A model generated the notes under the pieces. The model worked only from the letters and a program-made list of their open reading frames with translations. It made no database searches and had not been told where the DNA came from. This document shows, piece by piece, positions 1 through 40,013 of a DNA stretch of 40,013 nt (its first letter is position 1; every line of letters begins with the position of its first letter). Source of the stretch: Prevotella sp. (GTDB lineage: Bacteria > Bacteroidota > Bacteroidia > Bacteroidales > Bacteroidaceae); contig JAGCZA010000061.1 in NCBI GenBank assembly GCA_017960525.1, positions 1-40,013 of the forward strand, given 5' to 3'. A program made the translations under genes and the position numbers.

Positions 1-510
1 AGCCAGCATTGTGGCGATGGCCGAGTCGGCATAGACGTAGTCGAGACGGTGCACGAAAAAGGGCTGGCCGGGCGTCAGGTGGTAGGTCACGTCCATGCGC
101 TTCCGTCCGTGGGGCGTGGCCTCCATACGCACTTTCGCCTGAAGGAAGCCCTCATTGCGCAGTTGCTGCTGCAAGTCCTGGCAGGTGAGGCGGGCCTGCA
201 GGCTGTCGAAGATGACGGGGGCCTCGCCCATGTTGCGCAATGTGCGGTTGATCCACTTTGTAGAGTCGCGCCCGGAGAGCGAATAGGTCATCAGCGGCAA
301 CTTGAACAGCGAGAACCACTTGGCGTTGGGCTGCTGGCGCACGTAACTCTTCAGCAGACTAGTGTTCGTGTATTGGGCATCGTCGTCAGCAACCACCTTC
401 ACCTGGCCAAGCAGTAACTGCCCATCGGGCACATACTTGGTGGTGGAGCAGGCTGCAAGCAAGGCCGAAACGGCCATTGCCAATAGACCCCATTTGAACA
501 CTCTCGCCAT
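1..510 (-). CDS. tamL: TamL-like outer-membrane assembly lipoprotein, N-terminal part (runs off the window)
   Basis: The frame is open from the left edge to an ATG at 510 and encodes 170 residues. It begins MARVFKWGLLAMAVSALLAAC, a short signal peptide with an L-A-A-C lipobox, followed by STTKYVPDGQLLL. The stretch YVRQQPNAKWFSLFKLPL and the following KWINRTLRNMGEAPVIFDS are, from memory, typical of the Bacteroidetes TamL/BamA-family lipoproteins that partner a TamB-like protein in outer-membrane biogenesis. Only the POTRA-like start is present; the barrel would lie outside the window. The ATG is supported by a promoter just upstream (521-552). Lipoprotein status is seen directly. The TamL name is recall of family sequence, so a more distant BamA-like protein is possible. 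Confidence 0.75.
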   Translation of the reverse strand, partial: MARVFKWGLLAMAVSALLAACSTTKYVPDGQLLLGQVKVVADDDAQYTNTSLLKSYVRQQPNAKWFSLFKLPLMTYSLSGRDSTKWINRTLRNMGEAPVIFDSLQARLTCQDLQQQLRNEGFLQAKVRMEATPHGRKRMDVTYHLTPGQPFFVHRLDYVYADSAIATMLA

Positions 511-520
511 AAATTGGGTG

Positions 521-552
521 CAAAGTTACGGAAAAAATGCGAACAAGCCAAA
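521..552 (-). promoter_or_regulatory. Bacteroidetes-type promoter for the TamL-like gene
   Basis: On the minus strand TTTG (552-549), a 20-base spacer, and TAACTTTG (528-521) match the phylum's -33/-7 consensus. The -7 box lies 10 bases before the ATG at 510, so the 5' leader would be very short. Assignment rests on the motif and spacing only. Confidence 0.65.
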
Positions 553-603
553 AATGAGAACCTAATTCTGCTGTTTCCAGTGGATAAAGTGTAGCCTGAA
601 AAG

Positions 604-640
604 ACGAGGATGTGCCTATTTTTTGTTGACACATCCTCGT
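604..640 (-). terminator. Rho-independent-like terminator after pnp
   Basis: An 11-bp perfect stem ACGAGGATGTG / CACATCCTCGT (604-614 and 630-640) encloses a 15-base loop. Read on the minus strand it is followed by CTTTTC. It begins 22 bases past the pnp stop and precedes the TamL-like gene promoter, so it would separate the two minus-strand units. Confidence 0.7.
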
Positions 641-662
641 TTGTCGGTATAAAGGACTGGCT

Positions 663-3101
663 TTAGAAGTCCATGTGATCCAGCGTGTCGCTGAAATCCT
701 TCGGTTCACTCTGGGTGGCGGGGTCGCGGTAAGGCTCACTCTCCTGCTCGTAGCGGGGACGGCGCTCGAAGCGCTCGCCACGCTCAGGACGGTCGTGGTG
801 GTCCTGACGGTCGAAACGGGGCTGACGACGGTCGCCACGGTCGGGACGGTCGGTGCGCGGCTGGCGGCGGTCGCCACGGTCGCCACGCTCACCACGCTCA
901 GGACGCTCAGGACGCTCACGGCGTGCGGGACGCTCCTGGTAACCCTCGGGTTTCTCGATGAGCACGCGATGGCTCAGTTTGTATTTACCAGTCTTCGGGT
1001 CAATCTCAAGGAGTTTCACCTGGATGTGGTCGCCCTCCTTGATGCCTGCCTCCTCGACGGTCTCCAGACGGCGCCAGTCAATCTCCGAGATGTGGAGCAG
1101 ACCGTCCTTGCCCGGCATAATCTCGACGAAGCAGCCGTAAGGCATGATGCTGCGGACAATGCCGTCGTAGATTTCGCCCACTTCTGGGATGGCCACGATG
1201 GCACGAATCTTGGCCAGTGCGGCCTCGATGCTCTCCTTGTCGGGACCGGAAACCTGCACCTTGCCCACGCCGTCGATTTCGTCGATGGTGATGGTGGTGC
1301 CAGTGTCTTCCTGCATCTGCTGGATAATCTTTCCGCCCGGGCCAATGACGGCACCGATGAACTCCTTGGGAATCTCGATCTGCTCGATGCGGGGCACCTG
1401 GGGCTTGAACTCGGCGCGAGGCTCGGCAATGGTGTCGGTGATGCACTTCAGGATGTGCTCACGACCAGCCTTGGCCTGCATAAGGGCCTTCTCCAGAATG
1501 TCGAACGACAGACCGTCGCACTTGATATCCATCTGGGTGGCGGTCAGACCATCGCGTGTGCCGGTGGTCTTGAAGTCCATATCGCCCAAGTGGTCCTCGT
1601 CGCCAAGAATGTCGCTCAACACGGCATACTTGTCCTCGCCGGGGTTCTTGATGAGACCCATTGCGATACCGCTGACGGGCTTCTTCATAGGCACACCAGC
1701 ATCCATCAGGGCCATCGTGCCTGCGCAGACGGTAGCCATAGACGAAGAGCCGTTTGACTCCAGAATCTGGCTCACCAGGCGCACGGGGTAGGGGAAGTCT
1801 TCGGGAATCTGGCCCTTCAGTCCGCGCCAGGCCAGATGGCCGTGGCCAATCTCACGGCGGCCTACGCCACGCTGGGCCTTGGCCTCGCCAGTGCAGAAGG
1901 GCGGGAAGTTATAGTGCAGCAGGAAGCGCATGTAGCCGCGCTCCAGCACGTCGTCCACCAGTTTCTCGTCGAGTTTGGTGCCCAGCGTACAAGTGCCAAG
2001 GGCCTGCGTCTCGCCACGTGTGAAGATGGCGCTGCCGTGAGGCATAGGCAGGGGGCTGGTCTCGCACCAGATTGGGCGTATGTCGGTGGTCTTGCGGCCG
2101 TCGAGGCGGATGCCCTCGTCGAGGATGCAGCGGCGCATGGCATCGCGCTCCACGTCGTGGTAGTAGCGGTCCATCATAGCGTCGTATTCCTCGTCGCTGA
2201 TTTCCTGTTCCTCCTGGGTAGCAGCCTCCTGGGCAGCCTTGCGCTCGGCAAAGAACTGCTCCTTGAAGTCTTCGAGCAACTTCTCGAAGGCCTCGGTACG
2301 CTCCTGCTTCTCTAAGGCCTGCTTGGTGATGTCGTATGCCTTGGGATAAAGTTCCTTGCTCATACGGGCACGGAGTTCCTCGTCGTTCACTTCATGGTTA
2401 TACTCACGTTTCACGTCCTTGCCCAGTTCTTTCGACAGTTCGGACTGCAGTTCGCACATAGGCTTGATAGCATCCATAGCGGCTTTCAGGGCACCGAGCA
2501 GATCCTGCTCACTAACTTCTTTCATCTCGCCCTCGACCATCATGATGTTCTCTGCGGAAGCGCCCACCATAATGTCCATGTCGGCCTCCTTCATCTGCTG
2601 GAAGGTGGGGTTGATGACATACTTGCCATCCACACGGGCCACGCGCACCTCGCTGATGGGGCACTCGAAGGGAATGTCAGAGCAGGCCAGGGCAGCCGAG
2701 GCGGCAAATCCGGCCAGGGCGTCGGGCTGGTCTACGCCGTCGGCGGAGAGTAGCATCACATTGACAAACACTTCTGCATGGTAGTTACTGGGGAAGAGTG
2801 GACGAAGCACACGGTCCACAAGTCGTGATGTAAGGATTTCATTGTCAGAGGCTTTGCCTTCGCGCTTGGTAAATCCACCGGGGAAGCGCCCGGCTGCGCT
2901 GTACTGTTCGCGATAGTCCACCTGAAGGGGCATGAAATCGGTTCCGGGAACTGCATCTTTTGCGGCACAAACAGTGGCCAGGAGCACGGTATTGTTCATT
3001 CGCAGCATAACGCTGCCGTCGGCCTGCTTTGCCACTTTCCCGGTTTCAATGGTGATGGTACGTCCATCAGCCAGTTGAAGGGTCTTTGTAATTACGTTCA
3101 T
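663..3101 (-). CDS. pnp: Polynucleotide phosphorylase with an Arg/Gly/Asp-rich tail
   Basis: This is the 3'-5' phosphorolytic exoribonuclease of the RNA degradosome, which degrades RNA with phosphate to nucleoside diphosphates. The order is RNase PH-like domain 1, an alpha-helical linker, RNase PH-like domain 2, a KH domain with the GxxG loop IGPGGKII (about residue 582), and an S1 domain starting near [16 protein letters not shown] (about residues 638-715). The start [14 protein letters not shown] at 3101 was chosen because it matches the family N-terminus; an in-frame extension to 3152 would cross the promoter at 3140-3171. The protein is 812 residues, longer than the usual 700 or so, because about 95 residues of [17 protein letters not shown]-like repeats follow S1. 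Such tails are often RNA-binding and disordered; that role is inferred here. Confidence 0.97.
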
Positions 3102-3139
3102 CTTTTCGTTAAAAACATCTATAAAATAAAAAAATCGCG

Positions 3140-3171
3140 CAAAGTTACGCATTATTTACATAATAGACGAA
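3140..3171 (-). promoter_or_regulatory. Promoter for pnp (good -7, weak -33)
   Basis: TAACTTTG (3147-3140, minus strand) is a clean -7 box. At the expected 20-base spacing the -33 position reads TTCG instead of TTTG. It lies 38 bases before the chosen pnp ATG and is back to back with the promoter of the plus-strand lipoprotein operon. Confidence 0.5.
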
Positions 3172-3187
3172 GAAACACCCCCTGAAT

Positions 3188-3219
3188 TTTGGTTTTTTAT
3201 GATTTTTGCCTTAACTTTG
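3188..3219 (+). promoter_or_regulatory. Promoter of the three-lipoprotein operon
   Basis: TTTG (3188-3191), a 20-base spacer and TAACTTTG (3212-3219) give an exact match to the Bacteroidetes vegetative promoter. The first ATG of the operon is at 3240, so the leader is only about 13 bases. Confidence 0.7.
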
Positions 3220-3239
3220 CACGCAAATTGTGATTTGAC

Positions 3240-4379
3240 ATGATGAATAGACTCTTTTTATTGGCATTTGGCGTGTTGGCCCTGACTGGCTGCACCGACA
3301 ACAAAAATTTCACCATCGACGGCATCGTGGAAGGGGCCGACGGCAAAACGCTTTACCTCTACAACAAGACCCTGGGCGGGGCCGAGCTGATGGACTCCGT
3401 GGTGCTTGACGAAAGCGGTGTGTTCGCCTTCAAGGGCGATGCTCCAGAGGCTCCCGACTTCTATCTTTTGGTGATTGGCAACCAAGTGATTAACCTCTCC
3501 ATCGACTCTACCGAGACTGTCAGCGTGAAGGCGAAAATGCCTGGTATGGCCTCGAACTATGAAGTGGAGGGGTCGGACAACTGCGAGAAGATACGCGAGT
3601 TGGCACTCCGTCAGCAAGATCTCCAGCGGCAAGCGCTGGCCTTGGAGAGCAACTACAGTTTCAGCGAGACGCAGCGCATTGACTCACTGGAACGGCTGGT
3701 GGAGAACTACAAGGCAGACATCTCCCGCGACTACATCTTCCAGGAACCCCAGAAGGCATACGCCTACTTCGCCCTGTTCCAAACATTGGGCCGGTGGACG
3801 CTATTCGACCGCAGCAATGCCAACGATATGAAAGCTTTTGGTGCAGTGGCCACCTGCTGGAACACCTACTACCCCGATGCCTTGCGCACAGAGCATCTGC
3901 GCAACACAGCCCTCAAGGGTATCAATGAGCGGAGGGCAGTAGTTGCCCGAGAGAACAACGTGATTGACGAGACCAAAATCATAGACGCAGGCATCATAGA
4001 ATTGCAACTGCCCGACGCATCAGGCAACATACGCACGCTGGGCGAACTGAAAGGAAAAGTTGTGCTGCTTGACTTCCATTTCTATGGTACCAAGGAAAGT
4101 GCGTCACGCATCCTGCTGCTTCGCGACCTCTACAACAAGTATCATGACAAGGGACTGGAAATCTATCAGGTGGGCCTTGACGACAACGAGCATTTCTGGA
4201 AACAGCAGACGTCACAGCTGCCGTGGGTGTGCGTCTTCGACCCGGAGTGCACATCGCTGCCTCTCTACAATGTACCGGAGGTACCCGAATTCTTTACCAT
4301 CGACCGCAACAGCCAGCTGCAGAAGCGCTCTACTCAGATGACCGACGGCGTTGAAGCCGAACTGCGCAGGCTGCTATGA
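3240..4379 (+). CDS. Lipoprotein with DUF4369-like and thioredoxin-like domains, no CXXC
   Basis: This is a 379-residue lipoprotein: MMNRLFLLAFGVLALTGC gives the signal peptide and an L-T-G-C lipobox. Residues of about 23-115 (FTIDGIVEGADGKTLYLYNK...) look like the DUF4369 beta domain common in Bacteroidetes. About 245-379 have a TlpA/AhpC thioredoxin fold: KGKVVLLDFHFYGTKESASR, then LEIYQVGLDDNEHFW, and the cis-proline segment VPEVPEFFTIDRN. Where TlpA proteins carry a CxxC redox pair this protein has GTKES, so disulfide chemistry is not expected; related Bacteroidetes proteins without CXXC probably form a subfamily. It heads an operon: its stop overlaps the next ATG by four bases. A binding or structural role in the periplasm is likely, but the function is unknown. 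Confidence 0.85.
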   Translation: MMNRLFLLAFGVLALTGCTDNKNFTIDGIVEGADGKTLYLYNKTLGGAELMDSVVLDESGVFAFKGDAPEAPDFYLLVIGNQVINLSIDSTETVSVKAKMPGMASNYEVEGSDNCEKIRELALRQQDLQRQALALESNYSFSETQRIDSLERLVENYKADISRDYIFQEPQKAYAYFALFQTLGRWTLFDRSNANDMKAFGAVATCWNTYYPDALRTEHLRNTALKGINERRAVVARENNVIDETKIIDAGIIELQLPDASGNIRTLGELKGKVVLLDFHFYGTKESASRILLLRDLYNKYHDKGLEIYQVGLDDNEHFWKQQTSQLPWVCVFDPECTSLPLYNVPEVPEFFTIDRNSQLQKRSTQMTDGVEAELRRLL

Positions 4380-4858
4380 AGCGGAAGGCTGTCTTGGCGT
4401 GCCTTATATGCATAGTGTGTCTCTCGTGCACCAGCCGCGCTCCGAAGTCCACGAGTTACGAGTTGCGGAAGGTGAACGACAGCCTCTACTTCCTGAACGA
4501 CTGGGAACTGCCCTATCCCGTCTACCGCTTTGCCACAGGCGATGTGGATGGCGATGGCAACGAAGATGCGCTGGTGGGCGTGGTGAAGCGCACACGCTTC
4601 CATTCCGAAATGGGCCGACGGCTCTTTATCTTCAAACAGAAGGGCGGCAAGGTGCGCCCGCTGTGGCTCGGCTCCAGCCTTGGTGGCACGCTCGTCGACT
4701 TCCGGCTGGACGGGAACAAAATCCGCTCATTGGAGCAGACTGGGCCGAATAAATATATGGTGGCCGAATACGGCTGGCGCGACTTCTGCCCGGAGTTCCG
4801 GCGATACATCGTGGAAGACACCGACTTGACAAACGCTAACAAAATATTCAACCTATGA
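4376..4858 (+). CDS. Small FG-GAP/EF-hand-like lipoprotein
   Basis: A 160-residue protein with signal peptide MKRKAVLACLICIVCLSC (lipobox L-S-C) and the segment TGDVDGDGNEDALVGV at about residues 54-69. That Asp-rich loop is typical of FG-GAP or EF-hand-like calcium-binding turns. No enzyme motif is visible. The ATG overlaps the previous stop as ATGA, and the stop overlaps the next ATG the same way, so translational coupling with both neighbours is likely. I do not recognise a named family; a secreted calcium-stabilised accessory protein of the operon is the most I can infer. Confidence 0.8.
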   Translation: MKRKAVLACLICIVCLSCTSRAPKSTSYELRKVNDSLYFLNDWELPYPVYRFATGDVDGDGNEDALVGVVKRTRFHSEMGRRLFIFKQKGGKVRPLWLGSSLGGTLVDFRLDGNKIRSLEQTGPNKYMVAEYGWRDFCPEFRRYIVEDTDLTNANKIFNL

Positions 4859-7296
4859 AAAACTATGTTCTTTTATTACTGCTTTGCATCCTGTTAGCCG
4901 GATGCGGAACGAAAAGCGTCGACGGCCCGCGAGAAGAACCGCTCACCAGCCTCGACCTGGAACACCTGAACGACGACATCGACCTGCAGATGGACATCAC
5001 AAAACTGTCGGTCAGCGATTTGCACATCCTGCGCCACGCCTTCCAGGCCCGCAGGGGATACCCTTTTCGCGACTCTTATCTGCGTCGCGTCTACGGCACC
5101 ACCTCGTGGTATGATTCGCTGATGTGGGTCTTCGACGAAACGTCGGAGAACTTCGACTGGAAGGAGGAGAAGGCCGACGAAGACTACCGTGACTATTACT
5201 ACGGAAGCATCAAGGACGAGGCTGTGGCGTACACGCCGGAAGAGAAGGCTTTCGTAGAGCGTATTAAGAAGCGTGAGCAGGAACTGCTGGCCCTCAACTT
5301 CAAGCCCAGTAGCGGAGGAAAGGTGAACATCGACAACCTCATCAACCCAGGTCTGATGACGACCTTCGACCCCAGATTGAAGGAGAAACTCACCCAGAAC
5401 GGTTTTGCCATCGTGCCGGCCAAACACCAGCAATTGTTCCAACTCTATGAGAAGAACGACTACCACGAGTTCCCAAACTTTGTTACAACCGACCTGTTCC
5501 TGCAATTGTACCACCTCTATATTGACTGTATGTTGCGCGAGGTGGAGTACAACAAACTCGACTCGGTGGCCACTCTCTTCGTGCGTGATATGTACCAGGC
5601 CACCCGCTACAAGTTGGTGCACTCGCCCAGCCAGACGGTGCAGAAAGCCGCCCGCCACAATGCCATCTACTTCGCCGTCGCCTACCAGTTGCTCACTGGC
5701 AAGTCGCTGCCTCTCGGCCCTGACCAGACCATTGCCGACGAGGAGATTGACAAGGTGATGAAGAGCGAAAACAGCACCAGCAACTTCATCGGCGAATATC
5801 AGGAGGTGCAGTATCCCTACAGCCTGTTCCGGCCCCGTGGACACTATACCCGCTCTGAGCGGTTGCAACGCTACTTCCGCGCAATGATGTGGCTGCAGGC
5901 AGTGCCTTTCGGACTTGACGCACCTATGCAACTGGAGTATGCCGTGCAGATGGCCGATGTGCTGTGCTCCAGCAAGCGGAGCACCGATTGCTACGACACA
6001 ATGAACAACGTGCTGACCCTGCTGATGGGAAAGCCTGACAACCTGACGCTCATACAGGTGATAGACGAAATCGGCAAGACTGGACTCACGGCCGAACAAC
6101 TGATTGACAACAAGAGTGAGATGCAGAAACTGCGCCAGCGACTGAACGAACTGGGCAACACTCAGACGCGCATCCGGCCCAAGTTTGAGCGCACCAGCCA
6201 CAACAAGATTTGCCTGATGCCACAGCGCTACCAGCCCGACGCCGAAGTGTTGCAGGAGATGGTGGACTACGACTCGAAGAAGAGCAAGCGCGTCACCCCC
6301 AAGGGTCTCGATGTGCTGGCCGCGATGGGGTGCACCGCTGCCGAAAGGATTCTCATCGATGAATTGGGCGAGGCAAACCGCTGGGAGGGCTACAAGCCCA
6401 ACTTGCAGCGTATGAAGCAGCGCATGGACTCCATCGACTGGCAGGAAAATGCCTCGGTGGAGTGGCTTGCGACCCTGAAGACCGTCGTCGATAAGGCCGA
6501 CAACGTGCCCTATTTCATGCAGGCTGACGAGTGGGACAAGAAGTCGCTCAACGCGGCGCTCGCCTCTTGGGCAGAACTGAAGCACGACGCCATACTCTAC
6601 GCCAAGCAGCCAATGGGCGCCGAGTGTGGAGGCGGCGGCCCGCCAGAACCCGTAGTGAAGGGCTATGTTGAGCCTAACGTCAGGTTCTGGGAGAAAGCCA
6701 TCGCCCTGCTCAAGTCGACGGCCCAGACCTTGCGCCAGTGCGGCATGATGACTGAGAAGATAGAGAATTCCAACGAGCGTATCTGCGAGGAGGCCGAGTT
6801 CCTGCTGCTCATCAGCCAGAAAGAGTTGAACGGCGAACGCATCAAGGACGAGGAGTATGACCAGATAGAGTATATCGGGGCCGTGTTCGAGAATATGTCG
6901 GTCGAACTGTTGCGCGACCCGGAGCACGAACTGTGGGACTGGAACGCCGTACAAGGCCCTGACCGCCGCATCGCCCTTGTGGCCGACGTCTACACGGCTA
7001 ATGCCGACAACAACGAGGACCACAAGTGCATCCTCTACGAGGCCGTCGGCGATGCTGACGAACTCTACGTGGTGATTGAGGTTGAGGGCTACCTCTACCT
7101 GATGCGCGGCGCTGTCTTCTCCTACCGTGAGTTCGACCGCCCGCTCGACCAGCAGCGCCTCACCGACGAGGAGTGGCAGAAGCACTTGGACGAGCACCCA
7201 CGCGACGGTGTTCCCACGTGGATGTCGCCCCTTATCGTGCCTCTGGAGGCCATACCCGAAGACAACGAGGAAGTGTTTTATAGCTCCGGCTGCTGA
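4855..7296 (+). CDS. DUF3160 lipoprotein with N-terminal YARHG-like domain
   Basis: This is an 813-residue lipoprotein (MKNYVLLLLLCILLAGC, lipobox L-A-G-C). Residues of about 52-85 contain LRHAFQARRGYPFRDSYLRR followed by VYGTTSWY, the pattern of a YARHG domain. From about 180 onward, FVTTDLFLQLYHLYIDCMLR, YSLFRPRGHYTRSERLQRYF and FRAMMWLQAVPFGLD are typical of DUF3160, a long helical family of unknown function in secreted proteins. The segment GAECGGGGPPEPVVKGYVEP near residue 595 is also characteristic. It closes the three-gene operon and is followed by a large palindrome (7305-7395). A large antisense open frame covers it but is a codon-bias shadow. Family call is good; no function can be assigned. 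Confidence 0.88.
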   Translation: MKNYVLLLLLCILLAGCGTKSVDGPREEPLTSLDLEHLNDDIDLQMDITKLSVSDLHILRHAFQARRGYPFRDSYLRRVYGTTSWYDSLMWVFDETSENFDWKEEKADEDYRDYYYGSIKDEAVAYTPEEKAFVERIKKREQELLALNFKPSSGGKVNIDNLINPGLMTTFDPRLKEKLTQNGFAIVPAKHQQLFQLYEKNDYHEFPNFVTTDLFLQLYHLYIDCMLREVEYNKLDSVATLFVRDMYQATRYKLVHSPSQTVQKAARHNAIYFAVAYQLLTGKSLPLGPDQTIADEEIDKVMKSENSTSNFIGEYQEVQYPYSLFRPRGHYTRSERLQRYFRAMMWLQAVPFGLDAPMQLEYAVQMADVLCSSKRSTDCYDTMNNVLTLLMGKPDNLTLIQVIDEIGKTGLTAEQLIDNKSEMQKLRQRLNELGNTQTRIRPKFERTSHNKICLMPQRYQPDAEVLQEMVDYDSKKSKRVTPKGLDVLAAMGCTAAERILIDELGEANRWEGYKPNLQRMKQRMDSIDWQENASVEWLATLKTVVDKADNVPYFMQADEWDKKSLNAALASWAELKHDAILYAKQPMGAECGGGGPPEPVVKGYVEPNVRFWEKAIALLKSTAQTLRQCGMMTEKIENSNERICEEAEFLLLISQKELNGERIKDEEYDQIEYIGAVFENMSVELLRDPEHELWDWNAVQGPDRRIALVADVYTANADNNEDHKCILYEAVGDADELYVVIEVEGYLYLMRGAVFSYREFDRPLDQQRLTDEEWQKHLDEHPRDGVPTWMSPLIVPLEAIPEDNEEVFYSSGC

Positions 7297-7304
7297 CTTT
7301 GCGA

Positions 7305-7395
7305 CCACGAATTACACGAATTTCACTAATTCTGACTGGCGTAATACTACTATAACTACGCGCAGCTAAATTAGAGAAATTCGTGTAATTAGTGG
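7305..7395. repeat. Long imperfect palindrome built of 9-bp units; probable bidirectional terminator
   Basis: The arms CCACGAATTACACGAATTTC (7305-7324) and GAAATTCGTGTAATTAGTGG (7376-7395) match at 19 of 20 positions, and pairing extends a few bases inward. The left arm is itself three tandem 9-mers: CACGAATTA, CACGAATTT, CACTAATTC. It fills the gap between convergent genes, 9 bases after the DUF3160 stop and 5 bases from the clpB stop. It could terminate both transcripts, or be a copy of a dispersed intergenic repeat. Confidence 0.75.
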
Positions 7396-7399
7396 TATA

Positions 7400-9925
7400 T
7401 TAGTTGCGGAACACCAGGCCGTCGCCGAATGAGTCGATGATGATGGGTTTTTCGCGGCTCACCTCGTCGGCCAGCATGCGGCGGGACAGTTCGTTGAGCA
7501 AGTGCTGCTGTATGGCCCGCTTCACAGGACGTGCGCCGAAGTCGGGGTCGTAGCCGGCCTCTGCCAGCCAGCGGACGGCGTGGTCGGTCACTTCGAGTGT
7601 GAAGCCCTGCGGCTCCAGCATCTGCTGCACGCGGTTGAGCTGCAGGCGCACCACTTGGGCAATCTCGTCCTTCGACAGTTGCTGGAAGGTGATAATCTCG
7701 TCGATACGGTTCAGGAACTCCGGGCGCATTGTCATGCGCAGCTGCTCCTGTGTGGCGTTGCTCGTCATTATTATAATGGTGTTCTTGAAGTCGGCAGTAC
7801 GGCCCTTGTTGTCGGTGAGCCGCCCGTCGTCAAGCACCTGCAGGAGGATGTTGAACACGTCGGGATGCGCCTTTTCTATTTCGTCGAAGAGTACGACGCT
7901 GTACGGCTTGCGGCGCACGGCCTCTGTCAGCTGTCCGCCCTCGTCGTAGCCCACGTAGCCCGGAGGGGCGCCAACGAGCCGGCTGACGGTGTGCTTCTCC
8001 TGATACTCCGACATATCGATACGGGTTATCATCCCCTCGTCGTTGAAGAGATATTCGGCCAGTGCCTTGGCCAGTTCGGTCTTGCCCACACCCGTTGTGC
8101 CCATAAAGATGAACGAGGCAATAGGCCGCTTGGGGTCCTGCAAGCCGGCGCGGCTGCGGCGCACGGCATCGCTGACGGCGCGGATGGCCTCGTCCTGGCC
8201 AATGACACGACGGTGCAGTTCGTCCTCCAGATGGAGCAGTTTTTCCCTTTCGCTCTGCAACATTCGGCTGACGGGGATGCCCGTCCAGCGTGATACGACC
8301 TCGGCGATGTCGTCGGCGGTGACCTCCTCGCGGACGAGGCGGACGGTTCCCGACGGAGAACCATCGGGCGCGGCAGCGTCGAGCTGGTGCTGGATGGCGG
8401 CGATGTCGTCTTCGAGGGCCTTCAGGCGGGAGTAGCGGATTTCGGCCACACGGGCGTAGTCGCCCTCACGCTCGGCCCGCTCTGCCTCCAGGCGCAGGTT
8501 CTCCATCTCCTGCTTGTCCTGCTGGATTTTGTTGATGAGCTGTCGCTCGCCCTCCCACTTGGCGCGGAAGTCGCGCTCCTGGTCCTTGAGTTCGGCAATT
8601 TCCTTGTCGAGTTGGGCAATCTTTTGCTTGTCCCCCTCGCGCTTGATGGCCTCGCGCTCAATCTCAATCTGAGCCAGCCGGCGCATGATTTCGTCGAGTT
8701 CTTCCGGCACCGAATCGCGCTCCATGCGCAACTTGGCGGCGGCCTCGTCCATCAAGTCGATGGCCTTGTCGGGGAGGAAACGCTCAGTGATGTAGCGCTC
8801 CGAGAGTTGCACGGCGGCGATGCAGGCATCGTCCTGAATACGCACTTTGTGGTGGTTCTCGTAGCGCTCCTTCAGACCTCTCAATATAGAGATGGCGCTG
8901 AGTTCGTCCGGCTCGTCCACCATCACCGTCTGGAAACGCCTTTCCAGGGCCTTGTCTTTCTCGAAATACTTCTGGTATTCATTGAGCGTGGTGGCGCCTA
9001 TTGAGCGCAATTCGCCACGGGCCAGCGCGGGTTTCAGGATGTTGGCGGCATCCATTGCGCCCTCGCTCTTGCCGGCACCGACGAGCGTGTGAATTTCGTC
9101 GATGAAGAGGATGATGCGGCCATCTGAGGACGTCACCTCGTTGATGACACTCTTCAGCCGCTCCTCAAACTCGCCCTTGTACTTCGCACCGGCGATGAGC
9201 GCACCCATGTCGAGCGAGAAGAGCTGCTTGTCCTTCAGGTTTTCAGGCACGTCGCCGCGCATGATGCGCTGTGCCAGGCCTTCAACGATGGCGGTCTTGC
9301 CCGTGCCAGGCTCACCTATTAATATAGGGTTGTTCTTCGTGCGCCTCGAAAGAATCTGGAGCACGCGGCGGATTTCGTCGTCGCGGCCTATCACTGGGTC
9401 GAGCTTGCCCTGTCGGGCCAGGTCGACCAGGTTCTTTGCATACTTCTCCAGCGACTGGTAGTTGTCGTCGGCGCTCTGGCTCTGCACGCGCTGGCCCTGC
9501 CGCAGTTCGAGTATGGCCTGTCGCATGTCCTTCTCGGTGGCGCCGGTGTCCTTCAGAATGCGGCTCACGGTGGAGTTCACCGTGAGGAGAGCCAATAGCA
9601 TTGGCTCACACGAGACATATTCGTCGCCCATTTCGCGTGAGATGTCTTCAGCCTTTTGCAGCACCTTCTGCGAGTCGTTGCTCAGATAGGGGCTTCCGCC
9701 CTGCACACGGGCCAGATGCTGCATTTCCTGCTTGCAGAGCATGTCGATCTGCTGCGCGTTGATGCCCAGTTTCTGGAAGATGAAGGCCGTCACGTCCTGG
9801 GCTTTCGTGAGCAGGCCTTCCATCAGGTGGACAGGCTCTATCGACTGCTGTCCGTTCTGCTGCGCCAGGCTGACGGCCTGTTGCACCGCCTCCTGCGCCT
9901 TGATTGTAAACTTTTCGAGTGTCAT
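7400..9925 (-). CDS. clpB: ATP-dependent disaggregase ClpB
   Basis: This is a Hsp100 chaperone that extracts polypeptides from aggregates together with DnaK. Domains in order: Clp N domain (about 1-150), AAA+ D1 with Walker [14 protein letters not shown] near residue 203, a long Glu/Arg-rich coiled-coil M domain (about 395-520), and AAA+ D2 with Walker [15 protein letters not shown] near 608 and [20 protein letters not shown]. The start [17 protein letters not shown] at 9925 follows AAAGGAG (9937-9931) by five bases; the frame extends 13 codons further but without family similarity. The 841-residue length is slightly short, mainly because only [10 protein letters not shown] separates the D2 sensor TSN from [10 protein letters not shown], where many ClpB proteins have about 30 residues. 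Probably monocistronic and heat-inducible. Confidence 0.97.
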
Positions 9926-9991
9926 GGTTTCTCCTTTCTTTAGTTGGTTTCTGCAAACGACCACTCAAAAGTCGTGCCTTTCAGGGGTGGG

Positions 9992-10004
9992 TGTCAATCT
10001 GACA
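9992..10004 (-). promoter_or_regulatory. Possible stress operator or -35 region upstream of clpB
   Basis: TGTCA-ATC-TGACA is an exact 5-3-5 inverted repeat 67 bases upstream of the clpB ATG. No clean -33/-7 promoter of the general type is seen here, which leaves room for a heat-shock-specific element. The assignment is inference from position and symmetry. Confidence 0.3.
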
Positions 10005-10041
10005 GAAAAGCGTGACACAATGACGCAAAAAGCGGAGCGAA

Positions 10042-10107
10042 AGTTTGGACGTAGCAAACTGGGAGTTTGGACGGACCAAACTCCCAGTTAGGACGAACCA
10101 AAGTAGG
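10042..10107. repeat. Array 1 of three 22-bp repeats containing a GTTTGG-N5-CCAAAC palindrome
   Basis: Three consecutive 22-base units at 10042-10063, 10064-10085 and 10086-10107 share the pattern AGTTTGGACGNNCCAAAC followed by 4-5 variable bases. Unit 1 (GTAGC in place of GAACC) and unit 3 (TTAGG in place of TTTGG) are degenerate. The array occupies the gap between leuA and clpB. The same unit recurs three times at 31665-31730. Confidence 0.85.
10057..10089 (-). terminator. Strong hairpin within array 1, possible leuA terminator
   Basis: AACTGGGAGTTTGG (10057-10070) and CCAAACTCCCAGTT (10076-10089) form a perfect 14-bp stem with a 5-base loop. It lies 38 bases past the leuA stop. There is no long T-run directly after it on the minus strand, so termination is only possible; the stem may instead belong to the repeat's own function. 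Confidence 0.4.
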
Positions 10108-10126
10108 AGGGGCCATCCGCCCGTCC

Positions 10127-11626
10127 TTACTCCTTCTTGAACTTGTTGATACAGTCGATGTAAGCCTCGACGGAAGCGGTGACGATGTCAGTGTTGGCGC
10201 CAAAGCCATAGTAGAGGCGGCCGTCGTATTCCACCTGCATGTGCACCTTGCCCACGTCGTCGCTGCCCTTCGATATGGCCTGGATGGTGAACTCCTTGAG
10301 CGTCATCTGCTTCATAATGATGCGCTTGAGGGCCTTGATGGCGGCATCGACGGGGCCGTTGCCCGATGCAGCCGCCTCGAACTTCTGACCGCTGATGTCC
10401 AGGCCGATGCTGGCCACGCTCTTCACGCCCTTGCCGGTGGTCACTTGCAGGAAGTCCAGGCGCACGGCGTGCTGGTCGGCGGTATCGGCACCGGCGAGCA
10501 TGAGCACATCGGCGTCGGTCACCTCCTTCTTCTGGTCGGCCAGGATGAGGAAGTTCTCGTACACCTTGTCGAGTTTCTCCTCCGAAAGTTCCACGCCGTT
10601 CACGTGGAGGCGGTGCTTCAGGGCGGCGCGCCCGCTACGGGCGGTAAGCACTATCGAGTTGTCGTCGATGCCCACGTCTTTCGGATCCATAATTTCGTAG
10701 GTATGCACGTTTTTCAGCACGCCGTCCTGATGGATGCCGCTGCTGTGGGCAAAGGCATTTCGCCCCACGATGGCCTTGTTGGGCTGGATGGGCATGTTCA
10801 TCAGCGAACTCACCAGGCGGCTGGTGGGATAGATGCGCTGAGAATTGATATTGGTGTCGATTTCGATGCCCTTGTGGCATTTCAGAATCATCACAATCTC
10901 CTCAAGCGACGTGTTGCCGGCACGCTCGCCGATGCCGTTGATGGTCACCTCCACCTGTCGTGCGCCGTTGAGCACGCCCTCCAGCGTGTTGGCCGTAGCC
11001 ATTCCCAGGTCGTTGTGGCAATGGGTGGAGATAATGGCGCGGTCGATATTGTCGACGTGCTCCATCAGGTACTTGATTTTCCCGCCAAACTCGTCGGGCA
11101 GGCAGTAGCCCGTGGTGTCGGGGATGTTCACCACCGTGGCGCCGGCCTTGATGACGGCTTCGACCACGCGGGCGAGATATTCATTGTCAGTACGGCCTGC
11201 ATCCTCGGCATAGAACTCCACGTCATCGACGAAGCGCCTGGCGTACTTCACGGCGCTGACGGCCCTTTCCAGGATTTCCTCGCGGGTGCTGTTGAACTTG
11301 AACCGGATGTGCTCGTCGCTGGTGCCGATGCCCGTGTGGATGCGCTTGTGCTTGGCATACTTCAGGGCCTCGAAGGCCACGTCGATGTCGTGCTCCACGG
11401 CGCGGGTCAGGGCGCAAATGGTGGGCCAGGTCACGGCCTTTGAAATCTCGATGACCGACTGGAAGTCGCCCGGCGACGACACGGGGAATCCGGCCTCAAT
11501 CACGTCGACGCCCAACTGCTCCAGGGCCTTGGCCACCTGAATCTTCTCGACGGTGTTCAATTGACAACCTGGCACCTGTTCGCCGTCGCGCAGGGTGGTG
11601 TCGAAAATGTAAAGTCTGTCTGCCAT
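10127..11626 (-). CDS. leuA: 2-isopropylmalate synthase
   Basis: The enzyme condenses acetyl-CoA with 2-oxoisovalerate, the first committed step of leucine synthesis. The 499-residue protein starts [20 protein letters not shown], the HMGL-like TIM-barrel entry motif with the metal-binding Asp of [14 protein letters not shown] (about residue 200) supplies the two metal-binding histidines and NGIGERAGN follows. The C-terminal part, about 370-499, with [16 protein letters not shown] and [15 protein letters not shown], is the LeuA allosteric/dimer domain that senses leucine. Citramalate synthase or homocitrate synthase are alternatives, but the overall sequence fits LeuA best. No leuBCD gene is adjacent: the next gene on the strand is clpB, so leuA seems to stand alone. 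A good promoter lies at 11689-11720. Confidence 0.93.
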
Positions 11627-11688
11627 AATACTAATCTGTTTACCTTAAAAATAACGTTTACTGTCAGTCCTTGTGCTGTTTGAGCCGA

Positions 11689-11720
11689 CAAAATTACACT
11701 TTTCCCGCAAACTGAACAAA
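11689..11720 (-). promoter_or_regulatory. leuA promoter
   Basis: TTTG (11720-11717), a 20-base spacer and TAATTTTG (11696-11689) on the minus strand. The leader to the ATG is about 55-60 bases, and I see neither a Leu-rich leader peptide nor a T-box in it. Confidence 0.7.
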
Positions 11721-11745
11721 TATTTTCATAAAAAAAAGTATTTTC

Positions 11746-11776
11746 TTTGTTGTTTCATTTTTTTTTGTTAATTTTG
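11746..11776 (+). promoter_or_regulatory. Promoter of the seven-gene FAS1/SusCD operon
   Basis: TTTG (11746-11749), a 19-base spacer and TAATTTTG (11769-11776), divergent from the leuA promoter with only 25 bases between the two -33 boxes. It is the only convincing promoter seen for the genes to 29384. Confidence 0.7.
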
Positions 11777-11845
11777 CACGCTGAAACTAAATCTCTACTT
11801 ACCATACTGTTGAAGACAAACTCTAAAACATTAGTTAATAAGAAC

Positions 11846-14782
11846 ATGAAGCAATTCTTTATCTGTCTCACCCTCGTTTTGGCGGGAGTGATGGCCTCTT
11901 GCATTGACAAAAATGAAGAGGTGGATGCGGACAGCAAGCCTACCTGGCTTGGCGAAAGCATCTATGCGGAACTGAAGAATCCCTCTGGGCATGGCCTGCT
12001 GACAGGCACCTTCACGAACTATTTGCGGCTGATTGACGACCTCGGCTATGACGAGGTGCTCTCGCGCACTGGCTCCAAGACGGTGTTCCCTGCCAACGAC
12101 GAGGCCTTTGAGCGTTTCTTCAAGAGTAATGACTGGGGTGTGAGCAGTTACGACCAACTGTCGGAAGCCCAGAAGAAACTGCTCCTCTACTCGTCGATGC
12201 TCGACAACGCCCTGCTGCTGGGCATGCTGCCCAACGTGAGCAACGGCACCAACGAGGTGATGAAGGGGGCAGCCCTGAAACACGCCACCAACGTCAGTAT
12301 CACCGACACGGTGCAGTTCATCGGCGGTTCGGGCAGCACCGAGGTACGCCCCAACGGCATGCCCGCCAACAACCAGTACTGGAAACAGTACTACGAGAAG
12401 GGCATCCACGTGGTGAACGACGCCACCCGACCCATGATGGTCCACCTGACCCGTGAATACATGCTGAACAACGACATCAAAACGGTGGGCGACGAGAGCG
12501 ACTTCGCCATCCTCACCGGCGAGCCTTTCACCGAAGGCACCGCCTACCTCTTCAACGACAAGGTGGTGAACGGCGATGTCACCTGCCAGAACGGCTACAT
12601 CCACCAGATGGAGAACGTGGTGGTGCCTCCCGGCAACATGGCACAGGTGCTGCGCCGCAAGGACAACACGCAGTATTTCAGCCGCATACTGGACTACTTC
12701 GCTGTGCCTTACTACGACGCCACCACCACCCAGAACTACAACGACTGGGCCTTGCAAAACGGTCGCCCGCAGATAGACAGCATCTATCAGGTGCGCTACT
12801 TGAGCCTGCGCTCGCAGGGTGGCGCAGCCCTGAGCAAAGACCCCAATAATAAGGATGTGTCATCGACGCAGATACTGGGCTTCGACCCGGGCTGGAACCA
12901 GTACTACCCCAACGTTGCCCGCGCCGGCAACACCGACGTGTCGATTATGGATATGGCGGCCATCTTCGTGCCCAGCGACCAAGCCATCAAGGACTATTTC
13001 CTGCAAGGTGGCGCTGGTGCCTACCTCCTCGACATCTACGGCAACTACAAGTACGCTGAGAATACGGAGGCCCATCTGGGCGAAAACCTCGACTCGTTGC
13101 ACTCCAAGAACCCGCAGGTGCTCACCTCGTTTGCACGCAACCTGATGCGCGGCACCTTCGCCGGCACCGTGCCCTCGAAGTTTGAGACCATCACCAACGA
13201 TGCCGCCGAACTGCTCGGACTGACCACCAATATGATCAGCCGCACAGCCGACGGCAAGTACGACATCACGATGGCCAACAACGGCGCACTCTACGTGATG
13301 AACGAACTGGTGGCACCCGACGAGTATCAGGCCGTTCTCGCACCCGCCTCGGTCTATCCCGACCTGCGCGTGATGAACTGGGCGGTGCAGGACCGTTCCT
13401 ATCTGGGCGTCGACTTCAAGTACTATCTGCTGGCCATGCGCGCCAACTACGCTTTCTTCATCCCCGAAGACGGCGCTTTCGACCTCTATTATCTCGACCC
13501 CACATCGCTGGCACACCTGAACAACAACCAGGTGGGCACGCAGCGGCCCGACGTGCTCCATTTCTACTACGACGAGAAAGCCAAGTCGCAGCCCTACCTG
13601 AAATGCGAGCGCTTCTACTACGATATGGAGACAGGACAGATAGACACTACCGTGGCTGCCCGTCCGGCTGAAATCTCAACGGTGAAGACGCAACTCATCG
13701 ACATCCTGAACTATCACACCGTGGTGCTGGGCGATGGCGAGCAACTCGGTTCCAACCATTATTATAAGACAAAGCACGGCGGCGAAATCTACGTCGACGG
13801 CAATCATGAGGGCGCCCGCGTCATGTCAGGCGCACAGATTGACAATCCCGACCGCTTCCCCGCCCCCACCATCAAATATGTTTACAACGAGAAGAACGGT
13901 AACGCCTATCGCCTGAGCCGCGTCATCCAGCCGCCGCTGAAGAGCGTCTATGCTGTGCTCAACGAGAATACGCAGTTCACCGACTTCCAGGAAATGTGCA
14001 GCGGATTCGTGCCCGAAATGCTCGAATGGGCCGGCATTCCCAAAGTGAACCCGAAGAACCAGAGCCTGCCCTCGCCACAAGATGCCTACACCATCTTCAC
14101 ACGCGACTACAAACTCGGCTCGAAGGAGACGGCTGAGGCTTGCCTTGACTACAACGTGAAAATGTTCAACACCTACAACTACACGCTCTTCGCACCCGAC
14201 AACGCCGCTATGCAGGAAGCCTTCGCCAACGGCCTGCCCAAGTGGAGCCAAGTGCAGGACCTGTTCGAGAAATGGGCTGAAGTAGACCAGGAAATGATGA
14301 ACGACAGCGAGAAAGCCGAAATGGAGAACGACAAGATAAAGGCCTACTGGATGATTCGCGCCATGCGCGACTTTGTACGCTTCCACTTCGTCACCAGTTC
14401 AGTCTATGCCGACAACAGCATTGAAGGAGGCCGCTACCAGACACTCTCCAGCGACGAACTGGGCGTGGCCAAGGAAGTGGTGCTCAGTGGGGGCAGCGGC
14501 AGCATCAGCGTGAAAGACCTGAAGGACGGACACACCGTCAGTGTAAAGGCAACAGACAGTGGCTCGAAAGTGGTCAACCAGATGACTCGCGACTACTGGT
14601 TCAACACCATAAAGACGGCTGCCTCGGCCATCGAGACATCGTCGTTCTGCGCTGTCCACCAGATTTCAGAACCCCTCTACGGCGATGCCAGCGGACGCTT
14701 CGACACCCAGTGGGCCAGCCGCGCCGCATTCCAGGCTGCACTGAGGAAATACCAGGAACTCAAAGCAAACAACGAACTCTAA
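11846..14782 (+). CDS. Large FAS1 (fasciclin) domain surface lipoprotein, first gene of the operon
   Basis: A 978-residue lipoprotein. The start at 11846 gives MKQFFICLTLVLAGVMASC with a lipobox Cys at 19; the in-frame extension to 11747 lies inside the promoter. The mature end CIDKNEEVDAD is acidic, like the signals that send Bacteroidetes lipoproteins to the cell surface. FAS1-type hallmarks F-x-P-x-D/N-x-A occur four times: VFPANDEAF (about 80), IFVPSDQAI (about 373), FFIPEDGAF (about 535), LFAPDNAAM (about 777). Segments such as NGYIHQMENVVVPP and NGALYVMNELVAP resemble the second FAS1 motif, NGvvHvid. FAS1 domains commonly mediate adhesion or ligand binding. It precedes a SusC gene by 15 bases, so a SusE/F-like partner role is inferred; ligand unknown. 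Confidence 0.82.
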   Translation: MKQFFICLTLVLAGVMASCIDKNEEVDADSKPTWLGESIYAELKNPSGHGLLTGTFTNYLRLIDDLGYDEVLSRTGSKTVFPANDEAFERFFKSNDWGVSSYDQLSEAQKKLLLYSSMLDNALLLGMLPNVSNGTNEVMKGAALKHATNVSITDTVQFIGGSGSTEVRPNGMPANNQYWKQYYEKGIHVVNDATRPMMVHLTREYMLNNDIKTVGDESDFAILTGEPFTEGTAYLFNDKVVNGDVTCQNGYIHQMENVVVPPGNMAQVLRRKDNTQYFSRILDYFAVPYYDATTTQNYNDWALQNGRPQIDSIYQVRYLSLRSQGGAALSKDPNNKDVSSTQILGFDPGWNQYYPNVARAGNTDVSIMDMAAIFVPSDQAIKDYFLQGGAGAYLLDIYGNYKYAENTEAHLGENLDSLHSKNPQVLTSFARNLMRGTFAGTVPSKFETITNDAAELLGLTTNMISRTADGKYDITMANNGALYVMNELVAPDEYQAVLAPASVYPDLRVMNWAVQDRSYLGVDFKYYLLAMRANYAFFIPEDGAFDLYYLDPTSLAHLNNNQVGTQRPDVLHFYYDEKAKSQPYLKCERFYYDMETGQIDTTVAARPAEISTVKTQLIDILNYHTVVLGDGEQLGSNHYYKTKHGGEIYVDGNHEGARVMSGAQIDNPDRFPAPTIKYVYNEKNGNAYRLSRVIQPPLKSVYAVLNENTQFTDFQEMCSGFVPEMLEWAGIPKVNPKNQSLPSPQDAYTIFTRDYKLGSKETAEACLDYNVKMFNTYNYTLFAPDNAAMQEAFANGLPKWSQVQDLFEKWAEVDQEMMNDSEKAEMENDKIKAYWMIRAMRDFVRFHFVTSSVYADNSIEGGRYQTLSSDELGVAKEVVLSGGSGSISVKDLKDGHTVSVKATDSGSKVVNQMTRDYWFNTIKTAASAIETSSFCAVHQISEPLYGDASGRFDTQWASRAAFQAALRKYQELKANNEL

Positions 14783-14797
14783 AGGCATCTTACAACT

Positions 14798-17700
14798 ATG
14801 ACTATAAAGCAAGCATTTACCACAGCCCTGCTATGTGTCGCCACACAACTGGCAATGGCACAGGGCATACGCATATCTGGTACGTTGAGCGATGCCGACG
14901 GCCCTATTATGATGGGTAACGTCACAGAGCGCGATGCCAACAACCGTATTGTGTCGGCCACGCAGACCGACTTCAACGGCAACTTCTCCATGCAGGTGAA
15001 GAGCACCAAGAACAAACTGGTCTTCTCCTACGTGGGCGACAAGGAAAAGGTCATCACCATTGGCAACCAAACCAACTTCAAGGTGAAACTCGACCCCGCC
15101 AACACCCAACTCAAGGAGGTGAAGGTGGTGGGCCGACGTACCAATTCGGGCGGTCTGACCATCCAGAAGAAAGAGATGACCGTCTCCAGCCAGACCATGT
15201 CGATGGAACAGGTGGAAGGTCTCGCCTTCACATCGGCCGACGAGGCCCTGCAAGGTGAAATCGCCGGTCTCGACATTGTCAGCAACTCTGGAAACCTGGG
15301 CGCCGGCACACAGATGCGACTGCGCGGTGTCACCACGCTCTCGGCAAACGCCAACCCCCTCATCGTGGTCGATGACAAGATTTTCGACAACCCCGACGAG
15401 GACTTCGACTATGCCAACGCCGACGAGGAGCAATATTCATCGCTGCTTTCGGTGAACGTGGAGGATATCGCCAGCATCACCGTGCTGAAGGACGCCGCCG
15501 CCACCGCCGTCTGGGGTTCACGCGGTTCCAATGGTGTCATCATGATTACCACCAAGCGCGGTTCACGCGGCAAACCCAAAATCAACTTCTCCTACAAGTT
15601 CACAGGCACTTGGCAGCCCGAAGGCTACAATCTGCTGAACGGTGACGACTACACCATGCTGATGAAGGAGGAGTTCTATAACCCCACCCAGCGCAGCGAC
15701 CGCACCACCAGCATCGCCGAGTTGAACTACGACAAATCGTGGGCTGAGTATGAGAACTGGAACAACAATACCGACTGGGTGGACGCCGTGAAGCAGTTTG
15801 GTGCCATGCATGACTGGAACGTCAACCTGACCGGTGGCGGACAGAAAGCCACTTTCCGTATTTCTGCCGGCTACAAACACCAGACGGGTTCCATCATCGA
15901 ACAGAAGTTCCAGCAGTTCACCACACGTATGGCCCTCGACTACAACGTCAGCGACCGCATACGTTTCATCACCAACTTTGCCCTCACCTACACCAATAAT
16001 AATAAGAACAACGAGAAGAAGGGAAGCATACTGGGCATTGCACAGAACATTGCGCCCAATATGGCCATCTACCGCCAGAATGCTGACGGCAGCGACACGG
16101 GCGAGTACTACCTGATGAACCCATCGGTATCGGGAAGAACACCTTACGACGGTGCCTACTCCAGCGTTGACCTGTCTTCTATAAGAAACTTGGGCAACCC
16201 CGTCGCTATCGCCCACGAAGCCTGGCTGAAAGACCAGACCTACCGCCTGACGCCCGACTTCACCATCAAGTACGAGATTCTTGGCACTGAGGCCGAGAAG
16301 AGCCGACTGACCTTCAACGGCCGCGTGGACTTCGACATCTTTGCAGAGAGCAAGCCCTCTTACTGGCCAGCATCGCTCTCTACCGACAACTGGTCTACTG
16401 CCGATTACAACTCGACCACTAACTACGAGTACAACAGTATGAAGATTGGCGGACGCACCGAGTTGGTGTTCACGCCCTACTTCAAGAACCGCGACTGGTC
16501 GGCCACTATGCTGCTGCGCTACGAAATGAGCACCTCGAAGAACAGCCGCCAGGAGACCAGCATGAGCCATCTGCCCAACGACATCACGTCGCCGACAGTG
16601 GATGCTTATGTGAGCAAGTCGCCCAGTAGTGGCAACGGTCGCTCAAATTCCCAGAACCTTCTTTACAACGGCCACGTCTCCTATCTCGACGGTCGCTATT
16701 CGCTGGGCTTCTCGCTCCGCGCCGACGGCGACTCGAAGTTCGGCCCCAAGAACAAGTGGGCCTACTTCCCCGGTGTGTCAGCCCGATACAACATCATCGA
16801 CGAGCCGTTTATGAAGTGGAGCCGTAGCGTCGTCTCCATGCTCGGCTTCCGTGCCTCATGGGGTATCAACGGTAAGGCACCGGACAAGGACTACCTCTTC
16901 TATAACACCTACAACACATCGGCAGGCAGTTACGGTAAGGGCACCGACGTGGCCAGTTACGCCACCCTCGACGGCCTGAAACTCGACGACCTGCGCTGGG
17001 AGAAGACCACCAGTTACAACCTGGGTGCCAACCTGGGTCTGTGGAACGACAGGATTGAGGTGGACTTCGACTACTACCACAAGAACACCACCGACCTGCT
17101 GCAGGGCATCACCATCCCTTCGATGACGGGTTACACCTCCATCGCCTACGCCAATGTGGGCCGTATGACCAACGACGGATGGGAAATGAACTTCACCGCC
17201 AAGAAATTCATCAGGATTGGCAAGTTCTCGGCCGACTTCAGCATCAACGTGGCACAGAACAGCAACCTCCTCAAGGAAATGGACGAGAGCGTGCTGCAGA
17301 GCATCAACGGCACCACCTGGGATGCCACCCGTCGCGGCAACGCCACCAAGCCTTACGGCTATCCTGTGCGAGTGCAAATCAACAACTCGCTGGGCTCCAT
17401 CTACGGCTTCCGCTATCAGGGCGTCTACAACATGACCTACGACTACTTGCAGAACTACCAGTTGGAGCAGGGCCTCAACGCCACCGAGTACGAGGACTGG
17501 GTGAACGGCCTCATCTCAGGCACCCTGCCCGATGAATGGTACGCACAGCACAAATTGACCAAGCAACCCTATTCGGCTCCAGTGGCTGTGGGCGAGGACG
17601 GCAAGGTGCTGATGACCAATACGGGCGAACCACAGCGCATGGTCTACGACTACAGCGACGGCGCAGCCCGCTACAAGTTCCAGGGCGGCGACGCCAAGTA

Positions 17701-18253
17701 TGAGGACATCAACCACGACGGACAAATCAACGCCCTTGACGTGGTCTATCTGGGCAACTCACTGCCCAAGGTGAACGGCGGTTTCAACCTGACCCTGCGC
17801 TACGGACCGTGGAGCGTCAAGGCACGCTTCAACTACCGCTTCGGCAACAAGGTGGTCAACCTGGCCAGGATGAACCTGGAGTCGATGTACGGCACCAACA
17901 ACCAGAGCACCACGGTGAACTACCGTTGGCGTAAGGACGGTGACGTAACGCCTATGCCACGCGCCATGTACAATGCAGGCTGGAACTTCCAGAGTTCCGA
18001 CCGCTATGTGGAGGACGGCGGTTTCGTGCGCTTCCAGAACCTTCAGGTGGCCTACAACTTCGACCGCAAGATCATCAAGAAGTGGGGTCTGAGCAACTTG
18101 CAGGCCTACGCTTCCATCAACAACCTCTATGTGTGGACCAAGTACAGCGGCACCGACCCCGAAGTCTCGGCAACGGGCTTCTACCCCGCCTTCGACACGG
18201 CCAGGACACCGCGCTCAAAGCAGTTCACGCTCACACTTAACGTAGGTTTCTAA
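14798..18253 (+). CDS. SusC/RagA-type TonB-dependent outer-membrane transporter (first copy)
   Basis: An 1151-residue SusC-like channel. It has signal peptide MTIKQAFTTALLCVATQLAMA, a carboxypeptidase-regulatory-like beta domain (about 25-105, ISGTLSDADGPIMMGNV), then the plug with ALQGEIAGLDIVSNSG (about 147), MRLRGVTTLSANANPLIVVD and the closing signature VLKDAAATAVWGSRGSNG through ITTKRG (about 228-252). The rest is a 22-strand-type barrel ending in the usual terminal Phe (LTLNVGF). A SusC-typical loop DINHDGQINALDVVYLGN is present near 970. It would import a ligand captured by the SusD encoded 40 bases downstream, energised by TonB. The substrate cannot be read from sequence; there are no linked glycoside hydrolases to suggest a glycan. 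Confidence 0.95.
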   Translation: MTIKQAFTTALLCVATQLAMAQGIRISGTLSDADGPIMMGNVTERDANNRIVSATQTDFNGNFSMQVKSTKNKLVFSYVGDKEKVITIGNQTNFKVKLDPANTQLKEVKVVGRRTNSGGLTIQKKEMTVSSQTMSMEQVEGLAFTSADEALQGEIAGLDIVSNSGNLGAGTQMRLRGVTTLSANANPLIVVDDKIFDNPDEDFDYANADEEQYSSLLSVNVEDIASITVLKDAAATAVWGSRGSNGVIMITTKRGSRGKPKINFSYKFTGTWQPEGYNLLNGDDYTMLMKEEFYNPTQRSDRTTSIAELNYDKSWAEYENWNNNTDWVDAVKQFGAMHDWNVNLTGGGQKATFRISAGYKHQTGSIIEQKFQQFTTRMALDYNVSDRIRFITNFALTYTNNNKNNEKKGSILGIAQNIAPNMAIYRQNADGSDTGEYYLMNPSVSGRTPYDGAYSSVDLSSIRNLGNPVAIAHEAWLKDQTYRLTPDFTIKYEILGTEAEKSRLTFNGRVDFDIFAESKPSYWPASLSTDNWSTADYNSTTNYEYNSMKIGGRTELVFTPYFKNRDWSATMLLRYEMSTSKNSRQETSMSHLPNDITSPTVDAYVSKSPSSGNGRSNSQNLLYNGHVSYLDGRYSLGFSLRADGDSKFGPKNKWAYFPGVSARYNIIDEPFMKWSRSVVSMLGFRASWGINGKAPDKDYLFYNTYNTSAGSYGKGTDVASYATLDGLKLDDLRWEKTTSYNLGANLGLWNDRIEVDFDYYHKNTTDLLQGITIPSMTGYTSIAYANVGRMTNDGWEMNFTAKKFIRIGKFSADFSINVAQNSNLLKEMDESVLQSINGTTWDATRRGNATKPYGYPVRVQINNSLGSIYGFRYQGVYNMTYDYLQNYQLEQGLNATEYEDWVNGLISGTLPDEWYAQHKLTKQPYSAPVAVGEDGKVLMTNTGEPQRMVYDYSDGAARYKFQGGDAKYEDINHDGQINALDVVYLGNSLPKVNGGFNLTLRYGPWSVKARFNYRFGNKVVNLARMNLESMYGTNNQSTTVNYRWRKDGDVTPMPRAMYNAGWNFQSSDRYVEDGGFVRFQNLQVAYNFDRKIIKKWGLSNLQAYASINNLYVWTKYSGTDPEVSATGFYPAFDTARTPRSKQFTLTLNVGF

Positions 18254-18293
18254 AGCGGCCTGCGGTCTAATAACAAAGAAAAATAATAGAGAT

Positions 18294-20123
18294 ATGACTA
18301 CCAAGATAACCAATAAATGGATAAAGAGTTTATTCGTTATTCATTTTTCATTATTCATTAGCGTAGCACTCACTTCCTGCCTCGACACCATCATCCTGCC
18401 CGACGACAAGACGGTGGATGAGGACTTCTGGAAGACCAAGGAAGATGTGGCCTCGATGGTGAATGCCGCCTACGCGGGCCTCGTCAACGAGGATGTGATG
18501 ACACGCCTCATCGTGTGGGGCGGCTTCCGCTCCGACGAACTGGTGAAGGGGGCTGTGGCAACAGGCGCCATACCCGATGCACTGGAGGAAATCGCTGCCG
18601 TCAATATGCAGGTGACCAACACTTTTGCCACCTGGGCACCCTTCTACTCGGTCATCAATCGCTGCAATATTGTGCTGGAGCGTGCCGAGGCCGTGATGGA
18701 GGAAGACCCGAACTACACCGAGTCCGACTTCCAGTCAGACCGCTGCCAGATGCTGGCGTTGCGCTCGCTCTGCTACTTCTATCTGGTGCGTAATTTCCGC
18801 GATGTGCCTTACACCACCGAGGCATTTATGAACAGCAGCCAGGAAATGCAGATAGGCCAGTCGTCGCCAGAATATGTACTGGGACAACTCATAGAGACGC
18901 TGGAGCAAGTGATTGCCAACCCCAGTTGCCTGCGCTCTAACAGTTACACCATCAACGAGTGGCGGCGTGTGGGATGGATGACACGCGACGGCGTGCTCTC
19001 GCTCCTGGCCGACATCTATCTGTGGCGTGCATCGGTACTCCACAGCCAGGCCGACTACCAGCGCTGCATAGACATCTGCGAAGAGGTCATTGCCTCGAAA
19101 CGCCAGCAACACGTGCAGGGCCGCAACGAGTTGGAACTGAAAGCCTATCCACTGGAAGACGGGAACAGGGCCTACGGCAACATCTTTGGCGACCAGAACG
19201 CCGAGGAGAGCATCTTCGAGTTGCAGGTGGCCAAGGACAATCCTGCCCTCTGCAAGTACCTCTACAAGTATGGCAGCAACTCGTCGGCAGAAGGATACCT
19301 CAAGGCCAGCCCCATCTTCAGTTCGTCGGCAGGAGCGCCCAACCAGATTACCAACAGCAACGTGTTTGCCGCACAGGATTTGCGCTACTACTCGGCCACG
19401 TTCACTTCAAGCGAAGAAGTCCACGACGTGTGCAAGATGGTATCGTCCAACTCTATCGGAAGCAAAACACAGCCCACACGTGCATCGGCAGACCGCACCT
19501 ACGGCAGTTTCGACCAGAACTACATCGTCTACCGCCTCAGCGACATTATGCTGATGGAGGCAGAGGCCCTGAACCAACTCCTGCGTGATGTCGATGCCAA
19601 TGCCAGCGAAGACGAGACCAAAGAGGCCGAAGCCTTCAACGACAGTCTGAAACAGCAGATGTTCAACTTGGTGGAGGCCGTGAACACCCGTTCACTCCAG
19701 CAGGACGACGTTTCCAGTTATGCGATGAAGTGGGACACCTACAAAGCCTACACCAAAGGTGCCTGGGAGACTTACATCTTGCAGGAGCGCCTGCGCGAAC
19801 TCTGCTTCGAAGGCAAGCGCTGGTACGACCTGCTGCGCTTCAACTACCGCCACACGGAGGGTGTGCAGTACAACCGCACGCTGGGCGAACTTATTGACGA
19901 TGCCGAGGCGGCAAACACCGACGTGATGCTGCCGTCCATCTTCGATGATATGCTCGCCCTGGCCACCAGAGGCCGTCCCTCCGAGGCACAGGCCATCAAG
20001 GCCAAGATGCGCAACGAGGCTTACCTCTATCTGCCCATCCCCAACAGCGACATCAACGTCTGCCCGCTGCTTCGCCAGAACCCGGCCTACAAGAGCGGCA
20101 ATACGTATGAGAAGAATTATTAA
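18294..20123 (+). CDS. SusD/RagB-type surface lipoprotein (first copy)
   Basis: A 609-residue ligand-binding lid for the SusC encoded just upstream. The signal peptide MTTKITNKWIKSLFVIHFSL plus FISVALTSC has a lipobox Cys at 29, and the mature start contains DDKTVDEDFW, a common SusD opening. TPR-like helices follow (NAAYAGLVNEDVMTRLIVWG, RCNIVLERAEAV, RSLCYFYLVRNFRDVPY), with a C-terminal SusD signature LRELCFEGKRWYDLLRFNYR near residue 498. The N-terminal DNA contains runs of ATTCATT simple sequence. Membership is clear; substrate unknown. Confidence 0.94.
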   Translation: MTTKITNKWIKSLFVIHFSLFISVALTSCLDTIILPDDKTVDEDFWKTKEDVASMVNAAYAGLVNEDVMTRLIVWGGFRSDELVKGAVATGAIPDALEEIAAVNMQVTNTFATWAPFYSVINRCNIVLERAEAVMEEDPNYTESDFQSDRCQMLALRSLCYFYLVRNFRDVPYTTEAFMNSSQEMQIGQSSPEYVLGQLIETLEQVIANPSCLRSNSYTINEWRRVGWMTRDGVLSLLADIYLWRASVLHSQADYQRCIDICEEVIASKRQQHVQGRNELELKAYPLEDGNRAYGNIFGDQNAEESIFELQVAKDNPALCKYLYKYGSNSSAEGYLKASPIFSSSAGAPNQITNSNVFAAQDLRYYSATFTSSEEVHDVCKMVSSNSIGSKTQPTRASADRTYGSFDQNYIVYRLSDIMLMEAEALNQLLRDVDANASEDETKEAEAFNDSLKQQMFNLVEAVNTRSLQQDDVSSYAMKWDTYKAYTKGAWETYILQERLRELCFEGKRWYDLLRFNYRHTEGVQYNRTLGELIDDAEAANTDVMLPSIFDDMLALATRGRPSEAQAIKAKMRNEAYLYLPIPNSDINVCPLLRQNPAYKSGNTYEKNY

Positions 20124-20133
20124 AGGAAGGAGG
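20123..20133 (+). promoter_or_regulatory. Purine-rich ribosome binding site deciding the next start
   Basis: AAGGAAGGAGG ends 8 bases before the ATG at 20142. This favours that start over a second in-frame ATG at 20154. Strong Shine-Dalgarno sequences like this are the exception among genes here. Confidence 0.6.
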
Positions 20134-20141
20134 ACACCATT

Positions 20142-22292
20142 ATGAAAAAGTATATGGAAAAAAGCATTGTAGGCCGCATAGGTCTGATAGGGCTGATTGG
20201 TCTTATGGGTCTTTTGGGAAGTTGTAATCCCGAACCAGACGAGAGTGACCTCTTCACCGCTACTGGCGAGACGGCCTGTGACTTCATCAAACGCAAGGCA
20301 GAACTCTCATCGTTTGACTACATACTGAGCCGTGTGCGTCTGGACCGTAACCTCTCCAGTTATGGCGAATACACCTGCTTCGCTCCCACTAACGAGGCTA
20401 TCGCCATCTATTTAGACAGTCTTTGGAACGACCCGGAGGCACCGGTGGCACACAACAGTATGACCGAGAACTCACTGCAGGGTCTCACCGACAGCCTGTG
20501 CAACGACATTGCCAAATACCACTTGGCCAGCGGTGTACACAACACCATCGAAATGGGCGGCAGCGGCTCTACGGTGAACACCATGCTGGGCCGGCCTGTC
20601 CAGACTGAGGGCACGTCGGACTCCATTGGACGTGTCACCTTGGAGAAGGCCGCAGTCATCATCGAGGCCGACAGTCTGGTGACCAACGGCATCGTCCACG
20701 TGCTGAACCGCGTCATTCCGCGCAGCACCCGACTGATTGTCGACGAAATGGAGCGTCATCAGGACTACAGCATCTTCGTGGAAGCACTGAAAATGACAGG
20801 ACTGGCCGACTCGCTCACCAAGGCAAAGAAGAACGTCACCTACACCATCTCTGACATCAAGGACGTCGACGCCAACAAGTCGGACCTCTACCACCCCGAA
20901 GAGTGCAAAGTGATGTACACCATCTTTGCCGAACCCAACGAGGTGCTGGAGAAGAACGGCATCAATAGCATCAACGACCTCATTGCATACGCCAACAATG
21001 TGTATGGCAATGCCGCCGAATGGTATGACTACCTCAACGAGACGGGCAACACCGTGAGCACCGGCAACGACTACACCAACCGCTTCAACGCCCTCAATAT
21101 GTTTGTGGCCTACCATATCCTCTATGCCGGTATGCCACAGAACGAACTCGTGTACGAATACAACTCACGCTGGTCAACCACCTGGAACTACACCAACGGC
21201 TGCCAGCCCTTCGACTACTACGAGACGATGCTCCCCTGCACGCTGATGAAAATCTGGGATGTGACGGGCAACCGCTCGAACAGCAGCCACCAACTCTACA
21301 TCAACCGCTACCGCACCCTCAATACACTCACCGACGAACTGGGAACGGAGACTGCTGCCAATACAGGAGCCTTGGTGAACGAATACGGCATACACGAACT
21401 GGTGTCGCCAGGTGTGCGCATTGCACGTACCACCGACTCAGGCCTCTCGTTTGAGACCAATATCCAAACCTATAACGGCTACATTCACGGTCTGCGAGGC
21501 ATGCTCGTCTATGACCGCCAAGTGCCCAAGGGTGTGCTTCACGAGCGTCTGCGCTTCGACAGCACCACCTTCCTTGTGGAGTTCATCAACAACGGCATCC
21601 GCATGTCCAACAACTCGGAGATGCAGGCGCTCAACGGAGGAGGCAGCGGCAACCGTGTGGCCTTCCCGCTCAACTACTTCGACAATGTGGTGAGTTACAC
21701 GCCGGAGAACCGTTTCCGCTATAACATCAAGGGTGCCTACAACGCCTGGCAGAGCGATACTTTCCAGGGATGGGGCAACTACGACTTGGCCATCAAACTG
21801 CCGCCTCTGCCCACTGGCAGATATGAGTTCCGCGTGTTCTACACGCCTATGAGCCACGGTGGTATGATGCAGTTCTATCTTGGCACGTCCAGGAGTCTCT
21901 CCAGTATGGAGGCGCTCGACATCCCGCTCGACGTGCGCATTCCCATCGACGACCCGCGCATTGGTTCCACCACCTTCTTCGAGGAAGACGACATGGGTAT
22001 TGCCACCGATGCCGCCCTCCGCAACCGTGGCTACATGCGCGGACTGTTCAGTTATCAGGACCACCCAGAGAATCTGGATGGCAGTACCACTATCAACCAG
22101 CGCAGCGACAAGCGCAACGCCTCGCTCAGAAAGGTCTTCAACGTCAGGGAGTTCAAGCAGAGCGACGAACACTGGTTCCGTATCAAGAACGTCATTCAGG
22201 ACGAGACCGACCTGAAGTGGCAGTTCGACTATGTGGAGTTCGTTCCCTACGATGTGGTGAACAACGACACTTACTCAGAGGACTGGTATTGA
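20142..22292 (+). CDS. FAS1-domain surface lipoprotein with C-terminal beta-sandwich-like region
   Basis: A 716-residue lipoprotein whose hydrophobic signal core is four near-identical Ile-Gly-Leu repeats, ending LLGSC (Cys 28) and the acidic NPEPDESD. FAS1 domain 1 (about 45-200) has SSYGEYTCFAPTNEAIAIYL and TNGIVHVLNRVIP, close to the textbook motifs. A second, degenerate FAS1 domain spans about 203-450, with YIHGLRGMLVYDRQVPKGV near its end. From about 480 the sequence is rich in beta-prone stretches (YEFRVFYTPMSHGGMMQFYL) and ends WQFDYVEFVPYDVV, which resembles the closing strand of CBM6-like jelly rolls; that resemblance is tentative. It lies between the first SusD and another FAS1 gene in the same operon. 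A SusE/F-like ligand-binding or adhesive role is inferred. Confidence 0.82.
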   Translation: MKKYMEKSIVGRIGLIGLIGLMGLLGSCNPEPDESDLFTATGETACDFIKRKAELSSFDYILSRVRLDRNLSSYGEYTCFAPTNEAIAIYLDSLWNDPEAPVAHNSMTENSLQGLTDSLCNDIAKYHLASGVHNTIEMGGSGSTVNTMLGRPVQTEGTSDSIGRVTLEKAAVIIEADSLVTNGIVHVLNRVIPRSTRLIVDEMERHQDYSIFVEALKMTGLADSLTKAKKNVTYTISDIKDVDANKSDLYHPEECKVMYTIFAEPNEVLEKNGINSINDLIAYANNVYGNAAEWYDYLNETGNTVSTGNDYTNRFNALNMFVAYHILYAGMPQNELVYEYNSRWSTTWNYTNGCQPFDYYETMLPCTLMKIWDVTGNRSNSSHQLYINRYRTLNTLTDELGTETAANTGALVNEYGIHELVSPGVRIARTTDSGLSFETNIQTYNGYIHGLRGMLVYDRQVPKGVLHERLRFDSTTFLVEFINNGIRMSNNSEMQALNGGGSGNRVAFPLNYFDNVVSYTPENRFRYNIKGAYNAWQSDTFQGWGNYDLAIKLPPLPTGRYEFRVFYTPMSHGGMMQFYLGTSRSLSSMEALDIPLDVRIPIDDPRIGSTTFFEEDDMGIATDAALRNRGYMRGLFSYQDHPENLDGSTTINQRSDKRNASLRKVFNVREFKQSDEHWFRIKNVIQDETDLKWQFDYVEFVPYDVVNNDTYSEDWY
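20178..20213 (+). repeat. Four 9-bp tandem units inside a signal-peptide coding region
   Basis: ATAGGTCTG, ATAGGGCTG, ATTGGTCTT, ATGGGTCTT: four in-frame 9-mers coding I-G-L, I-G-L, I-G-L, M-G-L. Gain or loss of a unit would keep the frame and change only the length of the hydrophobic core. Confidence 0.8.
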
Positions 22293-22329
22293 TTGAAAAA
22301 TGAACTTAGAACTTTGAACTTAGAATAAT

Positions 22330-24072
22330 ATGGAAACCAAGATAAGTAAACTTTTCGTCAGTTGTCTCGTCAGTTGCGCCATCTGTGCAACAACGGGATG
22401 CTCCGACTTCAGCGACTACAACGACACTCCTGTCGACGAGTTGGCCGTGGGCAACCAGACGTTGTGGCAGAACATTGAGCAGAACACACAACTGAAGGGT
22501 TTTGCCGAACTGCTCAAACGCACTGGCTTCGACACCGAACTGACTAACACCCGCGCCTACACCGTGTGGGCACCGCTTGACGGCACCTACGACCTGGCCG
22601 CTTACAAGGCACTCAACGACTCCACCCTGCTCCAGCAGTTTGTCAAGGGCCATGTGGCACAGTACGGACACGTGGCCTCAGGCGAGGTGAACGAGCGCAT
22701 CCACATGCTCAACGAGAAGTCGTTCACCTTCGAGGGCAACGGCACCTACACCTTTGGTGGGGTCAGCGTGAGCAAGCCCAACCAGCCCAGCACCAACGGC
22801 GTGATGCACATACTCAACGGGGCTGCACCTTTCTACTACAACCTCTACGAGTATATTATGTCGAACCCGGAAGACAGTCTGCTGCGCATCTACTTCAAGA
22901 AGTACGAGCAGACCAGGCTCGACACAAAGAACAGCGTGAAAGGCCCCGTCATCGATGGTTTGCAGACCTATATCGACTCCGTGATGGTGACGTCGAACCC
23001 GCTCATCAACACCATTGGAGCAAGGCTCTCTAACGAGGACAGCACCTACACCTTCCTGTTGCCCAACGACAAGGCCTACACCGACCTCTACAACAAGGTG
23101 AAGCCCTACTTCAACTTCATCAACACGACGGTGGTGCAGGACGTAGAGAAGTTCAAGACAGCCACGTCGACCGACACGAAGAGCGTCACCATCGACGCCA
23201 ACTTCCTGAGCGACTCGCTTACCTGCCGCACCATCATCCGCAACCTGGCTTTCAGCAACAACGATGAATACAACAAGTGGCTTGTCGACAAGGGAGAGTT
23301 TACCGACACCATGCGAAGCACCAACCGGACGAAGTTCTCCAACCCGCAAGAGATACTGAGCCACACGGTCAGCAAGCGCAATATGAGCAACGGCTACGCC
23401 CATATTATGGACAGCATCGCCTTCTACCCCTGGGAGACCTATCTGCCAGAGATTAAAGTGTCACCTATAAACTACGCCTATACTGCCGAAAGCCGCTCAC
23501 GCTTCAATTTCTCGTCGCGGATAAATACCGTGAACGACTCGCAGGGCAATGAAATAGATTCATTGCGGCATCTGTGGATTTATCCCACTGGCGACTATGT
23601 AAAGCCGGAAGTGTTCCTTGAACTTCCTAACGTGATGTCGGCCACCTACAAATTCTACTGTGTCTTCGTACCATCGGCAAATGTGCGCGGCTTCGACGGC
23701 AGGCCAAATTGTCTGAACTTCCAGTTGAACTACTGCGGTGCCAACGGCAAGACGGCCACCTACAGTTTCAGTTCGAAATATCTGGCCAGTGGGGCTACCG
23801 CCGATGAGAACCCCAAGTCGGTGAACATCAATACGGCTTTTGAAAACGACCCGACGAAGGTTGACACCGTCTACCTGGGCCAGTTCACCTTCCCCGTGGC
23901 CTACAATGGACTGGGTAGTGCACAGGACGGATACAACCCCAATCTGCACATCAGTTGTCCCGTCAGCGTCTTCAACAAGACGCAGATGGCCACGTACACC
24001 CGCGACGTGAGAATCATTGCAATTCTTATGAAGCCCGTAGACCTTGTTGAATTTGAAGAAAACCAGAAATGA
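22330..24072 (+). CDS. Third FAS1-domain surface lipoprotein of the operon
   Basis: A 580-residue lipoprotein with signal METKISKLFVSCLVSCAICA and TTGC (lipobox Cys 24), followed by acidic SDFSDYNDTPVDE. FAS1 domain 1 (about 40-170) has TRAYTVWAPLDGTYDLAAY and STNGVMHILNGAAPFYYNLY. Domain 2 (about 200-380) has STYTFLLPNDKAYTDLY and GYAHIMDSIAFYP. The last 200 residues (VFLELPNVMSATYKFYCVFV onward) are beta-rich and parallel in position the C-terminal region of the preceding FAS1 protein. The stop overlaps the ATG of the next SusC gene by four bases, implying coupled translation and shared function. Its signal peptide is strikingly like that of the second SusD. Confidence 0.82.
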   Translation: METKISKLFVSCLVSCAICATTGCSDFSDYNDTPVDELAVGNQTLWQNIEQNTQLKGFAELLKRTGFDTELTNTRAYTVWAPLDGTYDLAAYKALNDSTLLQQFVKGHVAQYGHVASGEVNERIHMLNEKSFTFEGNGTYTFGGVSVSKPNQPSTNGVMHILNGAAPFYYNLYEYIMSNPEDSLLRIYFKKYEQTRLDTKNSVKGPVIDGLQTYIDSVMVTSNPLINTIGARLSNEDSTYTFLLPNDKAYTDLYNKVKPYFNFINTTVVQDVEKFKTATSTDTKSVTIDANFLSDSLTCRTIIRNLAFSNNDEYNKWLVDKGEFTDTMRSTNRTKFSNPQEILSHTVSKRNMSNGYAHIMDSIAFYPWETYLPEIKVSPINYAYTAESRSRFNFSSRINTVNDSQGNEIDSLRHLWIYPTGDYVKPEVFLELPNVMSATYKFYCVFVPSANVRGFDGRPNCLNFQLNYCGANGKTATYSFSSKYLASGATADENPKSVNINTAFENDPTKVDTVYLGQFTFPVAYNGLGSAQDGYNPNLHISCPVSVFNKTQMATYTRDVRIIAILMKPVDLVEFEENQK

Positions 24073-27000
24073 AAATGAAGAGCACCATATTTAATCTTGG
24101 GCAGACAGCCAGTTGGAGACTGCTGTTCTGCACACTCGCCTTGGGATTGTTCACCCTTCCAGCCCTGGCCCAGAGCGAAGACGAAGAAGAAGAGGAAGTG
24201 GAGACGGCCATCAAGCAGCCACAGCGCAAGACGGCCCAAGCCACCTATCCCACTGTGACGCTCAATGGCATCGTGACCGACCAGGCCACCGGCAAGCCCC
24301 TTTCGGGTATACAACTCCAGACACTGGGCTATGTGCGCTATACGGCCATGACCGATGAGGACGGCACTTTCAGCATCGCCGTGCCAACGTTTGCCACCGC
24401 ACTCTACGTGCATGCACCGGAGTACGCCTCGCAACAGGTGGCCATCAATGCCGATGCCCCCGAACAACTCATCACCATCAAGATGCTGAAAGACAAGTTC
24501 CAGCCCATGTACGGCAAGGGAACCGACTACACAGCCAAGGGTGAGGCCCAGATAGACCGTTTCGGCGTGACTGTCGACAATGAGATTTCGGCAAAACTGG
24601 CCGGCGATATGCACACCATTATGCGCTCGGCAGCCCTCGACGGCGGTGCTGCCATGTTCATTCGCGGACTGAACAGCATCAATGCCGACGCCCAGCCGCT
24701 CATCGTCGTCGATGGTATAGAGATGGATATGCAGCGCGACCGCTACTCGCTGCACGACGGTCAGTTCAACAATATGCTGGCCAACATCGCCCCTGACGAC
24801 ATCGAGAAGGTGACGGTGCTCAAGAATGCCACCGCCCTCTATGGTGCACGCGGTGCTAACGGCGTGGTGCTCATCGAGACCAAGCGCGGCCATTCTATGG
24901 CCACCCGCATCGATGCTAACATCTCGGCTGGCGTAACGCTGGTGCCGAAACTGCCCACGCTGATGAATGCAGCCCAATATCGTACCTACGCCACGGAAAT
25001 GCTGGGCACCATCGACGGCATTATGGAGAAGCAGATAGACTTCCGCTTCCTCAACGACGACTCCGAAGGCTACTATTACTACACCTACCACAACAACACC
25101 GACTGGAGCGACTACGTCTACGACAATGCTATGACGCAGAACTACAGCATCAACGTGCAGGGTGGTGACGACATTGGTATGTACAACCTCTCCGTGGGTT
25201 ATGTCGATGCCAAGTATGCAGCCAAGAAGAACTCGTTCAACCGAATGAACGTGCGTTTCAATACCGACATCAGCATCCTCTACAACCTGAAGACGAAGTT
25301 CGACATCAGCATTTCGCGCACCAACAACGACGTGCTCGACAACGGTATGCCCGAAGACTTCGGCGCTGGCACGGTAGTGTCGCCCATTGCTTTGGCTATG
25401 ATTAAGTCGCCGCTGGTGGCTCCCTACCAGTATAATTCGTTGCTCAACGACGGGCAGGGCGGCTTCTCATCGCTCTACTCCGATGCCGACGACCTGTTCT
25501 ACCAACTCTACAACACCCACACCTACGATTTGGCAAACCCTGCCTCCATCCTCGACTACGCCCACGGCGACAACAAGAACAAGGCAGAGAACACCTACTT
25601 CAACGTGCACGTGGCACCTGAATATGAGATTAGCCCCAGCCTGAAACTCAAGGCTCTGGTCAGTTATACCCTCGACCGCAACTCGCAGCGCTATTTCCGT
25701 CCCGTCACCAACGTGCCGTCGTTCAACATCGCCGGTATGGGCCGTGTCTATGCCAAGACCCAGGTGATGTTTGCCAAGGAGAACAACTTCCTGGGCAATC
25801 TGGAGGCAGACTGGAACCACCAGTTTGGCGCACACACGCTGGCCGCCTTTGCTGGCGTGCGTTACAACACATTCACTTTCGACAGCAGCGACACTTCCGT
25901 GCAGCACAGTTCTGCCTCCACCAGCGACAAGAACCCCTCACTCGGCGACGCCGGCTACCGCACCATCCGTGGTGCCAACGACGAGTGGCGGCAGATGCAG
26001 TGGTACGGCAACGTGGACTACAACTATATGAACCGCTACTTCGCCACCCTTTCGCTGCTTGGCGAGGCCAACAGCCGCTTTGGCGAGAACGCCGACGGTC
26101 TCAGCCTCTTCGGCGTGAAGTGGGCCATCTTCCCCAGCGTGCAGTTGGGTTGGGTGATGACCAACGAGAAATGGTTCCCCAAGAACGCGGGCATCAACTA
26201 TCTGCGCCTCAACGCTGGCTTCGACATCAGCGGCAACGACGGCATCAGCAACTATGCCGCACGCACCAGTTACACCACCGTGCGTTACAACTATGACGCC
26301 ATCGGCACACAACTCACCAACGTGGGCAACGACAAGATTCAGTGGGAGTCGACCAAGAAGTTGAACATCGGCCTGCAGAGTTATATGCTGAACAACCGTC
26401 TGGGCGTGAAGTTCGACTACTTCATCCATAACACCGACAATCTGCTCACCTTGAAGTCGTTCACCACCCCCATCGGCGGCATCAACCGCTACTGGAGCAA
26501 CGGCGGCAAACTGCAGAACCAGGGCTTCGAGGCCACTGTCACTATGAAGCCCGTCGTGCTCAAGGACTGGAGCGTGGAACTGGGCGCCAGCGTGGGCCAC
26601 TATAAGAACAAGGTGAAGAAACTACCCGACGGCAACTACACCACGTCGGCATACGGCGAAGACAATATCCTTACCTCGGAGAACAACCCCGTGGCACTCT
26701 TCTACGGCTACAAGACCGCCGGCGTGCTGGCCGACGACGCCGCCGCACGTGCCGCCGGCAAAGGCACTTACCTCTATATGGAAGACAACGCCGGCATCCG
26801 CCACGACTTCCGTGCAGGCGATGTCTGCTTCGTCGACCTGAACAACGACGGCAAGATTTCCGAGGCCGACAAGACCATCATCGGCGACCCCAACCCCGAC
26901 ATCTACGGCAACATCTTCGCTATGGTGAACTGGAAGAACCTGACGCTCAACATCGGCTTCAACTACTCGCTGGGCAACGATGTGTTTAACTACCAGCGCT

Positions 27001-27389
27001 CCATCCTCAACGCCGGTTCCAACTTCTACAACCAGCAGGTGGCCGAAGTGGGACGCTGGCACTACGAAGGACAGCAAACCGACATCCCCCGTGCCACCTT
27101 CGGCGACCCGATGGGCAACAACCGCTTCAGCGACCGCTGGATTGAGGACGGCAGTTACCTGCGCCTGAAGACCGTATCGCTGAGTTACCGCGTGCCTATC
27201 CCCGGCTCGTGGACCTGGCTGCAGGGACTCACCATCTGGGCCGAGGGTCAGAACTTGCTCACCTTCACCAAGTACTTAGGCAACGACCCGGAGTTCTCCG
27301 CTGGTACAAGTGTATTCTACCAAGGCATCGATGCCGGCAACCTGGCACACAGCCGCACCTTCACTGCCGGACTGAAGATTAATCTCTAA
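24069..27389 (+). CDS. SusC/RagA-type TonB-dependent outer-membrane transporter (second copy)
   Basis: An 1106-residue SusC-like protein. After a signal peptide ending LFTLPALAQ it has an unusual acidic run SEDEEEEEVE, then a carboxypeptidase-like domain (VTLNGIVTDQATGKPLSGIQ, about 60-140) and a plug with MFIRGLNSINADAQPLIVVD (about 197) and VLKNATALYGARGANGVVL through IETKRG (about 252-277). The barrel runs to a C-terminal TAGLKINL rather than ending in Phe. Family length and motif order are normal. By eye the plug and linker differ substantially from the first SusC here, so this is a distinct transporter, not a recent duplicate. Coupled by ATGA overlap to the FAS1 gene upstream and followed 21 bases later by its SusD. 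Confidence 0.95.
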   Translation: MKMKSTIFNLGQTASWRLLFCTLALGLFTLPALAQSEDEEEEEVETAIKQPQRKTAQATYPTVTLNGIVTDQATGKPLSGIQLQTLGYVRYTAMTDEDGTFSIAVPTFATALYVHAPEYASQQVAINADAPEQLITIKMLKDKFQPMYGKGTDYTAKGEAQIDRFGVTVDNEISAKLAGDMHTIMRSAALDGGAAMFIRGLNSINADAQPLIVVDGIEMDMQRDRYSLHDGQFNNMLANIAPDDIEKVTVLKNATALYGARGANGVVLIETKRGHSMATRIDANISAGVTLVPKLPTLMNAAQYRTYATEMLGTIDGIMEKQIDFRFLNDDSEGYYYYTYHNNTDWSDYVYDNAMTQNYSINVQGGDDIGMYNLSVGYVDAKYAAKKNSFNRMNVRFNTDISILYNLKTKFDISISRTNNDVLDNGMPEDFGAGTVVSPIALAMIKSPLVAPYQYNSLLNDGQGGFSSLYSDADDLFYQLYNTHTYDLANPASILDYAHGDNKNKAENTYFNVHVAPEYEISPSLKLKALVSYTLDRNSQRYFRPVTNVPSFNIAGMGRVYAKTQVMFAKENNFLGNLEADWNHQFGAHTLAAFAGVRYNTFTFDSSDTSVQHSSASTSDKNPSLGDAGYRTIRGANDEWRQMQWYGNVDYNYMNRYFATLSLLGEANSRFGENADGLSLFGVKWAIFPSVQLGWVMTNEKWFPKNAGINYLRLNAGFDISGNDGISNYAARTSYTTVRYNYDAIGTQLTNVGNDKIQWESTKKLNIGLQSYMLNNRLGVKFDYFIHNTDNLLTLKSFTTPIGGINRYWSNGGKLQNQGFEATVTMKPVVLKDWSVELGASVGHYKNKVKKLPDGNYTTSAYGEDNILTSENNPVALFYGYKTAGVLADDAAARAAGKGTYLYMEDNAGIRHDFRAGDVCFVDLNNDGKISEADKTIIGDPNPDIYGNIFAMVNWKNLTLNIGFNYSLGNDVFNYQRSILNAGSNFYNQQVAEVGRWHYEGQQTDIPRATFGDPMGNNRFSDRWIEDGSYLRLKTVSLSYRVPIPGSWTWLQGLTIWAEGQNLLTFTKYLGNDPEFSAGTSVFYQGIDAGNLAHSRTFTAGLKINL

Positions 27390-27410
27390 TATAGTAAATA
27401 GTGAATAGTT

Positions 27411-29384
27411 ATGATTACAAACATAAGCAAATACATTAGCGGTTGTCTCGTTGGCTGCGCTATCTGTGCAACTCTCACGGTCTCCACTTCCTGCTCCGAT
27501 ATGATTGAGACCGAGAGCACCCGCCAGAACATTGATCCGGAAATCACATCGAAGACCGACTCCCTGTTCTACGCCTTCGGCATCCTCCAGGCTATGCAGC
27601 AACTGGCCGACCAGTATGTGTTCCAGGGTGAAATGCGCGGCGACCTGTTGAAGACCACCGACTATACCGACAACAATCTGCGGCAGTTGGCCAACTTCTC
27701 GGCCACCACGGCTAACAAGTACGACTCGGCCTACGTCTACTACCGCGTCATCAACAACTGCAACTACTATATTGCCCATCGCGACACTGCCCTCTACACC
27801 GGAGCCACCAATGTGGTCTTGCCTGAATATGCTGGTGTCAAGGCCATCCGCGCCTGGGCCTATCTGCAGTTGGGGCGCAACTACGAGCGCGTGCCATTCT
27901 TCACCGAGCCGCTCACACAGATCTCCCAAATCGACGGCAACTCGTTCCCCGAACTGGACCTCGCCGGCATAGTGGCACAGCTGGCTCCCGACCTGGAGCG
28001 CTACAGCGGCTACGCCACGCCCAACTACGGCACCACCAGCGGCCACAACATCGGATCCCCCAACTGGGAGAGCCAGCAGAAATCGTATGTGCCCAGCCTC
28101 TGCTTCATCCCTGTCGATGTCATTTTGGGCGATATGTATCTGGAGACACAGCAGTTCGACCTTGCTGCCAAGCACTTCATCACCTACCTGACCAAGGTGG
28201 CCACGAGAGTCTACAGCCCCTATCTGGCTCCGATGGCGTCGAAGTACATCGGCTCAGGCCGTATGGGTGCCATTGTCGATGCTGACCTGCCAGATGCCAG
28301 CTCGATTGCCGTTATGGTGACTTCCACACCCTCCTGGTCAGGCATCTTCGACCGCAACTCCACCACCGACATCATCAGCTACATCCCTATGGCGGTCAAT
28401 AGCCAGAACGGAGCCACCACCAATGTGCCCCTCACTTTCGGCTTCAACTACTATGCCACCAACGAGGAACTGAGTGCCAACGGCAACACCAACCCTTACA
28501 TCGACGAGGTACAACTGCTGCCCAGTAGCGCACTCAACACACTGAGCGACTCTACGGAGTATTACATCTACTTCGACAACAAGACGGGCGACAGGTTTGA
28601 CAGCATCCAAGCTTCAAAGGCCGGCGACATGCGCCTGCGCAGCATCATCCACCAGACGCTCGTCGACGACTCCACCCATCAATGGATTGACAAGTACAAG
28701 TATGCCAATATCGTGCTCTACCGCACCAGTACCGTGCTGCTCCACCTGGCCGAAGCCTTCAACCGCCTGGGTATGTACGACGCCGCCTTTGCCATCCTGA
28801 AGGACGGTATCAGCGACAAGCTGCTTGAACGGAACAGCGACGGCACCTACAACGTTACTTACATCAAAGACGACACCCGCCTGAAGCTGCAGACCACCTA
28901 TCCCATGCTCTCCGAAGAGAATATCAACAAGTTTGAATCAGTAAGCACCGATGCGACTGGCAGGAATATGGTGAATGCCATCTACGGCATACACAGCCAC
29001 GGGGCAGGCACGCCCACCAGCGACTATCCTGGCGTCAATGTCACATACGGCACCGCCTACCACGCCGGCACGTCGCCCTATCAACTCGACCGCATGGCTG
29101 GCCTAAAGATGGAGGAGATAGCCAAGCAGTTCAATATCAACGTGGGCACCACCAAGCAGGACACCATCAACGCCATTGAAGACCTGCTCTGCGACGAGTA
29201 CGCCCTGGAACTGGCCTTCGAGGGCAACCGCTTCTACGACCTGGCCCGACTGGCCCGCCACAAGAACGCCGCCGCCCTCTATGGTGGCAACTTCGGCAGC
29301 CTCTGGTTCGCCCGCAAACTTGCCGCCAACAAGCCGGTGAAAGACCTCACCAACCCCCAGAACTGGTATCTACCATTCAAGTAG
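27411..29384 (+). CDS. SusD/RagB-type surface lipoprotein (second copy)
   Basis: A 657-residue SusD-like protein. Signal MITNISKYISGCLVGCAICA leads to a lipobox TSC (Cys 28), then SDMIETESTRQN. SusD features include FQGEMRGDLLKTTDYTDNNL, YRVINNCNYYIAHRD, VKAIRAWAYLQLGRNYERVP and the C-terminal ELAFEGNRFYDLARLARHK near residue 602. It is the last gene of the operon; a hairpin at 29444-29484 follows. Pairs with the second SusC by position. Substrate unknown. Confidence 0.94.
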   Translation: MITNISKYISGCLVGCAICATLTVSTSCSDMIETESTRQNIDPEITSKTDSLFYAFGILQAMQQLADQYVFQGEMRGDLLKTTDYTDNNLRQLANFSATTANKYDSAYVYYRVINNCNYYIAHRDTALYTGATNVVLPEYAGVKAIRAWAYLQLGRNYERVPFFTEPLTQISQIDGNSFPELDLAGIVAQLAPDLERYSGYATPNYGTTSGHNIGSPNWESQQKSYVPSLCFIPVDVILGDMYLETQQFDLAAKHFITYLTKVATRVYSPYLAPMASKYIGSGRMGAIVDADLPDASSIAVMVTSTPSWSGIFDRNSTTDIISYIPMAVNSQNGATTNVPLTFGFNYYATNEELSANGNTNPYIDEVQLLPSSALNTLSDSTEYYIYFDNKTGDRFDSIQASKAGDMRLRSIIHQTLVDDSTHQWIDKYKYANIVLYRTSTVLLHLAEAFNRLGMYDAAFAILKDGISDKLLERNSDGTYNVTYIKDDTRLKLQTTYPMLSEENINKFESVSTDATGRNMVNAIYGIHSHGAGTPTSDYPGVNVTYGTAYHAGTSPYQLDRMAGLKMEEIAKQFNINVGTTKQDTINAIEDLLCDEYALELAFEGNRFYDLARLARHKNAAALYGGNFGSLWFARKLAANKPVKDLTNPQNWYLPFK

Positions 29385-29443
29385 GTCCATCCGACCTGCT
29401 GAATTGGCCGTACCTTTTTATGGGTTTGTCGGCATCATCAAAC

Positions 29444-29484
29444 AAATCCTCGACGTGGAATGTTAAAAACCGCGTTGAGGATTT
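29444..29484 (+). terminator. Hairpin after the FAS1/SusCD operon
   Basis: AAATCCTCGACGTG (29444-29457) and CGCGTTGAGGATTT (29471-29484) can pair over all 14 positions as RNA, counting two G-U pairs, around a 13-base loop. Only a short T-run follows. It lies 60 bases past the second SusD stop. Confidence 0.55.
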
Positions 29485-29639
29485 ACTTATTGCTCGCCGT
29501 AGGTTACCAACCTAAAATCATCGTCGTCGTGGCCGAAGAGGCAGGATTCTCAAATGTCCGCACCCTGCAGCACCGCATACAGGAGGCCATCGGCATATCG
29601 CCTGTCGACTATCGCATCATACCCACCCGCGATATGTAA
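29460..29639 (+). pseudogene. Remnant of an AraC-type HTH regulator
   Basis: A 59-codon frame from ATG 29460 to TAA 29637 contains VAEEAGFSNVRTLQHRIQEA followed by IGISPVDYR. That is the second helix-turn-helix of AraC/XylS regulators, which reads like IA..vGFss.syFsr.Fk...G.sP.eYR in family members. Everything before the HTH is missing; the first 16 codons overlap the terminator hairpin and read as hydrophobic filler. It could be the tail of a lost hybrid sensor (HTCS) or stand-alone regulator. A functional tiny protein is unlikely, as half an HTH pair cannot normally bind DNA. Confidence 0.6.
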
Positions 29640-29762
29640 GACTCTTCCCTGAGAGGCACTTTTGCCACCACCCTCTGCCTGAAGTACGGGCGCGACACCA
29701 CCTTCATCACCGCCCTTCTCTCGATGCTCACCATCCCCCTGCTGGTAAGCCTGCTGCCCTAA
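29640..29762 (+). pseudogene. Decayed copy of the AEC transporter C-terminus
   Basis: Directly after the TAA of the HTH remnant, the same frame reads DSSLRGTFATTLCLKYGRDT and then TFITALLSMLTIPLLVSLLP before a TAA. CLKYGRDTTFIT and LLSMLTIPLLV are identical to the C-terminus of the intact AEC transporter at 37185-38108. The DNA is almost identical across these stretches. An internal EVTFVT (18 bases) is missing, flanked by TCACC direct repeats in the intact gene, consistent with slippage. There is no start and no upstream transporter sequence, so this is a relic of a partial duplication. Confidence 0.75.
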
Positions 29763-29811
29763 AAGTTGGTTTCCCAATATTTCGCTTTTTTGTTAATATT
29801 TCTTCAAATTA

Positions 29812-29842
29812 TTTGTGGTTTAGATTATTCTGTGTAAATTTG
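29812..29842 (+). promoter_or_regulatory. Promoter for coaW
   Basis: TTTG (29812-29815), a 19-base spacer and TAAATTTG (29835-29842), 32 bases ahead of the coaW ATG. It probably also serves the TraB-like gene. Confidence 0.65.
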
Positions 29843-29874
29843 CAGAAAATTTGATTAACTGAAAAGCTGGCACG

Positions 29875-30708
29875 ATGGGAATAATCATTGGCATTGACGT
29901 GGGGATTTCGACCACGAAGATAGTGGGGCTGCGTGACGGGAAACCGACGGCACCGATACGCATTACGGCGGCCGACCCGATTACTTCGCTCTATGGCGCC
30001 TTTGGCAAATATCTGCACGACAACGAGATTGGGCTTCAGCAAGTGGAGCACGTGATGTTGACGGGCGTAGGTGCCGCCTATGTGAAGAACGATGTCTACG
30101 GCGTGGCCACGAGCCGCTGCGACGAGTTTGTGGCCGACGCGATGGGTGCCCGCTATGAGAGTCATCTGGACCATGTCATTGTGGTGTCGATGGGCACAGG
30201 CACGTCTTTCGTGATGGCCGACGGCGACAATATCCGCCACATCGGCGGCATCGGCATCGGTGGCGGCACATTGCAAGGTCTTTCGCGCATCCTGCTGAAC
30301 ACAAGCGACATACGCCAAGTGTCGGCTCTGGCTATGCAGGGCGACATCACACATATCAACCTGACCATCGGCGACATTTCGGCGCAGCCGCTGCCCGGCC
30401 TGCCTATGGAGGCAACGGCCAGCATCTTCGCCCGCGCCAAGAGCGACGCTTCGAAGGAAGACATTGCCTGCGGCCTCATCTCGATGGTCATCCAGAGCAT
30501 CGGCTCGGCTGCCGTGCTGGCGGCCCAGGGCACGGGTTGCCGCGATATGGTGCTCATTGGCAATCTGTCGCTACTGCCCCAGTGCAAGGACATTTTCCGC
30601 GCCCTTGAGAAGCTCTACGACGTGCGTTTCCACACGCCCAAGTATTCTGAATTTTGCACTGCCATCGGTGCTGCATTAACCTATAGACTTAAAAACCAAA
30701 ACCATTGA
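29875..30708 (+). CDS. coaW: Type II pantothenate kinase
   Basis: The enzyme phosphorylates pantothenate with ATP, the first step of coenzyme A synthesis, in the cytoplasm. The 277-residue protein has the ASKHA-fold phosphate-1 motif GIDVGISTTKIVGL (5-18), MLTGVGAAYV (about 62), the second phosphate-binding loop VVSMGTGTSFVM (about 100-111), then IGGIGIGGGTLQGLSRIL. The C-terminal VLIGNLSLLPQCKDIF and EFCTAIGAALTY also fit type II (fumble-like) kinases, which are insensitive or less sensitive to CoA feedback. A BadF-type activator is the alternative but those have other signatures. The next gene follows after 8 bases. Confidence 0.88.
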   Translation: MGIIIGIDVGISTTKIVGLRDGKPTAPIRITAADPITSLYGAFGKYLHDNEIGLQQVEHVMLTGVGAAYVKNDVYGVATSRCDEFVADAMGARYESHLDHVIVVSMGTGTSFVMADGDNIRHIGGIGIGGGTLQGLSRILLNTSDIRQVSALAMQGDITHINLTIGDISAQPLPGLPMEATASIFARAKSDASKEDIACGLISMVIQSIGSAAVLAAQGTGCRDMVLIGNLSLLPQCKDIFRALEKLYDVRFHTPKYSEFCTAIGAALTYRLKNQNH

Positions 30709-30716
30709 AAAGAATT

Positions 30717-31634
30717 ATGAAACGGATGATTTTACTGCTTGTTCTGGCCTTCAGCGCCAGTGCTTATTCGCAAGTGCTCTACAGCATCAGCGGTAATGGA
30801 TTGCAACAGCCGTCATACGTTCTGGGTATCATCCCCTTTGTCCCTGAATCCTACGTAGACTCCATTCCCGGCCTGAGAGAGGTGATAAAGAACGTGGGTC
30901 AAGGCTATGGCGAGATGGGTATCGAGGAGCCCGATGTGGAGAAAGAAGCCGAGGCCGATGAAGAGGAGGAGATCGACCACAGCCTGCCCGACGACCTGAC
31001 GATGGAGGAACTGCTTTCGGCAGAAGATGTGGCCCTGACCGACTCGCTGCTGAACCTTGACCCAGGCATTGACATGAGCGACGAAGACCAGAAAGAATAT
31101 CTGCACACGCTGGACCTGCGCTTCATTGCCACCCTGCTGCTGCAGAACCGGCTTATGCCGCCGGCAGGAAGTTACGGTTTGGGCATCGAGGGATACATCC
31201 AGACGCTCGTGCCAGCATACGGCGGTCTGGAGACGTCGGCCTATCAGGAAAAGATACTTTTCCCGCCGATGACTGCCGCCAAACAGAAAGACTATCTACA
31301 CAAGACGCTCGCCAACATCGACGCCCTGGAAAAGGCAAACCGCGCCATCGTGACGGCCTATCGCACGCAGGACATCAAAGCCATCGAGGCCGCCTACGAC
31401 TACAACAAACTGCTGGAAGTGGGCCTGCAACTCTCCACCCAAAAGGAGATGGACGAGATGGAGGACCGCACCATTAACCGCCGCAACCAGCAATGGGTGC
31501 AGCGGATGCCGCGTATTATGAGCCAGAAGCCGACGCTCTTCACCTTTGGCGTGGGCCATCTGCTGGGCGAGAAGGGCGTGCTGCAACTCCTGCGCAAGGG
31601 CGGCTACAAAGTGAATCCGGTGAAAACCCAATGA
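30717..31634 (+). CDS. TraB/GumN-family secreted protein with a missing N-terminal GxxH
   Basis: A 305-residue protein. The start ATG at 30717 gives MKRMILLLVLAFSASAYSQ, a signal peptide; an in-frame TTG at 30705 overlaps the previous stop and is less likely. LYSISGNGLQQPSYVLG near the N-terminus and NRRNQQWVQRMPRIM with FTFGVGHLLGEKGVLQLLRK at the C-terminus are the two ends of the TraB/GumN (Tiki-like) family. Active-type members have two GxxH metal motifs. The C-terminal one is present (GVGH) but the first, normally G-T-H-H or similar, here reads GIIP. The central region has an acidic insert (EKEAEADEEEEID). Location probably periplasmic; catalysis is doubtful. Likely cotranscribed with coaW. 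Confidence 0.8.
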   Translation: MKRMILLLVLAFSASAYSQVLYSISGNGLQQPSYVLGIIPFVPESYVDSIPGLREVIKNVGQGYGEMGIEEPDVEKEAEADEEEEIDHSLPDDLTMEELLSAEDVALTDSLLNLDPGIDMSDEDQKEYLHTLDLRFIATLLLQNRLMPPAGSYGLGIEGYIQTLVPAYGGLETSAYQEKILFPPMTAAKQKDYLHKTLANIDALEKANRAIVTAYRTQDIKAIEAAYDYNKLLEVGLQLSTQKEMDEMEDRTINRRNQQWVQRMPRIMSQKPTLFTFGVGHLLGEKGVLQLLRKGGYKVNPVKTQ

Positions 31635-31664
31635 CCAAGTGAACCCGGCTGTACAGGCCCAAAA

Positions 31665-31730
31665 AGTTTGGACGAACCAAACCAGCAGTTTGGACGAACC
31701 AAACTCGGGGTTTGGACGAACCAAATTTAG
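31665..31730. repeat. Array 2 of three 22-bp repeats containing a GTTTGG-ACGAA-CCAAAC palindrome
   Basis: Units at 31665-31686, 31687-31708 and 31709-31730. All three contain the identical 15-mer TTTGGACGAACCAAA, with units 1 and 2 sharing AGTTTGGACGAACCAAAC. Only the last 4-5 bases of each unit vary. The array begins 31 bases after the TraB-like stop and ends 57 bases before the chosen metalloprotease start. Confidence 0.9.
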
Positions 31731-31787
31731 TAACCGTTAAATAACAACTTGGTACATTTTTTTTGTTTTTTCTTAAACATTGATAAA

Positions 31788-34289
31788 TTGAACTCTAAAT
31801 TGAAACTTTTGGCAGTCATCTGTTTGGGCTGCCTTTTGGCCAGAGACGCACAGGCCAGAGAGCGGTTTGTGTGGGCCGCCGACACCATTCCTGCTGACAG
31901 CATCCCCGTGGACAGCGTGAAAAGCGACACGCTGGCCGTCGACACCGTGAAGGCAGAAAAGAAAAAGAAAGAACCCACGGAGTATGAAAAACTGTTGAAG
32001 AAGGGCGGCACCGTAATGGACGGCCTCTTCCGTGTGCGCCACATCGAGGACAAATACTACTTCGAGGTGCCCGACTCCATGCTGGGGCGCTACGTGTTGA
32101 GCGTCACCCGCTTCAAGGCCGTGCCGCAAGGCTTCGGTCAGTTTGCCGGCGAGGAAATCACCCACTGCACCACCTATTTCGAGCAGCGCGACACGTCGCA
32201 ACTGCTTCTGCGCCAGTACGTGCTGAGCCACCTGGCCGACGAGGGCGACAACATCTCGCGCACCGTGGAGCAGTCGACCATCGACCCTATCGTGATGGCT
32301 TTCAAGGTGATAGGCCGCAACGAGGAAAAGGATGCCAGCCTGGTGGAGGTGACCGGCCTCTTCAAGGGCGACAACAATCTGACCAGCTTCTCGTCTTCAG
32401 CCAAGAACTCGCTGAAGGTGGGCGGCCTGCAGGCCGACCGCACCTATATCGACACGATGAAGGTGTTTCCCACCAACATCGAGATAACCACCACCCGCAC
32501 CTATGGCTCCAACCCGGCAGCGTCGCCCGCCTCGAAGACCGGCTCGCTGACAATGGCCTTCAACACGTCGATGGTGCTCCTGCCCAAAGAACCGATGCGC
32601 AAGCGGTTGCTGGACAAGCGCGTGGGCTACTTCGTCAACAACTTCGTGCGCTTCTCCGACCAGCAGCACAAAACCCAGCACGAGTCGTTCATCTCGCGCT
32701 ATCGTCTGGTGCCCAAGGACAAGAAGAAATACTTGCGCGGCGAACTGACGGAGCCTGAGAAGCAAATCGTCTACTACATCGACCCGTCCACGCCGAAGAA
32801 GTGGATTCCCTATCTGATACAGGGCGTGAACGACTGGAACGTGGCTTTCGAAGCCGCCGGCTTCAAAAACGCCATCGTGGCGAAGGTGCTGCCTGAAGAC
32901 AATCCCGACATCAGCCTGGAGGACGCCCGCTACTCCGGCCTGCGCTATCTGCCGTCGGAGACGGAGAACGCCTATGGCCCGCACATTGTCGACCCCCGTA
33001 GCGGTGAAATCATCGAGGCCCACATCTGCTGGTACCACAATGTGATGAACCTGCTCACCAAATGGTATATGGTGCAGTGCGGCCCCTTGGACAAGCGGGC
33101 GCGCACGATGAAGTTCGACGACAAACTGATGGGCGAACTCATCCGCTTCGTGTCGAGTCACGAGGTGGGCCACACCCTCGGTCTGCGCCACAACAAGGGC
33201 GCCTCGTTTGCCACGCCCGTGGAGAAACTGCGCGACAAGGCGTGGGTGGAGAAGCACGGCCACACGGTTTCGATTATGGACTACGCCCGCTTCAACTACG
33301 TGGCCCAGCCCGAAGACAAGATTTCGGAGAAAGGCCTTTTCCCCCGCATCAACGACTACGACAAGTGGGCCATCAAGTGGGGCTACCAGTGGCGGCCGGA
33401 GTTCAAGGACGAGTATGAGGAGAAAGAGGCCCTGATGGCCGAGACTACCAAGACCCTCAAGGCCAACAAGCGCCTGTGGTTCGGTGGCGAAGGACTGGGC
33501 GAAGACCCGCGCTCACAATCGGAAGACCTGGGCGACAACAGCGTGAAGGCCTCTGACTACGGCATCAAGAACCTGCAGCGCGTGATGGAGGCCCTGCCCC
33601 AATGGACCCGCGAAGACAACGAGCAGTACGACGACCTGAGAGAGATGTTCCGCGCTGTGCACAACCAGTTCGGGCGCTATCTGGGCCACGTGATGAAGAA
33701 CATCGGCTCGCGCTATACCGACAATATCCCCGGCGAGGAACCTTACGTTGATGTGCCTGTGGAGCGGCAGCGTGAGGCCGTGGACTATGTGGGCCGCCAG
33801 TTGTTCGACGCCCCGGAGTGGCTCTACCCCGCCGCCATTCTCTCGAAGACGGGCGAATCGGCCTCGAAGATGCAGGCGCAGACGCAAGCCAATACGCTGT
33901 CAAGGCTTATGTCGGCACAGATGCTCACTTCCGTCGACAACAGCAGCGTCTATCCCGTCACCACCTATCTCGACGACGTGTTTGCCACCGTGTGGAAACC
34001 CCTTGACAGCACCAACGAGTGGAAGGCCAAGATGCGCCGGCAGTTGCAACGCAACTACGTGCAGAGCCTCGCCACGCTGCTGTGTCCCACCGAGGCCGAC
34101 CTGAAAGGCAACGGCCCGCGCAACTACAACAGCGACGCCGCTCTCTGCGCCCTGCAGCAGTTGGCCAAGGCCGAGCGCTTCTGCCAGCAGCAGAAGGAGG
34201 CCGCCAGCGAGGGTTCGCTCAATGCACTCCATTACGACGACCTGCTGCGCGAACTGAAACTCATACGCGACCGCCGCGTGAAACCCTAA
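31788..34289 (+). CDS. Secreted zinc-dependent metalloprotease (DUF5117/DUF4953 type), TTG start
   Basis: The metal site HEVGHTLGLRHN (HExxHxxGxxH, about residues 458-469) followed downstream by SIMDYARFNYVAQ with the metzincin Met-turn identifies a zinc peptidase. The N-terminal half (GRYVLSVTRFKAVPQGFGQF, IVYYIDPSTPKKWIPYLIQG) fits the DUF5117-DUF4953 architecture of Bacteroidetes, usually 800-850 residues. There is no ATG in frame until residue 89, well inside the conserved N-terminus. TTG codons at 31788 and 31800 would each yield a signal peptide (KLLAVICLGCLLARDAQA); I chose 31788. A low-complexity linker of DTIPADSIPVDSVKSDTL type follows. fkp starts nine bases after its stop. Substrate not known. 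Confidence 0.88.
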   Translation: MNSKLKLLAVICLGCLLARDAQARERFVWAADTIPADSIPVDSVKSDTLAVDTVKAEKKKKEPTEYEKLLKKGGTVMDGLFRVRHIEDKYYFEVPDSMLGRYVLSVTRFKAVPQGFGQFAGEEITHCTTYFEQRDTSQLLLRQYVLSHLADEGDNISRTVEQSTIDPIVMAFKVIGRNEEKDASLVEVTGLFKGDNNLTSFSSSAKNSLKVGGLQADRTYIDTMKVFPTNIEITTTRTYGSNPAASPASKTGSLTMAFNTSMVLLPKEPMRKRLLDKRVGYFVNNFVRFSDQQHKTQHESFISRYRLVPKDKKKYLRGELTEPEKQIVYYIDPSTPKKWIPYLIQGVNDWNVAFEAAGFKNAIVAKVLPEDNPDISLEDARYSGLRYLPSETENAYGPHIVDPRSGEIIEAHICWYHNVMNLLTKWYMVQCGPLDKRARTMKFDDKLMGELIRFVSSHEVGHTLGLRHNKGASFATPVEKLRDKAWVEKHGHTVSIMDYARFNYVAQPEDKISEKGLFPRINDYDKWAIKWGYQWRPEFKDEYEEKEALMAETTKTLKANKRLWFGGEGLGEDPRSQSEDLGDNSVKASDYGIKNLQRVMEALPQWTREDNEQYDDLREMFRAVHNQFGRYLGHVMKNIGSRYTDNIPGEEPYVDVPVERQREAVDYVGRQLFDAPEWLYPAAILSKTGESASKMQAQTQANTLSRLMSAQMLTSVDNSSVYPVTTYLDDVFATVWKPLDSTNEWKAKMRRQLQRNYVQSLATLLCPTEADLKGNGPRNYNSDAALCALQQLAKAERFCQQQKEAASEGSLNALHYDDLLRELKLIRDRRVKP

Positions 34290-34298
34290 CCCAGACCT

Positions 34299-37094
34299 AT
34301 GAAGAAACTGCTCTCTCTGCCACCCAACCTGGCCAGGGCCGACGGCAATGGCTGTACCGTCTTTCACCAAATAACCGGGCTGTCGGCAGACGAGTTCTTC
34401 TGCACCTGCGACCCCGAGGGCCACCGCATCGGCAGCGGAGGTGGCACGGCCTGGCTGCTTATGCAGGCTTTCCTCTCGGAAAAAGGAGAAATGAAAGATG
34501 AGAAATATGAGAACATTCCGTCTGCCGATTCCATAGAAAAAACTAATCATATTTCTCATTCCTCATCCGTCATTTCTCATTTTGAATCGTGGCTGGCCAG
34601 CGAGAAGCGCATCTTATTGCACGCCGGCGGACAGAGCCGGAGACTGCCTTCATACGCCCCGTCGGGCAAGATTCTCACGCCCGTGCCTGTGTTCCGCTGG
34701 GAGCGCGGGCAGCGACTCTCCCAGGACTTGCTCTCGCTGCAACTGCCCCTCTATGAGCAAATGATGCAGATGGCCCCCGACAGGCTTCACACGATGGTGG
34801 TGAGCGGCGACGTGCTCATACGCACATCGCAACCGCTTCCGCCCGTCCCCGATGCCGATGTGGTGTGCTGCGGCCTGTGGCTCGATGCCTCTGTGGCCCG
34901 CAACCACGGCGTTTTCGTGGCCAGCAGGCGCACGCCCAATGTGCTCAAGCAGATGCTGCAAAAGCCTTCGGTGGAGCAGTTACAGCACTTGCAGCGCGAC
35001 CACTACTACCTCACCGACATCGGCGTGTGGATGCTCAGCGACCGCGCCGTCAGCCTGCTTATGAAGCGGTGTCAAGACGAAAAAGGAGGAATGAGAAACT
35101 ACGACCTCTACTCTGAGTTCGGCTGCACGCTGGGCACCCATCCCACCATCGACGACCCGGAGTTACGGCAACTCTCTGTGGCCATCGTACCGCTTCCGGG
35201 CGGCGAGTTCTACCACTTTGGCACCTCCCGCGAAATGATTGGCTCGACTTTGGCCCTGCAAAACCGCGTCTCCGACCAGCGGCAGATTATGCACCTCGAC
35301 CGCAAGCCGCATCCGTCCATCTTCGTGCAGAACGCTATCACGGAAATCACGTTCACCGCCGCTAATACCAACATCTGGGTAGAGAACAGCCATATCGGCC
35401 CGCATTGGACGCTCACCCACGACAACATCGTCACTGGCGTGCCCCGCAACGACTGGCACATCAGTCTGCAGCCAGGCCAGTGCCTCGACATCGTGCCCAT
35501 CGGCGATGACCACTACGCCGTGCGCCCATACCGCATTGACGATCGCTTCGATGGCGCGGAGCAGCAGCGGCAACAGTTCCCCGTGCTCCCCCTCGACGAG
35601 ATAGAGCGTTGGCTGGTAAGCCAAAAGCCCCCGTTGGAAGGGATTTGCAATCCCCGACTTTTGAGTGCCGAGGAAATTTCGGCGCAAGCCAACCTGGCAC
35701 GGCTCTTCGACCAGCGGCAACAGTTCCGCCTCCAGAATCTGCCAGTACTGGCGGCCAACTGGGAGCACAGCGTGTTCTACCAACTTGACCTCGACGATAC
35801 CGCCCGCCAATTCCGCGACAATGACGTCCCTATGCCACCGCCATTGCCCGACGATGCGCCGCTGATGACCCGCATACACGATGCGATGTTCCACGGCGAC
35901 AGCCAGAAAGCCTTCCAACTGCTGCGCGACGGTCTTACAGAGCAGGCGCGGGAAAAGAAGCAACTGCCACAGTTGGCCGTTCAGGCCGACCAGATTGTGT
36001 GGGCGCGAAGTCCGGTTCGCATCGACATTGCCGGCGGATGGACCGACACGCCGCCCTACTGCCTGCTGGAAGGCGGCAATGTGGTGAACCTGGCCATCGA
36101 ACTGAACGGACAGCAGCCCCTGCAGGCCTACGTCAAGCCATCCAAGGAGCCGCGTATCACGTTGCGCAGCATCGACCTGGGAGCCACCGAAGTGGTGGAA
36201 ACCTACGAAGAACTTGGGCAGTTCAACCGCGTTGGCTCGCCCTTCTCCATCCCCAAAGCGGCACTCGCGCTGGCGGGCTTCCTGCCAGAGTTTTCGGCAG
36301 AGCGCTTCCCCAGCCTGCGGGCACAATTAGAGGCCTTCGGCACAGGCATTGAACTGACGCTGCTTTCCGCCATTCCGGCAGGCAGCGGACTGGGCACAAG
36401 CAGCATCCTGGCCGCCACCGTACTCGGAGCCATCAGCGACTTCTGCGGCCTCGCCTGGGACAAGAACGAACTGGGGCACCGCACGCTCGTTTTGGAGCAA
36501 TTACTCACCACTGGCGGCGGCTGGCAGGACCAGTTCGGCGGCCTATTGGGCGGTGTCAAACTGTTGCAGACGCAAAGCGGATTCCATCAGGCGCCCCTCG
36601 TCAGATGGCTGCCCACCGACCTCTTCACCGCTCCCGATTACCACCCCTGCCATCTGCTCTACTACACAGGCATCACGCGCACCGCCAAGCAGATACTGGC
36701 CGAGATAGTGCGCCGTATGTTCCTCAACCACCACACCCAATTGGCACTACTTCGCCAGATGGGCTATCACGCCCACGATATGTTCGAGGCCATCCAACGG
36801 CAGGACTTCACCCAAATGGGCCTGCTCATACGCAAGACGTGGCAGCAAAACCAGATGCTCGACAGCGGTACGAACCCAGAGCCAGTAGCCCGACTGACAG
36901 CCCTCGTCGACGACCTCTGCCTGGGCTACAAACTGCCCGGCGCCGGCGGTGGCGGCTACCTCTATATGGTGGCCAAAGACCCCGAGGCTGCCGCCCGCAT
37001 CCGCCACACGCTGAACGCCAACCACCTCAACCCCAACGCCCGCTTCGTCGATATGGCCCTCTCCCGCACCGGCCTCCAAGTAAGCCGCAGTTGA
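34299..37094 (+). CDS. fkp: Bifunctional fucokinase / L-fucose-1-phosphate guanylyltransferase
   Basis: Fkp converts L-fucose with ATP and then GTP to GDP-L-fucose, which Bacteroides use to fucosylate capsule and glycoproteins. The 931-residue length is close to the roughly 950 of B. fragilis Fkp. The N-terminal guanylyltransferase half shows GSGGGTAWLL (46-55) and HAGGQSRRLPSYAPSGKILT with PVPVFRWERGQ (from about 106). A beta-helix-like middle follows (FVQNAI, VENSHIGPHW). The C-terminal GHMP kinase half has SPVRIDIAGGWTDTPPYCLL (about 571), the ATP loop IPAGSGLGTSSIL (about 691) and LPGAGGGGYLYMVA (about 884). Between residues 62 and 94 a low-complexity segment coded by an inverted repeat is inserted. 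It follows the metalloprotease gene by nine bases and ends convergently to the AEC gene. Confidence 0.96.
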   Translation: MKKLLSLPPNLARADGNGCTVFHQITGLSADEFFCTCDPEGHRIGSGGGTAWLLMQAFLSEKGEMKDEKYENIPSADSIEKTNHISHSSSVISHFESWLASEKRILLHAGGQSRRLPSYAPSGKILTPVPVFRWERGQRLSQDLLSLQLPLYEQMMQMAPDRLHTMVVSGDVLIRTSQPLPPVPDADVVCCGLWLDASVARNHGVFVASRRTPNVLKQMLQKPSVEQLQHLQRDHYYLTDIGVWMLSDRAVSLLMKRCQDEKGGMRNYDLYSEFGCTLGTHPTIDDPELRQLSVAIVPLPGGEFYHFGTSREMIGSTLALQNRVSDQRQIMHLDRKPHPSIFVQNAITEITFTAANTNIWVENSHIGPHWTLTHDNIVTGVPRNDWHISLQPGQCLDIVPIGDDHYAVRPYRIDDRFDGAEQQRQQFPVLPLDEIERWLVSQKPPLEGICNPRLLSAEEISAQANLARLFDQRQQFRLQNLPVLAANWEHSVFYQLDLDDTARQFRDNDVPMPPPLPDDAPLMTRIHDAMFHGDSQKAFQLLRDGLTEQAREKKQLPQLAVQADQIVWARSPVRIDIAGGWTDTPPYCLLEGGNVVNLAIELNGQQPLQAYVKPSKEPRITLRSIDLGATEVVETYEELGQFNRVGSPFSIPKAALALAGFLPEFSAERFPSLRAQLEAFGTGIELTLLSAIPAGSGLGTSSILAATVLGAISDFCGLAWDKNELGHRTLVLEQLLTTGGGWQDQFGGLLGGVKLLQTQSGFHQAPLVRWLPTDLFTAPDYHPCHLLYYTGITRTAKQILAEIVRRMFLNHHTQLALLRQMGYHAHDMFEAIQRQDFTQMGLLIRKTWQQNQMLDSGTNPEPVARLTALVDDLCLGYKLPGAGGGGYLYMVAKDPEAAARIRHTLNANHLNPNARFVDMALSRTGLQVSRS
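34486..34578 (+). repeat. Inverted repeat inserted in frame within fkp
   Basis: ATGAGAAATATG (34498-34509) pairs with CATATTTCTCAT (34548-34559), and GAGAAATGA (34486-34494) pairs with TCATTTCTC (34570-34578). The AT-rich, GAGAAATGA-like sequence is unlike the GC-rich gene around it. It encodes the extra residues KGEMKDEKYENIP...SHSSSVISHF, which B. fragilis Fkp, as recalled, largely lacks. Confidence 0.75.
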
Positions 37095-37184
37095 CAAATA
37101 CCGGCCCTTTCCTAACTCCATTCCAAAACAACGTAAACCGTGAAGGAATAAGGCTATGAACAACGGCCTGACTGAAGAAAACTA

Positions 37185-38108
37185 TTATTGGGGGGTTAGC
37201 CCTAGCAGACCCACCAGCAGGGGGATGGTGAGCATGGAAAGGAGGGTGGTGACGAAAGTGACTTCGGTGATAAAGGTGGTGTCGCGCCCGTACTTCAGGC
37301 AGAGGATGGTGCCGTAGGTGGCCACGGGCATGGCGATGACCACCATATTGATGGCAATCTCGAAGTGGGAGAAGCCTATGAACAAGGTAATAAAATAGAC
37401 GGCCAGAGGCAGGACGATGAGCCGGAAGAGCGTGGTGGCATAGACGGTAGTGTTGCCCAGCATAGTGCGCGGCGCAAGTTGCGACATCGACGAACCGATG
37501 ATGAGCAGCGCTGCCGGCACGGTGATGTTGCCGATGAGCGTCAGCGGCTGGCTCACCCAACTGGGAATGGCGGTCACCTCCAAGGCCACAATGCCCATCG
37601 TCACGTAGGCGGCCAGCATAGGCGTGCTGTAGAGTACTTTCTTCTGGAACCGCTCTCCGCCCATCTGGCCACGTCCGGTAATGAGGATGGTGCCGATGGT
37701 GAAGACAGTAAATGTGTTCACAACGTTAAGGACGGCGGCATAGAAGACGGCTTCGTGGCCGAAGATGGAGGCCACAACGGGATAGCCCATAAAGCCGACG
37801 TTTCCGAACATCAGGGCAAAACCAATGACGCCCTCTTCCTCCTTATGCCGTGTGAGCCAGCGTGGCAGCAGGAAGGCCGCCGCCGTGAGCACAGCGTATG
37901 TGACAACGCTGATGAGCAGCAGGGGCAGAATGAAGCGGCGGTCAGGCAGTTCGCCCGTCATGGCCGACGAAAGGATGAGAGCCGGACAAGTGATGTTGAT
38001 GACCAGCCGGGAGAGTTGGCGGTCGAACTCGCCGCCAAGGTAGCCCAACTTGCCTGCCACGTAACCTACGACAACGATGGCAAACAGGGTCAGCATTACT
38101 ACGAGCAT
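37185..38108 (-). CDS. AEC-family (auxin efflux carrier-like) membrane transporter
   Basis: A 307-residue polytopic inner-membrane protein. The start ATG at 38108 lies 7 bases after the mrp stop and gives MLVVMLTLFAIVVVGYVAGK; a TTG extension to 38132 would overlap mrp. About ten hydrophobic segments are visible in two halves, with VINITCPALILSSAM in the first and AALLIIGSSMSQL plus VVIAMPVATYGTILCLKYGR in the second, as usual for AEC permeases (Pfam Mem_trans). These export or import organic acids or amino acids in various bacteria; the substrate here is unknown. Part of its C-terminus is duplicated as debris at 29640-29762. Cotranscribed with mrp. Confidence 0.88.
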   Translation of the reverse strand: MLVVMLTLFAIVVVGYVAGKLGYLGGEFDRQLSRLVINITCPALILSSAMTGELPDRRFILPLLLISVVTYAVLTAAAFLLPRWLTRHKEEEGVIGFALMFGNVGFMGYPVVASIFGHEAVFYAAVLNVVNTFTVFTIGTILITGRGQMGGERFQKKVLYSTPMLAAYVTMGIVALEVTAIPSWVSQPLTLIGNITVPAALLIIGSSMSQLAPRTMLGNTTVYATTLFRLIVLPLAVYFITLFIGFSHFEIAINMVVIAMPVATYGTILCLKYGRDTTFITEVTFVTTLLSMLTIPLLVGLLGLTPQ

Positions 38109-38115
38109 AGGGAGT

Positions 38116-39234
38116 CTATTTTGTTTCCACAATCTTGGTCTTGGGCTGCTCCTTGTTGCGGCGGTTCACCACCGTCACCACGGCCTGTGCCAAGTTGATG
38201 AAGGCCTGGCCCGTGGCGGTATCTACCTTGGTGGCGGCAGGGGCGCCCTCGTCGCCGCTCTCGCAGATGCTCTGCACCAGCGGAATCTGGGCCAGCAGCG
38301 GCAGTCCCATCTCCTCGGCCAGTTGCTTGCAGCCCTCACGACCGAAGATGTAATAGCGGTTCTGGGGCAGTTCGGCGGGCGTGAACCACGCCATGTTCTC
38401 CACCAGTCCCAGGATGGGCACGTCGACTTTCTCGTTGCGGTACATGTCAATGCCTTTGCGGGCGTCGGCCAGGGCCACCTGCTGTGGCGTGCTGACGATG
38501 ATGGCACCCGTGATGGCCAGCGTCTGCAACAGCGTCAGATGGATGTCGCTGGTGCCCGGCGGCGTGTCGAGGATGAAGTAGTCCAGTTCGCCCCAGTCGG
38601 CATCGGCAATGAGTTGCTTCAGGGCGTTGGTAGCCATGCCGCCGCGCCAGAGCGTCGCCGTGGTGGGCGATACGAAGAAGCCTATCGAAAGCAGTTTCAC
38701 ACCGTATTGCTCGATGGGTTCTATCAGGTCGCGCCCGTCCACTTTCACGGCGTAGGGGCGGGCATCCTCGCAGTGGAACATCTTGGGAACGGAAGGGCCG
38801 AAGATGTCGGTGTCGAGCAGGCCTACACGGTAGCCCAGGCAGGCCAGCGCAATGGCCAGGTTGGCAGCCACAGTACTCTTGCCCACGCCGCCCTTGCCGC
38901 TGCTCACGGCCACGATGTTCTTGACACCGGGCAGCAGATGGCCCACTTCGGGGCGTGGTTTCGACTTGAACTCGGTGGCAATCTTTACCACCACGTCCTG
39001 TCCGCAGTGGTATTTGATGGCGGCCTCGGCGGCCTTCACGGTAGATTTCAGGAACGGATCCGTATCGCGGGGGAAGAGCAGCGTCACGCTCACTTGCCAC
39101 GGCTCGCCCTCCGACTGTGGTGCTGCCACTACGGGCGTGTCGGCCAACATCTGGCTTTCCACCAGGTTCTTTTTCGTGCCGGCATAAGTCACGGTGGCCA
39201 GCGCATCGACTATCAATTTCGGGTAAAGCGTCAT
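38116..39234 (-). CDS. mrp: Mrp/NBP35-family iron-sulfur carrier ATPase
   Basis: A 372-residue cytoplasmic P-loop ATPase of the Mrp/ApbC family, which helps transfer Fe-S clusters to apoproteins. The N-terminal 90 residues are a DUF59/MIP18-like domain. The deviant Walker A SGKGGVGKST is at 112-121, followed by the switch LLDTDIFGPSVPKMF and FILDTPPGTSDIHLTLLQ. The cluster-ligating CxxC of many family members, expected after ENMAWFT, is absent: the sequence reads PAELPQNRYYIFGREGCK. I recall the same form in other Bacteroidetes Mrp proteins, so it is probably lineage-typical. ATG at 39234 with a good promoter 26 bases upstream; the AEC gene follows by 7 bases. Confidence 0.93.
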   Translation of the reverse strand: MTLYPKLIVDALATVTYAGTKKNLVESQMLADTPVVAAPQSEGEPWQVSVTLLFPRDTDPFLKSTVKAAEAAIKYHCGQDVVVKIATEFKSKPRPEVGHLLPGVKNIVAVSSGKGGVGKSTVAANLAIALACLGYRVGLLDTDIFGPSVPKMFHCEDARPYAVKVDGRDLIEPIEQYGVKLLSIGFFVSPTTATLWRGGMATNALKQLIADADWGELDYFILDTPPGTSDIHLTLLQTLAITGAIIVSTPQQVALADARKGIDMYRNEKVDVPILGLVENMAWFTPAELPQNRYYIFGREGCKQLAEEMGLPLLAQIPLVQSICESGDEGAPAATKVDTATGQAFINLAQAVVTVVNRRNKEQPKTKIVETK

Positions 39235-39259
39235 ACTATCTATTGTTAAAATGAGGTGG

Positions 39260-39291
39260 CAAAATTAAGCAAAATCACCCAAACGGCCAAA
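39260..39291 (-). promoter_or_regulatory. Promoter of mrp and the AEC gene
   Basis: TTTG (39291-39288), a 20-base spacer and TAATTTTG (39267-39260) on the minus strand, divergent from the tRNA promoter. Confidence 0.7.
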
Positions 39292-39338
39292 CATAAAGCC
39301 ATAATTTCGCACACTTTAGGAAGAAAAAAGAAAAAAAA

Positions 39339-39370
39339 TTTGGATAATCCATTTTTTCATTGTAATTTTG
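39339..39370 (+). promoter_or_regulatory. Promoter of the tRNA gene
   Basis: TTTG (39339-39342), a 20-base spacer and TAATTTTG (39363-39370), 45 bases before the tRNA 5' end. Confidence 0.7.
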
Positions 39371-39415
39371 CACCCGCTTTTACATCCCCCTCCTTCGGGA
39401 TGTCCCCCATAAGCA

Positions 39416-39489
39416 GGACTTGTAGCTCAGTTGGTCAGAGCAACAGACTCATAATCTGGAGGTCCCAGGTTCAAGCCCTGGCTGGTCCA
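39416..39489 (+). tRNA. tRNA with CAT anticodon (elongator Met, or Ile2 if lysidine-modified)
   Basis: A 74-base cloverleaf. The acceptor arms are GGACTTG and CTGGTCC with a T-T mismatch at pair 6-67, and discriminator A. The D arm contains GTAGCTCAGTTGGTCAGAGC. The anticodon stem-loop is CAGA-CTCATAA-TCTG. The T arm is CCAGG-TTCAAGC-CCTGG. CCA is not encoded after the discriminator base. The CTCATAA loop is shared by elongator tRNA-Met and tRNA-Ile2, and I cannot separate them by eye. Its 3' end is the sort of site used by tyrosine-recombinase elements. Confidence 0.95.
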
Positions 39490-39495
39490 CACTGA

Positions 39496-39541
39496 AAATC
39501 AGCAACTTACGAGCAATTGAAGGTTGCTGATTTCTCTTTTT
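39496..39541 (+). terminator. tRNA transcript terminator
   Basis: AAATCAGCAACTT (39496-39508) pairs with AAGGTTGCTGATTT (39520-39533) with one bulged base. It is followed by CTCTTTTT, a rho-independent pattern 6 bases after the tRNA. Confidence 0.8.
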
Positions 39542-39648
39542 GCGAACAAATTGCGAACAAAATGGTATTTCATGGAACATTGTGCATACCTCCTGAAGGC
39601 TCTGGTATCTGCATTTTGTTCGCAAAATCCTCGATTTTTGTTCGCAAA
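39539..39648. repeat. Phased TGCGAACAAA repeats, two direct and two inverted
   Basis: TGCGAACAAA occurs at 39541 and 39552 (11-base period), and inverted as TTTTGTTCGCA at 39614-39624 and 39636-39646 (22-base period). TTGCGAACAAAATG (39551-39564) and CATTTTGTTCGCAA (39612-39625) form a perfect 14-bp inverted repeat. Clustered sites of this kind next to a tRNA suggest integrase or excisionase binding at an attachment site. No integrase is in view. Confidence 0.7.
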
Positions 39649-39693
39649 GCGTAAAAAACTCCTTTTTTGTATCTTATTTCTCTAATATTTTCG

Positions 39694-39701
39694 TACCTTT
39701 G
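39694..39701 (+). promoter_or_regulatory. -7 box of a transcript entering the right flank
   Basis: TACCTTTG fits the TAnnTTTG -7 box. The nearest TTTG upstream (39666-39669) leaves a 24-base gap, longer than usual, so strength is uncertain. Confidence 0.4.
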
Positions 39702-39787
39702 TCGCTGGATTTCGCATTCGTGTGACACCCAAAGACATTGTGGACAAGAGAAATGGCGTTCGCTATCTCATTCAAAGACCTCGAAAT

Positions 39788-39885
39788 GTAGGAAGTTTCA
39801 AGGAATAATTGTCAGAGAATGGATAAGGTGAGCGTTCACGTTATAGCGTGGACGAAACTTATCTGACAATTATGGCACTTCCTAC
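39788..39885 (+). other. Nested hairpin in an apparent long 5' leader
   Basis: Three pairing tiers enclose one another: GTAGGAAGT / ACTTCCTAC (39788-39796, 39877-39885), ATAATTGTCAGA / TCTGACAATTAT (39805-39816, 39862-39873) and an inner CGTTCACG / CGTGGACG (39833-39840, 39847-39854). GATAAG / CTTATC (39822-39827, 39858-39863) is an alternative extra helix. No coding gene longer than 28 codons is visible from 39702 to the window end; short frames are 39722-39808 (GTG start), 39872-39949, and one open from 39959 to the edge. It may be an attenuator, a structured RNA or an element-end palindrome. Confidence 0.65.
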
Positions 39886-39949
39886 AGCCACGAGGGAAAG
39901 ATATGGGTTGTTCACGCTTTCTTTATGCCCTGCGGTTAAGAAGATTTAA
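39872..39949 (+). CDS. Possible 25-residue leader peptide
   Basis: ATG at 39872 opens MALPTATRERYGLFTLSLCP and ends AVKKI at TAA 39947. Its start codon lies at the base of the 12-bp stem just upstream, so hairpin formation would mask initiation. There is no clear Shine-Dalgarno and no homology I can recognise; it is listed because leader peptides with such hairpins precede inducible genes in Bacteroidetes mobile elements. Chance occurrence is quite possible. Confidence 0.25.
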   Translation: MALPTATRERYGLFTLSLCPAVKKI

Positions 39950-40013
39950 CGCCCGACGATGCAGGATTTCCCGCTTCACGGCGTTTATATAGACAGAAAC
40001 ATTAACAACAAAC

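Follow-up and report, generated by a model that had tools for sequence, protein, structure and literature searches.

A segment of the Prevotella sp. genome (assembly GCA_017960525.1, contig JAGCZA010000061.1, positions 1 to 40,013 of the forward strand, hereafter the window) carries a single operon in which two distinct SusC/SusD pairs are combined with three FAS1 lipoproteins, and the same seven-gene order recurs in most of the related loci surveyed, frequently with more than one copy in a genome. The operon probably represents the outer-membrane part of an uptake system for plant cell-wall glycans, most likely pectin of the rhamnogalacturonan-I (RG-I) type, with the degrading enzymes supplied in trans. 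We read the window operon as an enzyme-less, selectively maintained copy of a conserved cassette for pectin capture and import, orthologous to cassettes that, in some relatives, reside inside pectin loci bearing PL11 genes. We class the system as a variant form of SusCD glycan uptake, not as a category of its own. What looked like a single odd operon thus becomes a member of a conserved family of seven-gene cassettes that has a probable substrate and parts that can be aligned position by position. These results suggest that enzyme-less SusCD loci need not stay orphans, since orthologues that do carry enzymes may reveal what they take up.

The operon, its signals and its lipoproteins

Seven intact open reading frames, all in the same direction, lie within positions 11746 to 29484 in the order FAS1A-SusC1-SusD1-FAS1B-FAS1C-SusC2-SusD2 (Table 1). 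The intergenic gaps are, in operon order, 15, 40, 18, 37, -4 and 21 bp, the negative value reflecting an ATGA overlap between the end of FAS1C and the start of SusC2. For FAS1A, the ATG at 11846 is the most likely start. The Pfam Fasciclin family scores above its curated cut-off in genes 1, 4 and 5, the SusC/RagA family TIGR04056 does so in genes 2 and 6, and SusD_RagB in genes 3 and 7. Hence, each pair consists of a SusC/RagA-type transporter and an adjacent SusD lipoprotein, the arrangement that characterizes SusCD-type glycan uptake systems.

Table 1. Features of the operon and its immediate 3' flank (window coordinates)
Feature	Position	Strand	Basis
Promoter, Bacteroidetes-type, TTTG-N19-TAATTTTG	11746..11776	+	Pattern scan
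FAS1A, 978-aa lipoprotein, two FAS1 stretches by Pfam	11846..14782	+	ORF; PF02469 E 6.8e-15
SusC1, TonB-dependent outer-membrane transporter	14798..18253	+	TIGR04056 E 3.2e-198
SusD1, lipoprotein lid of SusC1	18294..20123	+	PF07980 E 6e-18, PF14322
FAS1B, lipoprotein, two FAS1 domains and predicted C-terminal CBM-like beta-sandwich	20142..22292	+	PF02469; AlphaFold model
FAS1C, lipoprotein, two FAS1 domains and predicted C-terminal CBM-like beta-sandwich	22330..24072	+	PF02469; AlphaFold model
SusC2, second, distinct TonB-dependent transporter	24069..27389	+	TIGR04056 E 1.6e-171
SusD2, lipoprotein lid of SusC2	27411..29384	+	PF07980 E 2.4e-10
15-bp hairpin closing the operon	29444..29484	+	RNA fold, z -5.1
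Open frame of 78 codons, similar to the end of an AraC-type DNA-binding domain	29403..29636	+	HTH_AraC E 0.0033, below Pfam cut-off

The pattern TTTG-N17-23-TAnnTTTG, which we take to be the Bacteroidetes promoter motif, matches seven times in the window versus 0.27 times expected in shuffled sequence. One site precedes the operon, one lies on the opposite strand (11689-11720) and one stands ahead of the next gene downstream (29812-29842); inside the operon the scan gave zero matches. The stem at the other end is perfect and lacks a clean T run. It was not among the predictions of a terminator scan, the model of which is E. coli-style, and it is a probable terminator or 3' end. Because a promoter lies ahead of the genes, none is internal and the hairpin stands at the end, the seven genes are considered a single operon, in agreement with the original prediction.

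That prediction had also stated that the locus carries no hydrolase, peptidase or dedicated regulator, and this is what the open reading frames and the domain search show: no enzyme gene lies between the promoter and the hairpin. A complete polysaccharide utilization locus (PUL) includes cognate glycan-degrading enzymes, and the window operon has none. With respect to a linked HTCS, AraC or ECF regulator, only the sub-threshold AraC-like frame at the 3' end was found. This frame also matches a cassette-linked HTCS by tblastn (E 0.011, in a tiny database) and is possibly, on weak sequence similarity, the relic of a linked regulator. HTCS genes are found near several other cassettes. Upstream of the operon, on the other strand, are leuA-like and clpB-like genes, recognized by eye from their translations. 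Downstream genes encode Fumble/BadF-type, TraB family, Met-zincin peptidase and fucose-pyrophosphorylase/GHMP-kinase proteins, with no glycan hydrolases among them.

The five lipoproteins read CIDKNEEVD, CLDTIILPD, CNPEPDESD, CSDFSDYND and CSDMIETES from the lipobox cysteine onward, which confirms the acidic residues noted earlier at this place. In the surveyed loci, the mean number of acidic residues at +2 to +9 ranges from 1.55 (SusD1) to 3.05 (FAS1B) versus a background of 1.00. A lipobox is present in 95 of 114 FAS1A, 103 of 108 SusD1, 86 of 103 FAS1B, 91 of 101 FAS1C and 27 of 29 SusD2 proteins, with a finder that sometimes picked an earlier cysteine. Judging from these signals, the lipoproteins of the operon would be located at the cell surface.

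Animal adhesion proteins are the best-known carriers of FAS1 domains. For FAS1B and FAS1C, Pfam detects one such domain each and the second is taken from the predicted model (pLDDT 85.5 and 87.2, respectively). Each model ends in a CBM-like beta-sandwich, at residues about 467-703 in FAS1B and about 371-572 in FAS1C. Structure searches with the C-terminal domain of FAS1C returned MiXBM, CBM35, CBM22, CBM36 and CBM6, and the corresponding FAS1B domain resembles MiXBM; the beta-sandwich also matches proteins that do not bind sugars (Cry toxin, laminin and Eph receptor domains). Based on these models, FAS1B and FAS1C are predicted to occupy the slot of surface glycan-binding proteins.

Recurrence of the cassette and pairing of its transporters

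The host genome (3.97 Mb, 146 contigs) contains 11 FAS1 domain matches, all within five loci. In addition to the window operon, complete seven-gene copies are present on three contigs (C6, about 75-91 kb; C65, about 17-35 kb; C13, about 89-105 kb), giving four cassettes of the same order together with a strongly diverged fifth, also on C6. The genome has 18 SusC-family genes above cut-off, and 10 of them belong to these five cassettes. Between copies, SusC1 proteins are 44-64% identical to each other (three compared; the window SusC1 shares 45-46% with that of two sister cassettes), SusC2 proteins are 43-61% identical, and FAS1 proteins in the same position share about 26-46%. SusC1 and SusC2 share 22-26% over long alignments (about 22-24% for the SusC1 of the window). 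The copies therefore match position by position, which indicates that the cassette was multiplied as a whole and that its two transporters are unlike each other.

The original prediction regarded the combination of two transporters and three FAS1 proteins in one unit as unusual, which the wider survey contradicts. Of the 408 relatives that a FAS1A profile finds among public genomes, the 80 best were retained; the listed entries are MAGs titled Prevotella, Prevotellaceae, Bacteroidaceae or Bacteroidales, and many carry the name of a ruminant host. The profile matches 206 of 301 sampled genomes of the same family at E<=1e-10, across 18 of 30 genera. Among the 22 same-genus genomes listed five match, and across the order 19 of 295 sampled genomes do, some of them weakly (both counts include the host genome). 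The canonical order is observed, as far as sequence reaches, in 106 of 114 FAS1A-centred loci, 27 of them with all seven genes and 79 truncated where the data stop. In the remaining eight, FAS1B is doubled (two loci) or missing between SusD1 and FAS1C (three), an open reading frame is split (two), or the genes are rearranged (one). Of 111 loci, 38 have the promoter pattern no more than 400 bp ahead of FAS1A, but in 1.48 Mb of cassette bodies it occurs only 14 times.

Independent occurrence of the two halves had been named as the finding that would speak against a joint unit. SusC1 and SusC2 were searched separately in 15 genomes, taking as SusC2-type every gene at least 39% identical to the SusC2 of the window. 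A same-strand SusC1-type partner lies upstream of 55 of the 58 SusC2-type genes, mostly 8.6-9.7 kb away. The unpaired genes, three of the SusC2-type and four of the SusC1-type, all belong to one fragmented assembly in which the contig ends before the place of the partner; apart from these contig-end cases, neither half was seen without the other in the 15 genomes. Among the 149 listed of 161 FAS1 matches in these genomes, 120 are in or beside canonical cassettes, 12 are in the diverged type, 8 are beside contig-end fragments and 9 are elsewhere (8 of these in one genome).

Substrate clues and alternative readings

No PL11 or other glycan-degrading gene was detected in or beside the window operon, which thus lacks the adjoining PL11 of an RG-I PUL. 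The diverged fifth cassette, to which the window copy is only distantly related, has a PL11 rhamnogalacturonan lyase gene 27 bp after SusD2. This gene is one of seven PL11 genes in the genome (our own merging of ten matches). Of 80 loci, 18 have PL11 at most 10 kb upstream of FAS1A, where the PL11 density in ten of the genomes would predict about 1.6; the other 62 have none within the available part of this flank. In the flanks of close relatives, PL11 is present in three of nine downstream (G598, G597 and G600; about 15 kb each) and two of six upstream. Two of these relatives have a window-type cassette with PL11 genes on both sides: G598 with four, along with GH115 and an AXE1/GDSL esterase, and G597 with three, along with GH106 and a Reg_prop/AraC regulator. 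Hence, the suggestion that the ligand needs no degradation is not borne out. In the SusC1 tree the window copy groups with locus L023 (G592) and then with L028, one of the 18 loci with PL11 upstream; L023, the nearest relative, shares the upstream leuA-like and clpB-like genes with the window, and no PL11 was seen in its flanks as far as read. In genus g2 (perhaps Bacteroides), GH28 and PL11 lie divergently beside the cassette of G548, and a purpose-built HMM places a PL11 gene 9 bp after SusD2 in G621.

The proposal that the operon serves outer-membrane capture and import with enzymes encoded elsewhere is in keeping with these observations and with the seven PL11 genes of the genome. In this scenario, FAS1 lipoproteins acting as surface glycan-binding proteins would capture pectic chains, the FAS1 pair of FAS1B and FAS1C holding the CBM-like domain outward. 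Lyases encoded at other loci would cut the captured chains, and the two SusCD pairs would import the resulting oligosaccharides in a TonB-dependent manner. By analogy with the levan and dextran utilisomes, as described in the available part of PMC7618045, the lipoproteins may be positioned at the rim of SusC. The two unlike transporters may be kept together either because they handle two substrate classes or because they form one mixed complex. The latter idea can be taken further, to one obligate machine in which two SusCD types and three FAS1 proteins form a mixed hetero-utilisome, with FAS1 pairs as arms bearing the binding domains, and which has multiplied enzyme-free in rumen Prevotella, sharing lyase products from elsewhere. 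We offer this extension tentatively and regard it as possible, if rather doubtful.

In one alternative, the machine is the same but would take up a different glycan of plant cell walls (arabinogalactan, glucuronoxylan or a decorated side chain), and the cassettes duplicated within a genome would specialize on different substructures. Cassettes of other clades adjoin GH2, GH10, GH30-like, GH35, GH43, GH67, GH95 or GH115 genes; therefore, the family is not only for RG-I and seems to serve several plant glycans. The GH67, GH10, GH43, GH95, GH115 and GH30-like neighbours, together with the presence of four to five diverged copies within a single genome, fit such specialization. Since PL11 is enriched among the loci that most resemble the window copy, even though a minority of them have it, we consider this reading unlikely. 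An importer of proteins or peptides resembling RagAB, or an adhesion machine attaching to cells or matrix through FAS1, would account for the FAS1 domains of TGFBIp and periostin as top structural matches, for RagA among the PDB relatives of SusC and for the nearby Met-zincin peptidase gene (31749-34289). This gene, however, starts 2.3 kb past the hairpin and after a new promoter, and the operon itself holds no peptidase. Moreover, Pfam analysis of the flanking proteins (76, after setting aside three cassette proteins and the window fragment from the 80 scanned) revealed many glycan-active families pointing to plant cell walls, beside housekeeping genes; one protein is a clear peptidase (C10), and one esterase also matches Peptidase_S9. 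We consider a peptide or adhesion function improbable.

The missing enzymes and the possible AraC-domain relic would also be expected if the operon were the decaying remnant of a pectin locus stripped of its enzymes and regulator. Between the window and its nearest relative, dN/dS is 0.10-0.24 for six genes; the window copy is under purifying selection and is not simply decaying. With all seven open reading frames, the promoter and the hairpin intact as well, we regard decay as highly improbable. Selective maintenance of a pectin-capture cassette remains our preferred reading.

Relation to known systems

In open-licence PubMed Central papers we found no description of a FAS1-containing dual-transporter cassette and almost no literature on FAS1 proteins beside SusCD. 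The available part of PMC4891872 on Gramella PULs draws a FAS1 domain protein in a SusD-bearing locus. The arabinan PUL BT0348-BT0369 likewise has two SusC/SusD pairs per locus; it differs in having its enzymes in the locus, and the excerpt of PMC8002723 on which this comparison is based mentions no FAS1 proteins. The levan and dextran utilisomes of Bacteroides thetaiotaomicron (SusCD, SGBP and surface enzyme) illustrate that SusCD-adjacent lipoproteins form a stable surface complex (PMC7618045, available part). In these utilisomes a single SusCD type is present twice, together with a surface hydrolase, whereas the window system, known from its genes, combines two SusCD types with three FAS1 proteins and lacks an enzyme.

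The closest parallel is the RG-I PUL of B. thetaiotaomicron (BT4145-BT4183, core BT4164-BT4170), here as presented in excerpts of the papers cited. Mutation of its HTCS BT4178 reduces growth on RG-I to 58.5% of wild type (PMC3243724), and BT4164 is treated as the RG-I SusC (PMC5061871), while a 2026 paper gives the substrate of the PUL with BT_4163-BT_4165 as unknown (PMC13088901). The window copy differs from this PUL in that it is without enzymes and without HTCS. The core comprises the SusC/SusD pairs BT4164/BT4165 and BT4168/BT4169, the RG-I-binding BT4167 and the surface lyase BT4170 (PMC8002723). As in the window, two SusCD pairs surround two further genes, and the order SusC-SusD-x-x-SusC-SusD-lyase, compared by gene number, equals that of the fifth cassette.

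The 3′ end of the operon and other genes in the window

The hairpin that closes the seven-gene FAS1–SusC–SusD operon (the cassette) is overlapped by a short open frame whose product is similar to the end part of an AraC-type DNA-binding domain. Judged from its sequence, this frame is possibly a relic of a regulator once linked to the cassette. Elsewhere in the window, a gene for a thioredoxin-like DUF4369 protein lies in the same gene run as that for the YARHG/DUF3160 protein.

Variants and neighbors of the cassette

In one genome (G108, contig C7), two cassettes (L100 and L101) are arranged back-to-back, and the stretch separating them carries an extra FAS1A gene as well as a gene for a hybrid two-component regulator. 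At L056 and L061 the FAS1B gene is doubled, both copies following in succession within the cassette. Proteins of ~1200 aa lacking a Pfam match repeatedly adjoin cassettes at several surveyed loci; several are mutually related and carry similar short tails at their ends. Among the matches listed for genome G378, eight FAS1 matches lie beyond the counted cassettes (contigs C7, C24, C36, C49, C65, and C86), several in frames ~735 to 763 aa long.

Dockerin-like ends

In the window's genome, dockerin-like domains terminate a PL11 (rhamnogalacturonan lyase family) enzyme and an FG-GAP protein, a sequence feature that hints at surface enzymes assembled on a scaffold.

Positions of the features discussed (Pfam-less proteins are examples among others)
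Feature	Location	Position	Remark
Short open frame	Window	29403-29636	
Met-zincin peptidase	Window	31749-34289	DUF4953/5117/5118
Fucose pyrophosphorylase/GHMP-kinase fusion	Window	34299-37094	Close behind Met-zincin peptidase gene
YARHG + DUF3160 protein	Window	4855-7293	813 aa; function unknown
Pfam-less protein	L103	5483-9064	
Pfam-less protein	L126	12739-16347	
Pfam-less protein	L137	627-4256	
Pfam-less protein	L139	9638-13231	
Pfam-less protein	L140	2-3628	
PL11 lyase	L012	1620-5141	
FG-GAP protein	L018	8209-12153
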